Shown one piece after another: positions 1 to 64,000 of a stretch of 64,000 nt of DNA. Both the position numbers and the translations under genes were made by a program. Below the pieces are notes generated by a model. It had not been told where the DNA came from and searched no databases. It saw nothing but the letters and a program-made list of their open reading frames with translations. Location: the NCBI RefSeq assembly GCF_028748185.1, contig NZ_CP118164.1, forward strand, positions 1,550,001-1,614,000, written 5' to 3'. The number at the start of each line of letters is the position of its first letter. Within the stretch, counting starts at the first letter, position 1. This DNA comes from Bremerella sp. P1. GTDB taxonomy: Bacteria; Planctomycetota; Planctomycetia; Pirellulales; Pirellulaceae.

Positions 1-3000
1 AATCCTGAGACGCTTGCAAAATTCGACGGGTTGATGATCTACGCCAACATCGAGCAGATCGACCCGGCCAGCGAAAAGGCGATCATCGATTACGTCGAAT
101 CGGGACACGGGCTCATTCCGCTGCACTGTGCTTCGTACTGCTTCTTGAACTCGCCAAAGTACATCGCTTTGGTCGGTGCTCAGTTCAATAGCCATGGCGG
201 TGGCTTCTTCCGCACCCAAATCACCGAAACTTCGCACCCGATCATGAAGGGTTTCCAAGGCTTTGAAAGCTGGGACGAAACCTACGTGCACACCAAACAC
301 AACGAAGAGAACCGCACGGTGCTGACCTACCGTGTGAACGATAGCGAACGGGAACCATGGACTTGGGTTCGTGAACAAGGTAAGGGACGCGTCTTCTACA
401 CCGCATGGGGCCATGACGCTCGCACGTGGACCAATCCTGGCTTTGCCAACCTGGTCGAACGTGGCGTTCGCTGGGCCGTCGGACACGACCCAAGCGTCGT
501 GCCTAACTTCCCACCTGAGACGGAAGGCCTGATCACCGCATTCGATCGTCCGATGGATGTGCCGAAGGCTCAGAAGCCCAACAAAGACGTCAAGCCATTC
601 GATTACATCGACGTCGGTGCCAAGATTCCCAACTACACCGCCAGCAAGAACTGGGGTACGCAGGCCGAAAACCTGAACCTGATGCAGAAGCCAGTTCCGG
701 CTGAAGAATCGCAGAAGCACTGGGTTCTGCCCGAAGGCTTTGAAGCCAAGCTGTTCGCCTCGGAAGAAATCTTCGACGGTGGCAAGCCCATCGCGATGAC
801 CTGGGATGCTCAAGGACGTCTGTGGATGTGCATGACGCTGGACTACCCCAACGAACTGCACACCAAGGGACCAGGCCGCGACCGCGTGGTGATCTGCGAA
901 GACACCGACGGCGACCTGAAAGCGGACAAGGTGACCACCTTCGCCGAAGGCCTGAGCATTCCGACTTCGATCGCCTTCCACAACGGTGGTGTGATCGTCC
1001 AGAACGGTGCCGAGACCATCTGGCTGAAAGATACCGACGGCGACGACGTGGCCGACGAAAAGAAGGTCATCTTCACCGGCTGGGACATGCGTGACACCCA
1101 CGGTGGTGTGAGCAACTTCCAGTACGGTCACGACAACTGGATCTGGGGTATGCAGGGCTACAACGATTCGCACGTCGTCGTCGACGGTGTCGAGCAGCCT
1201 GGCTTCCGCAACGGTTTCTTCCGCTTCAAGCCTGACGGCAGCAAGCTGGAATTCATCCGCTCGACCAACAACAACACGTGGGGCCTGGGCATGAGCGAAG
1301 AAGGGATCATCTTCGGCTCGACCGCCAACCACTGCCCAAGCGTTTACATGCCGATTCCTAACCGCTACTACGAACAAGTTCGTGGCTGGACGGCTCGCCT
1401 GGTGCTCGATCCAATGTCCGACTCGCACATGTTCGACCCGATCACCGACAAGGTTCGCCAGGTCGACCATCACGGTGGCTACACGGCCGGTGCCGGGCAC
1501 TCGCTCTACACGGCTCGTAACTACCCGGAAGCGTTCTGGAATCGCGTTGCCTTTGTCAACGGTCCAACGGGTCACCTCACCGGTGCCTTTGTGATCTCGC
1601 GTAACGGCAGCGACTTCCACTCGACCAGCCCGTTCAACCTGGTGGCTTCCGACGACGAATGGTCGGCTCCGATCCAGGCTGAGGTTGGTCCTGACGGCAA
1701 CGTCTGGGTTCTCGACTGGTACAACTACATCATCCAACACAACCCAACGCCACACGGTTTCAAGACCGGTAAGGGTGCTGCATACGAAACCGACCTGCGT
1801 GACAAGCGACACGGTCGTATCTACCGCATCGTCTACACCGGCGAAGGTGCCAAGGCCGACAAGGACTGGCACGTGAACCTGGAGAAGGCCTCTCCTGCAG
1901 AGATCGTCGCGACCCTCAAGAGCGACAACCTGTTGTGGCGTCGTCATGCTCAGCAGATCCTGGTCGAACGCGGTCAAACCGACGTCGTTCCCGGCTTGAT
2001 CAACCTGCTGCAAGACGACTCGGTGGATAGCATTGGCTTGAACGTTGGAGCGATCCACGCTCTGTGGACTTTGCATGGCCTGGGTCTCCTGACCGATGCC
2101 AATGGCACCGCAACCCAAGCCGCTTATGCCGCCCTGAAGCATCCTGCTCCTGGGGTTCGTCGCAATGCCGTTCAGGTCTTGCCTAACATTCCGGAAAGCA
2201 CCGCTGCGATCCTGAGCAGTGGCGTACTGAATGATGTCGATCCGCAAGTTCGCTTGATGACGCTGTTGGCTCTGGCCGACCTGCCAGCCAGCGATGCGGC
2301 GGCAATCGATATCCTGGCAATGATCACGCAGCCTGAAAACGCCAACGATCGCTGGATCCCGGATGCCGCGACCTCGGCCGCTGCCAACCAAGGGGACAGC
2401 TTCCTGAAAGCGGTCGCCAAGAGCGACAAGGTCGACAACAAGGTTCTGAACCTGGTGGCCATCGTGACCGAGCACTACTCGCGTGGTGGTCCGGTCGATT
2501 CGATCGCCGAGCTGTTGCCAGCTGTTGAAAACGCTCAGCCGGAGGTGGCCCAGGCCATCGTGACCGGTCTGGCCAAAGGTTGGCCAGCCGACAAGAAGCC
2601 GCAGATCACCGACGCCGTCGATGAATCGCTGGCCAGCTTGATCGAAAAGCTTCCTGCTTCTAGCCGTGGTCAGCTGATCAGCATGGCCGTGAACTGGGGC
2701 AGCACCAAGCTGACCGCGCAGCTGGAAGAACTGGTTGAGAACGCTCTGGATCAAATCGAATCAGGCGACCTCAGTGCCAAAGAAGTACAGAAGCTGGCTC
2801 GCGAGATCGTTCAGCTGAACGTGAAGATGGACCCACCGGTTGAAGAAGAACTGCTGGCCACCATCGGCCCGCAAACGTCGGCCGACGTGACCACGGCACT
2901 ACTCAATAGCTTGAAGTCGAGCGAAAACGACGAACTGGGCAAGTACGTTCTGGAAACGCTGCCTAGCTTGACGCCAACCGCTCGTAAGGATGCCATTAGC

Positions 3001-4203
3001 TTGATGTTGGGTCGTCCAACGTGGACCGCAGAACTGCTGGCCTCGATGGACAAGGGTGTGATCCAACTGAACGAACTGGCACTCGACCAGCGTCAGGCCC
3101 TCTCGCAGCATCCTGACAAGGACCTGCGTAAGAAGGCCGAAGAGATGTTCGCTCGTGGTGGTGCTCTGCCCAACGCCGACCGTCAGAAGGTCATCAAGGA
3201 ACTGTGGGCAACCACCGAAGCCAAGGGGGACGCGGCTGCCGGTAAGCTGGTCTTCAAGCGAGAATGCTCGAAGTGCCACGTCCACAGCGGCGAAGGCTCG
3301 AAGATCGGTCCGGACCTGACCGGGATGGCCGTTCATCCGAAGTCGCAGCTGTTGACCGAGATCCTTGACCCAAACCGTAGCGTTGAATCGAACTACCGTA
3401 CCTACATGGTTGCCACCATGGACGGACGCGTGATGAGCGGTTTGCTCGCTTCGGAAAGCCGGACGGCTATTGAGCTGGTCGACGCCGAAGGCAAGCAGCA
3501 ATCGATTCTTCGCGAAGACATCGACGAACTGCTGGGTACGCCTCAGTCGCTGATGCCGGTTGGTTTCGAGAAGCAGATCAAGCCGAAGGAGTTTGAAGAC
3601 CTGTTGGCCTTCCTGACCCAGCGTGGCAAGTTTGTTCCGCTGCCGCTGGAAAAGGTCGCCACGGCGGTCAGCACCGAAGGCATGTTTATCTCGAAGGACG
3701 CCCCGGTCGAAACGCTGGTCTTTGAAGATTGGAGCCCGAAGACCTTTGAAGGGGTTCCGTTCCAGCTGATCGATCCGCAAGGAACCACCAAGGCAAACGC
3801 CGTCATGCTGTACGGCCCAGGTGGCTACTTGCCTCCGAAGATGCCGAAGTCGGTCTCGCTACCGTGCAACATGCCGCTCAAGGCAGTGCACATCCTGGGT
3901 GGCGTCGCCGGTTGGGCTTTCCCTTATAGCGACAAGCAGACGACCTCGATGATCGTTCGCTTCCACTACGAGGACGGCACGACCGAAGACCATGAACTGA
4001 AGAACGGTGTCCATATTGCGGACTACATCCGCCGCGTGGACGTGCCAGAGTCGAAGTTTGCCTTCGATCTGGATGGCCGTCAGATCCGTTACCTGGCCGT
4101 CATGCCTAGCGAGGCAAAGCCGGTCAAGACAATCGATCTGGTCAAGGGTAACGACGACACGGCCCCGGTCGTGATGGCCGTCACCGCAGAGGCCGCCGAG
4201 TAA
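1..4203 (+). CDS. ThuA-like / PVC-type membrane-bound dehydrogenase with HEAT repeats and cytochrome c CxxCH site (5' truncated)
   Basis: The frame is open from base 1, so the start lies upstream; the first Met in the window is at 31. Order: a ThuA-like (trehalose-utilisation) domain over about codons 1-165, a beta-propeller dehydrogenase-like domain (about 240-620) with two Asp-rich DTDGD loops, a HEAT-like helical region (about 620-1060), and a single c-type haem site CSKCH near codon 1089 followed by the IGPDLTG stretch common in planctomycete haem proteins. The tail (about 1200-1400) is beta-rich. This ThuA-dehydrogenase-HEAT-CxxCH architecture is typical of the large periplasmic 'PVC-type haem-binding' proteins thought to oxidise sugars or related substrates; the real substrate is unknown. 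The signal peptide would lie outside the window. Family assignment is firm, exact reaction is not. Confidence 0.9.
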   Translation, partial: NPETLAKFDGLMIYANIEQIDPASEKAIIDYVESGHGLIPLHCASYCFLNSPKYIALVGAQFNSHGGGFFRTQITETSHPIMKGFQGFESWDETYVHTKHNEENRTVLTYRVNDSEREPWTWVREQGKGRVFYTAWGHDARTWTNPGFANLVERGVRWAVGHDPSVVPNFPPETEGLITAFDRPMDVPKAQKPNKDVKPFDYIDVGAKIPNYTASKNWGTQAENLNLMQKPVPAEESQKHWVLPEGFEAKLFASEEIFDGGKPIAMTWDAQGRLWMCMTLDYPNELHTKGPGRDRVVICEDTDGDLKADKVTTFAEGLSIPTSIAFHNGGVIVQNGAETIWLKDTDGDDVADEKKVIFTGWDMRDTHGGVSNFQYGHDNWIWGMQGYNDSHVVVDGVEQPGFRNGFFRFKPDGSKLEFIRSTNNNTWGLGMSEEGIIFGSTANHCPSVYMPIPNRYYEQVRGWTARLVLDPMSDSHMFDPITDKVRQVDHHGGYTAGAGHSLYTARNYPEAFWNRVAFVNGPTGHLTGAFVISRNGSDFHSTSPFNLVASDDEWSAPIQAEVGPDGNVWVLDWYNYIIQHNPTPHGFKTGKGAAYETDLRDKRHGRIYRIVYTGEGAKADKDWHVNLEKASPAEIVATLKSDNLLWRRHAQQILVERGQTDVVPGLINLLQDDSVDSIGLNVGAIHALWTLHGLGLLTDANGTATQAAYAALKHPAPGVRRNAVQVLPNIPESTAAILSSGVLNDVDPQVRLMTLLALADLPASDAAAIDILAMITQPENANDRWIPDAATSAAANQGDSFLKAVAKSDKVDNKVLNLVAIVTEHYSRGGPVDSIAELLPAVENAQPEVAQAIVTGLAKGWPADKKPQITDAVDESLASLIEKLPASSRGQLISMAVNWGSTKLTAQLEELVENALDQIESGDLSAKEVQKLAREIVQLNVKMDPPVEEELLATIGPQTSADVTTALLNSLKSSENDELGKYVLETLPSLTPTARKDAISLMLGRPTWTAELLASMDKGVIQLNELALDQRQALSQHPDKDLRKKAEEMFARGGALPNADRQKVIKELWATTEAKGDAAAGKLVFKRECSKCHVHSGEGSKIGPDLTGMAVHPKSQLLTEILDPNRSVESNYRTYMVATMDGRVMSGLLASESRTAIELVDAEGKQQSILREDIDELLGTPQSLMPVGFEKQIKPKEFEDLLAFLTQRGKFVPLPLEKVATAVSTEGMFISKDAPVETLVFEDWSPKTFEGVPFQLIDPQGTTKANAVMLYGPGGYLPPKMPKSVSLPCNMPLKAVHILGGVAGWAFPYSDKQTTSMIVRFHYEDGTTEDHELKNGVHIADYIRRVDVPESKFAFDLDGRQIRYLAVMPSEAKPVKTIDLVKGNDDTAPVVMAVTAEAAE

Positions 4204-4357
4204 GAAAGGCATTGTCGCAACGCAAGTTGTTGCTGTCACATGTTTTGGGTGTCACGGCGACGTCGCCATGGGGATGGAAGCAGATCTGCAGAAAGGGACT
4301 GCATCTGCAATTGGCGTCGTCGTACCACCCGAGACAACGTGATTCTTTCATTGGGGG

Positions 4358-4384
4358 TTGCGACTTCGCCCCAGCAGCTATAAA
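4358..4384 (+). promoter_or_regulatory. Candidate promoter upstream of rpsR
   Basis: The 316-bp gap between the haem protein and rpsR holds no convincing gene. A TATAAA box at 4379-4384 is preceded by TTGCGA at 4358-4363, but the 15-bp spacer is shorter than ideal, so this is only a candidate sigma-70-type promoter. A short perfect palindrome (GGCGACGTCGCC) lies earlier in the gap, around 4256-4267, with no assigned role. Confidence 0.25.
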
Positions 4385-4519
4385 ATCTTGAGTTTCCACT
4401 CGAAGGAAATCCGAGGTTAGGGAACAACGATTTCCTAAACCTAAGTCATATCGAACGTTGCCGCGTCACAGTGTCTCATAGACGCAGTGCGGCCAATAAG
4501 ACACGCCCGAAAGAGAATT

Positions 4520-4789
4520 ATGAGACCAGCCAACAAGACCAAAGCCCGTAAGCGTGCCAAGACCAAAGCTCGAGTATCCAAAAAGGATCCGATCTTCGTC
4601 GATGGCAAGCGTCCGCGTCCTATGTTCGTGGACTATAAGGACGTGGAACTGCTCAAGAAGCTGACCAACCGTCACGGTCGCATTGTTGGTCGTCGCAAGA
4701 GCGGTTGTACCGCCGTCAGCCAGCACGCCGTTACGCAGGCCATCAAACGTGCCCGCTTCATGGCCCTGTTGGCTTACGTCAAGGACTAG
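4520..4789 (+). CDS. rpsR: 30S ribosomal protein bS18
   Basis: An 89-aa basic protein. It has the bS18 core: FVDYKDVELLKKLTNRHGRI followed by the conserved run SGCTAVSQHAVTQAIKRARF and a MALLAY ending. It binds 16S rRNA on the small-subunit platform beside bS6. The ATG at 4520 is preferred over the upstream in-frame ATG at 4487, because the protein then begins MRPANKTK and is of normal family length; an AAGAGAA stretch lies just upstream. It stands alone here, without rpsF, ssb or rplI, and is followed at once by a strong terminator, so it is probably monocistronic. Confidence 0.96.
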   Translation: MRPANKTKARKRAKTKARVSKKDPIFVDGKRPRPMFVDYKDVELLKKLTNRHGRIVGRRKSGCTAVSQHAVTQAIKRARFMALLAYVKD

Positions 4790-4823
4790 TTCTCCCGGAA
4801 CGTCCGCCCTCAGATATACCGAA

Positions 4824-4856
4824 AAGCCTGCTTTCGAGAAGAAAGCGGGCTTTTTT
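4824..4856 (+). terminator. Rho-independent terminator of rpsR
   Basis: A 12-bp stem (AAGCCTGCTTTC paired with GAAAGCGGGCTT, one G-T wobble) with a 5-nt loop is followed by six T residues, 35 bp after the rpsR stop codon. Confidence 0.9.
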
Positions 4857-4975
4857 CATGCGCCCTCATTCTGGGCCACCTGGACCAGGCTCAGAATCGC
4901 CCAACTCGTACTCCCTCTGGTTGCCTCATATTGATTACCGGCCATAAGTGCCAACAATGGGACCAGGAGAACACC

Positions 4976-5410
4976 ATGTCGCAAACCTTTCAAACGACCC
5001 GCCGCGTTGAATTCCGAGATACGGATGCCGCGGGCATCGTTCACTTCTCGGCCTTCCTGATCTACATGGAACAGGTCGAGCACGAATTCCTGCGTTCGCT
5101 GGGGCTCAGCGTGCACCACCAACTGGAAGACACATCGATGAGTTGGCCCCGCGTATCGATCGATTGCGATTACCGCGGCCCGGCCAAGTTCGAGGATATG
5201 CTGGATGTCTCCCTGATCATTGCCCGCATTGGCTCGCGCAGCGTGACCTACCGCTTCCACTTCGAGCGTGACAAACTGACCCTCGCCGAAGGCACCATGA
5301 CGGCGGTCTGCTGCCAGGTTAACCCCGGCCACGCTCCCAAGAGTATGGAAATCCCCGAGTGGTTCAAAGAGAAACTGCTCCCCTTCGTCGACCCGACGGC
5401 TACTACTTAA
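4976..5410 (+). CDS. Acyl-CoA thioesterase, 4-hydroxybenzoyl-CoA thioesterase/YbgC family (hotdog fold)
   Basis: A 144-aa single hotdog domain, the usual length. The N-terminal motif RDTDAAGIVHFSAFLIYMEQ is the YbgC/4HBT active-site signature, in which the Asp of DAAGIVHF is catalytic. The family hydrolyses short- or medium-chain acyl-CoA thioesters; the substrate here is unknown. The start at ATG 4976 is supported by AGGAG seven bases upstream, while the in-frame upstream extension has no such site. It opens a tight plus-strand run with the prenyltransferase-repeat protein (13-bp gap) and an ABC transporter, suggesting a shared role in lipid or envelope metabolism (inference). Confidence 0.9.
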   Translation: MSQTFQTTRRVEFRDTDAAGIVHFSAFLIYMEQVEHEFLRSLGLSVHHQLEDTSMSWPRVSIDCDYRGPAKFEDMLDVSLIIARIGSRSVTYRFHFERDKLTLAEGTMTAVCCQVNPGHAPKSMEIPEWFKEKLLPFVDPTATT

Positions 5411-5423
5411 CACCCCGCTCCGC

Positions 5424-6368
5424 ATGCTTTCCTACCACGAACAACTCACCCTCCGCCTGGCAGCCGGTATTGGCGAGCTGGACGAAGCGACCCGCGCGCG
5501 GCACACCCAGTTTCTGCTGGCCAAACAGCAAGAGGATGGTGGCTTCGCCGGCCGCGAAGGGGCCAGCGATCTGTACTACACCAGCTTCGGCCTGAGAAGC
5601 TTGGCTATCCTGGGCGAGCTGCATGGAGAAGTCGCCGAGAAGGCCGCGTCGTTTCTGCAAACCAAGCTGACCGGTCACGAAGGCGTTGTCGATTTCCTCT
5701 CGCTGATCTATGGAGCCAAGCTACTGGAAACGGCCGCGGGCATCGATATCTTCGCAGGGGCTTCCTCGAACTGGCGGCGAAGTGTCGCGGACACGCTCAA
5801 CTCGCTGCGGCGAAAAGATGGCGGCTACGCCAAAGGCCCTGAAGGAATGGCCAGCAGTACGTATCACACGTTTCTGGTACTGCTGTGCCTGCAACTGATC
5901 GAACAACCGATTCCGCAGCCGGAAGCGATGGTCACGTTCCTGCTTTCGCAAGAGTCGGAAGAAGGCGGCTTTCGGGAAATCCGTGCCAGCAAGCGCGCCG
6001 GGACCAACCCCACGGCCGCGGCCATCGGGGCGCTGCGAATCCTCGACAGCCTGACCGAAGAGATTATCGATGGAACGCTCGACTTCCTGGTCGAGATGCA
6101 AAACGATGAAGGTGGGCTACGCGCGAACACGCGGATCCCGATCGCCGATGTGCTGAGCACGTTCACCGGTATGTTAACTCTGACCGATCTGGACGCGCTG
6201 CACGAGATTGAAACCGACGATGCCCTGAAATACGTGCGTGGTCTGGAGCAAGACAGCGGCGGCTTCTTCGGGGCGGCCTGGGACGAAGTGGCCGACGTAG
6301 AATACACCTTCTACGGTCTGGGCAGCCTGGCCCTGTTACATGTACCCAACGACTTCACCCTGGAATGA
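5424..6368 (+). CDS. Prenyltransferase/squalene-oxidase repeat protein (Rab-GGTase-beta-like)
   Basis: A 314-aa protein built from alpha-alpha barrel repeats, each with a Gly-Gly-Phe/Tyr turn: QEDGGFAGRE, RKDGGYAKGP, EEGGFREIRA, NDEGGLRANT and QDSGGFFGAA. The segment DLYYTSFGLRSLAIL resembles the beta subunit of protein geranylgeranyltransferases. Eukaryotic members transfer prenyl groups to Cys; bacterial members are mostly uncharacterised, and I cannot confirm the zinc ligands by eye. No signal peptide is visible, so it is probably cytoplasmic. The stop is six bases before the ABC ATPase, pointing to translational coupling and a joint function with that exporter. Confidence 0.82.
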   Translation: MLSYHEQLTLRLAAGIGELDEATRARHTQFLLAKQQEDGGFAGREGASDLYYTSFGLRSLAILGELHGEVAEKAASFLQTKLTGHEGVVDFLSLIYGAKLLETAAGIDIFAGASSNWRRSVADTLNSLRRKDGGYAKGPEGMASSTYHTFLVLLCLQLIEQPIPQPEAMVTFLLSQESEEGGFREIRASKRAGTNPTAAAIGALRILDSLTEEIIDGTLDFLVEMQNDEGGLRANTRIPIADVLSTFTGMLTLTDLDALHEIETDDALKYVRGLEQDSGGFFGAAWDEVADVEYTFYGLGSLALLHVPNDFTLE

Positions 6369-6374
6369 ACCATC

Positions 6375-7067
6375 ATGGCAGACCTGGAAATCAAGCAGTT
6401 GGCCAAAGAGTATCCCACACGGGCTGAGTCCCTGAAAGTACTCACAGACGTTTCACTGTCTCTTTCCCAGGGTGAAAGCGCCGCGATCCTCGGCCCCAGC
6501 GGCTGCGGCAAGAGCACCCTGCTCTACTGCATCGGCACGCTGGAAGCGCCCACCTCCGGCACTATCACGCTCGATGGCCAAGATCCGTTTGCCTTGAGCG
6601 ACGTGCAGCTGGCCAAGTTTCGCAGCGAGAACATCGGCTTCATCTTCCAGGACCATCACCTGCTGCCGCAATTGACCGTGCTGGAAAACGTGCTGGTGCC
6701 CACGTTGGCCGACGGCAAGTCAACTCCACAGCAGATCGAGCGAGCCAAGATGCTCATCGAGCGAGTCGGTCTTTCGCAGCGGATCGAACATCGCTCGGCC
6801 GAGCTTTCCGGGGGCGAACGACAACGGGTCGCCGTTGCCCGCAGCTTGATCCATCAGCCCAAGCTTCTGCTGGCCGACGAGCCGACCGGCAACCTTGACA
6901 AGACGAACGCCGAGTCGATCGGCAACTTGCTGTTAGAGCTACAGAAGGAAGAGCAGTCGATCCTGATCGTGGTGACGCACAGCCAGGAACTGGCCACCAT
7001 CTTCCAGCAGCAGTACCAACTGGACGACGGCAAGCTGCAAGGTCAGCAGCCGATCACCCACTCGTAA
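6375..7067 (+). CDS. ABC transporter ATP-binding protein, LolD/MacB type
   Basis: A 230-aa ATPase with all core motifs: Walker A GPSGCGKST (40-48), Q-loop at FQDHH (about 91-95), signature LSGGE (144-148), Walker B LLLADEP (164-170) and the switch His in VVTHS. Length and the NLD segment after Walker B match the LolD/MacB/FtsE group, which power mechanotransmission-type permeases that extract lipoproteins or drive envelope processes rather than bulk transport. Its partner is the FtsX-fold permease that starts 20 bp downstream. The ATG at 6375 is preceded by only weak Shine-Dalgarno sequence. Confidence 0.94.
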   Translation: MADLEIKQLAKEYPTRAESLKVLTDVSLSLSQGESAAILGPSGCGKSTLLYCIGTLEAPTSGTITLDGQDPFALSDVQLAKFRSENIGFIFQDHHLLPQLTVLENVLVPTLADGKSTPQQIERAKMLIERVGLSQRIEHRSAELSGGERQRVAVARSLIHQPKLLLADEPTGNLDKTNAESIGNLLLELQKEEQSILIVVTHSQELATIFQQQYQLDDGKLQGQQPITHS

Positions 7068-7087
7068 CGCCGGGAAGGACTTCCATC

Positions 7088-10000
7088 ATGAATCGTTGGC
7101 GTTTGGTTCTGCGAAGTGCTCAGCAGTTCTGGCAAACCAACTTGGCCGTGTTGCTGGGTGTCGCTGCGGCAACGGCCGTGCTCACCGGGGCACTCATCAT
7201 TGGTGATTCGGTTCGCGGTAGCCTCCGCGATCTGGCCCTGTCGCGTCTGGGTTCCATCCAAGAGATCTTGCTGGCCGATCGTTTCTTCCGGCCAAACGTC
7301 GCCAGGCAGATTTCTCAGCAGAACGAAAACACCACGACCGTGCCGATCGTCCTCATGCAGGGAACCCTGCAAACGGTCCCCAAAAAGCCCGACGATCCGA
7401 CCAAGGTCGCCGGCAACCTGGCAGTGCTGGGGATTGATGAGGCCTTCTGGAAGTTAGGAGACGTGTCAGGCTGGACACCGACCGATATCACCGACGAAGA
7501 GATCATCCTCAATCAGCCACTCGCCGAAGAGCTAGGCGTGAAGCAAGGAGACCTCGTCACGCTGCGTCTACCAGGCGGCAACGATGTGCCGGCCGACAGC
7601 CCTTTGGGACGCAAGACGGCCGAAACGCAAAGCCTGCCACGGCTTACGGTGAAAGCAGTGATCCCGGCGGAAGGTCTCGGTCGTTTCGGCATGCACCCCA
7701 CGCAGCAGCTGCCGCTCAATGCGTACGCGTCGCGATCCGCCCTGCAAGACGCTTTGGAACAAGATGACCGCGTCAACGCGGTTCTGGTCAGCCATCCCGA
7801 CGGCCAGACGCTCGATCTCAGCAAGCTGTTTCTCACGCTGGCCGACTACAACTTCGAACTGACCCAGGTCAAGCAAACCTTCGAAGAGGAAACGATCTAC
7901 GACTATTGGCAACTGACCAGCAGCCGGATGCTCTTTGGCGACGCTGCGTCCGACGCCGTCGAGAAGGCCTTCGAAGGGGATGCCCATCCGACGTTCACCT
8001 ACCTGGCCACGTCGATTGGTGTCGGGGAAGTGCCGGAAGGGGAAGATAAGACCTCGATCCCCTACTCGACCGTCACGGCGATTCAGTTTAGCGGACTCGA
8101 TTACCCACTGGTCGATCTTGATGGCAAGCCAATCGAGAAGATTGGCGAGGACGAGATCGTCCTCAACTCGTGGACCGTCCAGCACCTGGTCGAAGCGCGC
8201 GCCGCGAAGCTCAGGAAAGACAACCCAGAACTGAGCAAAGAAGACGCCGAAGAGCAATCACAAGTAAACGTCGGCGATACGATCTACCTGAAGTACTTCG
8301 AACCGGAAAGTTCACACGGCGTGGCCAAAGAGACAGGCCGGACCTTTCGCCTGGTGGCCATCACGCCGCTCACCGAGCCGTTGGATCCATTTCGTCGCAC
8401 AATTCCACCTGTGTTCGACAAGCGTCCTACAACAGCTAATGATCCGGACTACACGCCGGTCGTGAAAGGCATCACCGATCAGGACTCAATCAATACCTGG
8501 GACCCGCCGTTCCCTTACGACAACTCCCGCGTCGATGGAGAAGATGAAGAATATTGGGACTATTATCGCACCACCCCCAAAGCATTTGTCGCGATCGAGA
8601 CAGGGCAAGAGCTGTGGGGAAGCCGCTTCGGCGAGGTGACTTCCTTCCGCTTCTCGGGAAAGAAGGTCACCGACGAGCACGAACTGCAAACCAAGATTGA
8701 AGACGCGCTGACGCCGCATCGCATGGAGCTTGGTTTTCGCTTGTTGACCGTTCGCCAGGATGCGTTGCGTGCGGCCGCTGGCACGACCCCATTCAACGTG
8801 CTGTTCATGGGCTTCTCGATGTTCATCATCGGCTCGGCGCTCATGCTGGTGTCGCTGCTGTTCCGCCTGGGCCTCGAGCAGCGGAGCCAGCAGATTGGCC
8901 TCTTGCAGGCAGTGGGGCTCAACCGAAAGGTCACCCAGGGCCTGTTGATGCGCGAGGCCGGACTGGTTGCGTTGGTCGGAAGCATCGCCGGCGTGATCAT
9001 TGGGATTGGCTACGCTTGGCTGATGCTCGTCGGTCTCAGAACGTGGTGGCTGGGGGCAGTCGTCACGCCGTTTCTGACGCTGCATTTGGATAACCCCAGC
9101 AGCCTGGTAATCGGGCTGATCAGTGGTTCGCTCGTTTGTCTGCTGACGATTTACTTCGGCATGCGAGGGCTGAAGAAACTCTCGGTGCGGGGTCTGCTGC
9201 AAGGCAGCACCACCGACACCCAAACCACCTTCGGCAAGCGTAGCCTCTGGGCGATGTACACAGGGATAGCGTGTGCTTTGGGCGCCGTCGGCCTGTCGTT
9301 CTTAGCCGCTGGCCTTGGAGGAGAAGCCCAGGCCGGGGCGTTCTTCGGTTCCGGTGCGTTGGTCCTCACGGCATGCCTGCTCCTGCTGTGGCACATGCTG
9401 CGTAGTGGCGCTGGTTCTGGCGGCGAAGGTTCCTTCACGCTCGGACAGTTGGCCATCAGCAATGCGGCCCGGAACCCGGGACGTAGCACGCTCACGATCG
9501 GTTTGATTGCGTCGGCCGCGTTCCTGATTGTGGCGATCGGGGCGTTCCGGCTTTCGCCCACCGATACCGGCTCTGGCGGGATGAACCTGATTGCCGAGAG
9601 TTCGCAGCCTCTCTATCGCGATCTCAATACCGAAGAAGGCCGCCTGGAAACAGGCTTCACTGACGAAGAAGACCAACAACTCAAGTCGACCACGATCCTC
9701 TCGTTGCGGGTTCAACCTGGCGACGATGCCAGCTGTTTGAATCTCTATCAATCGAGCAGTCCTCGCGTGCTGGGTGTAACGCCGAGCATGATGAAGTATT
9801 ACGCCCAGTCCGATGTCACCCACTTCGAGTGGGCAGCAAGCGGTCGCAAGCCTGAGGATGCTACACCGTGGGAAGCCTTGGAAGTGAAAGCGGATGGCAT
9901 CGATCAGCCGATCCCGGTGGCACTCGATAAGAATACGGCCATGTATGCCCTGCATTTGTATGGCGGCATCGGCGAAGAGTTCACCACCACCGACGATGAC

Positions 10001-10630
10001 GGCCGCGAGACGAAGTACGTCGTCGCTGGCTTGCTTTCCAACAGTGTCTTTCAAGGGAACCTGTTGATCGGCGAAGTGAACTTCGTCGAGCGTTATCCCG
10101 ACGTGAGCGGCTACGAGATGTTTCTCATTCGCACACCGGAAGGGAAAGAACAAGCCATCCGCGACATCTTAGAGAATCGACTTTCCGACCAAGGCTTCGA
10201 CATCACGTCGGCCGAGAAGATATTGACCGGCCTGTTGGCAGTGCAAAACACTTACTTGTCGACCTTCCAAAGCCTAGGGGCATTGGGGCTCTTGCTGGGT
10301 ACGTTTGGCCTGGCAGCCGTTCAGCTGCGAACCATTCTTGAGCGGCGGTCCGAGCTGGCCTTACTCCGAGCGGCCGGCTTTGCCGACAGTCGGCTGTACT
10401 CGCTGGTCATGCGTGAAACGATGGTCTTGCTGCTGGGCGGACTGGCAACCGGTATTATTTCGGCGTTGATCACGGTCGTGCCGCACATGGTGTTCGGCAA
10501 CGCGTCGATCCCGTTCGTTTCGCTGGGCGTGATGTTAGGTGTGATCCTGGTTGTCGGTATCATCAGCAGTAGCCTTGCCGTACGTTCGGCCCTGAAAGGG
10601 AACATCGTCCCGGCCCTGCGTGGGAACTGA
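7088..10630 (+). CDS. Large ABC transporter permease with two FtsX-type domains
   Basis: An 1180-aa membrane protein. An N-terminal TM segment lies at about 14-40 and is followed by a large extracytoplasmic domain (to about 570). A first TM bundle (about 575-700) starts at FNVLFMGFSMFIIGS, with further TM segments near 720-830, a second soluble domain, and a C-terminal FtsX-like bundle (about 1050-1175). This duplicated layout is that of the LolC/E-MacB-FtsX superfamily, and the adjacent LolD-like ATPase completes the transporter. AAGGA lies ahead of the ATG at 7088. Substrate is unknown; lipoprotein or lipid release from the inner membrane is the family-based guess. At this length one chain may supply both halves of the permease. 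Confidence 0.9.
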   Translation: MNRWRLVLRSAQQFWQTNLAVLLGVAAATAVLTGALIIGDSVRGSLRDLALSRLGSIQEILLADRFFRPNVARQISQQNENTTTVPIVLMQGTLQTVPKKPDDPTKVAGNLAVLGIDEAFWKLGDVSGWTPTDITDEEIILNQPLAEELGVKQGDLVTLRLPGGNDVPADSPLGRKTAETQSLPRLTVKAVIPAEGLGRFGMHPTQQLPLNAYASRSALQDALEQDDRVNAVLVSHPDGQTLDLSKLFLTLADYNFELTQVKQTFEEETIYDYWQLTSSRMLFGDAASDAVEKAFEGDAHPTFTYLATSIGVGEVPEGEDKTSIPYSTVTAIQFSGLDYPLVDLDGKPIEKIGEDEIVLNSWTVQHLVEARAAKLRKDNPELSKEDAEEQSQVNVGDTIYLKYFEPESSHGVAKETGRTFRLVAITPLTEPLDPFRRTIPPVFDKRPTTANDPDYTPVVKGITDQDSINTWDPPFPYDNSRVDGEDEEYWDYYRTTPKAFVAIETGQELWGSRFGEVTSFRFSGKKVTDEHELQTKIEDALTPHRMELGFRLLTVRQDALRAAAGTTPFNVLFMGFSMFIIGSALMLVSLLFRLGLEQRSQQIGLLQAVGLNRKVTQGLLMREAGLVALVGSIAGVIIGIGYAWLMLVGLRTWWLGAVVTPFLTLHLDNPSSLVIGLISGSLVCLLTIYFGMRGLKKLSVRGLLQGSTTDTQTTFGKRSLWAMYTGIACALGAVGLSFLAAGLGGEAQAGAFFGSGALVLTACLLLLWHMLRSGAGSGGEGSFTLGQLAISNAARNPGRSTLTIGLIASAAFLIVAIGAFRLSPTDTGSGGMNLIAESSQPLYRDLNTEEGRLETGFTDEEDQQLKSTTILSLRVQPGDDASCLNLYQSSSPRVLGVTPSMMKYYAQSDVTHFEWAASGRKPEDATPWEALEVKADGIDQPIPVALDKNTAMYALHLYGGIGEEFTTTDDDGRETKYVVAGLLSNSVFQGNLLIGEVNFVERYPDVSGYEMFLIRTPEGKEQAIRDILENRLSDQGFDITSAEKILTGLLAVQNTYLSTFQSLGALGLLLGTFGLAAVQLRTILERRSELALLRAAGFADSRLYSLVMRETMVLLLGGLATGIISALITVVPHMVFGNASIPFVSLGVMLGVILVVGIISSSLAVRSALKGNIVPALRGN

Positions 10631-10795
10631 GCAGGCATTCCGCTTCCCGGTCCCCTGCCCCGATTGCCGCGGCAACTTAATCGTCGGCTTCTGGTAGCTG
10701 GACCTCGTCAACGACCAGTTCGCTCGTTAGAATGGGCAAAAGTCGTTCTAACAACTATTTCGCCTCCCCCTGACCCAACCTGGAGTAGTTCTTCC

Positions 10796-11368
10796 ATGCA
10801 TTTCATTTTCATCATCTGTGGAATCGCGCTAACCGCACTCTCTTGGGGAAGTTACGGTCCGGTCCTTCACGAAGGCCAGCATCACCTGGGCAACGACCGC
10901 ATCAAGCCGCTGATCTGCGTTGGCTTGGCTTACCTGGTGGTGGCGGTGATCATTCCTTCGGCCATTCTGATCGCCCAAGGCAAGTTCACCACCGAATGGA
11001 CTTTCAGCGGGTTCTCGTGGAGCTTCATCGCCGGGACGTGCGGAACGTTTGGTGCGTTCGGTTTGATTCTCGCGCTCACCAACGGAGGCAAGCCATGGGT
11101 GGTGATGCCGCTGGTGTTCGGTTTCGCCCCGATCGTGACGACCATCATCTCGCTGTTCACGAAGAACCTGTGGAGCCAGGCAGGTCCGATCTTCTATGCC
11201 GGGATCATCATGACCATTGCCGGTGCCGTGACCGTGCTGCTGTTTGCTCCGAAGGGTGCCCCACCGCAGAAGTCGGCTCACGCACCAGAAAAGACCGAAG
11301 AGGTCAGCAAGGCAGAACCGACCAAGCAGCCCAGCGCCGTCGAAAAGCTGACCGGCGATGCCGAGTAA
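10796..11368 (+). CDS. DMT/EamA-like multi-pass membrane protein
   Basis: A 190-aa protein with about five hydrophobic segments: residues 1-18, then near LICVGLAYLVVAVIIPSAIL, SWSFIAGTCGTFGAFGLIL, WVVMPLVFGFAPIVTTIISL and FYAGIIMTIAGAVTVLLFAP. A charged Lys/Glu/Pro tail of about 35 residues follows. The pattern resembles half of a drug/metabolite transporter (EamA-like), but I cannot place it in a named family with confidence. The ATG at 10796 starts directly at the first TM segment; the longer in-frame extension to 10664 is Arg-rich and unlikely to be translated. Confidence 0.75.
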   Translation: MHFIFIICGIALTALSWGSYGPVLHEGQHHLGNDRIKPLICVGLAYLVVAVIIPSAILIAQGKFTTEWTFSGFSWSFIAGTCGTFGAFGLILALTNGGKPWVVMPLVFGFAPIVTTIISLFTKNLWSQAGPIFYAGIIMTIAGAVTVLLFAPKGAPPQKSAHAPEKTEEVSKAEPTKQPSAVEKLTGDAE

Positions 11369-11390
11369 CGCGGAAGGCCTGCTTGCATTG

Positions 11391-11759
11391 ATGAGTGACA
11401 CGTCGCTAACGCCGCAGTCCCAGATGGAGGCCATCGACTCGCAGATGGCCCATCTGTGGATGGTGCGTACGTTCCTCAAGCACGCCGAGGAAACGGAAGA
11501 AGACGAAGAGCTGCAGCAAGTCGCTCGAACGCTGTATGACTACATGCTGGCCCTGGGGCCGGCCGTTCAAGCCAACGACCCCGGTACCTACTTGAAGCAA
11601 GCCAAGAAGAAATTCAGCAAGCTTCGCAAAGCGTGTGAGCTGTTCGAAGAGATCCAGCCTGAGATCTCGGACCACACCAACTTCAAAATGGCCGCGGTCA
11701 GTTGTCGCCTGGTGGTGAATCAGGTCGAAGCCATTCTCGGTGCTAGCAGCGGCTCCTAA
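11391..11759 (+). CDS. Conserved hypothetical helical protein
   Basis: About 122 aa, acidic and helix-rich, with no TM segment or signal peptide. The part that looks conserved begins at IDSQMAHLWMVRTFLKHAEE and continues through an acidic EETEEDEEL stretch. A second in-frame ATG at 11358 would overlap the previous gene by 11 bp and add 11 residues; the later start was chosen because GGAAGG precedes it, though the spacing is long. The family was not recognised. It sits between a membrane protein and hldE without evident functional link. Confidence 0.7.
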   Translation: MSDTSLTPQSQMEAIDSQMAHLWMVRTFLKHAEETEEDEELQQVARTLYDYMLALGPAVQANDPGTYLKQAKKKFSKLRKACELFEEIQPEISDHTNFKMAAVSCRLVVNQVEAILGASSGS

Positions 11760-11907
11760 ACGGGGGCCTTCGACTGCTGTCAGGTTCTCTATTTGCCCAG
11801 CTCTCCATTCTGGGTATAACCAAGGCCCGAGAAACCTTGCCTGGGCTGTCCACGGATCGGAGTTGGCCTGGGTTTTCCGATAAAAGCCACGTCAAGGAAG
11901 ACGAGCC

Positions 11908-13410
11908 GTGAGCCTCCCCCCGCTCTTGCAAGCGTTCAAATCGATGCATCCCGCCAAGGTTCTGGTCTTGGGGGACATGATCCTCGACCGTTACACCTAC
12001 GGCGACGCTCAGCGAATCAGTCAGGAATCTCCCGTTATTGTGCTGCACGCCGACGACCAGGAACTGCGTCTGGGCGGAGCCGCTAACGTCTGTAACATGC
12101 TGCGTGGCCTCGATTGTCACGTGGTGGCCGCTGGCGTACACGGCCGCGACGAGTCAGGCTCGCAGATGGTGGAACTCGCTCAGCAATCAGGCATCGACAC
12201 ACGACTGATTGCGTGCGATGCGTCGCGTCCGACCACGCTGAAAGAACGCTTCGTCGGTCGAGCCGGTTCACGTCATCCAAGCCAAATCCTTCGCGTCGAT
12301 CACGAAAAGACCGAACCCATCGCCGATTGGCTCGTCGAGAAGATCTACTCGGGGATTGAAAACCAAATTGAAGACTTCGACGTCATTCTGATCTCCGACT
12401 ACAACAAAGGGGTCTGCACGCCGAAGCTGCTGCAAATGGTCATCCAGTTGGCCAACGAGCATGATATTCCGACGCTGGTCGACCCGATGCGAGGGCACGA
12501 CTACGAGCGTTACCGCGGCGCTACCCTGCTGAAGGCCAACCGAATCGAAACCGAACTGGCCAGCGGTGTTTCGCTGAAGACCGTTTCCGATGCGTCCTCT
12601 GCGGGCAGCCAATTGTGCCAACAGTTGGACCTGCAGGATGTGATCGTCACGCTCGACCGAGACGGCATGGCCTTGGTCAGCCGAGATGGCGCGTCGTGCC
12701 ACTTCCCCACCCAGGCCCGTAGCGTGTACGACATCACCGGCGCCGGCGATATGGTTCTGGCCATGCTGGGTGCTTGTCTGGGTAGCGGCTTGGATAAAGA
12801 AAACTCGGTTCGCCTGGCGAACGTGGCCGCAGGACTGGAAGTCGAAAAGTCTGGCGTGGCCGTAATTCCCCTGGCCGAGATCGAAGCCGAACTTCGCACC
12901 GACCTGCTGCCGGGTCAGAAGAAGATTGTCACCCATCAGCAGATTGCCTCGATTGCCGAAGAGCATCGTCGCCGCGGCGAGAAGATCGTCTTCACCAACG
13001 GTTGTTTCGATCTGCTGCACTTCGGACACGTGACCAACCTGACCGAAGCCTCGAAGATGGGCGAGATCCTGGTCGTAGGACTCAACAGCGACGAGAGCGT
13101 CTCGAAGCTCAAAGGCCCAACGCGCCCGGTCATCAGCGAGACGGAACGCTCGGCCATGCTGGCCGCGCTCTCGTGCGTCGACTACGTGGTGGTCTTCGGC
13201 GAAGACACGCCGTATGACCTGATCAAAGCGGTTCGCCCCGACATTTTGGTCAAGGGTGGGCACTACGTACCGGAAGAAATCCCCGGGTACGACATTCTGC
13301 AGGAATATGGCGGAGAGATTCGCCTGGTCGACATCGTCGGTGGTTTTTCGACGACCGACATCATTCAGAAGGTTGCGGCTAACGAAACCATTCGCCGCAC
13401 GGCTGCCTAG
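11908..13410 (+). CDS. hldE: Bifunctional D-glycero-beta-D-manno-heptose-7-phosphate kinase / heptose-1-phosphate adenylyltransferase
   Basis: A 500-aa two-domain enzyme. The N-terminal ribokinase-type domain (about 1-325) shows LGDMILDRYTYG, LGGAANVCNML and the catalytic DITGAGDMVLAM (about 274-285). The C-terminal nucleotidyltransferase domain (about 350-495) shows FTNGCFDLLHFGHV with its HxGH-type site, and KGGHYVPEEIPG. It makes ADP-heptose for the LPS inner core in the cytoplasm. The start is a GTG at 11908 preceded by AAGGAAG with seven-base spacing. waaF follows 22 bp downstream, so synthesis and use of ADP-heptose are coupled in one operon. Confidence 0.96.
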   Translation: MSLPPLLQAFKSMHPAKVLVLGDMILDRYTYGDAQRISQESPVIVLHADDQELRLGGAANVCNMLRGLDCHVVAAGVHGRDESGSQMVELAQQSGIDTRLIACDASRPTTLKERFVGRAGSRHPSQILRVDHEKTEPIADWLVEKIYSGIENQIEDFDVILISDYNKGVCTPKLLQMVIQLANEHDIPTLVDPMRGHDYERYRGATLLKANRIETELASGVSLKTVSDASSAGSQLCQQLDLQDVIVTLDRDGMALVSRDGASCHFPTQARSVYDITGAGDMVLAMLGACLGSGLDKENSVRLANVAAGLEVEKSGVAVIPLAEIEAELRTDLLPGQKKIVTHQQIASIAEEHRRRGEKIVFTNGCFDLLHFGHVTNLTEASKMGEILVVGLNSDESVSKLKGPTRPVISETERSAMLAALSCVDYVVVFGEDTPYDLIKAVRPDILVKGGHYVPEEIPGYDILQEYGGEIRLVDIVGGFSTTDIIQKVAANETIRRTAA

Positions 13411-13432
13411 TCTGTTTCCAAGGAGTGGGGCC

Positions 13433-14500
13433 ATGGCTGGCACACGAAACATTGCGGTCGTTTTACCGAATTGGATCGGCGACGTGGTCATGGCCACGCC
13501 AACCCTACGGGCAATTCGCGAAGGGCTGAAGCCCGGCGACCGCCTGGTCGGCGTGATGCGGCCTTATGTGCAAGATGTGTTGGCCGGTACCAGCTTCCTG
13601 GACGAAGCCATCCTGTGGAGCAAGAAAGCGAAAGAGCCGAGTCAGCGGTTCTTGAATGTCGCCTCGCAGCTTCGTCGGCAACGGTTCGATCAAGCCATTC
13701 TGCTTCCCAACTCGATCAGTTCGGCAGGGCTCGCCTACCTGGGCGGCGTCAAAGAGCGCATCGGTTACCGTCGCTATGGCCGTGGTCCTCTGCTGACACA
13801 TTCGCTAGATCCACCGACTGAGAACGGCGAACGCACGCCGGTTTCGGCCGTCGACTACTATCTTTCGCTGGCCGAACTAGCCGGATACGAAGTTCGTTCG
13901 CGTCACTGCGAACTCGGCTTCACCGACCTCGACGATCTGCGTGCCCAGGTCCTCTGGCGGCAATATCGCTTCTTCGAGCGACGTGTGATCGTGTTCAACA
14001 CCGGGGGAGCGTACGGCGGAGCGAAGCACTGGCCGGCAGATTACTACGCCGTGCTCGCTCGTCGCTTGGTCGAAGACCCTCGCAATGCGGTGCTTTTGAT
14101 TTGTGGCCCCAGCGAACGCGAGACGGTCGCTCAGATCGAGCGTGAAGTAAATCACCCATTCGTCCGTAGCCTGGCCGAAGAAGACCCGAGCATTGGTCTG
14201 AGCAAAGCCGTGATTAACATGGCTTCGTTGATGATCACGACCGACTCTGGACCGCGGCATTTCGCCGCCGCGTTCAACGTACCAGCGGTTGCTATTTTTG
14301 GTCCGACCGATCCACGCTGGGCCGAGAACTACAATCCTTACGAACTGATCCTCTCGGCCGACACCGACTGTGCCCCGTGTGCCGAGCGCGAGTGCCCCCT
14401 GAAGCATCATCGCTGCATGCGCGACCTGGCCGTGAACGACGTGCTGATCGCGGCTCAGCGACAACTCGACTGGCAAGCAGATCAATCCCGAGCGGCTTAA
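13433..14500 (+). CDS. waaF: Lipopolysaccharide heptosyltransferase II-like glycosyltransferase (GT9)
   Basis: A 355-aa GT-B enzyme. The N-terminus LPNWIGDVVMATPTLRAI is the WaaF/WaaC start; the C-terminal TDSGPRHFAAA and the run FGPTDPRWAENYNP are GT9 nucleotide-sugar binding features. It transfers heptose from ADP-heptose to inner-core LPS at the inner membrane. The start at ATG 13433 has a textbook AAGGAG seven to eight bases ahead; the longer frame into hldE is coincidental. The C-terminal cysteines (CAPCAERECPLKHHRC) are typical of heptosyltransferase II. It shows that the organism makes a heptose-containing outer-membrane glycolipid. Confidence 0.93.
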   Translation: MAGTRNIAVVLPNWIGDVVMATPTLRAIREGLKPGDRLVGVMRPYVQDVLAGTSFLDEAILWSKKAKEPSQRFLNVASQLRRQRFDQAILLPNSISSAGLAYLGGVKERIGYRRYGRGPLLTHSLDPPTENGERTPVSAVDYYLSLAELAGYEVRSRHCELGFTDLDDLRAQVLWRQYRFFERRVIVFNTGGAYGGAKHWPADYYAVLARRLVEDPRNAVLLICGPSERETVAQIEREVNHPFVRSLAEEDPSIGLSKAVINMASLMITTDSGPRHFAAAFNVPAVAIFGPTDPRWAENYNPYELILSADTDCAPCAERECPLKHHRCMRDLAVNDVLIAAQRQLDWQADQSRAA

Positions 14501-14542
14501 GCTTCCGCTGGGGAAAATGTTCCGCCGCGCTTCCGATTGCTC

Positions 14543-14779
14543 TTAGGCAGAATCATCCACGCGCAGATCATTGCGGACTTCGACATCGCTGTCGATCGAA
14601 CGAACCAGTTCCTGAGCAAGTTGCTTCTGATAGAACGAGGTGACGCGGCCACTAAGACAGACCGTGTTTTCGTGCTCTTCGTCAAGTTCGACCTGAATGA
14701 ATCGTAGGCGGGGATTGCTGCTGGCTGCGAGCGCTGTGACAACGCGCGAGCGGACATCTTTCATCGAGGAACTAATCAT
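14543..14779 (-). CDS. Small BON-domain-like protein
   Basis: A 78-aa protein resembling a single BON domain: two helices with a beta strand pattern including the VCLSGRVTSFYQKQLAQELV segment, like the 'V-x-L-x-G-x-V' core of BON domains that bind phospholipid or other envelope ligands. No signal peptide is present with the start at ATG 14779, which is preferred because AGAGGA lies upstream; the longer frame to 14920 has a Cys-rich, implausible N-terminus. It overlaps no neighbour and is convergent with waaF. Confidence 0.72.
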   Translation of the reverse strand: MISSSMKDVRSRVVTALAASSNPRLRFIQVELDEEHENTVCLSGRVTSFYQKQLAQELVRSIDSDVEVRNDLRVDDSA

Positions 14780-14957
14780 CCGTAAATCCTCTGGAGTGGC
14801 CTTCCCCGCGAAAAAACAGCACTTTCGCGTTAGGCCAAGACAGGTGTGCGAGAGAAGGTAGTGGTAGGCACCGCCACGGCAAATCCGTCGCGTGGTGTGT
14901 TCATCAGAGTAGCGATGCACCCCATTAGTTGTAGAACGTGATCAAGAAGTGGTCAAG

Positions 14958-15629
14958 CTAAACCTGAGGAAGCTTGCCCAGCTTTCGCAGTTGCTCGATC
15001 ACTTGATCGGCAAGTTGACCCGGCGTGTAATCTCCACCAGCCAGATGAACTTCCGGTTTGGCTGGAGCTTCATACGGATCGTCGATGCCGGTGAAGCCTT
15101 TGATCTCGCCTGCCCGAGCTTTCTTGTATAGCCCTTTCGGATCACGCTGTTCGCAGACTGCTAGCGGTGTATCGACGAACACCTCGATGAAGTCGCCTGC
15201 ACTTCCGCTCGACTCGACAATGCGTCGGACCGCATCGCGATCGGCCTGGTAAGGACTCACGAAAGCAGTCAGCACCAAGACGCCAGCTTGGCAGAAGAGG
15301 TCCGCGACGGCTCCGATCCGGCGGATGTTTTCTGCCCGATCTTCGGCACCGAACCCAAGCCCAAATCGCTTGGCGAACTCCGGTGAGTAGCTTTCTTCGA
15401 GAATCTTCCCGCTGGCATTCAGGCCATGACGAACGTTGTCGCCATCGAGCAAAAAGGTGTGGATGCCCATCTGATGGAGCTTTCCATCGACCGCGTTGGC
15501 GACCGTGCTTTTACCACTGCCGCTGAGCCCGGTGAACCAAACCACACCCCCTCCATGTCCATTGAGTTTCTCCCGATCGGTGCGGGAAACATGGTGGTCG
15601 TGCCAGGTGATTTCAACGTTTTCAGACAT
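14958..15629 (-). CDS. cysC: Adenylyl-sulfate kinase
   Basis: A 223-aa APS kinase: P-loop GLSGSGKST (34-42), the DGDNVRHGL motif, the [10 protein letters not shown] motif and the GIDDPYEAP motif all match the family. It phosphorylates APS to PAPS, the sulfate donor for sulfotransferases and for assimilation. No cysN/cysD lies next to it, so APS must be made elsewhere; planctomycetes carry many sulfatases and sulfated-glycan genes, a plausible context. The acyl-CoA dehydrogenase-like gene ends 35 bp upstream on the same strand and the two may be co-transcribed. Confidence 0.96.
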
Positions 15630-15664
15630 GGTGAGTTCTTACACAGTTGCAGTGAGGCTAATAG

Positions 15665-16744
15665 TTAGCCCTCGATTCTAGCAAGTTCGCAGAGGTTCGC
15701 GGACAGGACGTTGCTCGGGCAGCTCCACACCAGGAAGAACAGCGCCTCGCGGCACCAGCGTCCTACATCGTGGCTTTGCAGATAGCCGGCCCCCTTGGCT
15801 GAACTGAGGGCCGCCTGGGTGATCCGCAGCACGAGGCTGTTGGCACGCGAGCGGATCTGCAGCGGATCGCACTGAGGCTCTCCCGCAGCGGCCGCTAGAA
15901 GATCGTTCTTCAGGGCCTCGAGCTCCGCCTCGAAGTGTTCGGTTGGTTGGGCGAACTCGGTTCGTTTTTCACGCTGAGCTACCAGGAAACGATACGCAGC
16001 CGTGGAAAGACCGACGGCCAAAGTCGAAGTTTCCAGACCACCGGTGTTGGCCCCTTTCCCCTTCTTCATCACATCTTCGCGAGGACCATCCAGGATCCAC
16101 TCGTGCGGACAGAATGCCTCTTTGAAATTGACCGGGCCGGTTTGACTGGCCGACAAGCCGACTAGTTCTGCCGGCTCACCTACTTCGATTCCAATCCCCT
16201 TGGCAGGCACCGCCATCAGCAGCTGCCGACCGTCTTCCAGACTGGCACCAATCACCAGCGTATCGGCCGCTTTGGCCCCCGTGACCCAAGGGCTGTAACC
16301 ATCGAGCTTGTAGCCGCCGTCGACTTCGGTTGCTAACAGCGCTGGCTTCTTCAGGTGCTGACGACTGGTCGTTAGATGCGAGATGCCGACCGTGGCGAAC
16401 GTTCGGCCTGAGAGCAAATCAGGCAGCAACGATCGTTTCAGGGCCTCGTTCTCGCTCGAGGCAATCCGTCGACATGCCCCTGTGCGCTGGGTAATTACGA
16501 ACGTTGTGGTCAAACAAGCGGCAGAAAGTTCGAGATAACCTCGCACGACATCATCGCCTGACCAACCGAGCCCGCCCTGCTCTTGGGCGATAAACCAGCG
16601 AAAGACCCCATGCTCTGCACAATTAAGTAGCTGTTGAGCAGGCCAGTCCTGCGCGGTCTGCAGAGAATTCGCGTTTTCGCTTAGCTGCGCACATAGTACC
16701 GCAAGGTTGCTTGAATCGGGTGTGATGATTTCTTTATCGGCCAT
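15665..16744 (-). CDS. Acyl-CoA dehydrogenase-like flavoprotein
   Basis: A 359-aa protein with the acyl-CoA dehydrogenase layout: N-terminal helices (about 1-110), a beta middle domain (about 115-215) containing FATVGISHLTTSRQ and GYSPWVTGAKAADTLVIG, and a C-terminal four-helix bundle. It is slightly shorter than the usual 380-400 aa. The catalytic Glu was not identified with confidence, so it could belong to the DszC/monooxygenase-like branch. The ATG at 16744 is preferred over 16756 because GGGAT precedes it. It is upstream of cysC and divergent from glgP. Confidence 0.85.
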   Translation of the reverse strand: MADKEIITPDSSNLAVLCAQLSENANSLQTAQDWPAQQLLNCAEHGVFRWFIAQEQGGLGWSGDDVVRGYLELSAACLTTTFVITQRTGACRRIASSENEALKRSLLPDLLSGRTFATVGISHLTTSRQHLKKPALLATEVDGGYKLDGYSPWVTGAKAADTLVIGASLEDGRQLLMAVPAKGIGIEVGEPAELVGLSASQTGPVNFKEAFCPHEWILDGPREDVMKKGKGANTGGLETSTLAVGLSTAAYRFLVAQREKRTEFAQPTEHFEAELEALKNDLLAAAAGEPQCDPLQIRSRANSLVLRITQAALSSAKGAGYLQSHDVGRWCREALFFLVWSCPSNVLSANLCELARIEG

Positions 16745-17146
16745 CGTTATCCCCATCAGAGGGTCAAGGCGCCAGCGTCGCTGGCAATGTTGGCATTCGG
16801 TTTGCTTCTACTGCAAGCTGTTCTATCTCATTGAAACCATCATTCCCAGAGTGTGCGATGGTGGCAAGCGGCCAGAGAAAGGTCGACCTGACAGTCTCAC
16901 CTCAACTCGCCCTCAATAATTGGCCTCCCTGAATTGACGGTTCATCCGTAAGCTACGACAAGCTGGCAAGCTACGAAAGAATTACGGGAAGTGAATCGAG
17001 ATAGATCAGACGCTTGTAGGAATTTCCTGGCATATTACCCCCCCTGCATTTGCTTGCAGGGGTCGCGTGTCGGAAGTCAACTCGCTACATTGCCAGTGTG
17101 CATGGATTCAGAAGCCCTTGTATCTTCAACCAGTTAGGTAACTGCG
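16745..17146. promoter_or_regulatory. Divergent intergenic region with a perfect hairpin ahead of glgP
   Basis: This roughly 400-bp stretch separates the acyl-CoA dehydrogenase-like gene from glgP and must hold promoters for both. The clearest element is an inverted repeat at 17041-17062: CCCCTGCA and TGCAGGGG with a 6-nt loop, about 85 bp before the glgP start. It could be an operator or an RNA hairpin; there is no T-run after it. No open frame in the region looks coding. Confidence 0.45.
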
Positions 17147-19342
17147 ATGAGCCAGGCTGAAATGACCAGAACCGAGGACGACAACGTGACAGCACCCGTC
17201 GAACTCTCGGCCGAAAAGTTGTACGAAAAGTGCATGTCGCTGGCCAATAATCTTTGGTGGACTTGGCAACCGGACGTATTCAATCTGTTCCGCGATCTCG
17301 ACCCCATCCGTTGGCGACAGTTAGACCATAATCCAATCGCCTTGCTCCGCGAATTTACCCCCGAGCGTCTCGAGACGCGGGTCGCGGAGATGGTGCTTTA
17401 TAGCCGTATCAATCACGCTTACCGCCGGCTGAAAGAATACATGGCCAGCAGCACCCCATGGGCCGATACCCATGCGGGCGTTCTCGGTGGTAAGCCGGTG
17501 GCCTACTTCTCGGCCGAATTCGGTATTCACGAATCGATTCAGATCTATTCTGGCGGTCTCGGCGTTTTGTCCGGTGACCATATCAAGAGTGCCAGTGGTC
17601 TGGGCGTGCCGCTTGTTGCCATTGGTCTGTTCTACGATCAGGGTTACTTCAAGCAGCACCTCAACGACGAAGGTTACCAAGTGGAAGAATATCTCGACAC
17701 CAAAGTCGAGAACCTTCCGATGAAGCCTGCCACCGACCCGGATGGCAAGCCGATCACGGTGACCATCCAGATGAAGGATGGCAACCTTTTGGCGAAAGTC
17801 TGGCAGATGAACGTCGGTCGCGTGCCGCTGTTCCTGTTGGACTGCGACGTCGAAGGCAACAGCCCCGAAGACCGCGAATTGACTAGCCGTCTGTACGGTG
17901 GTGACGAACGCACACGTATCCGCCAGGAAATGGTGCTCGGCGTTGGTGGTATCAAGGCCCTCAAGGCTTTGGGCATCACCCCTGGCGTGTATCACCTGAA
18001 CGAAGGTCACAGCGCGTTCGCCACGCTCGAAGCCGTTCGCGATCACATGCACGAAGACGGCATGAGCTTCGACGACGCCCTTCGCGAAGTTGCTAAGCGA
18101 ACCGTCTTCACCACGCACACTCCTGTGCCTGCTGGTCACGACCGCTTTGATGCCGGTCTGATCGAAGAACATCTGGGCGTCTTGCGAGAATCGATCGATA
18201 TCTCGCACGAGCAGCTGATGGGCATGGGTCGGGTCGATACGAACAATCAGCACGAAACGTTCTGCATGACGGTGTTGGGGCTGAAGGCTTCCCGCCGTGC
18301 CAACGCCGTGAGCCAACTTCACGGGCACGTTTCGCGAAGCATGTGGGCCCACCTGTGGCCATGGCGTGTTGAAGAAGAGATTCCGATCGGGCACATCACC
18401 AACGGTGTGCATATTCCATCGTGGATCGCCTGGCAGATGATGCAGCTTTACGATCGCCACTTCCCCAGCGGTTGGTATCAACGCATGGGCGAGTCGGACG
18501 TATGGCAATTCATCCACGACGTCGACCCAGGTGAACTTTGGGAAACGCACGCCACGCTAAAGAACTTGCTGCTGCAGTTCGTCCGTCGTCGCATCTCGCG
18601 TCAATGTCGTCGCCGAGGTGAAAGCGATGATGCAGTGGAACGCGCACGAACCGTGCTGGATCCGAACGTCTTGACGATCGGGTTCGCACGTCGTTTCGCT
18701 ACCTACAAACGAGCCGACCTGTTTATGACCGACGTCGATCGCCTGATCGAAATGATGAGCGATCCGAAGCGTCCGGTGCAGTTTATCTTCAGTGGTAAAG
18801 CTCACCCGAAAGATGAACCAGGTAAGGCCAAGATCAAGAAGATTCACAACCTGCGTCACGATCCACAGTTCCGTGACAAGATTGTGTTCATCGAAGATTA
18901 CGACATCAACGTCGGCCGTCACTTGATCCAGGGTGTGGACGTTTGGTTGAACAACCCTCGCCAGCCACTGGAAGCCTCCGGCACCTCGGGCCAGAAGGTC
19001 GTTCTCAACGGCGGCTTGAACTGCTCGATCCTCGACGGTTGGTGGGCAGAAGCCTACGACGGCCGCAACGGCTTTGCTATCGGCACCGGTCGTACGCACA
19101 CCGATGTGGCCAAGCAGGATGCCCGCGATGCGGAAGACCTGTACAAGGTGCTCGAAAACGAAGTGATCCCGCTGTACTACGACCGCGATGTCGACGGTCT
19201 GCCACAAGGCTGGATCAAACGCATGATGTACAGCATCAGCACTTCGGCCTGGCGATTCAGTGCCCACCGTATGGTGGCCGACTACACCAAGCTGTGCTAC
19301 GTGCCAGCCGCTGGTGGCTTAAGCAGCCAAATGCCTGGTTAA
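17147..19342 (+). CDS. glgP: Alpha-glucan (glycogen/maltodextrin) phosphorylase, GT35
   Basis: A 731-aa phosphorylase of the shorter bacterial/archaeal 'alpha-glucan phosphorylase' type. It contains the N-terminal LANNLWWTWQPD segment, AYFSAEFGIHESIQIYSGGL, and the PLP region EASGTSGQKVVLNGGLN in which Lys617 corresponds to the PLP-binding Lys. It releases glucose-1-phosphate from alpha-1,4-glucans in the cytoplasm. The ATG at 17147 begins MSQAEMTR and fits the family start, with no strong Shine-Dalgarno sequence. It is monocistronic, with an intergenic hairpin upstream and a strong terminator downstream. Confidence 0.95.
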   Translation: MSQAEMTRTEDDNVTAPVELSAEKLYEKCMSLANNLWWTWQPDVFNLFRDLDPIRWRQLDHNPIALLREFTPERLETRVAEMVLYSRINHAYRRLKEYMASSTPWADTHAGVLGGKPVAYFSAEFGIHESIQIYSGGLGVLSGDHIKSASGLGVPLVAIGLFYDQGYFKQHLNDEGYQVEEYLDTKVENLPMKPATDPDGKPITVTIQMKDGNLLAKVWQMNVGRVPLFLLDCDVEGNSPEDRELTSRLYGGDERTRIRQEMVLGVGGIKALKALGITPGVYHLNEGHSAFATLEAVRDHMHEDGMSFDDALREVAKRTVFTTHTPVPAGHDRFDAGLIEEHLGVLRESIDISHEQLMGMGRVDTNNQHETFCMTVLGLKASRRANAVSQLHGHVSRSMWAHLWPWRVEEEIPIGHITNGVHIPSWIAWQMMQLYDRHFPSGWYQRMGESDVWQFIHDVDPGELWETHATLKNLLLQFVRRRISRQCRRRGESDDAVERARTVLDPNVLTIGFARRFATYKRADLFMTDVDRLIEMMSDPKRPVQFIFSGKAHPKDEPGKAKIKKIHNLRHDPQFRDKIVFIEDYDINVGRHLIQGVDVWLNNPRQPLEASGTSGQKVVLNGGLNCSILDGWWAEAYDGRNGFAIGTGRTHTDVAKQDARDAEDLYKVLENEVIPLYYDRDVDGLPQGWIKRMMYSISTSAWRFSAHRMVADYTKLCYVPAAGGLSSQMPG

Positions 19343-19370
19343 GCACCACGCAGATTCTCAAAATCATTGA

Positions 19371-19400
19371 AAAGGATCCGGTTCGGCCGGATCCTTTTTT
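19371..19400 (+). terminator. Rho-independent terminator of glgP
   Basis: An 11-bp perfect stem (AAAGGATCCGG with CCGGATCCTTT), a 5-nt loop and a run of T at 19395-19400. It lies 28 bp past the glgP stop. The remaining sequence to 19654 holds a TTGACA at about 19494, a possible -35 element without a clear -10. Confidence 0.92.
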
Positions 19401-19654
19401 CGTGGTGTCTCGTCAAAATCATAGCAATCAAAGATGGTTTTGTTTGAGTTTGGCCAAATCAGCAAGATTCCGGCTGACACGAGGCATCAACGTTGACATA
19501 ATAAAAAGACCGGGATGGGCATCTACCCCCCCGATAGCCTGATGAACAGAGAAGTGGCAATCGGTTGGACCATTCCCTCGGCGACCCGCGCGCCGACCCT
19601 CCTCCAACCACATCCTCATGGCATCCCTTATTTTACGTCCTTATCGCCTTGGGC

Positions 19655-21838
19655 ATGATGAATCTGATGAATCACAAAAGTAAATTCCGGGCATGGCTCT
19701 TTGCTCCTCTTCTGCTCTTCTTGATTCCGTTGGTCGCGGAAGCCGGCAAGTTCAAAGTCGGCGACGTGGTCCAGGTATGGGACGATTGGAAAGATGAATG
19801 GAAGAACGGCACCGTCGTCGACATCAATCGCCGCGGTGAACTTCTGATTGAAACCGCGAGCTACAGCAGCCTTAAGCGCGAAGTTTATCAACCAAAGGTC
19901 GTTCGTTTCGCCTACGAAGATGGCGCGATCGGACCGGCCCGAACGTGGACCGATTCCAGCGGCACCTTCAAGATCATGGCGGCACCGCTAGGGATCGTGA
20001 ATGACAAGATTCGCCTGCGTCGTGAAGACATGTCTGAGATCGAAGTTCCGATCGCCAAACTCGGGGACGCCGACCAGCGTCTCATCGAACGGATCAAAGC
20101 CGAGATGGGCATCCGGGCCGTGCCGCCTCCTAAGCCGATTACCCCGATCCGTTTTGCCGGAACCGATAACGAAAACCTCAACGCGTTCGGTAGCGTCGGC
20201 TACGCGGAAGAACGCATTGCCATTCTCGCCGATCCCATTCCGCCCTATATGGTCATTCCGCAAGGTGGTGTTGGCTTCGGCAAGTACTACGAAGAAGAAC
20301 AATTCGGTCTGATTCAACCGATCGGCGGGCCCGATGGGCTGGTGCTGGTCTCGGCCGAGTATCCGGTCGATCCGCGTAAGGCAGACAAGTTCGATCGCAC
20401 GCGTATCGCTTGGATCTCGCTGAAGCAAAAGAAGATCACCAAAGAGCAGTCGCTGCCCGATGGCGAGATGGTCCTGGACTATCATCCGGCTTCGCATCGT
20501 CTGTTGACGTATCGCTACGAACTCGAGGGAGGCCGCTTTGGTCGTCGCAAGACGGTCCTCTCGGTGTGGGAAGTCTTACCAACCGACGAATCGGTAGAGC
20601 CTGTTGTGAGCTGGGAAGCGTACCCCGATGACGGCTACGACAAAGAACCTTGGGCGCGCTTGATCAACGGAAACCTTGTCCTCCATCGATTTGCCGACAA
20701 GCAGTACGTCGGCTGGGATGTCGCGAACCGGTCGGTTGCTTACCGCCTGTTCCAGGACCACACGTGGTCGACTCCACCGACACTCAGCGGAACGGCGAAG
20801 TATGGCTTCCTGGTCGAAAACGAGAGCGTCCGAATCTTCGACGCGGTAACAGGGACAACGATCACCAAGCTGATCACCGAGAACCGCATCAAGCTGGCGG
20901 CCCCCAGCGAAGACGGTTCCAAGTTGGCCACGCTGGAAGAGAACACGCTGACGATTTGGAATTTGACCGACCCCATCGCCGAACCGGTCGCACATCCGGC
21001 CGAGTCGATCGGTGGTTCGCTGGCGAAAGAAATGTATTGGGTCGACGGCGATATGCTGATGATCAAGAACATCATGGAAATGATTCTATACGATCTGAAC
21101 GAAGGCATCGCTATTTGGAATTACAGCCTGGAGTACGGTACGGTCACCGCCGTGAAAGAATCGGAAGGTCGCCAGACGATGGGCGTGCTCAACGGTCACT
21201 TGGTGTACGGCGCCGAACTTCGTGCCAATGGAAAACGGGCCGGTCTGGCCGTGGGTAATGTGAAGTTGCCTGGCCCGGAAGTGCGAGAAAAAACCGAAGG
21301 CGTCAAACGCGACGATCTGGTTGTCTTGAAGCCCGGCAGCAAGATTCGTCTGGAAGTCCGCTGCGGCAATACCCACAACCCAACGGTCTACAGTGCCTTG
21401 CTCGCCAAGATCCAAGAGAATGGCTGGGAACTCAACCAAGAAGATTACGATGCGGTGATGCACGCGGATATTACGCTCGGCGAAACCGTCACCCGCACCT
21501 ATCGCTTCTTTGGTTTCTATCGGGCACCCGAGACGGTCACGTATACGCCAATCATCTCCAAGCTCGATATCATGGTCGGAGACACAACGATCTGGGTTAA
21601 CCGAACTTCCACTGGACCAGGGTTTTTCGTGAACGCAGACGAAACGATTCAACAGCAAGTCGATCGTCAGAAGGAAGACGTCAACTTCTTCACCCGCAGC
21701 CGAATTCCGGCAATGATCCTGGATCCCAAGTACGGACGTGGTTTTGGTTCGACCAAAGTTTCAACCAAGGGCCTCGAACCCACTAGCATGCGAAACATGA
21801 TCTACGCCAACGGCCGGCCGGTATTCTTGAACAACTGA
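19655..21838 (+). CDS. Secreted SHD1-domain protein with propeller-like repeats
   Basis: A protein of about 727 aa with a signal peptide (basic start, hydrophobic core near LFAPLLLFLIPL, AEA cleavage site before GKF). Next comes an SH3/Tudor-like strand region (KFKVGDVVQVWDD), then an SHD1 domain: TWTDSSGTFKIMAAPLG, then DKIRLRREDMSEIEVPIAKL. SHD1 (SLA1 homology) is frequent in planctomycetes with unknown role. Residues about 220-540 show weak beta-propeller strands such as LEENTLTIWNLTDP. The start could be 19655 or 19667; no clear ribosome-binding site exists, and the extension to 19565 would hide the signal peptide. Function unknown. Confidence 0.82.
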   Translation: MMNLMNHKSKFRAWLFAPLLLFLIPLVAEAGKFKVGDVVQVWDDWKDEWKNGTVVDINRRGELLIETASYSSLKREVYQPKVVRFAYEDGAIGPARTWTDSSGTFKIMAAPLGIVNDKIRLRREDMSEIEVPIAKLGDADQRLIERIKAEMGIRAVPPPKPITPIRFAGTDNENLNAFGSVGYAEERIAILADPIPPYMVIPQGGVGFGKYYEEEQFGLIQPIGGPDGLVLVSAEYPVDPRKADKFDRTRIAWISLKQKKITKEQSLPDGEMVLDYHPASHRLLTYRYELEGGRFGRRKTVLSVWEVLPTDESVEPVVSWEAYPDDGYDKEPWARLINGNLVLHRFADKQYVGWDVANRSVAYRLFQDHTWSTPPTLSGTAKYGFLVENESVRIFDAVTGTTITKLITENRIKLAAPSEDGSKLATLEENTLTIWNLTDPIAEPVAHPAESIGGSLAKEMYWVDGDMLMIKNIMEMILYDLNEGIAIWNYSLEYGTVTAVKESEGRQTMGVLNGHLVYGAELRANGKRAGLAVGNVKLPGPEVREKTEGVKRDDLVVLKPGSKIRLEVRCGNTHNPTVYSALLAKIQENGWELNQEDYDAVMHADITLGETVTRTYRFFGFYRAPETVTYTPIISKLDIMVGDTTIWVNRTSTGPGFFVNADETIQQQVDRQKEDVNFFTRSRIPAMILDPKYGRGFGSTKVSTKGLEPTSMRNMIYANGRPVFLNN

Positions 21839-21865
21839 CCCTTGGTGGCGGTGATACCCCTGTGC

Positions 21866-21913
21866 AAAAAAATGGCCAGTCGAAAACCCATCGACTGGCC
21901 ATTGTTCTTTCTT
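21866..21913. terminator. Bidirectional terminator between convergent genes
   Basis: A 13-bp perfect stem (AATGGCCAGTCGA with TCGACTGGCCATT) with a 7-nt loop. A-rich sequence on the left and T-rich sequence on the right let it serve both the SHD1 gene and the minus-strand L,D-transpeptidase-like gene. Confidence 0.88.
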
Positions 21914-21928
21914 GCTTGAACAGGCACG

Positions 21929-22789
21929 CTACGGCTTGATCACCAACTGGCCGATCTTCTTGCCGGTGTTGTTGTACATAGCGTGCCAGTCATTGATGTC
22001 TGGAAACCCATCCAGAAAGATCTGAATGAATCGCGGCCAATCGCTGGGCTGTAACGTCAAACAACCATCCGACCCCCGACCACTGTTGAACCCGTTATGG
22101 ACGTTGATGCCGACCGACGTTGTCTTGCCAGGGTTATCGCTTTGAACGCTGACCGGTTTTCGCATGTTGACCAGCAGGCCAGGACGAATGCCTTCGCGTT
22201 TCATGACCAGCTTATCGGCTCCTTGCTTGGCAGCGGTTCCCCCCTTGTGAAAACCGATATGCAGCGGATAGGTACCATCGATGACGCGTCCCTTGACGGT
22301 CATGTCATCAGGCCAGATCGATCCCTTGAAGGTTCCGTTTACCCCACCACCAGTCAGCATAAAGGACGACTCATACATACCGTTGAAGGTCGCCGACTCG
22401 CCTCGCTTGCGTTTGGTCTTCGTGGGCATCTTACCACCGTGCTGGACAGTCAGCGTGATCAGCCCACCGACCGGGACCGGCTTGGCCGTTGGTGGTGCCA
22501 CGGCACCAATCAATGATGTCATTGTCTTCCAGGTCTTGCCGCCCACGTCGATCCGCGCATCGGGTCTGGCCAGGCCAACACGTTTTGCCTGGAAGCTGAT
22601 GATGGCTTTGACCGTGTTGGACGTCGCACCCACCCGGGAAATTTTTCCGTCGATCCCCTTGGGATCGAAGCTTGGATTGGCCGTCTTCTTAGAAATCTGC
22701 GTCAGCATCTTCTGAACGGTCGTTATATCTGCTGAGTGGTTTGTCGCACCACTTTCGTAACTACCCACCGACGCGCTGATTTTCCACAT
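21929..22789 (-). CDS. Leaderless peptidoglycan-binding / L,D-transpeptidase-like protein
   Basis: A 286-aa protein without signal peptide or TM segment. Residues about 15-95 look like a PGBD-type peptidoglycan-binding module (ITTVQKMLTQI ... DGKIS ... VKAIISFQ). Residues about 135-286 have a YkuD/L,D-transpeptidase-like pattern ending in NVHNGFNSGRGSDGCLTL, with candidate catalytic His231 and Cys243. The family cross-links or trims peptidoglycan in the periplasm. ATG 22789 is preferred because AAGGAG lies eight bases upstream. The lack of an export signal is odd; delivery by a secretion system is one explanation. A membrane protein gene lies 118 bp upstream on the same strand. Confidence 0.72.
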   Translation of the reverse strand: MWKISASVGSYESGATNHSADITTVQKMLTQISKKTANPSFDPKGIDGKISRVGATSNTVKAIISFQAKRVGLARPDARIDVGGKTWKTMTSLIGAVAPPTAKPVPVGGLITLTVQHGGKMPTKTKRKRGESATFNGMYESSFMLTGGGVNGTFKGSIWPDDMTVKGRVIDGTYPLHIGFHKGGTAAKQGADKLVMKREGIRPGLLVNMRKPVSVQSDNPGKTTSVGINVHNGFNSGRGSDGCLTLQPSDWPRFIQIFLDGFPDINDWHAMYNNTGKKIGQLVIKP

Positions 22790-22907
22790 AGCCTGACTCC
22801 TTCGCGATAAGAGATGCTCCGCCTGTAAGGGCGTTATCGCCGGGAATTCCAATGGGTTGCGTGCAAAATCCGATTTCTTTCGATAAGACGGGAAACCGTT
22901 TCATCAC

Positions 22908-23426
22908 TTACCACTGCCAGCCCAACCGCTTGGCCTTCATCCAGGTAAGGCCAACGTATAAAGCGGCCCCCGGTAAGGCCGCAAGCATCGTTACGAAGAC
23001 GAGTTCCACGCGATAGACTTCTTCGCGCCCTTGCAGATAGGTGGCAATCGCCAAAGGAACCAGAATCGCAATGATGGGCCCTGCCAGCAGAGCGAAACGT
23101 TTGAAGCCAGCACGGGGGTAGTAAACCATCAAGGCAATGGTCACGGATCCGATGATGAAGATTCGCTTCACAATCGAGCCAATCGTGTTGAAGATCTTCG
23201 ATGCCGTGCTTTCGGACGGTTCTCGGATGAACCCGCCTCTGGGTCGATAAGCTCCTGACGGAAACGAGCGGGGCGATTCGACAGGCGTTGAACCTGATCC
23301 CCAGGCAAAAACCTCTGGCAAGACGAGAATGAAGGTAATCGCCATTAAAACAAGCCCCTTACGAAGGCCGTTAGGATAGAACTCTTCCCGATAAGAGACG
23401 GGGTCTGCCTCAACCAATTCTTCCAT
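22908..23426 (-). CDS. Hypothetical membrane protein
   Basis: A 172-aa protein with four hydrophobic segments: about 24-42 (LVLMAITFILVLPEVF), about 87-104, about 112-128 and about 140-160. A Pro/Ser/Arg-rich loop of about 45 residues follows the first segment. Start ATG 23426 has GGAGAA upstream. The family was not recognised. It precedes the L,D-transpeptidase-like gene on the same strand, so it could be its partner, for example an immunity or anchoring protein, but this rests on position only. Confidence 0.65.
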   Translation of the reverse strand: MEELVEADPVSYREEFYPNGLRKGLVLMAITFILVLPEVFAWGSGSTPVESPRSFPSGAYRPRGGFIREPSESTASKIFNTIGSIVKRIFIIGSVTIALMVYYPRAGFKRFALLAGPIIAILVPLAIATYLQGREEVYRVELVFVTMLAALPGAALYVGLTWMKAKRLGWQW

Positions 23427-23907
23427 GGGCTTCTCCTACGAGTACGCATGTCTAGAAACGCATTCGCGCGAACAAGCCTTCTTCTCTGTAAGTCAGGCAC
23501 GCCTCAAGATATCCCATCCCATGTCACCTGGACAATGATTTACCAGCTCTCCCCCTCAAGAATGTTGTGAACCGACTGGCTTGCCTGAAGCGTTGATAAT
23601 CGGTTAGGCACCTGCGAACCAAGTTGCATAAGAAAACAACATCGTTATATGAAGCTCGTCAATGCGTAAATTTTACAACGTCTTTATCTATGTTTTTTCA
23701 AATCTGAGCCGCCCCCTTCTAGGCTTCTAAGTGCTTGATTCTGTGCAAAAAACGAGTCCTTGAGGGGATGTCTGGGCCTTTCGGTTCGTTGGTCATTAAA
23801 AGACCACCTCCGAGCCGGACTTTGGTGTGGAGTTTGCAGCCTTGAATCGCTCGGTAGTGTTCTTCAAAGACGAGAGGTCATGTTGTGACCAGTCCAAGGA
23901 TTTGACG
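23427..23907. other. Divergent intergenic region, no gene seen
   Basis: About 480 bp between the minus-strand membrane protein and the first ABM-like gene. It is AT-richer than its surroundings, especially around 23625-23700. No coding frame, RNA gene or clear -35/-10 pair was recognised. Confidence 0.4.
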
Positions 23908-24537
23908 ATGGGTCAGTTTCACATTGCCATTACGCATCAGGCGAAACCGGGTAAGGAGGAAGAATACGAGGCCGCCTTACGCGAGTTTGCCAAACAGTCG
24001 CTCGACGAACCGGGCGCCTCTGGCGTTCTGCTACTCGCTCCGGCACCTGGAACACTGGGCAAAGAATACGGGATCCTGCGTACCTTTGAAGATCGTGCAT
24101 CGTGTGAAGCGTTCTATCATTCCGAGAGCTATCGTGAGTTCCATCGGCGGACGCGTCCGCTGGTAGCGGACGAGGCCAAACGCCGCCCGCTCAATGGCCT
24201 GGAAGTCTTCTTTCACGATCCGAGAACGAGCCCTCCGAAGTGGAAGATGTTCATCGTGACCTGGCTGGGCGTGTTCCCAAGCGCCCTGCTCTTCTCGTTG
24301 ACCATTCCTCCGCTGATTGGCTTCATGCATGATCTCCTGATTCGAGCCATCGTCAACGTCTTTGTTGTTGCCTCGTTGGCTTGGATCATCATGCCATTCT
24401 TGACGAAACTTTTCCGCCCGTGGTTGTCTCCTCGCCAAGAGCAGCCCACGATCCCCGACTTTGCCACCGAGCAGCCTGAGCAAGTCCGGGAAGAGCACGA
24501 AGAGTTCTTAGAGCGGTTCGAGTTGGAACGCGTTTGA
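23908..24537 (+). CDS. ABM-domain-like protein with two C-terminal TM segments (copy 1)
   Basis: A 209-aa protein. Residues 1-110 resemble an antibiotic-biosynthesis-monooxygenase (ABM, dimeric ferredoxin-like) domain: HIAITHQAKPGKEEEYEAAL, then YGILRTFEDRASCEAFYHSE. Residues about 115-185 contain the WKMFIVTWLGVFPSALLF segment and a second TM segment, a layout seen in ABM-domain membrane proteins; a charged Glu-rich tail follows. ATG 23908 is chosen over the frame start at 23827 because AAGGA lies upstream and the paralogue aligns from MGQFHIAIT. Reaction unknown. The next gene is a tandem paralogue. Confidence 0.82.
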   Translation: MGQFHIAITHQAKPGKEEEYEAALREFAKQSLDEPGASGVLLLAPAPGTLGKEYGILRTFEDRASCEAFYHSESYREFHRRTRPLVADEAKRRPLNGLEVFFHDPRTSPPKWKMFIVTWLGVFPSALLFSLTIPPLIGFMHDLLIRAIVNVFVVASLAWIIMPFLTKLFRPWLSPRQEQPTIPDFATEQPEQVREEHEEFLERFELERV

Positions 24538-24652
24538 TCTTCGCTTGATTGCGAACAAATCCCGGCGTACTGTGTCCCAGTGCAATGCGTTTGCATCGCA
24601 GACATCTCCGCCGGTTGTCGCAAATCGAATCTGAAGTTCAAACGAGGTCCAC

Positions 24653-25222
24653 ATGAGCAACGTTCATGTCGCGATTACGCACCAAGCCAGACCTGGTAAA
24701 GAGGTAGAGTACGAGGCCGCGCTGCGGGACTTTGCGCGGGAATCGTTGCACGAACCTGGGACGGCCGGCGTGCTGCTGCTTGCCCCAGTGCCTGGCACCC
24801 ATGGTTGCACCTACGGCATCTTGAGGTCGTTTGAAAACCAAGCATCGTGTGACGCGTTTTATCAGTCGGCACGATTCCGCGACTTCCACGAATTAACCAA
24901 GCCGTTGGTTGTCGAAGAAGCCACGCGTCGCAAATTACACGGCCTGGAGGCCTTCTTCCGTGATCCCAAGCTGAGCCCTCCGCGTTGGAAAATGGCAGTC
25001 GTCACTTGGCTGGGTGTTTATCCTTCCGTTCTATTCTGGGGCAATGTGCTACCTCCCGCCTTGAGCAGCCTGCATAGTCTTGTGGCGACGGCCATAACGA
25101 CAATCTTCGTCACGGTGACCTTGGCCTGGCTAGTCATGCCGATCCTGAGCAAAGTCTTCGCCGCGTGGCTGCATCCGCCGAATTCGAGTGTTCCTATCCT
25201 GGGCCAGTCACTTTCCGACTAA
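24653..25222 (+). CDS. ABM-domain-like protein with two C-terminal TM segments (copy 2)
   Basis: A 189-aa paralogue of the preceding gene, sharing the start HVAITHQARPGKEVEYEAAL, the EPGTAGVLLLAPVPGT stretch, and WKMAVVTWLGVYPSVLFW at the first TM segment. It lacks the Glu-rich C-terminal tail of copy 1. The soluble domain would face the cytoplasm if the TM hairpin is a simple anchor (inference). The 115-bp gap between the copies means co-transcription is possible but not certain. The pair probably arose by tandem duplication and has since diverged. Confidence 0.82.
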   Translation: MSNVHVAITHQARPGKEVEYEAALRDFARESLHEPGTAGVLLLAPVPGTHGCTYGILRSFENQASCDAFYQSARFRDFHELTKPLVVEEATRRKLHGLEAFFRDPKLSPPRWKMAVVTWLGVYPSVLFWGNVLPPALSSLHSLVATAITTIFVTVTLAWLVMPILSKVFAAWLHPPNSSVPILGQSLSD

Positions 25223-25281
25223 GTCTCAAGCGAAGAGTCCGTAACCAAGACCAATTCGTCGCTGCCTGATAGACTTGAGCC

Positions 25282-25833
25282 ATGGCGAGACTTCATCAGT
25301 ACGTTGCGTTCTTGCGTGGCATGAACTTGGGCAAGCGCCGGTTAAGCATGGACCGGTTGCGCGAGCTTCTGCTGGAACTCGACTATCAGCAGGTCGAAAC
25401 GTATATCGCCAGCGGCAATGTCATCTTCTGCGTGCCCAAGACTGCGGACACAAAACTTGCTGAGCGTATCTCCCAGCACCTTGAGTCTTCCCTCGGCTAC
25501 CCGGTCGATACGTTCATTCGCTCAGCTGCGGAGGTTCAATTGATTGCTCAGCGGGAAGTCTTCCCCCTGCAAGACGAGCCAGACTGGAACGTCCACGTCT
25601 CGTTCTTCTCGAAGAAAGTGCCGCCCAAAATGGCCGCCAACCTGGAAGCGGTCCGCACTGATGAAGACGCCTTCCGGGTGATCGATCGCGAGCTGTATTG
25701 GCTTCGGAAAGGCCGCATGTCGGACTCTCATGTCTGGGACCTGCCGGCCATCAAGGCGATCAAGCTGCCGACGCACACTATGCGCACCATAAACACAATT
25801 CGTAAGCTAACTACCAAATATCTAGCAAACTAA
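25282..25833 (+). CDS. DUF1697 family protein
   Basis: A 183-aa protein matching DUF1697: QYVAFLRGMNLGKRRLSMDR at the start, then VETYIASGNVIFCVPK, and WNVHVSFFSKKVP in the middle. The family is widespread, cytoplasmic and of unknown function. Length is normal and no key part seems missing. The ATG at 25282 gives the canonical start. It is in the same direction as the ABM-like pair but separated from it by 59 bp. Confidence 0.9.
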   Translation: MARLHQYVAFLRGMNLGKRRLSMDRLRELLLELDYQQVETYIASGNVIFCVPKTADTKLAERISQHLESSLGYPVDTFIRSAAEVQLIAQREVFPLQDEPDWNVHVSFFSKKVPPKMAANLEAVRTDEDAFRVIDRELYWLRKGRMSDSHVWDLPAIKAIKLPTHTMRTINTIRKLTTKYLAN

Positions 25834-26024
25834 GTCCGGCTATTTTCCCTTAATCAGCCAATACGAGGCATAGGAAGCCACTTAGCGGTGCGGAATCCCG
25901 CACTTCCGCGGCAGAATGTGCAAATTCGCGTTGAAAATGCAAGTTGATATCCCGTAAGATCACTCGTCTAGTCTTTTCCATCCAGATTTTTCTTTTCTTT
26001 TCTCTATATCTGGGAGATTTCGTT

Positions 26025-27014
26025 GTGAGAACGCGCGGATTCACACTTGTGGAGTTGTTGGTAGTGATCGCCATTATTGGCGTCCTGATTGCCCTTTTAC
26101 TTCCAGCGGTACAGCAAGCCCGAGAAGCAGCCCGGCGAATGAGCTGCAGCAACAACCTGAAGCAGCTCGGATTGGGCCTCCATAATTACCATGACACCTT
26201 CGGAGAGATGCCTCCTTGCTCGGTCGCTCCTGAAGATGGCGATCCGGCAGGTGGAGCCCATGGGCCGACGGGCTGGGTCTTTCTGCTGCCATTCATCGAG
26301 CAGACTTCGCTGCACGATCTGATCAGCCAGAAATCGAATAACTTCAATCGCAACTTCTGGCTCGGCTCTGGAAACGCCGCGCCCATTCGTAACGCAGTCA
26401 ATGGTTTGTCGGTCGAATCGTACTGGTGCCCCTCCAGTCCTCTGGCTCGCTTCAAAACCCAGAACAGCCGCCAGATTCAACAGATCGACTACGTGTTTGT
26501 CGCTGGGGCGAATAATCACTCCCGACGGGATCGTAAGGCCGAGAGCAACAGCCACTTTTCCGACGGCGGCGTCTTCCGCCAGCAGTTAGGCGTTTCGTTC
26601 CGTGATATCACCGACGGAACGTCGAACACGTTCTGCATTGGCGAGCAGTCCGGTTTCACCCGAAGCGGTACGAACAACCGATTCGATGCCCGCGCTCATC
26701 CAAACAGTGGTTGGTACATGGGCTCGAAAAACTACACCCGCCCAACCGGTGCCGACAACTCTTGGGGATCAGGCGGCGAGGACGATCGCTGCTACAACGT
26801 GACCACCATCCGCCAAGGGATTAATACGAAAAAAATCGGCGGAAACTGGGCCAAAGCTCCTCGTTGTAATACGCCGGTTCAGTCGGCCCATCCAGGCGGC
26901 GCGCTTGTGATCGTCAGTGATGCTTCCGTGCGTTTCATTCCTGAAACCGCAGCACTTTCGGTGGTGAAAAACCTAGCCAATCGAGACGATGGCAATCCGG
27001 TTCAGTTCCCGTAA
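26025..27014 (+). CDS. DUF1559 pilin-like protein
   Basis: A 329-aa protein with a type IV pilin/pseudopilin N-terminus: GFTLVELLVVIAIIGVLIAL, followed by LLPAVQQAREAARRMSCSNN, the DUF1559 hallmark. The G-F cleavage site lies after VRTR. The C-terminal HPGG...SDASVRF is a variant of the usual DGSV ending. DUF1559 proteins are massively expanded in planctomycetes and probably surface exposed. The GTG at 26025 is chosen because GGGAG sits about ten bases upstream and the prepilin leader is then short; the frame extends to 25944 with an extra hydrophobic stretch that would disrupt the leader. A partner lipoprotein follows. Confidence 0.9.
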   Translation: MRTRGFTLVELLVVIAIIGVLIALLLPAVQQAREAARRMSCSNNLKQLGLGLHNYHDTFGEMPPCSVAPEDGDPAGGAHGPTGWVFLLPFIEQTSLHDLISQKSNNFNRNFWLGSGNAAPIRNAVNGLSVESYWCPSSPLARFKTQNSRQIQQIDYVFVAGANNHSRRDRKAESNSHFSDGGVFRQQLGVSFRDITDGTSNTFCIGEQSGFTRSGTNNRFDARAHPNSGWYMGSKNYTRPTGADNSWGSGGEDDRCYNVTTIRQGINTKKIGGNWAKAPRCNTPVQSAHPGGALVIVSDASVRFIPETAALSVVKNLANRDDGNPVQFP

Positions 27015-27032
27015 CTCGGCCGCTTTGTCTCT

Positions 27033-27076
27033 GAGAAGTGACGCGAGGCAGCGCGTCACTTCTCGCTCTTATTGTT
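27033..27076 (+). terminator. Hairpin terminator after the DUF1559 gene
   Basis: A 13-bp perfect stem (GAGAAGTGACGCG with CGCGTCACTTCTC) and 6-nt loop, followed by T-rich sequence. It could attenuate rather than fully stop transcription into the lipoprotein gene 41 bp downstream. Confidence 0.75.
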
Positions 27077-27117
27077 TCTCTTCTTAATCTTGTAGGCACT
27101 TTATCGGAGTGTGCGAT

Positions 27118-27510
27118 ATGGCTAGGTATGGCCTATGTCTGCTCGCAATCGGCCTTCTTATTGGCTGTAGCGAGTCTGGACCCAAGACGTATTCGGTTGG
27201 TGGAACGGTGACGATTGGTAAGAAGCCAATGAATGGCGGGTATGTTTCCTTCGAGGACCCCGAAACAGGAGAAGCCGCCCAGGGAGCCATCGAGGAAGAC
27301 GGTAGCTACTCGGTCGAGTTGCCCCAAGGCAGCTACCAAGTGATGATCGAACCGACGGAAATCGAAGTGAAGTCGAAAGACGGTATGTCGCCGCCGGAAA
27401 TGAGGTATGTCCAGAACGTACCGGAGCGCTACATGTCGATCGATTCGACCGAGCTATCGGCGGATGTCGGAGACGATTCGACAACGTTCGACTTTACGTT
27501 GACCAAGTAG
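27118..27510 (+). CDS. Small lipoprotein, carboxypeptidase-regulatory/Ig-like fold, DUF1559 partner
   Basis: A 130-aa protein with a lipoprotein signal peptide: hydrophobic run LCLLAIGLL then lipobox LIGC. The mature part has the YSVGGTVTIGKKPMNGGYVS start and DGSYSVELPQGSYQVMIEP strands typical of transthyretin-like/carboxypeptidase-regulatory domains. Such small lipoproteins often sit directly after DUF1559 genes in planctomycetes; role unknown. ATG 27118 with CGGAG eight bases upstream is preferred to the GTG at 27109. Its 3' end overlaps the convergent minus-strand gene by 82 bp. Confidence 0.87.
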   Translation: MARYGLCLLAIGLLIGCSESGPKTYSVGGTVTIGKKPMNGGYVSFEDPETGEAAQGAIEEDGSYSVELPQGSYQVMIEPTEIEVKSKDGMSPPEMRYVQNVPERYMSIDSTELSADVGDDSTTFDFTLTK

Positions 27511-28094
27511 CTAACCTCGGCCTCCGTCGAAACCTGCTCGGGAATCGGCTCTGTCTTGAGATCAAAAAACGAATCGAGCGTGACCAACACCAGCATGATC
27601 ACGCCGACGATCAATTTGCCAACCGTCCCCAGGATGCGTCCGATGAACGCTCCTTGACCGATCGCCATTCGCTCTTCATGCGACTTCTCGGTGTTATGCT
27701 CGCCTAACCAGGCACCACCGAACGCTCCGAGTGCACCACCTAACAGCGCGCCGATCATCGTTCCCAGAATGGGAATAAAGCTCAGCAGAATAGCGCCGGC
27801 CAGGCTCCCGATAAACGCCCCGACCAGCGATAAGAACACGCCCCAGCGACTTCCTCCCTGCTTGGCAGCCCCGGCGGCCCCGGCGAGGAACTCGACGATT
27901 TCTCCGATCACGGCCAGCACGGCAATCACGATCACCACGGTCCAGCTGACGCGTGGGAAATACCCGGCCGGCAGAAAATAGGCATACAGGACCGTGCACA
28001 GCAGCAAGATCCAGTTGCCCGGCAGCGTAATGAAAGTCGTCAGCCAGGCAAACGCATTGACCATCAATAACAAAACAGCGGCGACATAAACCAT
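27429..28094 (-). CDS. DUF456 family membrane protein
   Basis: A 221-aa protein with the DUF456 pattern: N-terminal TM segments (MVYVAAVLLLMVNAFAWL; ITLPGNWILLLCTVLYAYFL), a third TM ending IGEIVEFLAGAAGAAKQGGS, then Gly-rich hydrophobic segments (FIGSLAGAILLSFIPILGTM; ALLGGALGAFGGAWLGE) and a last TM near VGKLIVGVIMLVLVTL. The roughly 45-residue hydrophilic tail is the part encoded opposite the lipoprotein gene and may be variable. Function unknown. Confidence 0.87.
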   Translation of the reverse strand: MVYVAAVLLLMVNAFAWLTTFITLPGNWILLLCTVLYAYFLPAGYFPRVSWTVVIVIAVLAVIGEIVEFLAGAAGAAKQGGSRWGVFLSLVGAFIGSLAGAILLSFIPILGTMIGALLGGALGAFGGAWLGEHNTEKSHEERMAIGQGAFIGRILGTVGKLIVGVIMLVLVTLDSFFDLKTEPIPEQVSTEAEVSYLVNVKSNVVESSPTSADSSVESIDM

Positions 28095-28236
28095 GAGGGG
28101 ATATTCCTGGAGTAAGCCAAGATACGCATGGAATTGGTTATTCGATGCGGCGAACTCAGTCTGAGGTATTATCTCGAAGAATCGGCCAAGTTCTAGACGT
28201 AGCTGCTATCGGTCATCCGCAGGCCAAGGCGAGTTG

Positions 28237-28785
28237 CTAGGAACTCTCTCGACTTAAAAATCGCGCAATCCGAGCCATCAACTCATAGGTGGTGATGGCC
28301 AGAGTTACGTTGATAGGCGAGTAAACAACAAAAAGGCTGACCAAGCCCAACAAATACACATCCATATTGGAAACGTAGCCAAGTCCCCAGAGTGATCCGA
28401 ATATCAGCAGTGTATTTGGCCCCATCAGCCACAGGCCGGCCAGGAGAATTCCGTAGTCATGATTGAGTACGTGATCTAAACGTCGCTCCCAACTCACGTC
28501 TCCCTCCAACCGATAGGCCCTGGCGATGAACAGGACACCTGAGATCGTCTGCATCAGACTGAATAGCAACGTGAGTGGGATCAGAACGAACACATTGATC
28601 CAGTCGGATTCTATGCCAATAGAATGCAGTCCCAATCGGACAGGCGCCATCAGCACCATAGCCGAGTACCCCAGCACCATGATCACGGTGAGACCAATTC
28701 GTTCGTCGCCCATCGAACTGCATTTGGCAAATGGAAAAAAAAGTGCCCCGCGACTGGGACAACAGAAGCTGTCTATCCCCATCAT
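28237..28785 (-). CDS. Hypothetical multi-pass membrane protein
   Basis: Up to 182 aa with about four TM segments: LTVIMVLGYSAMVLMAPV, WINVFVLIPLTLLFSLMQTI, YGILLAGLWLMGPNTLLIFG and DVYLLGLVSLFVVYSPINV. The family was not recognised. The start is uncertain: ATG 28785 gives a Cys/Phe-rich leader, while ATG 28713 starts at MGDERIGL right before the first TM segment and looks more natural, though neither has a clear ribosome-binding site. It is divergent from the deoxyhypusine-synthase-like gene. Confidence 0.6.
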   Translation of the reverse strand: MMGIDSFCCPSRGALFFPFAKCSSMGDERIGLTVIMVLGYSAMVLMAPVRLGLHSIGIESDWINVFVLIPLTLLFSLMQTISGVLFIARAYRLEGDVSWERRLDHVLNHDYGILLAGLWLMGPNTLLIFGSLWGLGYVSNMDVYLLGLVSLFVVYSPINVTLAITTYELMARIARFLSRESS

Positions 28786-28851
28786 ATCCCTGGGGCGTCC
28801 AGCGGCGTTGAGATTTGTGCTTTAGGTTGCCAATCCGGCAAGGAGCCCCAA

Positions 28852-28880
28852 TTACATACAGCTTGCCCCCCTGTTATAAT
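28852..28880 (+). promoter_or_regulatory. Extended -10 promoter upstream of the deoxyhypusine-synthase-like gene
   Basis: A perfect TATAAT at 28875-28880 is preceded by TG one base upstream (extended -10). A weak -35 candidate TTACAT at 28852 has a 17-bp spacer. The box is 63 bp before the ATG at 28944. Confidence 0.6.
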
Positions 28881-28943
28881 TTCGCGCCTTACATCCACCA
28901 TGTTTGCCCTGGGGTTTCCCCGTCTTTCGTCAGGAGATTGTTG

Positions 28944-29906
28944 ATGAGCATCAGTGCGTTTATGGAAAAGCATTACCGCCACTTTAACGCTCGCGAGATG
29001 GTGGAAGCGGCCAAGACGTATAAGTCGATGGTCGAAGGGGGCGGCAAGATGTTTATGTCCATCGCCGGGGCGATGAGCACGGCCGAGCTGGGCATTTCGC
29101 TGGCCGAAATGATCCGTCAGGATAAAGTGCACGCGATCAGCTGCACCGCGGCCAACTTCGAGGAAGACTTCTTCAACCTGGTGGCTCACGACGAATACGA
29201 ACTGTGCCCGAACTACCGCGACCTTTCCCCGGAAGATGAATTTCAGCTTCGCGAAGGTGGTTTCAACCGCGTGACGGACACTTGTATCCCGGAAACGGTC
29301 ATTCGCCACTTCGAGCACAATTTGCTCGAGTACTGGAAGGAAGCCGACGAAAAGGGGGAGCAACACTTCCCGGTCGATTATTTCTTCCGCCTGCTGAAGG
29401 ATGGCAAGCTGCAAGAGCACTACCAGATCCCGCCAGAAAACAGCTGGGTGCTGGCTGCTTACGAAAAGGGAATCCCTGTCTTCACCCCAGGCTGGGAAGA
29501 CTCGACGCTGGGGAACATCTTCGCGGCTCGCGTTTACGACGGGACCCTTTCCTCGCACAACGTGATTCACCCCGGTACCGCCATGATGCAAGAGCTGGTG
29601 AAGTGGTACCTGGAACACGAAAAGAACGGCATCGGGTTCTACCAGATCGGCGGCGGTATCGCAGGCGACTTCGCGATCTGTGCCGTTCCACTGGTACTGC
29701 AAGACCTGGAAATGCGGGATGCGAATCTGTGGAGCTACTTCTGCCAGATCTCGGATTCAACCACGTCGTTCGGCTCGTACAGCGGTGCGGTCCCCAACGA
29801 AAAGATCACGTGGTACAAGCTGAGCAAGGAAAGCCCCAAGTTCATGATCAACTCGGACGCCTCGATCGTGGCTCCGTTGATGTTCGCCTACATCCTGGGG
29901 CAGTAG
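28944..29906 (+). CDS. Deoxyhypusine synthase family protein
   Basis: A 320-aa protein of the deoxyhypusine synthase family. The GAMSTAELGISLAEMI and FTPGWEDSTLGNI segments, HPGTAMM, GFYQIGGGIAGDFAI and the C-terminal SDASIVAPLM all fit. Lys292 in ITWYKL aligns with the catalytic Lys of the eukaryotic WGKI motif, so the enzyme is probably active. Bacteria lack eIF5A, the eukaryotic substrate; bacterial homologues have been linked to polyamine metabolism such as homospermidine formation, and that is the most likely role here (inference). ATG 28944 has CAGGAG eight bases ahead. Confidence 0.92.
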   Translation: MSISAFMEKHYRHFNAREMVEAAKTYKSMVEGGGKMFMSIAGAMSTAELGISLAEMIRQDKVHAISCTAANFEEDFFNLVAHDEYELCPNYRDLSPEDEFQLREGGFNRVTDTCIPETVIRHFEHNLLEYWKEADEKGEQHFPVDYFFRLLKDGKLQEHYQIPPENSWVLAAYEKGIPVFTPGWEDSTLGNIFAARVYDGTLSSHNVIHPGTAMMQELVKWYLEHEKNGIGFYQIGGGIAGDFAICAVPLVLQDLEMRDANLWSYFCQISDSTTSFGSYSGAVPNEKITWYKLSKESPKFMINSDASIVAPLMFAYILGQ

Positions 29907-29945
29907 AACTCGAAGCGTCTGAGAGAAACAGACGGAAAGAGTTTT

Positions 29946-30035
29946 AACCACGGATTACACGGATAAGCACAGATGTTTTAGAGTCGTCTTTGACGACTCT
30001 TTTTTTATCCGTGACTATCTGCGTAATCCGTGGTT
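29946..30035. repeat. Imperfect inverted repeat enclosing a terminator hairpin
   Basis: Two 29-bp arms, 29946-29974 and 30007-30035, are inverted copies with 24 of 29 positions matching, including 13 identical bases at the outer tips (AACCACGGATTAC). Between them is the terminator stem. The arm resembles a dispersed repeat that begins ACCACGGATTACACGGAT and is known to me from several bacterial genomes. It lies exactly between the convergent deoxyhypusine-synthase-like gene and the T6SS sheath-like gene, with no transposase. Confidence 0.8.
29980..30006 (+). terminator. Rho-independent terminator inside the inverted repeat
   Basis: A 9-bp perfect stem (AGAGTCGTC with GACGACTCT), a 3-nt loop and seven T residues. 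It ends transcription of the deoxyhypusine-synthase-like gene. Confidence 0.88.
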
Positions 30036-30059
30036 TGTCTCTTCTTCTTCCGCGTGCGG

Positions 30060-31508
30060 TTACTTCCACGGTCCTTGTAGCTTGCCACCGCGTAGCGATT
30101 GGAGGCCGCGAATCTGGACGCGGTCTTGGTTTTTGAACGAGATCACCGGGCTCAGGCCGATCTCCATCAGTTTGGCCAATTCATCATCAGTCAGCAGGCA
30201 CTCTCCGCAAGGATGGGCATCGCCGTCTTCGGCCGGGTCGTAGTAGACCGGCAGGTCGCTGAACTGGGACACGGCGGAAGTGTCCTGGCTCCAGCCGGCT
30301 TCGTTATAGCCGTTGGCAAGGGCCGTACATGCCAGCCATACGGGGCTGCCCCAGGCCAGTTGGCTTCCACCGGGCTTCGAGATCTCTTCGAAGTCGAAGC
30401 TGTCGGTCGACTTATACTTCTTGCCGTACGGTAGCCGCAATTGCACCCTGGGCCAAAGGCCGGCCACGTTCAACATGGGCCGCGTGATGCGGTTGGCGTT
30501 CCACGCTTCGTGGATGGGGGACTCAGGGTCGAGCCACTGCTCTTTAGTTGCTCGCAGCTCAATTGCTGCGGAAGCTCCGGCCGACTGGCAAAGGTCCCCC
30601 AGCTTCGCCGCGAGAATTAAGTCGTCCTGGTTCACTGCGAAGGGAAACAGGCAGCCGACCACACCCCACGGCGTGGCCCCGGGTGTCTTGGAAGGGGTCG
30701 TCATCAATTCGGCCAGCCAGCCGGTTTGCCAGTTTTCGTCCTGCAGTGCTTCGCGAAAGGCCTGGGCCGTGGTGTCGAGAATGTAGATCTTCAGCTTGGC
30801 GTGCGTTTCGACCTGGAAGGTCATCATCCGCAGCCCTCGCCAGTTCATTTCCAACGCATGAAACTTCGGCCCTTGCAGCACACGACGCATGGTCTCCTGG
30901 ATCGCCTCATCGACGACGGCAACGAGTTCGTCCTGCCGCGGATCGACCTTTTGGATATTGCTGCCGGCAAGAACCTCTTCGATGAACGCACCCCAGTTGC
31001 CTGTTTCCAAAGGCGAACCGCTGGTGTCCGTCGATTGTGAGAGGACGTCCGCGAAGAGATCTTCCGAGCCTGGTGCCGCGGCTGAAACGCCCTGCGTTGG
31101 TTCAGGCGTAGCCGGGGCCGCTTCTTCCTGCTTCGGAGCCCATGCCATCACTTCGGCCGCAGCGGCCTCAAAGTGCTTGGGGTTTTTCAGGCGACGGCGA
31201 AGCGTACGGAGATTCTCAAACAGGGTCAGCTTCTCGAACAGTTCATCCGGCTCGAAGTCCTCGAACTCTTGGAACTCGATATCTTCGGTTTGGCCATCGG
31301 CCGATGCGAGGATGCCGTCGAGACGCACACCCAGTTTCTCCGGCAACTCGTACAGATTGTCGCGATCGACAAAGACCGGCTTGGGGCTCTTCCGATCGTC
31401 CTCGTGGCCGGTGCCACGGAAATTGCCAATTAGCAGTAAGTGCAACGGGGTTTTCTCGTTGACTTCAGGAGCATGAGAACGCGAACCACCAACTTGAATT
31501 TCCGCCAT
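30060..31508 (-). CDS. T6SS contractile-sheath-like protein, TssB-TssC fusion
   Basis: A 482-aa protein that appears to join two sheath subunits. Residues about 20-115 resemble TssB (ImpB): LHLLLIGNFRG, then VFVDRDNLYELPEKLGVRL, then the FEDFEPDELFEKL segment. Residues about 180-480 resemble TssC (ImpC): FHALEMNWRGLRMMTFQVET, WGVVGCLFPF, VQLRLPYGKKYK and a LPVYYDPAEDG-like stretch. The ending at LQSLRGGKLQGPWK comes before the last 100 or so residues of normal TssC. A Pro/Ala-rich linker joins the halves. TssB-TssC pairs form the sheath around the Hcp tube; this fusion may be a specialised sheath or cap component. An FHA gene lies 49 bp upstream on the same strand. Confidence 0.8.
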   Translation of the reverse strand: MAEIQVGGSRSHAPEVNEKTPLHLLLIGNFRGTGHEDDRKSPKPVFVDRDNLYELPEKLGVRLDGILASADGQTEDIEFQEFEDFEPDELFEKLTLFENLRTLRRRLKNPKHFEAAAAEVMAWAPKQEEAAPATPEPTQGVSAAAPGSEDLFADVLSQSTDTSGSPLETGNWGAFIEEVLAGSNIQKVDPRQDELVAVVDEAIQETMRRVLQGPKFHALEMNWRGLRMMTFQVETHAKLKIYILDTTAQAFREALQDENWQTGWLAELMTTPSKTPGATPWGVVGCLFPFAVNQDDLILAAKLGDLCQSAGASAAIELRATKEQWLDPESPIHEAWNANRITRPMLNVAGLWPRVQLRLPYGKKYKSTDSFDFEEISKPGGSQLAWGSPVWLACTALANGYNEAGWSQDTSAVSQFSDLPVYYDPAEDGDAHPCGECLLTDDELAKLMEIGLSPVISFKNQDRVQIRGLQSLRGGKLQGPWK

Positions 31509-31557
31509 GTTGTCTCCCCCGACATTGCCTTGCTTCAGGTTGTAACATGGTGCCGAA

Positions 31558-33879
31558 CTATTGAGGCTGCTCGACTACGCGATTCATGCCCAGTTTCTTG
31601 AGTGACTCGGCCCACGATTTCTTGGTGAATAATTGCCAGCTATCGGGCATGTCCGCCACTTCGGCCAACACGCCGACGACATCTTTACCCAGCAGTTCGT
31701 CTACCGTCTCTTGATCACGCTGCGACAAAAAGGTGGTCAACAGATTCGGTGAGAAGACGGCAAAGAATTGCGGGCCTGGTCCCGGGGTTGGCAGATCACC
31801 CCGCTTGGGAGCAAACAGCCCGTCCCGGAAATGATGGACGACTTCCTGGGGATCTCCCTTGGTGAACATGCAACTAATCGCATCCAGGCCCCATAGCTCG
31901 TCGATGATCTCGCGAAACGGTTCGAGGTCTTCAGGGCAGTACAGCATGGGACCACCGAGCGCTGCGAACTTGGCATCCAGGTCGCCGCGCAGAGGTGTTC
32001 CTTCCAACTCCTCTGGGATTTGCATTTCGGCTCGCATGAAGTGAATCGAAAGGACGGGCTTGGCGATCTTCGACAAACTGCTGATCAGTGCGAACGGAGA
32101 AAACGAAACCTTGGGCACACCTTCGATGATACTGTGATAAACAGGGTACCCAGAGTCGGCCGTCTCTTCTTTGAAGCACAGTCCGCGCACCGACTCTGGC
32201 GAAGTGGGAACCGACTCTTTATCTCCCTCGCCCTCCTTCGATGGTGGCGGAGCCGCGGAAACGTAATCAGGATTCCGCCAATTCGACGAAGGCCCCGGTT
32301 CGGGAGGCTCGATGATGTTTTCTGGGTTGCCTGGCCCCGGCGAGGATACGTTCGGAAAGTCCTCGGCCGGAGGACCAGTGAACTTGTTGGTCGGTGGTTC
32401 GTCGGGAGAGAACCCTACCAGGTTGGGATTCCCACCGTCGGGTCCCATTTGATTGGTAAACGACGGTCCGCTTCCTCCGGCGAACGAAGGAGGTCCAAAC
32501 AACGGTTCGTCTTCGTCATCCCCTTCGTCCCCAAATTCAAGCGAGGGACCAACATTGGGACCGAAATCATCCGATCCAAAATCGAGGTTGGGATTCTTGC
32601 CCTCACCAAATCCGCCTGGGGCTTGCCAAGGCGGCGCATTCTGACTGCCGGGAGGCTCAAACTTGTTTTCAGGTGGCCCAGCATCTTGGGGAGCGGGAGG
32701 CGAAGTAAAACTCGAAAACTGCGGAGCATCCGATGGTTCATCGAAGTTGGGAAAGCCACCTTGCGGTGCACCAGGGGGAAGATGGGGCGTCCCTGGCGGC
32801 ACGGGACCTGGCGATGGCGGCGTAAAACTCGGAGGAGTTTCCCGCGGTGGCTGCTCGGGCGCCTCAAAATTTGGCGGTGCCCCCGCGCCGGCAGGTGGTT
32901 CCGCATGAGGGAATCGCGGGTCGATTGGTGGTGGACTGCCGGGTGGACTTCCCGGAGGAGTGCCAGGGGAATGACGAAAACCAGGCGGCATTCCTGGTGG
33001 CGGCCCTGCTGGAGCGGCCCCACTTCCTCCCTTGGCAAACTTGAAGACCGGGCCTTCGTCTCCACCTCGCTTATGAGGCGGAACGAAATCGGGATGGTCG
33101 GGCGTCGGTGTGCCGGGAGGTAATTGGCCAGGGATTACTTGCCCTGGAGTGGGCTGACCAGGCGTGGTCGGCGTGGAAGATGGCTGTGCCCACGGCGGAC
33201 TCTTCGAAGGTCCATGCGAAGAGGGTCCTGGCGGTGGAGGACTGTCTGCCGGAGGAAAACCAGGAGGATGCCCCGGATTAGTACCGGTATCAGGCTTCGC
33301 GAATTCGGGCGGAGGGAAATTCTCAGGCGGTGGAAAATCCATGTTGCCGCTTGGCGGCTGATGAGGCATGCCTGCGGGAGGTGCCCCGGGAGCTCCCGGC
33401 GGCAATGGCGGTCCCGATGGTGCTCCGGGTGGTTGTGGCTGACCGTGGGACTCCGACTTTGGGAACTGAGGATCATCCTCGGGATAAACCTGACTGCCGA
33501 ATGTCGTCGACATGAGCGAGCGATTTCGGACCGGTTCAGGCATTCCGATACTGGTCGACTCGTACGGGCTCTTGGCTCCCCCTTCAATCTTGACCATGAA
33601 CTCGGTCCGTCCGGCGAAGACCTTTTGGCCGTCACGGATCACAAGACTCTCTTTGACGAAGTCATCATCAACACGGGTCCCGTTACGACTATCCAGATCG
33701 CGTAACCAGCAATACTTTCCGTCGTTCCGAATCTCGAAGTGCTGTCCCGACATCATTACGTCGTCGGTGAAGGCCTCATCCGAGTAGTTTGTGCGTCCAA
33801 CTTTGCACGTTCGATCTTGCGGAATTTTGATTTGGCGTCCGACCTCCGAGCCGACAACCACCTCAAGGACAACCAACAT
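31558..33879 (-). CDS. FHA-domain protein with long Pro-rich linker and DUF4123-like C-terminal domain
   Basis: A 773-aa protein. Residues 1-98 form an FHA domain with the phospho-Thr-binding residues present (GR at 28-29, SGQH at 44-47, NGT at 66-68). Residues about 130-560 are extremely Pro/Gly-rich and low in complexity, probably an extended linker. The last 195 residues (from about 578) fold into a predicted alpha/beta domain with VLSIHFMRAE, ELWGLDAISCMFTKG and LLTTFLSQRD, matching the layout of DUF4123 (TEC/Tap) adaptors that load effectors on VgrG. It is upstream of the sheath-like gene in one operon. The C-terminal assignment is by pattern only. Confidence 0.8.
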   Translation of the reverse strand: MLVVLEVVVGSEVGRQIKIPQDRTCKVGRTNYSDEAFTDDVMMSGQHFEIRNDGKYCWLRDLDSRNGTRVDDDFVKESLVIRDGQKVFAGRTEFMVKIEGGAKSPYESTSIGMPEPVRNRSLMSTTFGSQVYPEDDPQFPKSESHGQPQPPGAPSGPPLPPGAPGAPPAGMPHQPPSGNMDFPPPENFPPPEFAKPDTGTNPGHPPGFPPADSPPPPGPSSHGPSKSPPWAQPSSTPTTPGQPTPGQVIPGQLPPGTPTPDHPDFVPPHKRGGDEGPVFKFAKGGSGAAPAGPPPGMPPGFRHSPGTPPGSPPGSPPPIDPRFPHAEPPAGAGAPPNFEAPEQPPRETPPSFTPPSPGPVPPGTPHLPPGAPQGGFPNFDEPSDAPQFSSFTSPPAPQDAGPPENKFEPPGSQNAPPWQAPGGFGEGKNPNLDFGSDDFGPNVGPSLEFGDEGDDEDEPLFGPPSFAGGSGPSFTNQMGPDGGNPNLVGFSPDEPPTNKFTGPPAEDFPNVSSPGPGNPENIIEPPEPGPSSNWRNPDYVSAAPPPSKEGEGDKESVPTSPESVRGLCFKEETADSGYPVYHSIIEGVPKVSFSPFALISSLSKIAKPVLSIHFMRAEMQIPEELEGTPLRGDLDAKFAALGGPMLYCPEDLEPFREIIDELWGLDAISCMFTKGDPQEVVHHFRDGLFAPKRGDLPTPGPGPQFFAVFSPNLLTTFLSQRDQETVDELLGKDVVGVLAEVADMPDSWQLFTKKSWAESLKKLGMNRVVEQPQ

Positions 33880-34268
33880 GATGTTAAATCTTGCGCCTAA
33901 CTTAGAGGGAACGAGTCCAACAATCGATTAGATCAGTATCTAAGTGCCTCGTCAAACAATTACGTCCTAAGGCTTTCATGCAATGAAGCTTAAAGCGAGT
34001 GCATCCTAAGAAGGGTGCAAGTAAGACCGGCCAATGCCGTCACAATCGATTCGTTCGACAACATCGCGCATACCCCGTGGTTTACCCCAACTGTCCCGAT
34101 GACTGCAATCGCCAAGAATACCCCGGAAAACCGGAATAATTCGGGGAGTTTTGCGACTTTGCCCACGACACTTTTCGCGTTTGAGGGAAGAATGAAATCT
34201 TAACCCAACAAGGGCAATCGGGCCCTGTTACCTCGTCCCATTCTTCTGACCCCTTCGTGAAAGAGCTC
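33880..34268. other. Divergent intergenic region, no gene seen
   Basis: About 390 bp between the FHA gene and the methyltransferase gene. It must contain promoters for both. I see no convincing -35/-10 pair, no sigma-54 GG-GC pair and no gene; short open frames here have no domain-like content. Confidence 0.4.
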
Positions 34269-35885
34269 ATGAGCACTGCCGATAATCTGCAACAGCAATC
34301 GCTGGCCGAAGAAGAGTACAGCTACGACGTTGTCCCGTACCCCAGCCACCCCTTTCGTCAATCTCACCCAGAACGATTGGCAAGTGTCGGTAATCTTTTT
34401 GGGATCAAGCCTGCCGCGGTCGATAACTGCCGGGTACTAGAGATCGGCTGTGCCGCCGGCGGGAATATCATCCCCATGGCAGAATCTTTGCCAGAAAGCC
34501 AATTTGTTGGCGTTGATCTTTCCAAGAAGCAAATCGAACGCGGCCAGCTCAACATCGATGCACTGGGGCTGACCAATATCGAACTCAAGCACATGGACTG
34601 CACCGACATCGATGACTCGATGGGCAAGTTCGACTATATCATTGTCCACGGTGTCTTTTCGTGGATCCCAGAGGATGTCCAGGAACGGATCTTCGAGATC
34701 TGCCAGAAAAACCTGAACGAGAACGGCATCGCCTACATCAGCTACAACACGTATCCCGGTTGGCACCTGCGGGGCATGATCCGCGACATGATGAACTTTC
34801 ATGTGCGGAATCTTAAAGATGCCCCGAAACGTATTCAGCAGTCGCGAGCCCTGCTGGAGTTCCTCGCGAAGAGCGTTTCCGCCGACAAGGGTGCCTATGG
34901 AATGCTGCTCAACAGCGAACTGCAACTGCTGCGTCGCCAGTCGGACAACTACTTGTTCCACGAACATCTCGAGAAAGACAACACGCCGCTTTACTTCCAC
35001 GAGTTCATCGAGCGGGCCAAGAATCACGATTTGCAATACCTGGGGGAGGCACAAATCGCGACGATGTGGATCGGTAATTTCCCGAAAGAGATTGCTCAAA
35101 CCCTCGAGCGAATCGCCCCCGATATTGTTCAACGCGAGCAATATGCCGACTTTGTCCGCAATCGCACCTTCCGCCAAACGCTGCTGTGTCATAAGGACGC
35201 CCCGGTCTCGCGAGCACTCAAGCTCGAATCACTGGACGGAGCGTATGTCAGCGGCAATATGGAAGAAAAGGTCGAAAAGGACAAGGAGCCGCAACCAGCC
35301 GAACCACGGACGTTTATCAATCCAGTGACTCGCCAGACGATGACCACGCAAGACCCGCTGGTGATTGAAACGGTATTGAGGCTGAAAGATGCCTTCCCAT
35401 GTGCCGTCTCCTTCGAGGATCTATTCCAGAATGCGATGGACAAGATGGTCGATGGCGTCATCGCCGATGCCACCAAGATTGAGGCCCTCAAGCGATCGCT
35501 GGCCACCAATCTGATCCATATGACCGTCAGTGGGATTGTCGAACTGCAATACAATCCTTCGGTGTATACCGCCGACATGCCGGAGTTCCCCAAGACCTCC
35601 GCTGTCGCGCGAATGCAGGCCGAAAGTACGAATCGCCTGACCAACTGCCGACACGAGACGGTAAATGTCGACGACCTTTCTAGGCATTTGGTGCCGCTTA
35701 TGGACGGCACGCGGACGCGAGATCAACTCGTCGAAGAGCTGAAGCGACTGGTCGACGAAGGGAAACTGGTCATCCAGCAGAAGGGTGAAAAGCCAGAAGG
35801 CATTTCCATGGATGCCGTTATGGGGAAAGCGGTCGACGAAGTGCTCAAACGCATCGCGAGCGCGGCCCTGCTGGTTCGTCAGTAA
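34269..35885 (+). CDS. SAM-dependent methyltransferase with methyltransferase regulatory domain
   Basis: A 538-aa protein. Residues about 15-190 are a class I Rossmann methyltransferase: motif I VLEIGCAAGGNIIPMAE, acidic end of strand 2 FVGVDLS, and DYIIVHGVFSWIP as motif IV. After it comes the ISYNTYPGWHLRGMIRDMM segment and the helical 'methyltransferase regulatory' domain (about 210-300), the arrangement known from bacterial protein lysine methyltransferases such as those acting on rickettsial OmpB. A winged-helix-like C-terminal part (about 365-535) with DGTRTRDQLVEELKRLVDEG follows. Start ATG 34269. It is divergent from the FHA gene; the substrate could be a surface or secretion protein (inference). 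Confidence 0.87.
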   Translation: MSTADNLQQQSLAEEEYSYDVVPYPSHPFRQSHPERLASVGNLFGIKPAAVDNCRVLEIGCAAGGNIIPMAESLPESQFVGVDLSKKQIERGQLNIDALGLTNIELKHMDCTDIDDSMGKFDYIIVHGVFSWIPEDVQERIFEICQKNLNENGIAYISYNTYPGWHLRGMIRDMMNFHVRNLKDAPKRIQQSRALLEFLAKSVSADKGAYGMLLNSELQLLRRQSDNYLFHEHLEKDNTPLYFHEFIERAKNHDLQYLGEAQIATMWIGNFPKEIAQTLERIAPDIVQREQYADFVRNRTFRQTLLCHKDAPVSRALKLESLDGAYVSGNMEEKVEKDKEPQPAEPRTFINPVTRQTMTTQDPLVIETVLRLKDAFPCAVSFEDLFQNAMDKMVDGVIADATKIEALKRSLATNLIHMTVSGIVELQYNPSVYTADMPEFPKTSAVARMQAESTNRLTNCRHETVNVDDLSRHLVPLMDGTRTRDQLVEELKRLVDEGKLVIQQKGEKPEGISMDAVMGKAVDEVLKRIASAALLVRQ

Positions 35886-35909
35886 CCATCCCTAGCTGCC
35901 CAAAACAAG

Positions 35910-35942
35910 AAGCGGACCGCTGCAAAGTGGTCCGCTTTTTTT
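35910..35942 (+). terminator. Rho-independent terminator of the methyltransferase gene
   Basis: A 9-bp perfect stem (AAGCGGACC with GGTCCGCTT), 10-nt loop and a run of seven T residues. Confidence 0.9.
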
Positions 35943-36133
35943 GTTCTTGCGATGATCACGATTTCGCTGAGAAATCGACACTTCCGATCCACCGGCAGCA
36001 ATTCGCTGACTTGCAACCCTATGTGGGTTTGATTTAATGACCGGAAGTGTTATTTGCGGCATCGTTTCTTTTGGAGGAGAACCGGTCCGCATCAACCGCC
36101 ATCAGACAACAACGCCGTAGCACGAGAATCATC

Positions 36134-39100
36134 ATGGCCAAGCTGACTCCCGGCATGAAGCAGGATTGGAAGCACCGCCCGTCCAAAGGCAATAAGCCGA
36201 TGAACAGGATGGTTCGCCTGTTCTTCGTGGCGACGCTGTTTCTCATGCTGGTTGGCGTCCTCATTTGGTTTTTGCTTCCCCCTGCCCAGCAAAGGACCTA
36301 TTTCTTTGCTGCCAACCCGATCGAATATGATCTCTGGGCGACGGTACCGCTGGTTCATAGCTCGGTCGCGGAAGAACTTGCCAAAGAGGGAAATCACGAT
36401 CCGAGGTCGTTTCACATGGGCAGCATCGCCCTGGAAGAAACATTTCCGCCGATCGATCAGTTGGCCGCTCAAGCAGCCAATGGCAACATCCCCGGTCAAA
36501 ACGATGCCTGCGTCCTCTATATCCAGGCGCATACTTTGCGGTACGACGTGGAAGGCACACCCCACGTGGTGGTCGCGACTCCGACTTTCCTGCGCAACTC
36601 GCTGGCGAATTGGGAAAACAGCGGCGTCCTTGATTTGAATGTCGTGCTGGACTGGATCCAAACGGCCAATTGTCCGCTGAAGTTGGTATTGCTCGATGCC
36701 GGTACGATCGTGACCGACGGTCGGATTGATCTGTACGAGAACAACTTCACCTCGGCCTTGGAAACCGAGATGCGAAGCCGGAAAGACTCAAATCTGTTTC
36801 TGATTACCTCGCACGAGAATGGCCAGAAGTCGCTTTCGTTGTCGCTCCAAAGAAACTCGATCTTCTCGCAGGCCGTCCAGGAAGCACTGACCGGCAAAGG
36901 TATCAGTGATATGTCAGGCGACAACTCGCTGGACCTCAATGAGCTGTATCATCACATCTGCGTGCGGGTTCAGAATCACCTCGGCGAAGGCGTCATCGCC
37001 CAGACACCGCGTCTATTTCAAGGGGGACAGGGAATTCTCAAAGAGGACTTCCCTGCCAAGTTCGTTTGCCGCTACTTCGAGGAAAAGAAGAAAGAAGGAG
37101 ACGAGGAAGAATCGTCAGACGAGACCAAGGAAAAGGAACCGACTCCACCACCAGAACCGAAACCGGATGCCGAGAAAGACGGCGACAAGAAGGATGGCGA
37201 GTCGGCGGAAGAAAAGGATCCCCGCTGGGCAACCCTAGATGAAGTGTGGCAACTACGCGAACAGCTGGCTCAGCCTCCTGCTCGCCGCGGAGACATGATC
37301 TGGAGTCCGATCGACTTCGCTCCACAATACTTCCGCCGTCTCGACAGTTACTTGATCGGCTACCAGTTTCGCCTGTTGTTTGATACCGGTAGCGTTCCTG
37401 AAGAAAAATTGACGATGATGAAGAATTCGCTGGAAGTTCTTCAGGCGCATCTTCAAGAGCAGCGAGCGGTCCAAGCGATTCCGCCCATCAGCGATACGCC
37501 GGCCGACAACTTGATTGAAGCCTGGAATAAGTTCGTCAATACGCCGTATCAACTCGCCGGCAGTGCCGATTTGACCGACGACGGCATCAAGGCCCGCAAT
37601 GCGGTTCTTAGTTGGAACTACTGTGTTTATCACGTGCCCGAACTAACCCAGATGTTCGAGCATACCGGCAGCGACTCGACCTTGGCCGGCTATGAATCGC
37701 TTTTGAAAGATATCCGCGACGTCACGATTGGGATGCTCGAAGTTCCTCCCAGCGGCTCCGGCGGGCCTGAACTAACACATCTGACGCTGGAAAGCGTCAT
37801 TAACCGTTCGGTGGGCGAGATCGAGGGAATGCGACGATTTGCCAACGCCGACATGACGATCGTGCCGCGAGATAAAGAGTCGTCGAACCTGAATGCGCAG
37901 ATGGCGGACGCGTTGCGGCTTCTCGGCTACCTGCGAACGGCTATGCCCACGGCGGCCGATCGCAAGAAGATGGCCGACTCGCTACGCGAATTCTCGCAGC
38001 AACCGGTCCCTGACTACACGTATATTGATAACTCAGTGCCCTTCTTGGCACGCTTGTCCACGGCCGCGCTACCGCGGGCCTCGGAAGCAAGCATGAAGAA
38101 GCTAAGAAGTCTGTATCTCGAGATCGCCGAGGCAGGCAGCCCGCCGGCTGGAAACCCGGCAACTCCATTTGTGGCGATCGGTGAGACGATTCAGGCCAAC
38201 ATGCCATCCGATGCCGACTATCGTAGCCAGGTTTGCTACCAGGTTCGCGTACGTACGCTCGATTGGCGTGACACCAATCAAATTGTGGGGAGAGTCGCTC
38301 CCCTTCCCTTCCGCTTTCCCGTGAAGGAAAAGATCCCGCGTCTGACGATCCGTCCCGGCAAAGAGACGCAATCGCTTCAACTCGATCGAGTCGATGAACA
38401 AGTCGATTTTGAGTTTGAATTGACAGCAGCGAACTTCCCGCCTGGGCAAGTCGTGTTCACCGTCGAATATGATCGCAATGCGTTAGACGTTTCGTTTAAG
38501 AACGGCAGCTTTGATGTGGCGAACGGTACGCTGAACTACACGATTGATGCCAGCGGTCCAATCACAATCCAAGGAAGTGTCTCGGCCAAGCTTGACCGCG
38601 AAGCGAACGCATTGCGGCGAAAGATGACTGACATCCGTGCCGCCCAAACCGAACCAATTGTCTTTACGATTCCGGCCAAGTTCATTCCTCCAGGAGCCGA
38701 GTCAAGCCGATCAGGCACGCTGAACGTATCCCTCCCCTGGGCCGAGCAGATCGACCTGGTTATTCAACAAACCGGAGCATCGGGGCCTGGGATCTACTAT
38801 GGCCAACGCGTACAAGTCCCCCTGTTCGATAACCGCGAGTCGGAATTTCGCTTGGGTGTTATCAATCGTTCGCGGATCGAGCGAAAGGTCGATGTCGCCA
38901 TCTACCCTGTCGTTCGACCTGAGACCAGCTTGATGCCTACCGGGCGTATCTTCTCGGATCAGTATCATCGCAAACCAATCGCTGGCGGGGCCGATAGCCA
39001 AGAAGCGGAAATTGCTCCGTGGCGTGTGGCGACCTACGAGCGTCCCTTGGTTAACTTGGGCACTGACTTTCTGCCCACAGGCGTCGCCAGTGGTCTTACC

Positions 39101-40942
39101 CTGACGTCCTACGATCAGATTCCGCCGCCAGCAACGAGGGCACGCGGCCGCATCGTGAATGAAGCCGTGCAACCGGAACGCTGCGAGTGGCTACGATTTA
39201 CCGGTCCGCCTGGGCCGCCGGGACCGGACGGAAAGCCAGGCGAAGCAGGCAAGGTTGCACAGACCGATATCTCGAATGGACTGCTGGTGGTCATCACCGA
39301 CCAGGTCAACAAGGACGCCAACAACAACCCGGTTCGCTGGATGCGCTGGATTGAATGGGTCCCTCGCAAGCCGCAGTCTTACTTAGATGTCCAGACTTCG
39401 GTCTTGCCGGCGGACAAGCTTTCTCGCTTGGAGATGATCGTTCAACCGATCACTGGTTCCCGTTCACTTCCGACCGCCACTTGGGACGCACAGCGACTGT
39501 TCGGCTTTCCCAGCCTTCCTCATAATCTGGCCAAGGTACCAATTCGTTTGGAATGGGATTGGAAGTGGGAAGACACTTTCGACGATTCCGAACTCATCAA
39601 GCGTCAGGCATTCGGTACGATCGCTTCGCCGGAAGCCACCGCAACACTCGGTGCGATTCTTAATCTCGACGGCACCAAGCCTGTCAAACGTCCGATCCTG
39701 GTGGACGTGGCTTGCGGAGAGAAGCTGCCGACATTGCGGCGAGCGTTTCGCACGGTCATGAATTTGGATACCGGTAAACTCGACGCCGATGCCTCGGCCG
39801 GTTTTGAAGCCCTGCGTCTCGACTCGTACCTGCCGCATGTCGAAGACGAAGAAAAACCGCTACCCACGGTCGATGTCATGGCCACGTCATGGCCTTCGAG
39901 TCGGCTGCCGATCATCCTGCCATCCAACATCGAAACCATCGACTGGATGATGGCGATTTCAACTGATACCAATAGCTTCAACGGCGCTAGTGAGATCAAT
40001 CCCGATAAAATTCAATTGGGGCTGCTTGAATCCGGCAATGGTTTTGAATCGGCTCGGTTGAACTTCACCGAGACGATTTACTCGAACCGTTCGTTCTCAG
40101 CTCAATTGACCGCCGCCCAGGCAGAAGGCCCGCTGGTGATTACGGCAACGCTTCAAGATGTGGTCGCTTCCGGGCTGAGTGCCAAGACGTACGAAACGTT
40201 TGTCGGCGATTTCGTTGTCGAGATCTTCAATGGTCCCAAACAAGTAAACGATTTGCGGATCCCGGTCGTGATCGACAAAGATCCACCGACGATCAATATC
40301 CAACCGTCGCCGCTGACCATTCCCGTCAACGAAGGACTCAAGGTAACCATCCCTACGCAAGATAATGACTCTGGCATTAAGTATCTCGAGTACGGATCGC
40401 CAGGGCCTGGCGATACGATTGCCGACAAGCCATTGAGACTGGAACCACTCGTCGGCAACATCTTGCCGAATCCCAACGATACCTTCCTGCGAAATCCCCA
40501 GTTTGTTCTGAACATTCGCCCGGCCGAGTTGAAGTGGGATGTTGGCACCACCCATAAGCTACGCGTTCGCGCGGTGAATCGCGCCGACTTAAAGTCCGCT
40601 CCACTCGACCTGATCGTGCGAGTAGGCCCCAAGAGTGACGAGCCAATGGACGACGGGATGATGCAGCTCATGGTCATCAAGGCCCAGGTGGTCTTCGTGA
40701 ACGGACGCGCCGCCACCGACCCGAAATACAAGCCGAGCATTAAGGAACTGCCCCTTCAACCGCGACTCGATCCAGATGGCGTGACGTGGGTCTTTGAAAG
40801 CGACATGCTTAAGCCAGGCACAAACTACACGCTTCAATCGAGTGGTCGGCAATCCTCTGGCGGAATCAAGTCGACGGAGACGGTCGCCCAGGCCACCCCG
40901 GCCAAAGACCGTGCCCCAGTTTATAAACTGAAGTTTGACTAG
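36134..40942 (+). CDS. Giant membrane-anchored protein with inactive caspase-like domain and Ig-like regions
   Basis: A 1602-aa protein with a short basic cytoplasmic tail and one TM segment (28-49). A caspase-like (peptidase C14) fold is suggested at about 125-330: CVLYIQAHTLRY holds the His position (His133), and KLVLLDAGTI has Gly190 where active caspases and metacaspases have Cys in LLDAC. A Glu/Lys/Pro-rich linker (about 340-390) leads to a helical region (to about 700), then several beta domains including a short collagen-like GPPGPPGPDGKPGEAGKV (1024-1041). ATG 36134 is preferred; the frame to 36047 lacks a ribosome-binding site at a proper distance. It resembles the 1767-aa protein two genes on. 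Confidence 0.8.
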   Translation: MAKLTPGMKQDWKHRPSKGNKPMNRMVRLFFVATLFLMLVGVLIWFLLPPAQQRTYFFAANPIEYDLWATVPLVHSSVAEELAKEGNHDPRSFHMGSIALEETFPPIDQLAAQAANGNIPGQNDACVLYIQAHTLRYDVEGTPHVVVATPTFLRNSLANWENSGVLDLNVVLDWIQTANCPLKLVLLDAGTIVTDGRIDLYENNFTSALETEMRSRKDSNLFLITSHENGQKSLSLSLQRNSIFSQAVQEALTGKGISDMSGDNSLDLNELYHHICVRVQNHLGEGVIAQTPRLFQGGQGILKEDFPAKFVCRYFEEKKKEGDEEESSDETKEKEPTPPPEPKPDAEKDGDKKDGESAEEKDPRWATLDEVWQLREQLAQPPARRGDMIWSPIDFAPQYFRRLDSYLIGYQFRLLFDTGSVPEEKLTMMKNSLEVLQAHLQEQRAVQAIPPISDTPADNLIEAWNKFVNTPYQLAGSADLTDDGIKARNAVLSWNYCVYHVPELTQMFEHTGSDSTLAGYESLLKDIRDVTIGMLEVPPSGSGGPELTHLTLESVINRSVGEIEGMRRFANADMTIVPRDKESSNLNAQMADALRLLGYLRTAMPTAADRKKMADSLREFSQQPVPDYTYIDNSVPFLARLSTAALPRASEASMKKLRSLYLEIAEAGSPPAGNPATPFVAIGETIQANMPSDADYRSQVCYQVRVRTLDWRDTNQIVGRVAPLPFRFPVKEKIPRLTIRPGKETQSLQLDRVDEQVDFEFELTAANFPPGQVVFTVEYDRNALDVSFKNGSFDVANGTLNYTIDASGPITIQGSVSAKLDREANALRRKMTDIRAAQTEPIVFTIPAKFIPPGAESSRSGTLNVSLPWAEQIDLVIQQTGASGPGIYYGQRVQVPLFDNRESEFRLGVINRSRIERKVDVAIYPVVRPETSLMPTGRIFSDQYHRKPIAGGADSQEAEIAPWRVATYERPLVNLGTDFLPTGVASGLTLTSYDQIPPPATRARGRIVNEAVQPERCEWLRFTGPPGPPGPDGKPGEAGKVAQTDISNGLLVVITDQVNKDANNNPVRWMRWIEWVPRKPQSYLDVQTSVLPADKLSRLEMIVQPITGSRSLPTATWDAQRLFGFPSLPHNLAKVPIRLEWDWKWEDTFDDSELIKRQAFGTIASPEATATLGAILNLDGTKPVKRPILVDVACGEKLPTLRRAFRTVMNLDTGKLDADASAGFEALRLDSYLPHVEDEEKPLPTVDVMATSWPSSRLPIILPSNIETIDWMMAISTDTNSFNGASEINPDKIQLGLLESGNGFESARLNFTETIYSNRSFSAQLTAAQAEGPLVITATLQDVVASGLSAKTYETFVGDFVVEIFNGPKQVNDLRIPVVIDKDPPTINIQPSPLTIPVNEGLKVTIPTQDNDSGIKYLEYGSPGPGDTIADKPLRLEPLVGNILPNPNDTFLRNPQFVLNIRPAELKWDVGTTHKLRVRAVNRADLKSAPLDLIVRVGPKSDEPMDDGMMQLMVIKAQVVFVNGRAATDPKYKPSIKELPLQPRLDPDGVTWVFESDMLKPGTNYTLQSSGRQSSGGIKSTETVAQATPAKDRAPVYKLKFD

Positions 40943-41248
40943 CGATTTTCATCAGTTTTTGATGATCGCATCGCTAGCGTTCACTTAGGCCTGAAAGTCT
41001 TCCCAGCCTCTTCACCTCTCCAATTCCGGATATCAAGCCGGCAATCCTGGCAAACCTTGCGGATTCAGTTGAGTTCGCAGCCTGGGAAGATCATTGCGCA
41101 AGCATCTTGAATACTGTTTTTATGGGACATGGACTCCGATGGTAGTGCATGTGGGGGGAATTTTAATGCCCGTTGATCCCGTGCATTTGAACTCATCACT
41201 CCCAAAGGCATTCCCTGAACTTGCGTCATAAACAACAGGAAGTTAACC
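40943..41248. other. Intergenic region with a weak nested hairpin
   Basis: About 306 bp. A nested inverted repeat (AGCGAT...ATCGCT enclosing CATCA...TGATG) starts at the stop codon near 40943-40978 and may terminate the giant gene, though it lacks a T-run. Upstream of the next gene ACAGGAAG forms its ribosome-binding site. Nothing else was recognised. Confidence 0.4.
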
Positions 41249-42472
41249 ATGGTCAGGCCATCCCTGCCGTACGCCTTACTCGTGTGCGTAGCCATGTTCG
41301 CCAATGGATGTGCAATCCACTCGGCTCCTCCAACTGTCACGGTTTGGAACAAGCTTGGCATCCCACAGGCATTTGATGCCGCGAACGCTAACTGGGTTAA
41401 CCGTCGTGGTAACAACCCGCAGCGGGAACGCACTCCTCCGCTGAAGCGTATTGCGGATCCGGCTAACCTGGAATCGCCTAATCCGGCGATCAAGGCTGCC
41501 GCCGAAATCAAGGCCGAAGAAGATCTCGCACCACAGAAAATCAAGGCTTTGAAGTATCTCGCGACCATCGGTTGCGGTTGTTACGACAAAGAAGGCAAGG
41601 TGGAAGCCGCTCTGCTGGCTGGCCTGAACGACTGCACCGAAGAAGTGCGTAAGACGGCTGCCGAGACTGTTCTGGAATTGGTGGGCAAATGCTGCTGCCA
41701 CGACGGATGTGGCAATAACTGCTGCACCGAAAAGATTCAAGAGAAGCTGCAGGACATGGCCTACGGCGAGACCGACGGATGTTGGCACGAACCTTCGGCT
41801 GAAGTCCGAGCGATCGCTATGCAAGCCCTGTCGGCATGTCCACCCATCAGCGTGGTACCTACCGAAGACGAAAATCGTGAGACGGTTCCGACTCCGCCGG
41901 TTCCTGGTCGCGAAACGGCTCCAGGTGCAGGCGAACCACTGCCACCGATCCCACCACCGACGCCAATGGAAGCCTCGAACTCGAAGCTGCAAAACGCAGA
42001 GTTCGTTTCGCTGCCTGCCGCTATGGTCAAGGCTCCGGAAACCAACTTCTATGCCCCGATCAACGTAGGATTCGCTGGCGAATTTCCTGCCCAGGTCGTC
42101 AAGAAGTCGGAAGTGAAGACTGTCTCGGCTCAAGAAGTTTCGACGAAGACTCCACTGGTGGTCCACGATCAGCCAGAAAGCTCCTTCATCGTTCCTGAAG
42201 TGCCAGCCGCGAAAGAACCTGTCGTCGTGAGCACGAAGGTCGAATTCGTCCTGGATCATTCCAAGATGGCCGTCATGCACATGCCTAAGACAGCCAAAGT
42301 CGCCGCCGGCGAAGTGTTGGCCATTCAAATTCACAGCCGCCGCGGTGATCACACGATCGACGGCAAGGTGAAGGTGATGAAGATCGACGGGAGCCTCGTG
42401 CATGTCAGCCCAGTTGATGGATTGGCTCTGCGAGTTCTGCGACCAGGTAGCACGATCTCGATCGCTCGCTAG
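41249..42472 (+). CDS. HEAT-repeat lipoprotein with Cys cluster
   Basis: A 407-aa lipoprotein: signal peptide with hydrophobic core YALLVCVAMF and lipobox ANGC. Residues about 80-205 form HEAT-like helices (KIKALKYLATIGCGCYDKEG, then CTEEVRKTAAETVLELVGKC) interrupted by a dense Cys cluster CCCHDGCGNNCC (148-159) that could bind metal or form disulfides. A Pro-rich region (about 210-245) and a beta-rich C-terminal domain (about 320-405) follow. GGAAG lies seven bases before ATG 41249. It sits between the two giant proteins and may act with them in the envelope. Function unknown. Confidence 0.8.
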   Translation: MVRPSLPYALLVCVAMFANGCAIHSAPPTVTVWNKLGIPQAFDAANANWVNRRGNNPQRERTPPLKRIADPANLESPNPAIKAAAEIKAEEDLAPQKIKALKYLATIGCGCYDKEGKVEAALLAGLNDCTEEVRKTAAETVLELVGKCCCHDGCGNNCCTEKIQEKLQDMAYGETDGCWHEPSAEVRAIAMQALSACPPISVVPTEDENRETVPTPPVPGRETAPGAGEPLPPIPPPTPMEASNSKLQNAEFVSLPAAMVKAPETNFYAPINVGFAGEFPAQVVKKSEVKTVSAQEVSTKTPLVVHDQPESSFIVPEVPAAKEPVVVSTKVEFVLDHSKMAVMHMPKTAKVAAGEVLAIQIHSRRGDHTIDGKVKVMKIDGSLVHVSPVDGLALRVLRPGSTISIAR

Positions 42473-42503
42473 ACGATCTGCTTCCGCAAGTAAGAATGCC
42501 ATC

Positions 42504-42541
42504 AAACGCCACGTCATTGGCTATCCAAGACGTGGCGTTTT
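42504..42541 (+). terminator. Rho-independent terminator of the HEAT lipoprotein gene
   Basis: A 12-bp perfect stem (AAACGCCACGTC with GACGTGGCGTTT), a 13-nt loop and a short T-run. It uncouples the lipoprotein gene from the 1767-aa gene 187 bp later. Confidence 0.85.
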
Positions 42542-42728
42542 GCTTTCTTGTCGCCCCAGGTCAGTGTTCTGGGTCTATGTTTTTAGAGAATCTCGCTCTC
42601 CTGGGTACTGTTTATCTGGTAACCTCGATGGAAAGGCATTGGGATTGTTTTACAATCACCGCCAGAGAACGAGTGCGACCGAGAATCGATGACTCCCATA
42701 TGCAATAGATAGGAGCTAGGCGAGTATC

Positions 42729-45700
42729 ATGGCCGATTGGCGTGAAGGTAAGAGTAAACCGAAGTCCAAAAGCAAACCGGCCAGTTCTCCTCCGCCTGCT
42801 TCCAAGGCTCCCAAAGATCCTTCTGATTGGCGTGGTCGCAAAAAGCACGAACAAGCAGCAGGAGGTCATCGTTCCGATAAGACGTATCTCCAAGAGAACA
42901 AGCCGAAGGGGCCGAAGCATATCGGCATTCTCAACCTTCTGCTGTTTGCCTTGGTACTACTGGTTGGCTCGTTCATCGCCATTATTGGCTGCCAACCGAC
43001 CAAGACCCCGATGATGCACCTGGCCACGTTCGAGCATGATGACTCGTTGTGGGGCCCCAATGCGTTTGCCCAAGAGGATCGCAGCAACTTCACGCTCTCG
43101 ATGGAAGACTCGGCGAGCAACATCGAACTGGTCGCTGGACAAGGAATGGCTGCCGGCGCCGAACAGAAGAAGCCTTGGACCAATCTGAACGACTCCGAAT
43201 TCACGTCTGCCGTGACGAAATACCTGGATATCGCCAATGGCCCAGGAGGACCTCGGCCCGGTGGCTGGATCTTCTATTTAAGTTGCCATGGCGTGACCAA
43301 CTTCGATGGCGTTCCCTACCTGGTGGCAAAGAACAGCCAGGCCCTTTCTCCCGAGAAGCCGGAAGCCAACGCCAAACTAGTTCCCCTGGAATCAGTCCTC
43401 CGCGCGATCGCCGATCACCCGAAGGTGAAGAAGCACCCGAAGTCCTATAAGCTTTTGGTCTTCGACATCGGACGTATGGAGTCTCAATGGTCGGCCAACC
43501 GTCTCTTTAATGACTTTCCCTCTTCCGCACAGTTGTTGGCCAAAACGCTGCCGCAAGACATTCAACTCTCGAACACTTATCTTCTGCTGTCCAATAGCGA
43601 TGGACAAAAGTCGTGGGCCAATCCGTACGAAGGAGGCTCCAATTTCGGCCTCTTCTTCGGTCGCGGATTGATGGGTGCGGCCAACGAGATGGCCTCGTCG
43701 GTAGACGACGACAGCGTTTCCCTCGCAGAGATGGAAGCGTACCTGACCAAGAATGTCGACGACTGGGCTGTCCAGCATCGCAACTCCCGCCAGGTTCCTG
43801 TCTTGATTCCGATTGGGCAATCTCCTGGCGCTGCCAATGTGCTGCTAAGCCGAGTCGGCGATGCCAAATTCCAGATTAGTCCCAACAGTGCCGCCGGTTC
43901 GACCACTTCCGACCAGGAGCGCCTGGCGCAGCTCTGGGATGCGTTGCAACTTCTCGGAGATCATGGTGCTCTGAGGTTGGCACCTTATCGATTCAGCTTG
44001 ATTCAATACGACCTGATCCGAGCCGAAAGTCTTGCGGAGTCTGGTGTCGCCTATCAATCAGAACTGACGCAAAGCCTGAAGGCCTTGAACAAGTCGATCG
44101 ACAACTTGGCCATGACGCTCGCCCAGTACGATACCGGGGCGAAAAGCGCCATCATGAACTCGCAGCTGCCGTATTATCAGGGAAGCAGCTTACAGCGCGA
44201 TCTGGCCGAAGCCGAGCCTTTCCCGGTCAGCAGCCTGGCCTGCTGGCGGTCGACGAACCCAGGCCCGCTTACCAAGATCCCTACGCTCGCAGAATTGAAA
44301 GCCAACGCAGACAAGATCGAGGAAGAATCCAAAGACAAAGAGATTCCCACCGACAAAAGAACGAAGCCGCTGGTTTGCGAAGACTACTACGCCGCAGCAG
44401 AGTTCCTGCTGGATCATTACACGACCGAAAACCAGCGGGACATGACCCCCGCGAATATCAATTTGATCTTGGAATACTTGCGTTCAGCTCCGAACTCGCC
44501 GGTTAAAGGTGAAAACGAAGGCATGCATGTCATCGAGATCGAGTTTCTCGCGATGCTGCGTGACTTCTTCCAAACGCTGGAGACGAACTTTGGCATCGAA
44601 GCGACGTCCTATGATGCGACGGACTATCGCAATGCCATGGTCGACGCTCTGGCCTGTCGTCGTCGCATGGAAAAGATCGCCTTCGTCGAAGACCAACGCG
44701 TTTTCCCCTGGCTCGAGCAAGGGCTCGACAACGCCGACGAAACACGTCGCGAAGCCGAAGACCGCTTGTTCGCTCTACAGCCCAAGAAGACCATCGAACT
44801 GATTCAACCGTTGGCCGACGGGTCGAAGGGGCTAGAAGCTCTAGAAAAGAAAAAGGCCCGCCTGATCGAAGCCTATGTAGTGGTCGACAGCGTCAGGGCA
44901 TCTGCTCCGTTCTTGCTTTCGTGGCTGACCCATCATCCCTACCCCAATGCCGATCGTCAGCTGCGTATGGGACAGGTAACCGCTGCCATCGAGAAAACCC
45001 ACGAACTGGCAGATGCCCTCACACCACGAAAGCTGGAAGGCGAGAGTCGTCCTGACTATACCAAGGTGCCCGTTCCCGAGCAGGCATTAATCGATGAGAT
45101 CACCCAAAACTACAGCGATGTGGTTCGTTTCCTGAATCGTGAGTCGCAAGACATCATCGATGCCCAAGGTGGCAAGGATCGTTCCGATTCGGAAACGCTA
45201 CTGGAAATCTACAACCTGTTGCGAGTTCGCTTCGTCGCGAAGCTGACTCCTTCGATGACGACCTACGATCGAAATTCACTGCGGGCTAAGAAGCAGTCGA
45301 TCCTGGGGCAGTCGTTAGGCAACGTCAACGTCAAGCCGGACTCGATGAGCCCGTTGATTCTGGGGCTGTCCTCGTACGAGAAAGGCCCATGGCAATTGGC
45401 CATGAACCAAGCCGGCGGTCCTTCTGATTACCGCATCGCCCCGCTCAGCCCGGATCGTGAGGCGAATGCCCAGTTGCTTTTGAAAGACACTGGCGCAGTA
45501 GTTCTGTTTGCTGAAAAGGTGGTCGAGCAGGCACTGGAAAGCTCGCTGGCTCCGACGCGCGAGATTGAATCGTTTCCGAGTGCTCCGAATGCTGCCGAGG
45601 CAACCGCATTTACCGGTTTGGTTGTCCGCAACCGTTCTCGCGTGGATGGCAATGTGAAGACGCCTTCCCAGATCGAATTCCGTATTCAGCGGAAGGAACA

Positions 45701-48032
45701 CCTGGCCTGGTCGGCCAATCGGGCGATGGAAGATTTCTGGGGCAATAACTCCCTCAATCCTTACTTCGACCGGCTCTCGCAAAGCTTTCTCGAACCCTTC
45801 AGCCTTGAGTCGGCGAATGCTCCTAGTGAACTGTCTGGCAAGGTCATCAATCGGCTCAGTACGCTACGAAAAGACTATAGCCGTTGGGTCGAAGTCGGTA
45901 ACCCGCCCGAGTCGATCAACGACTCTTCCGACGATATCAAACATAAGATGACCATTCATTATCCGCAGTCGATCCCCGCCGGCATCTCCGCGATCGACTT
46001 GCTGGTCGACGAAGGGAAAGCAATCGCCGTCGCAGACTCCAGCGGTCAGGTCGAGCCGAGTCATCCGTTTGACACGCAGCCGGTGGGTCTCTACCAGGCA
46101 CAGCGTCCCTTCGAGCAGATCATCAAAACTAAGCAGGTCTTGCAGACCACGGCCCGTACCGAGCGGATTCGTTTTCGTGGCAATGCCCGGCGTTTCCCAC
46201 TTCAGATCTCAGGTACGCAACGACCAGATAGCATTACCCAGGTTGTTGACATCAATCCCTTCCCATTTCGTCAGCCTACCGTCTCGGTGACAGGCGAGCT
46301 GTCTGGTACTGCGGACGTGATCTTCATCCTGGATTGCTCGGCGACCATGGCGAAAACGGTTCCCGGCAATCCACCAGCTTCACGCATGAGCGTTGCCAAG
46401 GGTGTGCTCAAAGATATCCTGGGAACGATGGCGAGTCCCAAGGGGCAGTTCCGTGTCCTCACCTATGCGTTTGGCAGCCGAGTTGGCTGGGATGCCAACA
46501 ACAAGGCAATCCAGCGACCTGGTGTTGATGTGCCTGCGGGAATCGTGCCGGCAAATGACGTCATGGCATTGGTGAATCAGAATCTGACGCCGCTGCTCAA
46601 TCGTGCTCCGCAACGAAATGAACCCGGCGTGGATGTCGCCCGCATTCAGGACGAAATTGAAGGCCTGGAAGCGTTCGGCGAAACTCCCCTCTACTATTCG
46701 ATCTATCAAGCCCTGCAAAAGGTCGACCCCAGCAAGCCAACCCAGATCATCGTCATCACCGATGGTGCGAACGACCAGGCCGATGATCCCGCAGGCCGGC
46801 CATTCCGCACCAGTGCGATCAATCTGATCGATGAACTAGAAAAGCCCAAGTATCGCAACACCCAGCTGCAAGTCGTAGGATTCGCCTTGGGACAACAGGC
46901 ACGCAACCTGGAGACCGATCCTAATTCCAAACCGCCTGCGAATACGCTGACTGAGATTGCCTGGCTAGCGAAGAACCGCGGACGGGGTGGCTTCCTGCCT
47001 GCCGACCAACAGATTGAGCTAAAGCGGCGCATCGAGGAGTTGATTAAGACCAAGATTTACTTCTCGGTTCAGCGAACCGACGATCCCAAAGAGCCTGTCC
47101 CCTACGATTTCGGGGCCATCTGGTACGCCAAGGATCGCTTCGATGATCGCCGGCATGACTATACCGTGCGCGAACTCCACACGGACGATACAGCAAAAAT
47201 CCAGCTGCGTGGTGGCGAAAAGGTCCGCCTGGCATACGACGGGAAGCTCAAGCAACTAGTGTTCATCGATGACCCAGCTGAGGAAGCCGCCCAGGCCAAT
47301 ATTTCGGTCAATGATGCTCTGAAATACGACGGCGAGTACGTGGCTCGGATCCTCAATTTCCAAGCGCCGGACCCTGATACTGGCACGCTGGAAATTCCGA
47401 CCCGTCTCGAGAACACCAACAACACACACTTCACGGTCCGTCCCTTCCATATCTGGGCCGAGATCGTACCGAGCGTGACCAACGCGTTCAGTCCCAACGA
47501 AGTTTTCGAGACGCGGTACTTCAGTGATGTACTGCTACGAAATGAAACGCAGTTTCCGGAATTCTTGATTCGCTTGAATCAGTGGCAGCCGGCGGCCAAG
47601 TGGGCGCGTGTAAAGATTTACACCCAGCTCGAGAAGCCGATCAAGCCGAAGAAGACCATCTCGCTGAGGGATCTGCTGGTCAACAATGTCACCAACAGTG
47701 GCGCCGACTTCGAGTCAGGCAATTTCAAGGTCGAGTCCTCGACGAGCCTGGATCAATACAAGTACCACATTGTGGTGCGGGTTGATCCAGGAACGCAGGG
47801 AATTCAGCCTCATCATGTCGGCATCACGCCATCTCCGCCGCGAATTCAGCGAACGTACACCCTCGCAGGGGATGGTAGCAAAGAGATCCTGAATATCACC
47901 CATCGATTCATGTACGAAAGCAAGACCGACGTCGAAGCGGCGGCCGATCCGAGAATCGATATCTGGACGCGGGAACAATTGACCACAGGGGCTCCGTCCT
48001 TCTCGGTCGACGTGCAAATCCCTAAATGGTGA
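42729..48032 (+). CDS. Giant membrane-anchored protein with inactive caspase-like and vWA domains
   Basis: A 1767-aa protein. A Lys/Pro/Ser-rich cytoplasmic tail (1-64) precedes one TM segment (66-87). A caspase-like domain (about 165-365) shows FYLSCHGVTNFDG (His187-Gly188) but KLLVFDIGRM has Gly248 where Cys is needed, so peptidase activity is unlikely. A long helical region (about 400-900) and beta segments follow. A vWA domain starts near 1195: the MIDAS motif D1202-x-S-x-T1206 (DCSAT) and a second Asp1345 in VITDGAND are present, so metal-dependent ligand binding is plausible. AGGAG lies upstream of ATG 42729 at a long spacing. It is followed by hcp, vgrG and PAAR genes. Confidence 0.83.
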   Translation: MADWREGKSKPKSKSKPASSPPPASKAPKDPSDWRGRKKHEQAAGGHRSDKTYLQENKPKGPKHIGILNLLLFALVLLVGSFIAIIGCQPTKTPMMHLATFEHDDSLWGPNAFAQEDRSNFTLSMEDSASNIELVAGQGMAAGAEQKKPWTNLNDSEFTSAVTKYLDIANGPGGPRPGGWIFYLSCHGVTNFDGVPYLVAKNSQALSPEKPEANAKLVPLESVLRAIADHPKVKKHPKSYKLLVFDIGRMESQWSANRLFNDFPSSAQLLAKTLPQDIQLSNTYLLLSNSDGQKSWANPYEGGSNFGLFFGRGLMGAANEMASSVDDDSVSLAEMEAYLTKNVDDWAVQHRNSRQVPVLIPIGQSPGAANVLLSRVGDAKFQISPNSAAGSTTSDQERLAQLWDALQLLGDHGALRLAPYRFSLIQYDLIRAESLAESGVAYQSELTQSLKALNKSIDNLAMTLAQYDTGAKSAIMNSQLPYYQGSSLQRDLAEAEPFPVSSLACWRSTNPGPLTKIPTLAELKANADKIEEESKDKEIPTDKRTKPLVCEDYYAAAEFLLDHYTTENQRDMTPANINLILEYLRSAPNSPVKGENEGMHVIEIEFLAMLRDFFQTLETNFGIEATSYDATDYRNAMVDALACRRRMEKIAFVEDQRVFPWLEQGLDNADETRREAEDRLFALQPKKTIELIQPLADGSKGLEALEKKKARLIEAYVVVDSVRASAPFLLSWLTHHPYPNADRQLRMGQVTAAIEKTHELADALTPRKLEGESRPDYTKVPVPEQALIDEITQNYSDVVRFLNRESQDIIDAQGGKDRSDSETLLEIYNLLRVRFVAKLTPSMTTYDRNSLRAKKQSILGQSLGNVNVKPDSMSPLILGLSSYEKGPWQLAMNQAGGPSDYRIAPLSPDREANAQLLLKDTGAVVLFAEKVVEQALESSLAPTREIESFPSAPNAAEATAFTGLVVRNRSRVDGNVKTPSQIEFRIQRKEHLAWSANRAMEDFWGNNSLNPYFDRLSQSFLEPFSLESANAPSELSGKVINRLSTLRKDYSRWVEVGNPPESINDSSDDIKHKMTIHYPQSIPAGISAIDLLVDEGKAIAVADSSGQVEPSHPFDTQPVGLYQAQRPFEQIIKTKQVLQTTARTERIRFRGNARRFPLQISGTQRPDSITQVVDINPFPFRQPTVSVTGELSGTADVIFILDCSATMAKTVPGNPPASRMSVAKGVLKDILGTMASPKGQFRVLTYAFGSRVGWDANNKAIQRPGVDVPAGIVPANDVMALVNQNLTPLLNRAPQRNEPGVDVARIQDEIEGLEAFGETPLYYSIYQALQKVDPSKPTQIIVITDGANDQADDPAGRPFRTSAINLIDELEKPKYRNTQLQVVGFALGQQARNLETDPNSKPPANTLTEIAWLAKNRGRGGFLPADQQIELKRRIEELIKTKIYFSVQRTDDPKEPVPYDFGAIWYAKDRFDDRRHDYTVRELHTDDTAKIQLRGGEKVRLAYDGKLKQLVFIDDPAEEAAQANISVNDALKYDGEYVARILNFQAPDPDTGTLEIPTRLENTNNTHFTVRPFHIWAEIVPSVTNAFSPNEVFETRYFSDVLLRNETQFPEFLIRLNQWQPAAKWARVKIYTQLEKPIKPKKTISLRDLLVNNVTNSGADFESGNFKVESSTSLDQYKYHIVVRVDPGTQGIQPHHVGITPSPPRIQRTYTLAGDGSKEILNITHRFMYESKTDVEAAADPRIDIWTREQLTTGAPSFSVDVQIPKW

Positions 48033-48433
48033 TAGTCTCGCTCGGCATCATGAGTTGAGTTAATGCTATTGCGACACTTGAGTTCGGCCGTTCTGTCAGT
48101 TGCGTTCCGACTGCGATCGGAACACCGGTCTTTAGCCGCCAGTGCGCCCAGATCCCGGCATAAACCGGGCGTTCGATGCTTGCCACAAGCTATTAAATGA
48201 CAACGCTTTAAGGACGCCCGCTGGATTCTCTTACCCAGCGGAAAATGTTTTCCCAGATTCTTTCTGAAAACCACGCAACGATTTCCGGGATGCGCCGTAA
48301 ACCTAGGTACATTCAGGGGAAGCGAGGCCAACCTGAGTTCAAAACACAGGGGTTTCGCATTGGACAGAAGAGCCAAAGCCGATTCCATCGTTCCATCTAA
48401 CACATTTTCACGATTTTGAGGGAGAGTTAAGTA
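48033..48433. promoter_or_regulatory. Long leader/promoter region of hcp with three inverted repeats
   Basis: A 401-bp gap. Three hairpins lie in it: 48104-48123 (GTTCCGA/TCGGAAC, 6-nt loop), 48154-48169 (CCCGG/CCGGG) and 48218-48241 (CCGCTGG/CCAGCGG, 10-nt loop). The first may end the giant gene; the others may structure the hcp leader. GGGAGAG precedes the hcp ATG. No clear promoter boxes were recognised. Confidence 0.4.
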
Positions 48434-48925
48434 ATGGCTGGTTACATCTTTTTCGACGCCATTCCTGGGGAAAGCACCGATTCGGAACACAAGAACTGGA
48501 TCAACCTGTTGTCGGTGAGCGAGGCTATTTCTCGCATGGTGCAGCGTGGTAAGTCGGGTTCGTCGCGTAACGTGCAAAGTGCCGTCTTCGACGACCTGGT
48601 CTGTGTCAAAGAACTGGACAAGTCGACTCCAAAGATCATCGAGTCGGTCGCTTCCGGTAAGGTTCACCCGGTCGTCAAGCTCGACCTGTGCCAATCGCTG
48701 GGTGACAAGGGCAAGCGTCTGCCTTACTTCCAGTTCGAGTTGAAGAACGTGATCGTCACCAGCTACAGCTTCAGTGCTGCGGTTGACGACGATGGTACCG
48801 TGCCAACAGAATCGTTCGGCCTGAACTTTGAAGAAGGCAAGTGGACCTACAATCAGTACGGTAAGGACGGATCGAACCAAGGTAAAGTCGAAGCCACCTG
48901 GAAGGTGGAAGAAGGCACTACCTAG
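48434..48925 (+). CDS. hcp: Hcp-like T6SS tube protein
   Basis: A 163-aa protein of the Hcp family: the MAGYIFFDAIPGEST start, the WINLLSVSEAIS strand, DLVCVKELDKSTP, and the long LPYFQFELKNVIVTSYSFSA stretch with the typical FEEGKWTY close. Hexamers of Hcp stack to form the inner tube expelled by the sheath. ATG 48434 has GGAGAG upstream. A strong terminator directly after the gene lets Hcp be made independently and in excess of vgrG. Confidence 0.93.
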   Translation: MAGYIFFDAIPGESTDSEHKNWINLLSVSEAISRMVQRGKSGSSRNVQSAVFDDLVCVKELDKSTPKIIESVASGKVHPVVKLDLCQSLGDKGKRLPYFQFELKNVIVTSYSFSAAVDDDGTVPTESFGLNFEEGKWTYNQYGKDGSNQGKVEATWKVEEGTT

Positions 48926-48943
48926 TCCGATCGCGGATCAGCG

Positions 48944-48981
48944 ACGCAGGGGAATCGCAATTCGCGCTCCCCTGCGTTTTT
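48944..48981 (+). terminator. Rho-independent terminator of hcp
   Basis: A 10-bp perfect stem (ACGCAGGGGA with TCCCCTGCGT), 14-nt loop and a T-run to 48981. vgrG starts 93 bp later, so it needs read-through or its own promoter. Confidence 0.9.
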
Positions 48982-49073
48982 GCATTCGCACTGGGCACGA
49001 ACGTCAAGCCAACGCACCTTATCCAGATCGTTGGTTTTCTTACAGCTAAACCACCTCGGGCGTTCCACCGACC

Positions 49074-51407
49074 ATGAATCAAGCACAAGAGCACCGCGCA
49101 TTTGCCCTCGAAGACAGCTTGGGGGAGGATTTCTTTCTCTTGTCGTACACGGGGAACGAGGGGATCTCGAGACTGTTTAACTATCAGCTTTCGTTGGTAT
49201 CTCGCCGAGAGAATCTGGAGCACAAGCCAGAAGAAATCATCAACAAGGAAGCCAAGATCCGCTTCTCTTACGGCGACAACGAAAAACGCTACATCAAAGG
49301 TTACATCAATCGTTTCTCGTCCGATTATCAGCCTGGCACCATGGCGCAGTTCAACGCCGAAATGGTTCCGTGGCTCTGGTTTCTGACGCAAACGTCCGAC
49401 TGCCGAATCTTCGAAGATAAAACCATTCCGGAAATCATCGAAGACGTCTTTAACAGCGAACCGATCAGTAGCATTGCAAAATTCAGCACCAATCTGCAGA
49501 AGAACTATCCGAAGCTCGAGTACTGCGTGCAATACCGCGAGACCGACTTCAACTTCGTCAGCCGCCTGATGGAAGAAGCAGGTATTTTCTACTTCTTCGA
49601 CAACTCAGGAGATGGTTCGAACAGCGATAAGTTGATTCTCGCCGATAACGCCCAGGCGTATTTCGATACGGCCGAGAAAGACGCCATCCAACGTACATCG
49701 TCGGCCGGAACGCACGGATACGAGTCCGAGATTCTCGATTGGGAACATCGCTACGAATTCGTCTCGGGCAAGTGGACCCATTCCGATCACACCTTTAAAG
49801 AACCCTACGAGAACTTCGAGAAGAACTCGGAGACGAAGATCAGCAACCAGCTTAGCTCGGACTTCAAGAAGTACGAACTGTATGATCACCCAGGCGACTT
49901 CGTCGACTCGAAGTCTTCGGGCAATGCCAGTTCGCAGTCGACCGAACTCTCGAAGGTTCGCATGGGCGAAGAGGAGGTTGTGTTTGATCGTGTCGTAGCT
50001 ACGAGCGACTGTACTACCTTCGCTCCCGGCGGGAAATTCACGCTCAACTCCAAACGCGTTCCAGCAGACGACGGCAAGACGTTCGCGATCATTTCGATTC
50101 AACACACCGGATCGAACGCGAGCTATACCACCGGTTCTGAGTCGGGAACGGAATACAGCAATACCTTCACGTGTATCCCGGAAGACGCGATCTACAATCC
50201 GCCCCGTACCACGCCAAAGCCGATGGTGGCCGGTATCCAAACGGCAACTGTCGTGGGTCCGGACGGTGAAGAAATTCATACCGATGAATACGCGCGAATT
50301 AAGTGCCTGTTCCATTGGGCTCGGCCTAAGAACAAGAATCGCAAGAAGCCTGACACTGAAATCTCGTGCTGGGTACGTGTTGCTCAGGCGTCTGCCGGAA
50401 AAAAGTGGGGCTTCCTCTCGATACCGCGTATTGGCCAAGAGGTTGTTGTCGACTTTTTAGACGGCAATCCCGATCGACCGCTCGTTGTCGGGTCGGTTTA
50501 CAACGAGATCCAGAAGACGGCATACAACCTTCCGGACGACAAAGCCAAGACGTATTTCAAGACCAACAGTACGCCTGGTGGTGATGGATTCAACGAACTC
50601 TTCTTCGACGACAAAGCGGAGAAAGAGCGGATTTTTCTACACGCCCAGAAGGACTTGGATGTCCGCGTGCGTAATGACTCGCGTAACCGCACCTACGGCA
50701 ATCGTTCGCAGATCATTGGTTGGGAAAAAGACGGAGACAAAGGCGGTTCCCAGCGGGAAATGATTTACCAAGACAAAGAGATCAACGTCAAACGTCATCA
50801 GATCGAGCACATCGAAGGCAATCATCAAATGATGATTGGTAATGGCGAAGAGCCTTCGGGTGGCAACCTGGCAATCGTTATCGAAAAGAATGTGGGAATC
50901 CTGATCGGGCAAGAGGGTTCAGGCCTGACCAACGAAGGGGACTCCAAGACCTGGATCAAAGGCTCGCAGGATATATCGGTCGATAAGGACTGGCGGCAAA
51001 GCTCCAAGTCGCTTCATATCAGCGTCGACAACGCCTACAACTCGAAGGCCACCGACATCAGCACCGAAGCCCAGATGGATCTCCAATCCAAGGCCGGCAT
51101 GAACATGAACTACGGTGCTGGTATGGACCTGAATCTGAAGGGCGGCATGAACGTCAACATCGAAGCTGGTCTGAGCCTTTCGCTGAAGGTTGGTGGTAAC
51201 TTCATCAACATCAACCCAGGCGGCGTCTTCATTCAGGGAACGTTGGTGAATATCAACAGCGGTGGCTCGGCAACGTCCGCGGCCGACGCCAGTCCCGCTT
51301 CGCCTGATTCACCGGTCAAACCAGAACAGAACGTTGAAGAAGCCGCTCCGACTGAACCAGACATGGCTCACAATGAAGAAACCGGCTTCAAGTCCGCACC
51401 TGATTAA
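49074..51407 (+). CDS. vgrG: T6SS spike protein VgrG (TssI)
   Basis: A 777-aa VgrG. The gp27-like part (about 1-390) includes FFLLSYTGNEGISRLFNYQL near the start and the FVSRLMEEAGIFYFF motif. The gp5 OB-fold segment (about 400-490) has IKCLFHWARPKN and SIPRIGQEVVVDFLDGNPDR. The repetitive beta-helix (about 600-735) ends in Gly/Asn-rich repeats. The roughly 40-residue tail is Pro/Ala/Ser-rich, with no added effector domain. The trimer caps the Hcp tube and carries PAAR and effectors. The start at ATG 49074 lacks a strong ribosome-binding site. The PAAR gene lies 24 bp downstream. Confidence 0.95.
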   Translation: MNQAQEHRAFALEDSLGEDFFLLSYTGNEGISRLFNYQLSLVSRRENLEHKPEEIINKEAKIRFSYGDNEKRYIKGYINRFSSDYQPGTMAQFNAEMVPWLWFLTQTSDCRIFEDKTIPEIIEDVFNSEPISSIAKFSTNLQKNYPKLEYCVQYRETDFNFVSRLMEEAGIFYFFDNSGDGSNSDKLILADNAQAYFDTAEKDAIQRTSSAGTHGYESEILDWEHRYEFVSGKWTHSDHTFKEPYENFEKNSETKISNQLSSDFKKYELYDHPGDFVDSKSSGNASSQSTELSKVRMGEEEVVFDRVVATSDCTTFAPGGKFTLNSKRVPADDGKTFAIISIQHTGSNASYTTGSESGTEYSNTFTCIPEDAIYNPPRTTPKPMVAGIQTATVVGPDGEEIHTDEYARIKCLFHWARPKNKNRKKPDTEISCWVRVAQASAGKKWGFLSIPRIGQEVVVDFLDGNPDRPLVVGSVYNEIQKTAYNLPDDKAKTYFKTNSTPGGDGFNELFFDDKAEKERIFLHAQKDLDVRVRNDSRNRTYGNRSQIIGWEKDGDKGGSQREMIYQDKEINVKRHQIEHIEGNHQMMIGNGEEPSGGNLAIVIEKNVGILIGQEGSGLTNEGDSKTWIKGSQDISVDKDWRQSSKSLHISVDNAYNSKATDISTEAQMDLQSKAGMNMNYGAGMDLNLKGGMNVNIEAGLSLSLKVGGNFININPGGVFIQGTLVNINSGGSATSAADASPASPDSPVKPEQNVEEAAPTEPDMAHNEETGFKSAPD

Positions 51408-51431
51408 TGGTCTTTGCAGAAGAGGTAACTC

Positions 51432-51722
51432 ATGCCGCCAGCAGCTCGAATTAGCGACATGCACACTTGTCCGATGGTCAACCCAGGCCCTGTCCCACAT
51501 GTTGGCGGGCCGGTGTGCATGGGATCGCCCAACGTGATTATTGGTTTCATGCCGGCGGCTCGCGTTGGCGACATGGCTGTCTGTGTTGGTCCGCCAGACG
51601 TCATCGCCAAAGGTTCGATGACGGTCATGATTGGCTGCATGCCAGCGGCACGACTTGGCGACAGTACCGCTCACGGCGGCGTCATTACCGTAGGTTTTCC
51701 GCAAGTGATGATCGGCGGATAG
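51432..51722 (+). CDS. PAAR-repeat spike-tip protein
   Basis: A 96-aa PAAR protein: PAARISDMHTCPMV, then MPAARVGDMAVCVGPPDVI and MPAARLGDSTAHGG, with repeated Pro-Ala-Ala-Arg motifs and His/Cys that can bind a zinc at the tip. It sharpens the VgrG spike and can carry effectors. GAGG precedes the ATG. No fused effector domain is present, so cargo must be recruited non-covalently, consistent with the DUF4123-like domains nearby. Confidence 0.94.
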   Translation: MPPAARISDMHTCPMVNPGPVPHVGGPVCMGSPNVIIGFMPAARVGDMAVCVGPPDVIAKGSMTVMIGCMPAARLGDSTAHGGVITVGFPQVMIGG

Positions 51723-51752
51723 CAGAGATCTTCTCGAGAATACGATCTCTGC
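51722..51752. terminator. Hairpin between convergent PAAR and FHA genes
   Basis: A 9-bp perfect stem (GCAGAGATC with GATCTCTGC) with a 13-nt loop starting at the PAAR stop codon. There is no T-run on either side, so termination would be inefficient or factor-assisted. Confidence 0.5.
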
Positions 51753-51790
51753 CCAGATGCTTCCTTCTGTGGGTCAAACCCAAACGGGAA

Positions 51791-53035
51791 TTAACCAACC
51801 AGTTCTGGTGGGCAAGGCAAGCCAAGCGTTCGCCAGGTACGGATCTCGGAATCGTTCTTAAAGATGACCCATCGGGCTCCACGTTCGATCTCTAGCAACA
51901 CGGCCGAGATACCTTCCAGGAAACCATAGTTGGTGTATTGACCATCCGAATAGAGATGGTTCAACAGCTGAGCCGGGCTCGACAATTCATTGGTCAAGCG
52001 ATACGCCAGACTCATGAACTCCAACTTGTTCAAGCGACTTGCCATACAGATCAGGGCATCTTGGCCCCACGTATGACGCAAGATCCCATGGAACGCAACG
52101 GCGTCTCGCTTGGGAATCAAAAGCTGGGTACTCGAAATCTGTACGGCCCCAGCCGAGATGGCTTCGTTGTAGAAACTCGGCTGTTGCTGTGTCTGCAAGC
52201 GACCGAAATTGACAATCGCGTAGAGGAATCGGTTTTGACCAATAAAGTCCGCGACGTCCGTCGGTGGTTTTACTTCGTTACGCGGGCAGAAGTAAGTCAT
52301 GCCCGACGGTGCCATCCGCGTTTCGTAACGCATCTGCAGGCCCCTGGACAACTCTGCCGCCGACAACGATCGTTGAGGCAATGCTGGGCCACCAGAGACA
52401 CTTCCAGTGGGCTGAGGAGGCATCGCAGGCTTCGCCTGCTCGTTGGCCCCTGCGGCACCGGGGATCTGTACAGAACGACGACCAGGGTAATCACTTCCCA
52501 AGCCAGCGTTTCGACGAACGTCCTTGAAGGAGTGACTGCTTAGTCGTGGATAGTTTTTCACGGTCTTCGAATCGTGCGTGCTAGCAGCCTGGAAGAACGG
52601 ATTGTTCTCCGGCGCGATCGATTCGGTATTCTCGTAATCGAACTGAGGGGCATTCGTGCCTGTGCGGGACGTGCCTGGTGCTACCGGAGGAATGCCGCCG
52701 ACACTGGAACCGGGCAAATCATTCACAGCGACGACTTGGAACTGAGTCTTGCCAGCAACGATGACATCACCATCGTGCAGCTCCAAAGCAGATCCGACCT
52801 TGGCCCCGTTCACAAAAGTCCCATTGCGACTCTGAAGGTCTTTCAGAACCAGCCCATCCGACTCGCGAGCGATCGAGAAGTGAAGGCCTGATAGATGTGG
52901 ATCATCCGGGACCGTCAGGTCAGAGCGCGTAGTGCGACCGATACGGATCGTCTGACCCGGATCAAGCCATACACGACGGCTGCCAGAATTCATTGAGTAG
53001 ATTTGAAGCGCGAAACGCAAGGGAAAACTCTCCAT
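51791..53035 (-). CDS. FHA-domain protein with DUF4123-like C-terminal domain
   Basis: A 414-aa protein. The FHA domain lies at about 14-104: GR at 33-34, SGLHFS at 49-54, LQSRNGTFVNG at 67-77, all the residues needed for phospho-Thr binding. A linker of about 140 residues follows. The C-terminal 155 residues (RFLYAIVNFGRL, HTWGQDALICMASR, AQLLNHLYSDGQ) align by eye with the end of the 773-aa FHA protein and with the DUF4123 pattern. It would bind a phosphorylated partner at one end and an effector or VgrG at the other (inference). Convergent with PAAR, and downstream of the giant kinase on the same strand. Start could also be ATG 52996. Confidence 0.82.
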   Translation of the reverse strand: MESFPLRFALQIYSMNSGSRRVWLDPGQTIRIGRTTRSDLTVPDDPHLSGLHFSIARESDGLVLKDLQSRNGTFVNGAKVGSALELHDGDVIVAGKTQFQVVAVNDLPGSSVGGIPPVAPGTSRTGTNAPQFDYENTESIAPENNPFFQAASTHDSKTVKNYPRLSSHSFKDVRRNAGLGSDYPGRRSVQIPGAAGANEQAKPAMPPQPTGSVSGGPALPQRSLSAAELSRGLQMRYETRMAPSGMTYFCPRNEVKPPTDVADFIGQNRFLYAIVNFGRLQTQQQPSFYNEAISAGAVQISSTQLLIPKRDAVAFHGILRHTWGQDALICMASRLNKLEFMSLAYRLTNELSSPAQLLNHLYSDGQYTNYGFLEGISAVLLEIERGARWVIFKNDSEIRTWRTLGLPCPPELVG

Positions 53036-53114
53036 GAGCGACTGAGAACGCTTGCCCGCATATTCTCGTTTATCGCTATTTTAATTATCCAACAAGAGAG
53101 ATTTCTCATACCAG

Positions 53115-53150
53115 AATTTTCCCACTTTTCCGGCCTGTTTTGGGAAAATT
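53115..53150. other. Hairpin between the kinase and FHA genes
   Basis: A 10-bp perfect inverted repeat (AATTTTCCCA with TGGGAAAATT) with a 16-nt loop, AT-rich. It may terminate the kinase transcript or be an operator for the FHA gene; no T-run follows on the minus strand. Confidence 0.4.
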
Positions 53151-53206
53151 GCATGAAATTGGCAAGGATTCTTCCTTACACATCGCATCACGTCGATGCA
53201 TAGTTG

Positions 53207-56200
53207 CTATCGCTGCGTGGCTGGCACCTCTGCGGAGGCAACCGTGTCCTTCTCGGGTACCAGACCTTCTGCCAGATTGTCCGGCAGATTGGTCGTAAAC
53301 CAGAGAATGGCACTTCGATCCAACGATGACGTCAACAGCAGTTCACTGTTAGGTGAAAAGACAATCGACGAAATTTCTTTTCGATGTCCCTTCAATGGCA
53401 CAAATTGTTGAACGTGCAACTCGCCGGTTGGTCCTTCTTGGCCGCCCATGCCAGCATCAGCCTTCGGTCGATCGACAAACCAAACGGTCAACGATCCGTC
53501 GAAGCTTCCCGTAACCAATCGATCACCATTAGCAGAGAACGCGGCGCCGGTGACATCGGTCGAATGCCCTTCGAGCATACGCGGCTCCGTCGTTGCCAAT
53601 TCTGCTAGCGGAATGTCGGCCCACAATCGAACGCCCGTATCGCTACTAGTCGCAGCGAAACGGGTACCGCTCTTGGATGCCGTGAGACATCGATAATGTC
53701 CCGCATGGCTGGCAAAAGCTTCGCCGATTGGCTTCCAAGTTTCTGTCTCGACCAGGTTCAACGAACCGACCAGTTTCTCTCCAACATCGGCGTCGGGTTT
53801 CATTTGGCTGGTGGCAACCATCAACGCCGGCTTCGGCTGCGAGGGTGCCCATGCCAAAGCATCGATCGATGCGCCTTGGTATGGCAACGTTTGCACGGTA
53901 CTCTTCTTGGCCAAATCGAAGACGGTAACCTCGCCTGCGGTTCCGCCTACCGCCAACAGATCGCCCGTTAGTGCTGCAGCCTGAATCGTTTGATACTCAG
54001 CGTCATATTGATCGATGACTTTCCCCGACTTGGCATCCCAAACACGGACAAGTCCGTCGATATGAACCGTTAAGACCTGCTGGTCTTTGTTGTAGAAATC
54101 GCAGAAGATCACCGCCCGTGAAGGTGCCAATCGAGCAAGACTTTTCGCCGTGGAAGTATTCCACACTTCGATATCACGATTGCTAAACCCAACCAGAATC
54201 TCGTCTGGAGATCCTGGCATCACTTCGACCTGACCAACTTCCCGCGAAGCCGTGCTGCTCGCATCGGTTCCCTCACGCGAGTATGCCAGAATCTCGCTCT
54301 CCGGCTTGGCAATTTCCCAGCGTGCGATATCACGGTCGCCTGGTTTGTGCTGCTGGACGAAGTATACGACCTTGTTGTCGTTAGAAACCGATGGATAGGC
54401 AGCAACGCCATCGCACTGAACCGAACCGATTGGTTGCTGTGGACTGTCCAACGCATACAAGCTGACTTGAGACTTCGTATTCCTAGGATCGCCTGATTGG
54501 GAACCGGTGTAATTCGTATAGGCGATTGCTACATGGGATAGGTCAGGCGACAAGTCGAAATGCAAGTACCGCAGGTTGCTTTCCGAAGTCGGGAATTCAT
54601 GAATCACCTTGCGATTCTTGAAATCGACCACCGAAACGCGACCCGTCCCTTGTCCCGGATGGTACCCCAGCAAAATGACATCGTCCGATCGAAACTCCAT
54701 TTGTAGTACCGGATCGGAATCGGAATTCCAGATCTCAGCGGCCAACTTGGTATCAGTGGCAGCTGGCATCGGAAATACGCGGATACCATTGGGGCTTCGC
54801 ATTGCGAAGTAGTTTCCGCTCGGAGCAACCACCAAGTCGAGAATCTGCTTGGCTTCCACTTGGCTTTGGACATTAAAGACCGATTCGCCCTTGGCATTGG
54901 CGGCACGGATCATAGTCTTCTCTGCCCCTTGTCCATCCTTGACCATGTCGACAAAGAGAAACCGATCGGTCTTGGGAACGACGGCAACCTGGTACGAGTT
55001 CGCCAGCGTCTGTCGTTTCCAGAGGATTTGCTTGGATGCAATATCCCAAACGGCAACCCCGACATCGGCATCGGCCGTCACAAGATGCTTGCCGTCTCCT
55101 AGCGGCAGCATGGCCGACTTCTGGGCAACGTTCTGCCGAGTCCAATCTCCGACAACCAGTTCTTGGAGCGGCTTTTCGCTGTTCGTGTTACTGTTCCAGA
55201 TCCAAGCACGTCCTCCTCGGTCACCGGTGACAAACTCGTTCCCACTTCCCGAGAAGCTCGCCCAGAGGACACTCTCGTCGAGATCCAACTCCAATTGGTC
55301 TTGGTAAGTTTCGTAGTTCCAGAATCGAGAAGTCTTGTCTTCAGAAACAGAAACAAGAGTCGGTTGATTGAGATGCACAGCACAATCGAGAACGGCTCCC
55401 TGATGGCCTCGCAATGTTTTGTAGTCTGACAACGCATTTGAGGAGGGATCGAATCGCAACAGCTTGACCGAACCATCCGACAACGCAACCAACATCAGGT
55501 TCTTGCGTCGGTCGAAGTGCAGCTGATTGACTTGGGAAGGAAGCGTGTAGACGATCTCGTCCAGCTTGCTGGGGCCTCCCCACAGTCTGAGGCTACCGTC
55601 GGCCATGGCAATCACGGTCAGGTCGTTGGTCAGATAGACACAGTGAGTGGCACGATCGTCGAGTTGCAGGACCCCAATTTCCTTATATGACCCGTCGGTC
55701 GGCAACCGCTTGACGCGGTATTCACCCTGCGATTCCTGGGTGTGAAGGTACTCTTTTCCATCAGGCGAAATGGCTAAATCGAACACGCTGCCAACATTGA
55801 TTAGCGCACGGGCACCATTTGCTTGCTTCGCATTGAGCTTGAAACAGCGTCCACTAACGGCAACAAATACCGATCCGCTATTATCCGGCACAAACTCAAT
55901 AGCGCTGACCGCCGGATAGGTCGAATATGGATTGAGGTCTTTCAATGGCACCACCTTAGGAGCACCTTGAAGATCCCAGACCTGCAGGTACTTTTGTGAA
56001 TGATCGGTACCAATCCACAGTTGCTTTCCATCGTTTGAGAACTGAAGCGCCGTGATGCGGCACTCGGGCAAATCCACGTGTTTAGGCATGACGCCTGGTG
56101 CCACGGCATCTTGCGTGGGATAGACGTAGACGCCTTCTCCATTGGTGCCGATGGCTGTCCACTGGCCGTCAGGGGAAATGACGACCGATGTGGCCGCCTC

Positions 56201-58630
56201 TTTGAACGCGATGTGTGGAACGTCCGGATGGCAAAGGTAGGCGAGGTGTTTCCATTCCCAGCCGCGGTATGCTGCCGGAACTTGGTCCAAAAGACTCAGA
56301 GCCGACGAGATGTCGTTGGACTCGACCTTGGACTGGGCGAGCCCAACGGAAGCAAACATACCAGCGAACGTGGCACGGTTACGTTCCTGCTCCACCGTGA
56401 CCAAGGCCGTTTGCAGATCTTTCGTCTGTTTCTGCAGCTGAGCATTCTGTCCCTCGATCGTTTTGGCGTTCATTGCCAACTCGTCGTTGGCCTTGGTAAT
56501 CTCTTCGTTGGCTTTGGTAATATTGGCCACAGCAACGTCCAATTTTTCATTGGTTGCTTTGAGCGTGTCTCTTTCGCTTGCCAAGTCCTTTGCCAAACCC
56601 TCGGCTTTTGTGCGTGCTTTCTGTGCGACATCGCGCTGCTTGGTGGCTTCTAGTTCTGCAGTGATGGCCTTTTGATACAGGCCGTTGATGATGACCAGAC
56701 CGGCTCCAGCACCAATCAAGGCAAAAAGCAGCGAGCCGACGGCCACATAGCGGGCAAACTTCGCATTCCGAGCCGTCCGTTCCGCGTCCGCTTTGGCCGC
56801 AACCAGGTCTTGGTAGATGGGGGCTTCGTCGGGATCGGTCGGATTGACCAGTTGCAGCCCAAGGTCGTAGTCGGCCTTCTTCAGGGCACACTTGGCATAT
56901 TCCTGCCGGGCTTCATGAATACCACGATCGGCAGCGTCGTTCTCGCCCCACAGCTTGAGGGCATCCTCGAACCCAAACATCGCGCGCGAGAAGAGCTCGT
57001 AATTCTCGGTCTCTTTCGCGGTTTCAAGTTCCTGTTGGGCTGTATTGGTAAGCTCGATACTCTGGGCCGTTGCCTGGTACTTGCGAACTTCTTCCTGCAG
57101 CAGCGCCACCGAATTGAATCGCAGCTTAGGCGAGGTGGCCATGGCCTTCAAAGCGATATTCTTCAGCCGACTGGTCGAGTCCGAACGAACAATGACATTC
57201 TGAGCGGCAGCGACCAGGCATTCGGTAATCGTCGATGCGGCGTGCGGCGGAAAGCCGGTGACGATTTCATAGAGCATCGCCCCGAGCAGATAAACATCGC
57301 TGCACTTGCCAATGCGGTCCAAGGGGCCCTTGGCCATTTCCGGCGACATGTATGCCGGCGTGCCCCCCATCGTAAACTCTTCTTTGCGATTTAAATCGAC
57401 GGCCAAACCCCAGTCCATGACGAGCACTTCACCGTACTCGCCGAGCATGACGTTCTCAGGCTTCAAGTCACGATGGATAACGTTTTTGGAATGGGCAAAC
57501 GCGACCGCATCGGCCACCTTCAAGAAGATTTCAAGATTCTCCGCTTCCGTCTTGTTGCGAACCACCTTGTGCCATTCGGTACCGGTCACACATTTCATGG
57601 AGTAGAAAAGCGTGCCATCTTCCGTTTGGCCGAGTTCATGAATCGGAACGATATTCGGATGGTCGAGCACACCGGTAATAACGGCTTCACTCAAAAACTT
57701 CGCGCGATCGTCATCGCGCTGCCCGATATCCCGTTTCAAAGTTTTGACGGCAACACGGCGCCTCAGGGACTTTTGCTTGGCCGCATAGACGACCCCCATC
57801 CCCCCTTTGCCGATCTGATTGATAATCGCGTAGTCGGACCCTTCTTCCTGATCAGAAAGAACACGACGACGCAAGTCGACGCCCAACTCCTTCGCCTTGC
57901 TGACGGTCGCCGTGCGCATCGTCTGCATGGGCGAGCCTTCACCGGTACCCCAAAAGCGTTTGACGTCGCTCGGGGAAAGGGGCTTCGAGCCAAACGTGAC
58001 GTGCAAGTCTTCCCCGCCGCCAGGGCTATCGCCAATGTCAATGGTCTGCTGATTGTCGTCAGTTAACTGAAACGCCATCGTCTGCGCGGTTCGATTGACG
58101 TCGTCCTTGGACGAATCGAGATCGAGCGTCTGCATCGAATCGACACTTCCACCAGGAGGAAGATCGATCGTTTGCTGAACGTGGACATCGCCAGACTCAT
58201 TTTCATCGAGGTTGATTGTCTGATTGGGATCTTCCCCGCCGGTTACCTTTTCAGGCACGATCGTGGCATTGGTATCTTCGCCACCTAGTTGAATCGTTTG
58301 ACCAGCGTCTTCCTCATCGGCGCCCATGAACTCTTGACCAACGTCGGCGCCGTCAGGCAAGTCGATCGTTTGGTTGATATCCGTCTCTGGCTGGCCTTCC
58401 TCACGCTCCAGTTGAATGGTTTGCCCACCAGACGGTTCGGGAGCAGATTCTGTATCGTCAGAATGATCGTCTAAGCCTTCGCTATCGATATTGAGCGTGG
58501 CCGAGTTCTCCTGCGGATTATCCTCTGCCGACGCGTCTCCCCATTTCGCATCGCAGTACGGACAGAAGCCCGCCGATTGCTGAAAATCTGGTAGTTCGGC
58601 CTGACAACTTGGGCACTTGAATGTCGACAT
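53207..58630 (-). CDS. Giant Ser/Thr protein kinase with zinc ribbon, Thr-motif array, TM segment, coiled coil and WD40 repeats
   Basis: An 1807-aa protein. A zinc ribbon (CPSC 6-9, CPYC 23-26) opens it, then an acidic region with about ten Q-T-I/L/M motifs (Thr 71, 88, 112, 138, 154, 168, 184, 196, 237). The kinase domain (about 265-516) has GKGGMG (274-279), Lys296, HRD with Asp388, and DWG (406-408) instead of DFG, a known planctomycete variant. A TM segment (about 627-652) and a coiled coil (about 655-750) lead to a long WD40 region (about 775-1800). ATG 58630 is preferred because GGGGGAT precedes it and the zinc ribbon then opens the protein. Likely a membrane sensor with the kinase facing the cytoplasm. 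Confidence 0.93.
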   Translation of the reverse strand: MSTFKCPSCQAELPDFQQSAGFCPYCDAKWGDASAEDNPQENSATLNIDSEGLDDHSDDTESAPEPSGGQTIQLEREEGQPETDINQTIDLPDGADVGQEFMGADEEDAGQTIQLGGEDTNATIVPEKVTGGEDPNQTINLDENESGDVHVQQTIDLPPGGSVDSMQTLDLDSSKDDVNRTAQTMAFQLTDDNQQTIDIGDSPGGGEDLHVTFGSKPLSPSDVKRFWGTGEGSPMQTMRTATVSKAKELGVDLRRRVLSDQEEGSDYAIINQIGKGGMGVVYAAKQKSLRRRVAVKTLKRDIGQRDDDRAKFLSEAVITGVLDHPNIVPIHELGQTEDGTLFYSMKCVTGTEWHKVVRNKTEAENLEIFLKVADAVAFAHSKNVIHRDLKPENVMLGEYGEVLVMDWGLAVDLNRKEEFTMGGTPAYMSPEMAKGPLDRIGKCSDVYLLGAMLYEIVTGFPPHAASTITECLVAAAQNVIVRSDSTSRLKNIALKAMATSPKLRFNSVALLQEEVRKYQATAQSIELTNTAQQELETAKETENYELFSRAMFGFEDALKLWGENDAADRGIHEARQEYAKCALKKADYDLGLQLVNPTDPDEAPIYQDLVAAKADAERTARNAKFARYVAVGSLLFALIGAGAGLVIINGLYQKAITAELEATKQRDVAQKARTKAEGLAKDLASERDTLKATNEKLDVAVANITKANEEITKANDELAMNAKTIEGQNAQLQKQTKDLQTALVTVEQERNRATFAGMFASVGLAQSKVESNDISSALSLLDQVPAAYRGWEWKHLAYLCHPDVPHIAFKEAATSVVISPDGQWTAIGTNGEGVYVYPTQDAVAPGVMPKHVDLPECRITALQFSNDGKQLWIGTDHSQKYLQVWDLQGAPKVVPLKDLNPYSTYPAVSAIEFVPDNSGSVFVAVSGRCFKLNAKQANGARALINVGSVFDLAISPDGKEYLHTQESQGEYRVKRLPTDGSYKEIGVLQLDDRATHCVYLTNDLTVIAMADGSLRLWGGPSKLDEIVYTLPSQVNQLHFDRRKNLMLVALSDGSVKLLRFDPSSNALSDYKTLRGHQGAVLDCAVHLNQPTLVSVSEDKTSRFWNYETYQDQLELDLDESVLWASFSGSGNEFVTGDRGGRAWIWNSNTNSEKPLQELVVGDWTRQNVAQKSAMLPLGDGKHLVTADADVGVAVWDIASKQILWKRQTLANSYQVAVVPKTDRFLFVDMVKDGQGAEKTMIRAANAKGESVFNVQSQVEAKQILDLVVAPSGNYFAMRSPNGIRVFPMPAATDTKLAAEIWNSDSDPVLQMEFRSDDVILLGYHPGQGTGRVSVVDFKNRKVIHEFPTSESNLRYLHFDLSPDLSHVAIAYTNYTGSQSGDPRNTKSQVSLYALDSPQQPIGSVQCDGVAAYPSVSNDNKVVYFVQQHKPGDRDIARWEIAKPESEILAYSREGTDASSTASREVGQVEVMPGSPDEILVGFSNRDIEVWNTSTAKSLARLAPSRAVIFCDFYNKDQQVLTVHIDGLVRVWDAKSGKVIDQYDAEYQTIQAAALTGDLLAVGGTAGEVTVFDLAKKSTVQTLPYQGASIDALAWAPSQPKPALMVATSQMKPDADVGEKLVGSLNLVETETWKPIGEAFASHAGHYRCLTASKSGTRFAATSSDTGVRLWADIPLAELATTEPRMLEGHSTDVTGAAFSANGDRLVTGSFDGSLTVWFVDRPKADAGMGGQEGPTGELHVQQFVPLKGHRKEISSIVFSPNSELLLTSSLDRSAILWFTTNLPDNLAEGLVPEKDTVASAEVPATQR

Positions 58631-58773
58631 GAAGCTATATCCCCCAATTCGTTGCGCGCACCTACACTCGAACCCAGGCACTACGGCTGGATGGCGACGC
58701 CTTTTCTCGATCCTAACTCAATTCTAGTTCGGGTGAATTAAGGATCTCAAAGAAAGTTTGATGATAACGCGCC

Positions 58774-58803
58774 GCGAGTCCATTCCCAAGGAAATGGACT
58801 CGC
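58774..58803 (-). terminator. Hairpin terminator after the giant repeat protein
   Basis: An 11-bp perfect stem (GCGAGTCCATT with AATGGACTCGC) with an 8-nt loop, followed on the minus strand by moderately T-rich sequence. It lies just past the giant repeat-protein stop and separates that gene from the kinase. Confidence 0.65.
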
Positions 58804-58829
58804 CAGATCGTCTGAATTTCAGAGCTTTA

Positions 58830-61800
58830 TCATAGCCAATGACGAACTTTTCGTCGTAGACGACCGAGAGAAGTTTCGTCCACGGATTCTTCAGGCTGAT
58901 CCCCTTGCTCGTCTGCATGATGATTAGGTGCCTCATCATCGCGACGTCCCTGGGCAGCGACAGCGGCCATGAGAGCTGCTCCACCAATCATCGCCCCATT
59001 CAAGCTGTCGCGAACGACAGAACGCTTGGCTCGCAACCGATCGGTCATACGATCGATTTCCTGCAAACTCACCGTTGTGACACGCTCAAGGAGAATATCG
59101 TCCTCACTCGGGATCATATCGCCAGCTTCACCCTCGGCAGCAGGTGCCGAAAGGTCGTCCGCTGGTTGCAGATCGTTTACGCCTGGGAACCACTTGTCGT
59201 ATTCACGAGCCCAAACTTCTTCGGCCGAAAGCTGAGCATTAGCCTGGTCAGCCGCGGCAAGCTCGGCTGCCTGAGGGGCAATCGGCTTGGTGCTGTGGCT
59301 GAACAAGTCGAACGGATCTGGACGATCCTGCTTCCAGTAGAAATGCTCTTCCGGCACTTCGGCGCCTGGGTAGAGGATTTCGATCTTGTAGAGCCCTGGC
59401 GGGAATTGATCGCCGTTCTGGATGAATTCCTTGACCGCGTCCAGGGTCATGAAGTCATCGTCCAGTTCGATTTCTTCACCGATCTCCATGAAGTCGCTTG
59501 GATCGACTTCGACGACGGTCACGCCATCGATCTGAGTCGCCACACGCGTATCGTCGGCAAACTCCACCAACGTCGGATACGGTGCCGGATTGGCCTCGAT
59601 CGTAATAATCTGCGGAATGATAGGAACAACTGAGCGAACGACTTCGGGTACGTAAGGCAGAGGTGGATCAATCTGGCCAAAGAAGAAGTTAAACCGATCG
59701 GTTATGACATTCAGATTCTCAGGTGCGGGCGTATCCACATTTTGGTAGAGATTGATCTGCGGACTGTTGTAAGCCATCGCAGTAACCTCGAGCGACACCA
59801 CACTGTTCAGGAACAGAAATGCCGAACTATAAGTGTGCGAGAGCGTCACATCAGGGCCGAAGCTATCGGTAAATGTAAACAGCTCTGGATTCGGAGCAGA
59901 ATCGTCAGCCCAATCAACGACAATCCGGAAGTCCTTTTCTCCGGTGACTCCCAGTTCCTGAATGACTACATTGGCCGTGGGACTAAACGTAACACTAGGA
60001 AGTAAGAAATACGTGGCAACGACCCCTGGCTCACGTGCATATTCGGGACCCAGGTCCATTGCCCCATTGTCATCGACCTCAAACTGATCGTCGGGTGCTG
60101 CCAGGATGACTTCCGTGAACTGATCAATCTTGGATACCAAGGCAAACGGAGAAGAATCGGGATCTTGCCCTGCGCTTACGTTGAGATCGTAGCCAGGCGT
60201 GATGGTTAACACACCTCCAGCAATGGCAGTGATAACGCCGGAATTGGCGAGCCCAACGATGGTCGACTCTGCCTGCGTGGCGCCGAGTGTCAACTTGCCG
60301 GTATCCGTTGTTCGCAGGAATACTTCCCCAGCATCACTTCCGTAGGTTCGCAATCCCTCAACCGTGGGCACTGGTATCATCGGGGCATTAGGATCGGCAA
60401 CCTCGTCGATCACGAGATCTCCCGTATTGATCAGCACCAAGGAGTATTCCTCGCCGGCGCCATCATCAAATCCGGAAGCCATCCCTCCGACGGCATACTT
60501 ATCGGTATTCTCGTCAGGGAGATCTCCGTCAATGACATCCGTCGTGAGCGTGCTTTTTGTCGTGAAGCCGCTCGAATCGCTAATTCCTTTGGCGCCTGCA
60601 TCGGCAAAGTTCAATTCGAATCCAGGCGTAATATTCAGCGTTGATTTTGCACCGACGGCTCCGGTATTCCCAGCACTTGCAGCTAGAACGTCCACGTCTA
60701 AATTCGTTAACAAGATGCTTCCATCCGCCACGAACAGAGCCTCACCGGCGGTGATAAACTCTCCAGTCCCGTCAGAGCGAATATCGTTAACTTGGATCAG
60801 GTGTCCACCTGTTTGAATGGCCAATGTTCCGGTGACATCGGTACCATCCATCACAGCAAGAGCCGTCTCAGTATCAAACTTGCTAGTGAAGTTGGACGTC
60901 TCAACGATCGAGACATCCCCACCTGCTTTCGCCAAGAGAATTCGCAGGTCGACACTAGAGCTCGCGGCATTACCAAGATCGATGTCGGTCTTGGCATCGA
61001 AGATAGCTAGATCAGAGACGGTAAGCTTTGCCCCGGCATTGGTTTCGATGCTGCGCTCAACGGACCCCAGGAACAAGGTTTGGGCGACGCTGGTTCCCAC
61101 TAGGTTCATTTCATCGTCTTCCGAGATAGTCACGTGTTGACCATCTGCTGTAAACGTCAACGAACCAAATTCGACATCCGTTCCGGCATCCTTTCCACGA
61201 TCCGTACTATCGATCGGCTTACTCACGACACCAACTTCGAGGTCGCCCTTGTCGACCGTGAAACTGGCTTTGCCGCTCACAAACAAGTTATTCACATTAG
61301 CCAGCGTAATCGTACCGCCAACGAATTGAGCGGTGTCATCGACATTGATATCACCAGCTTGAGTTAGATCACCCGCGATAATAATTCGCAAGTCATCGGT
61401 GATATCAATTTCCGGCAATTCCAACTTATCTGCATTGACGAACTCTAGCGTTAAGTCGTCAACTAGACCGCCCTTGACGACATCTTTAAAATCACCACCG
61501 GGGACCACATCTGCCGCGGCAATTCCGGTGTACTTGTTCTCGTTGCGAATCTCAAAGTCCCAGATCCGATCGATATTGCCGTCCGTATCCAACTGAACAT
61601 CGGTCGAGAGATCGTTGCCAACATTCAGCAGTTCGATGGTCGCCTTGCTCGACAAACCAAGAATGGCCTGGGTGCTAATATCCAGATGGGTTTTATCATC
61701 GAGTTGCGTGATGTTGCCACCAGCGGTAACCCTTAGCTTCTCACTTACGACATCCGCAAAATCAATGGCATTGATGTCGACGAGTGTCACATCGCCAGCG

Positions 61801-64000
61801 CGCAGAGTTTCGCCTACGATGCTGACCGAGCCTTGGAAGTCATTCGCCTGATCAAGCGTGACGACATCACCTTCGCCAACGATCAGGTTCGTGGTCTTGG
61901 TCACTGTGAGTGTACCCGTCGGTTGCGTAATGCCGCCCCCGGTGGTCACATTCAAGTTACCCAGAATGTCATTGGTTCCCTCGAATGTGAATCCGTCCAG
62001 TTCCTTCAGGTCCGCATCGCCGCCAGTCGTGGCGAACGTCACTTCATTCAAGGCGTGCCCCGTCACCGCCGCCGTATTGTCCAGATCGATTGCAAATGCT
62101 GCCAGATAAGTTAGACCTGCGACCGTCAGATCGGTATCGGCTTGGTCGGCGATCACGCCTCCAGAAGCGATAAGCATGTCACCGAGAACATTGCTCTTCC
62201 CGGCGAACGTGAATCCATCCAATTCCAACAACTTCGCGTCGTTATTCGGATCGGTGCCGGTCGTGACAAGAGTTAGCAGCTTGGTCTGGTGTCCGAGTAC
62301 CGCCGTTGTATTCGACAGGTCAATCTCAGTACCGGTAAGATCGGTCAGATTGTTAACCGCCAGTTCCGTATCGGTCTGGTCCAGGATCGCCCCCGTCGAA
62401 GTGACGACCAAGTCCCCTGAGATGCTATTCACGCCGTCGAAGGTGAAGCCGCTCGCTTCCTTCAATTTCGCATTACCAACCGTCGTTACCAGGCGGACAT
62501 TTGACAACTGATGACCATCCGCATCGGTCGTCGTGTCCAAGGCAATCGAGGCACCACTCAGGTACGTCAGGCCTGTCACGTCCAGGATCGTCGCGTCAGC
62601 CGCATCGTTGATCGCATCCGTCGCCGTCACGTTCAGATTCTTGGCGACAATATCTCCCAAAGTAATCGAATTCACATCGAAAAGTGTCACGTCACCCGCA
62701 CGCAGGGTTTCGCCTTCGATGTTAACCGTACCTTGGAAGTCGTTTGATTTGTCAAGCGTTACCGGCGTACCTTCACCGACGATCAGGTTTGTCGACTTGG
62801 TCACCGTGAGTGTGCCACTTGGTTGTGTGATGCCACCCCCGGTAGTCACATTCAAGTTACCCTGAATGTTGTTGGTTCCCTCGAACGTGAATCCGTCGAG
62901 TTCCTTCAGATCCGCATCGCCGCCAGTCGTGACAAACGTCACCTTATTCAAGGCGTGCCCCGTCACCGCCGTCGTATTGTCCAGGTCGATCGACGTGGCC
63001 TTTAAGTTGGTCAGGCCGTCGACGGTCAATTCGGTATCGGTCTGGTCTGAGATTACACCCCCAGACGTTGCGTTGAGATCGCCCAGAATCTTGTTCACGC
63101 CGGCGAATGTGAATCCGTCCAGTTCCTTCAGGTCCGCATCGCCGCCAGTCGTGGCGAACGTCACTTCATTCAAGGCGTGCCCCGTCACCGCCGCCGTATT
63201 GTCCAGATCGATTGCAAATGCTGCCAAATAAGTTAGACCTGCGACCGTCAGATCGGTATCGGCTTGGTCGGCGATCACGCCTCCAGAAGCGATAAGCATG
63301 TCACCGAGAACATTGCTCTTCCCGGCGAACGTGAATCCATCCAATTCCAACAACTTCGCGTCGTTATTCGGATCGGTGCCGGTCGTGACAAGAGTTAGCA
63401 GCTTGGTCTGGTGTCCGAGTACCGCCGTTGTATTCGACAGGTCAATCTCAGTACCGGTAAGATCGGTCAGATTGTTAACCGCCAGTTCCGTATCGGTCTG
63501 GTCCAGGATCGCCCCCGTCGAAGTGACGACCAAGTCCCCTGAGATGCTATTCACGCCGTCGAAGGTGAAGCCGCTCGCTTCCTTCAATTTCGCATTACCA
63601 ACCGTCGTTACCAGGCGGACATTTGACAACTGATGACCATCCGCATCGGTCGTCGTATCCAAGGCAATCGAGGCACCACTGAAATCAGCGAGGCCCGTTA
63701 CGCGAACGAGCGACGCATCACTATTGTCGCTCAACTTGCCAACGGCCGTGACATCCAAGTCGGTCGCCCAGATATCCTTCAAGATCAGATCGGCGTCGTT
63801 ATCGTAAATCGAAACTGTTCCGGCGTAATCTGCCAGCGTCGCATTGACCGAGATCGAGGCCAGTTCGTTGGTCATGCTCGACAGATCGACATTCACTCCC
63901 TTGTCGACTTCCACCATCGTCATGCCCGAGACATACAGGGCCGTACCACCAGCCTGGTCGATATCCCCCTTATCCCCGATCGTCGTCACGTTCAGCGTCG
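58830..64000 (-). CDS. Giant repeat-containing surface-type protein (start beyond window)
   Basis: At least 1720 codons are in the window and the frame remains open at the right edge, so the N-terminus is missing. The visible N-terminal half is built from units of about 75 residues of the type LTNLKATSIDLDNTTAVTGH and GDADLKELDGFTFAGVNKI, rich in Asp/Thr/Gly beta strands, as in filamentous haemagglutinin-like or other beta-helix adhesins. The C-terminal third has Pro/Asp-rich domains, a hydrophobic segment GAMIGGAALMAAVAAQG and a basic tail RLRRKVRHWL. Function is probably adhesion or surface layering, but no named family was recognised with confidence. Confidence 0.82.
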   Translation of the reverse strand, partial: TLNVTTIGDKGDIDQAGGTALYVSGMTMVEVDKGVNVDLSSMTNELASISVNATLADYAGTVSIYDNDADLILKDIWATDLDVTAVGKLSDNSDASLVRVTGLADFSGASIALDTTTDADGHQLSNVRLVTTVGNAKLKEASGFTFDGVNSISGDLVVTSTGAILDQTDTELAVNNLTDLTGTEIDLSNTTAVLGHQTKLLTLVTTGTDPNNDAKLLELDGFTFAGKSNVLGDMLIASGGVIADQADTDLTVAGLTYLAAFAIDLDNTAAVTGHALNEVTFATTGGDADLKELDGFTFAGVNKILGDLNATSGGVISDQTDTELTVDGLTNLKATSIDLDNTTAVTGHALNKVTFVTTGGDADLKELDGFTFEGTNNIQGNLNVTTGGGITQPSGTLTVTKSTNLIVGEGTPVTLDKSNDFQGTVNIEGETLRAGDVTLFDVNSITLGDIVAKNLNVTATDAINDAADATILDVTGLTYLSGASIALDTTTDADGHQLSNVRLVTTVGNAKLKEASGFTFDGVNSISGDLVVTSTGAILDQTDTELAVNNLTDLTGTEIDLSNTTAVLGHQTKLLTLVTTGTDPNNDAKLLELDGFTFAGKSNVLGDMLIASGGVIADQADTDLTVAGLTYLAAFAIDLDNTAAVTGHALNEVTFATTGGDADLKELDGFTFEGTNDILGNLNVTTGGGITQPTGTLTVTKTTNLIVGEGDVVTLDQANDFQGSVSIVGETLRAGDVTLVDINAIDFADVVSEKLRVTAGGNITQLDDKTHLDISTQAILGLSSKATIELLNVGNDLSTDVQLDTDGNIDRIWDFEIRNENKYTGIAAADVVPGGDFKDVVKGGLVDDLTLEFVNADKLELPEIDITDDLRIIIAGDLTQAGDINVDDTAQFVGGTITLANVNNLFVSGKASFTVDKGDLEVGVVSKPIDSTDRGKDAGTDVEFGSLTFTADGQHVTISEDDEMNLVGTSVAQTLFLGSVERSIETNAGAKLTVSDLAIFDAKTDIDLGNAASSSVDLRILLAKAGGDVSIVETSNFTSKFDTETALAVMDGTDVTGTLAIQTGGHLIQVNDIRSDGTGEFITAGEALFVADGSILLTNLDVDVLAASAGNTGAVGAKSTLNITPGFELNFADAGAKGISDSSGFTTKSTLTTDVIDGDLPDENTDKYAVGGMASGFDDGAGEEYSLVLINTGDLVIDEVADPNAPMIPVPTVEGLRTYGSDAGEVFLRTTDTGKLTLGATQAESTIVGLANSGVITAIAGGVLTITPGYDLNVSAGQDPDSSPFALVSKIDQFTEVILAAPDDQFEVDDNGAMDLGPEYAREPGVVATYFLLPSVTFSPTANVVIQELGVTGEKDFRIVVDWADDSAPNPELFTFTDSFGPDVTLSHTYSSAFLFLNSVVSLEVTAMAYNSPQINLYQNVDTPAPENLNVITDRFNFFFGQIDPPLPYVPEVVRSVVPIIPQIITIEANPAPYPTLVEFADDTRVATQIDGVTVVEVDPSDFMEIGEEIELDDDFMTLDAVKEFIQNGDQFPPGLYKIEILYPGAEVPEEHFYWKQDRPDPFDLFSHSTKPIAPQAAELAAADQANAQLSAEEVWAREYDKWFPGVNDLQPADDLSAPAAEGEAGDMIPSEDDILLERVTTVSLQEIDRMTDRLRAKRSVVRDSLNGAMIGGAALMAAVAAQGRRDDEAPNHHADEQGDQPEESVDETSLGRLRRKVRHWL
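61982..62558. repeat. 577-bp internal duplication, copy 1
   Basis: Nearly identical to 63104-63680 at an offset of 1122 bp (374 codons, in frame), with two differences seen by eye (62107 and the base pair near 62535). It encodes part of the surface-protein repeat block. Confidence 0.9.
63104..63680. repeat. 577-bp internal duplication, copy 2
   Basis: Direct copy of 61982-62558, in the same frame. The sequence between the two contains a further, more divergent unit near 62855-63000, so the block grew by repeated duplication. Confidence 0.9.

Follow-up and report, generated by a model that had tools for sequence, protein, structure and literature searches.

Giant proteins with caspase-type domains that have lost the catalytic cysteine accompany a type VI secretion system with a truncated TssM in the class of Bremerella sp. 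P1

Two giant membrane-anchored proteins with caspase-type domains, here called A and B, are near-certain associates of the type VI secretion system (T6SS) in Bremerella sp. P1 and its relatives. Together with an exported HEAT protein encoded between them, they quite probably form the periplasmic parts, and probably the outer-membrane-side parts, of a distinct T6SS membrane complex in the host's class. The structural role is likely; the association with the T6SS is observed directly in the genomes compared below.

Results

The window analysed here is a stretch of 64,000 nucleotides (G000:C1:1550001-1614000) from the genome of Bremerella sp. P1, which comprises 6.96 Mb on one contig. Both of the giant proteins named in a preliminary description of this sequence were found as open reading frames on the forward strand. 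Giant A (36134..40942) is 1602 aa long from its ATG, or 1631 aa from an alternative GTG start 29 codons upstream, and giant B (42729..48032) is 1767 aa long. Between them, on the same strand, lies the gene for a 407-aa HEAT protein (41249..42472; Pfam HEAT 1.8e-4, just under the cut-off). B is followed, again on the forward strand, by genes for the inner tube protein Hcp (48434..48925; Pfam T6SS_HCP 5.2e-29) and the spike protein VgrG (49074..51407; Pfam Phage_GPD 7.1e-76), giving the order A-HEAT-B-hcp-vgrG. Neither these three neighbours nor a link to the T6SS figured in the preliminary description. The rest of the T6SS core begins about 28 kb past B (stretches L093 and L094) and consists of a ClpB-type ATPase, TssG, TssF, TssE, TssC, TssB, TssA, a 564-aa TssM, TssL and TssK. 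The 898-aa ATPase is assigned as ClpV by its position, and TssE by clustering with a relative confirmed by Pfam. The window and these two stretches together contain the sheath, tube, spike, baseplate, ATPase, TssK and TssL of a T6SS-i core.

Other genes of the window were also noted. A single reverse-strand open reading frame (30060..31508) encodes a 482-aa sheath-like protein in which Pfam recognises first a VipA (TssB) and then a VipB (TssC) segment; this unusual sheath paralogue adjoins an FHA protein, and the ordinary tssB and tssC genes lie about 53 kb away. FHA proteins are encoded near A and B at 31558-33879, ahead of A on the reverse strand, and at 51791-53035, the second of them close to a gene (53207-58681) for an 1824-aa Ser/Thr kinase with WD40 regions, for which phospho-control of the T6SS is a possible function. 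Upstream of A, positions 34257-35885 encode a methyltransferase with MethyTransf_Reg and PKMT_2nd domains, whose cluster occurs in eight stretches, mostly of the same genus; T6SS parts may be its modification targets.

Architecture and paralogy of the giants

A and B each possess a single N-terminal hydrophobic helix, as the preliminary description had it. In A, a cytoplasmic tail with the motif DWKHR and one transmembrane helix are followed by the pseudo-caspase domain (36293..37111, forward strand, supported by an A-only profile and the alignment), a middle region and an Ig-like C-terminus. B has a tail with DWRGRKK, one transmembrane helix, the pseudo-caspase domain (43002..43853, forward strand, supported by AlphaFold2 and Foldseek), a middle region, a vWA domain and a C-terminal region. 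The N-terminal helix was predicted in 43 of 44 giants, and an N-inside orientation according to the positive-inside rule fits 42 of those 43; both proteins cross the membrane once, and the predicted N-inside topology leaves at least about 1500 residues of each on the other side. The short cytoplasmic tail carries W-R or W-K (W[RK]) in 38 of the 44. This tail motif, at 36164-36178 in A and 42825-42845 in B, is a candidate docking signal.

Apart from a weak vWA match in B, neither giant matched a Pfam or NCBIfam model, and at E 0.01 no NCBIfam model was matched by A, B or the HEAT protein. In profile searches the C-terminus of A resembled a NOMO2 chain (E 1.1e-7) and an SdrD chain (1.2e-4). The vWA domain proposed for one of the giants proved to be real: B matches VWA_2 at E 5e-4 (Pfam, under the cut-off), and its profile finds PDB vWA chains at E 5.6e-10. 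Within the vWA core (46323..46766, forward strand, from the alignment and the profile search against the PDB), DCSAT (residues 1202-1206), GETP and TDG are conserved, in keeping with the intact MIDAS seen earlier, and the DxSxS/T, T/S and D residues of this predicted metal site are kept in 16-18 B sequences. A model of B residues 985-1767 was poor (pLDDT 45, pTM 0.36).

A and B had been taken for paralogues, and we found that they are. The A-only and B-only domain profiles align with each other in hhalign at probability 100 (E 3.2e-45). A midpoint-rooted tree was built from the 58 giants of the window and 39 stretches that reach 1400 aa, with L090 and shorter frames left out; it separates 28 A-clade from 30 B-clade sequences (labels 0.68 and 1.0). 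Both genes are under purifying selection, which agrees with the view that they are not decaying: dN/dS against three congeners was 0.03-0.08 for the whole genes and for the domain, values that are approximate because dS ranged from 0.9 to more than 5, near or beyond saturation. The giants adjoin hcp and/or vgrG in the host's own genus, which would suit a role as T6SS cargo, either effectors or adhesins. The N-terminal transmembrane segment with its predicted N-inside topology, the retention of both clades across families and the strong purifying selection all argue against cargo, and we regard that explanation as very unlikely.

The pseudo-caspase domain

AlphaFold2 was run on residues 92-395 of B with eight sequences and gave a model with a pTM of 0.73 and a mean pLDDT of 63. 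When this model was compared with the PDB by Foldseek, the best 50 matches were all caspases or MALT1, with a top E value of 3.7e-9; over these 50 matches the query TM was 0.46-0.50 and the rmsd 5.5-10. Metacaspases ranked first when the model was searched against a viral structure library. Structure prediction and fold search of the B domain therefore bear out the caspase fold that had been suggested, and for A the support comes from sequence profiles. A profile made from 22 A-clade domains alone found nine caspase-type proteins of the phylum with E values of 2.7e-10 to 1.2e-21, and a B-only profile found the same nine at 7.7e-9 to 2.3e-21; these control proteins had originally been obtained with a combined A and B profile. 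The A-only profile matched none of the reversed decoys at E up to 10.

A and B gave nothing at E 0.1 against Pfam PF00656 (Peptidase_C14). Of nine proteins scanned with this model, seven passed the cut-off, namely six caspase-type proteins and the B-clade relative L129 (25.2 versus 21.4 bits); L143 and the A-clade giant L135:12803 failed it. When PDB chains were searched by sequence with the domain profile, no caspase was returned; the best match (E 0.35) was an unrelated remodeller, and weak EF-hand matches fell on the acidic loop. The caspase assignment came instead from the fold comparison and from C14 proteins of the phylum. The most likely history is that the A/B family descends from a caspase-type peptidase and has lost catalysis almost everywhere.

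The motif LVLLDAG of A (residues 184-190; 36683-36703) aligns with LLVFDIG of B (residues 242-248; 43452-43472), and the glycine that ends both motifs occupies the column in which caspase-family proteins of the same phylum have the cysteine of DAC, a coincidence of columns that is more than chance. B retains CHG within YLSCHG (residues 183-188; 43275-43292), and the histidine of YIQAHT in A (36518-36535) falls in the same alignment column as the CHG histidine. Thus in both paralogues the catalytic cysteine is replaced by glycine (LVLLDAG and VFDIG), with CHG retained in B, as originally reported; where active Peptidase_C14 proteins have a Cys-His pair, A and B have glycine and a retained histidine. 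Of eight comparison proteins, six have cysteine in that column (D-A-C) and six have the histidine; the comparison group also contains a ninth row, which is a cut A giant.

Among 46 aligned rows, which include a cut A giant and L090, a B fragment without N-terminus and without the domain, cysteine was never found in the catalytic column. Glycine stands there in 26 rows, H, T and N in four each, A in three, Q in two, and P, S and V in one each; the histidine is kept in 33 of the 46. The host's own genus is more uniform, with glycine in 16 of 16 sequences and histidine in 15 of 16. The proposal of a conserved cysteine loss with a role other than catalysis therefore holds in so far as the domain is non-catalytic in both paralogues. 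A fixed glycine among homologues is not supported: glycine is fixed in the genus only and the position is variable elsewhere. Free variation here had been named beforehand as a ground for refutation; in part it applies to the glycine, and it does not touch the non-catalytic nature of the domain. Judged from these alignments, glycine is the outcome of one lineage, and the general feature appears to be the loss of catalysis.

A set of 60 rows contained cysteine in the catalytic column twice, in L144, a Cul7-repeat protein that was counted among the giant rows and is not a T6SS giant, and in L135:7860-12785. The latter, from the T6SS-positive genome G160, is a B-clade giant with D-S-C and G-H-G, and the only T6SS giant with an apparently intact caspase pair. 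It might be supposed that the domains are still proteolytic and that the nucleophile has been relocated, to the D-C of some sequences or to the cysteine of CHG in B. L135:7860-12785 would agree with this, as would the five of 46 rows in which cysteine stands one residue earlier (D-C). Both window proteins, however, have an LLD motif without cysteine, and a catalytic column with no cysteine in 46 rows, and with cysteine in one T6SS giant only in the 60-row set, makes continued proteolysis barely credible. The window's own genome also encodes another Peptidase_C14 protein, of 494 aa (L128:1144-2628), in which Tyr and Ser replace His and Cys; its version in a congener (L138) has both His and Cys.

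Co-occurrence with the T6SS

The distribution of the giants was examined in 40 genomes, the host's own and 39 relatives. A was present in 19 and B in 21 of these; A and/or B occurred in all 23 TssF-positive genomes and in none of the 17 TssF-negative ones (Fisher p 1e-11, calculated per genome, the genomes not being independent). TssF-positive genomes occur in 16 of 32 genera, and the one TssF-negative congener (G003) has neither A nor B. Full-length A and full-length B are both found in 18 of the 23 T6SS-positive genomes; in three others (G012, G032 and G034) either A or B is present as a fragment only, G017 has B only and G028 has A only. Two TssF genes are present in G027 and in G038, and G038 also has two A and two B. 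Seven further genomes of the class each contain both A and B. The HEAT protein is distributed similarly, in 22 of 23 TssF-positive versus none of 17 TssF-negative genomes, and was not found in the TssF-positive G014; its matches in G012 and G030 are weak (2e-19 and 1.7e-11) and could be other HEAT proteins.

A second set consisted of 294 genomes of the phylum, with G000 and G001 common to both sets. It includes 21 genomes of the host's class, nine of which have TssF, and all nine encode giants of at least 1400 aa. Among the 12 TssF-negative genomes of the class, six gave no domain match, four gave matches in frames of 895-1137 aa, and two (the T6SS-negative G254 and G265) gave weak matches in frames of unlisted length. 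The caspase domain itself was matched in 107 of the 294 genomes, with at most nine candidates scored per genome, so the link to the T6SS concerns the giants and not the domain as such. Outside the class, four long caspase proteins (L145-L148, 1292-1447 aa) match the caspase-domain profile only and not the rest of A or B; the source of L145, G152, is TssF-positive. Four more (L149-L152), encoded by T6SS-negative members of the order or class, likewise match the domain profile only. This check of specificity is not clean, as L133:11934, L134:4601 and the giants in L136 and L137, all divergent, also match the domain profile only; their length, tree placement and position were the grounds for accepting them.

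These distributions bear on the idea that A and B belong, as pseudo-enzymes, to a death or stress pathway of the caspase type whose mechanism is unrelated to the T6SS, their linkage being regulatory or due to chance. The caspase fold would fit such a pathway, and caspase homologues without the dyad are common in Planctomycetes, where the dyad is conserved in 64% according to the available text of PMC3501461. Against it stand the exact co-occurrence with TssF in 40 genomes, the agreement in the 21 class genomes, and the fact that other caspase-domain proteins are also found in T6SS-negative genomes, L149-L152 matching in the domain only. We consider a separate death or stress pathway highly improbable.

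Gene order adds to the association. A giant is encoded at most 50 kb from tssF or tssM in 17 of 23 genomes, a count made on the main matches and not on every secondary piece; two genomes have them 454 kb and 2.8 Mb apart, and in four there is no common contig. G176 and G233 have the order A-tssM-B on one strand, with a 561-aa tssM product and gaps of 72 and 143-164 bp. The same order is found in G144, with a 55-bp gap and, at the chosen start, a 133-bp overlap of tssM and B. tssM is followed by B in G329 (gap 19 bp) and G012 (gap 173 bp), and A lies 3-4 kb from tssM in G015, G025, G028 and G032.

TssM is truncated and TssJ is not detected

In canonical TssM, three helices precede a large periplasmic part. 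The T6SSs considered here keep TssL (DotU) and the TssM N-terminus (IcmF_N). Among the 40 genomes, IcmF_N scored over the cut-off in the same 23 that have TssF, in 24 frames of 482-689 aa, and under the cut-off in one TssF-negative genome. All 24 frames end 0-17 residues past the last predicted helix. The TssM of the window genome, at 564 aa, also ends after its last helix and is not a full-length T6SS-i TssM. The C-terminal domain of TssM (IcmF_C, PF06744) was found in none of the 40 genomes in a six-frame search, and TssJ (PF12790) in none of the 40, with positive E. coli controls for both models. For comparison, the available text of a survey gives three helices for 63% of IcmF sequences (PMC2660368).

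In the phylum set, IcmF_C was detected in 22 of 294 genomes and in none of the 21 of the class. This model is insensitive, as 22 genomes compare with 69 that have TssF; its absence alone is therefore weak evidence, and the truncation of TssM is the stronger fact. Class genomes with TssF have TssM frames of 542-611 aa, whereas outside the class a frame of at least 1000 aa is present in 52 of 58 genomes with IcmF_N. The remaining six have frames under 1000 aa only and may include contig ends. Truncation of TssM thus coincides with the clade in which the giants occur. Restoration of a full-length TssM by transcriptional slippage, which is known in Citrobacter (PMC4256274, available text), was considered and rejected on the basis of the six-frame IcmF_C result in the 40 genomes, obtained though it was with an insensitive model.

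The HEAT protein

The HEAT protein is Cys-rich and predicted to be exported, and from its sequence (NGC, Cys21) it is likely a lipoprotein. Twelve aligned HEAT proteins of the order share an invariant Cys core (IGCGCY, DCTE, CC and GC), whose pattern suggests that these cysteines are probably disulfide-bonded. G-C is found at the end of the signal in nine of the 12; the other three have no such Cys, so that lipid anchoring may not be universal. The HEAT protein is a candidate functional stand-in for TssJ.

Discussion

A T6SS requires a complex across both membranes. In the genomes described here the periplasmic half of TssM is gone, and the T6SS is accompanied by three envelope proteins whose topology fits; replacement is the simplest reading. 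The balance tips slightly towards a specific form of it, an undescribed T6SS membrane complex in which tssM is cut to its membrane and cytoplasmic part, A with its Ig-like repeats and B with its vWA domain pair through their pseudo-caspase domains and replace the periplasmic half, and a disulfide-rich HEAT lipoprotein replaces TssJ. The truncated TssM and TssL would dock the baseplate on the cytoplasmic side, and A and B would attach to these two by their membrane helix and by the cytoplasmic tail with its conserved W-R/K. The periplasmic domains of A and B would form a channel or cage, the role of the TssM periplasmic part elsewhere, and the exported HEAT protein would provide the link to the outer membrane, like TssJ. 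The fold is a dimerising one in active caspases; here it would serve as an A-B assembly module in place of a protease. Profile searches with the middle of B, the C-terminus of B and the rest of A against the PDB returned no TssM or TssJ chain.

A and B could instead serve the T6SS as sensors or triggers in the envelope. A periplasmic ligand or damage signal would then be bound by their pseudo-caspase and vWA domains, and the tails would signal to FHA and kinase partners. The conserved MIDAS of the vWA domain and the proximity of the FHA proteins (31558-33879, 51791-53035) and the kinase-WD40 protein are consistent with sensing. Sensing would leave unexplained why these genomes combine a TssM cut short behind its last helix with the absence of any TssJ match, and it does not account for the A-tssM-B order or the frequent pairing of A and B. 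We therefore consider it unlikely, and prefer the replacement of the TssM periplasmic half.

Such a complex would share features with several known systems. As in the T6SS-i TssJLM complex of Pseudomonadota, TssL (DotU) and N-terminal TssM (IcmF) are kept beside TssK, and TssA, B, C, E, F, G, a ClpV-like ATPase, Hcp and VgrG are present. Unlike T6SS-i, TssM here stops after the last helix, TssJ and IcmF_C are detected in 0 of 40 genomes, and two giants and an exported HEAT protein are found instead. In the T6SS-iii of Bacteroidota, TssNQOPR replaces TssJLM and includes a vWA lipoprotein (TssR) and a PKD-domain protein (TssP), according to the available text of PMC10781749, in whose main text the word caspase is absent. 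The two systems resemble each other in that envelope parts are replaced by single-TM periplasmic proteins and a lipoprotein, with vWA and PKD/Ig-type domains that are alike in kind when compared by description. They differ in that tssJ, tssL and tssM are all absent there (PMC10781749, same text), whereas TssL and part of TssM are kept here; DotU and IcmF_N, the lack of which marks T6SS-iii, are both present. The vWA and Ig-type domains of both systems may reflect convergent use of common envelope domains.

The T6SS of Acinetobacter has also lost TssJ, a loss compensated by specific envelope proteins, and its TssM has gained a new domain; this likeness to the present system, as far as the available text of PMC10564176 goes, is accompanied by the difference that TssM is kept there and its periplasmic part is gone here. 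With prokaryotic metacaspases and other Peptidase_C14 proteins A and B share the caspase-type domain, which has phylum relatives with DAC and His; they differ in lacking the catalytic Cys and in being giants of about 1500-1900 aa tied to a T6SS. Rhodopirellula baltica was one of two T6SS species outside Proteobacteria in a 2009 survey (PMC2660368, available text), and another survey, devoted to secretion systems, has models for T6SS i-iii (PMC4793230, available text). The membrane complex is described as the T6SS part of bacterial rather than phage origin and the one that adapts most (PMC10564176, available text).

The literature matches listed, covering titles and abstract openings and leaving aside preprints and most subscription papers, contained no account of planctomycete TssM or of caspase-type T6SS parts, and a search combining type VI secretion, caspase-like and IcmF found no paper. 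To our knowledge, few designs of the T6SS membrane complex have been described. If the proposed replacement is true, it would explain how the T6SS is anchored in the envelope of these planctomycetes, and it would be a striking bacterial case of the caspase fold as a structural module. With half of TssM kept and the rest swapped for peptidases turned scaffold, it would also show which parts of the complex are truly essential.
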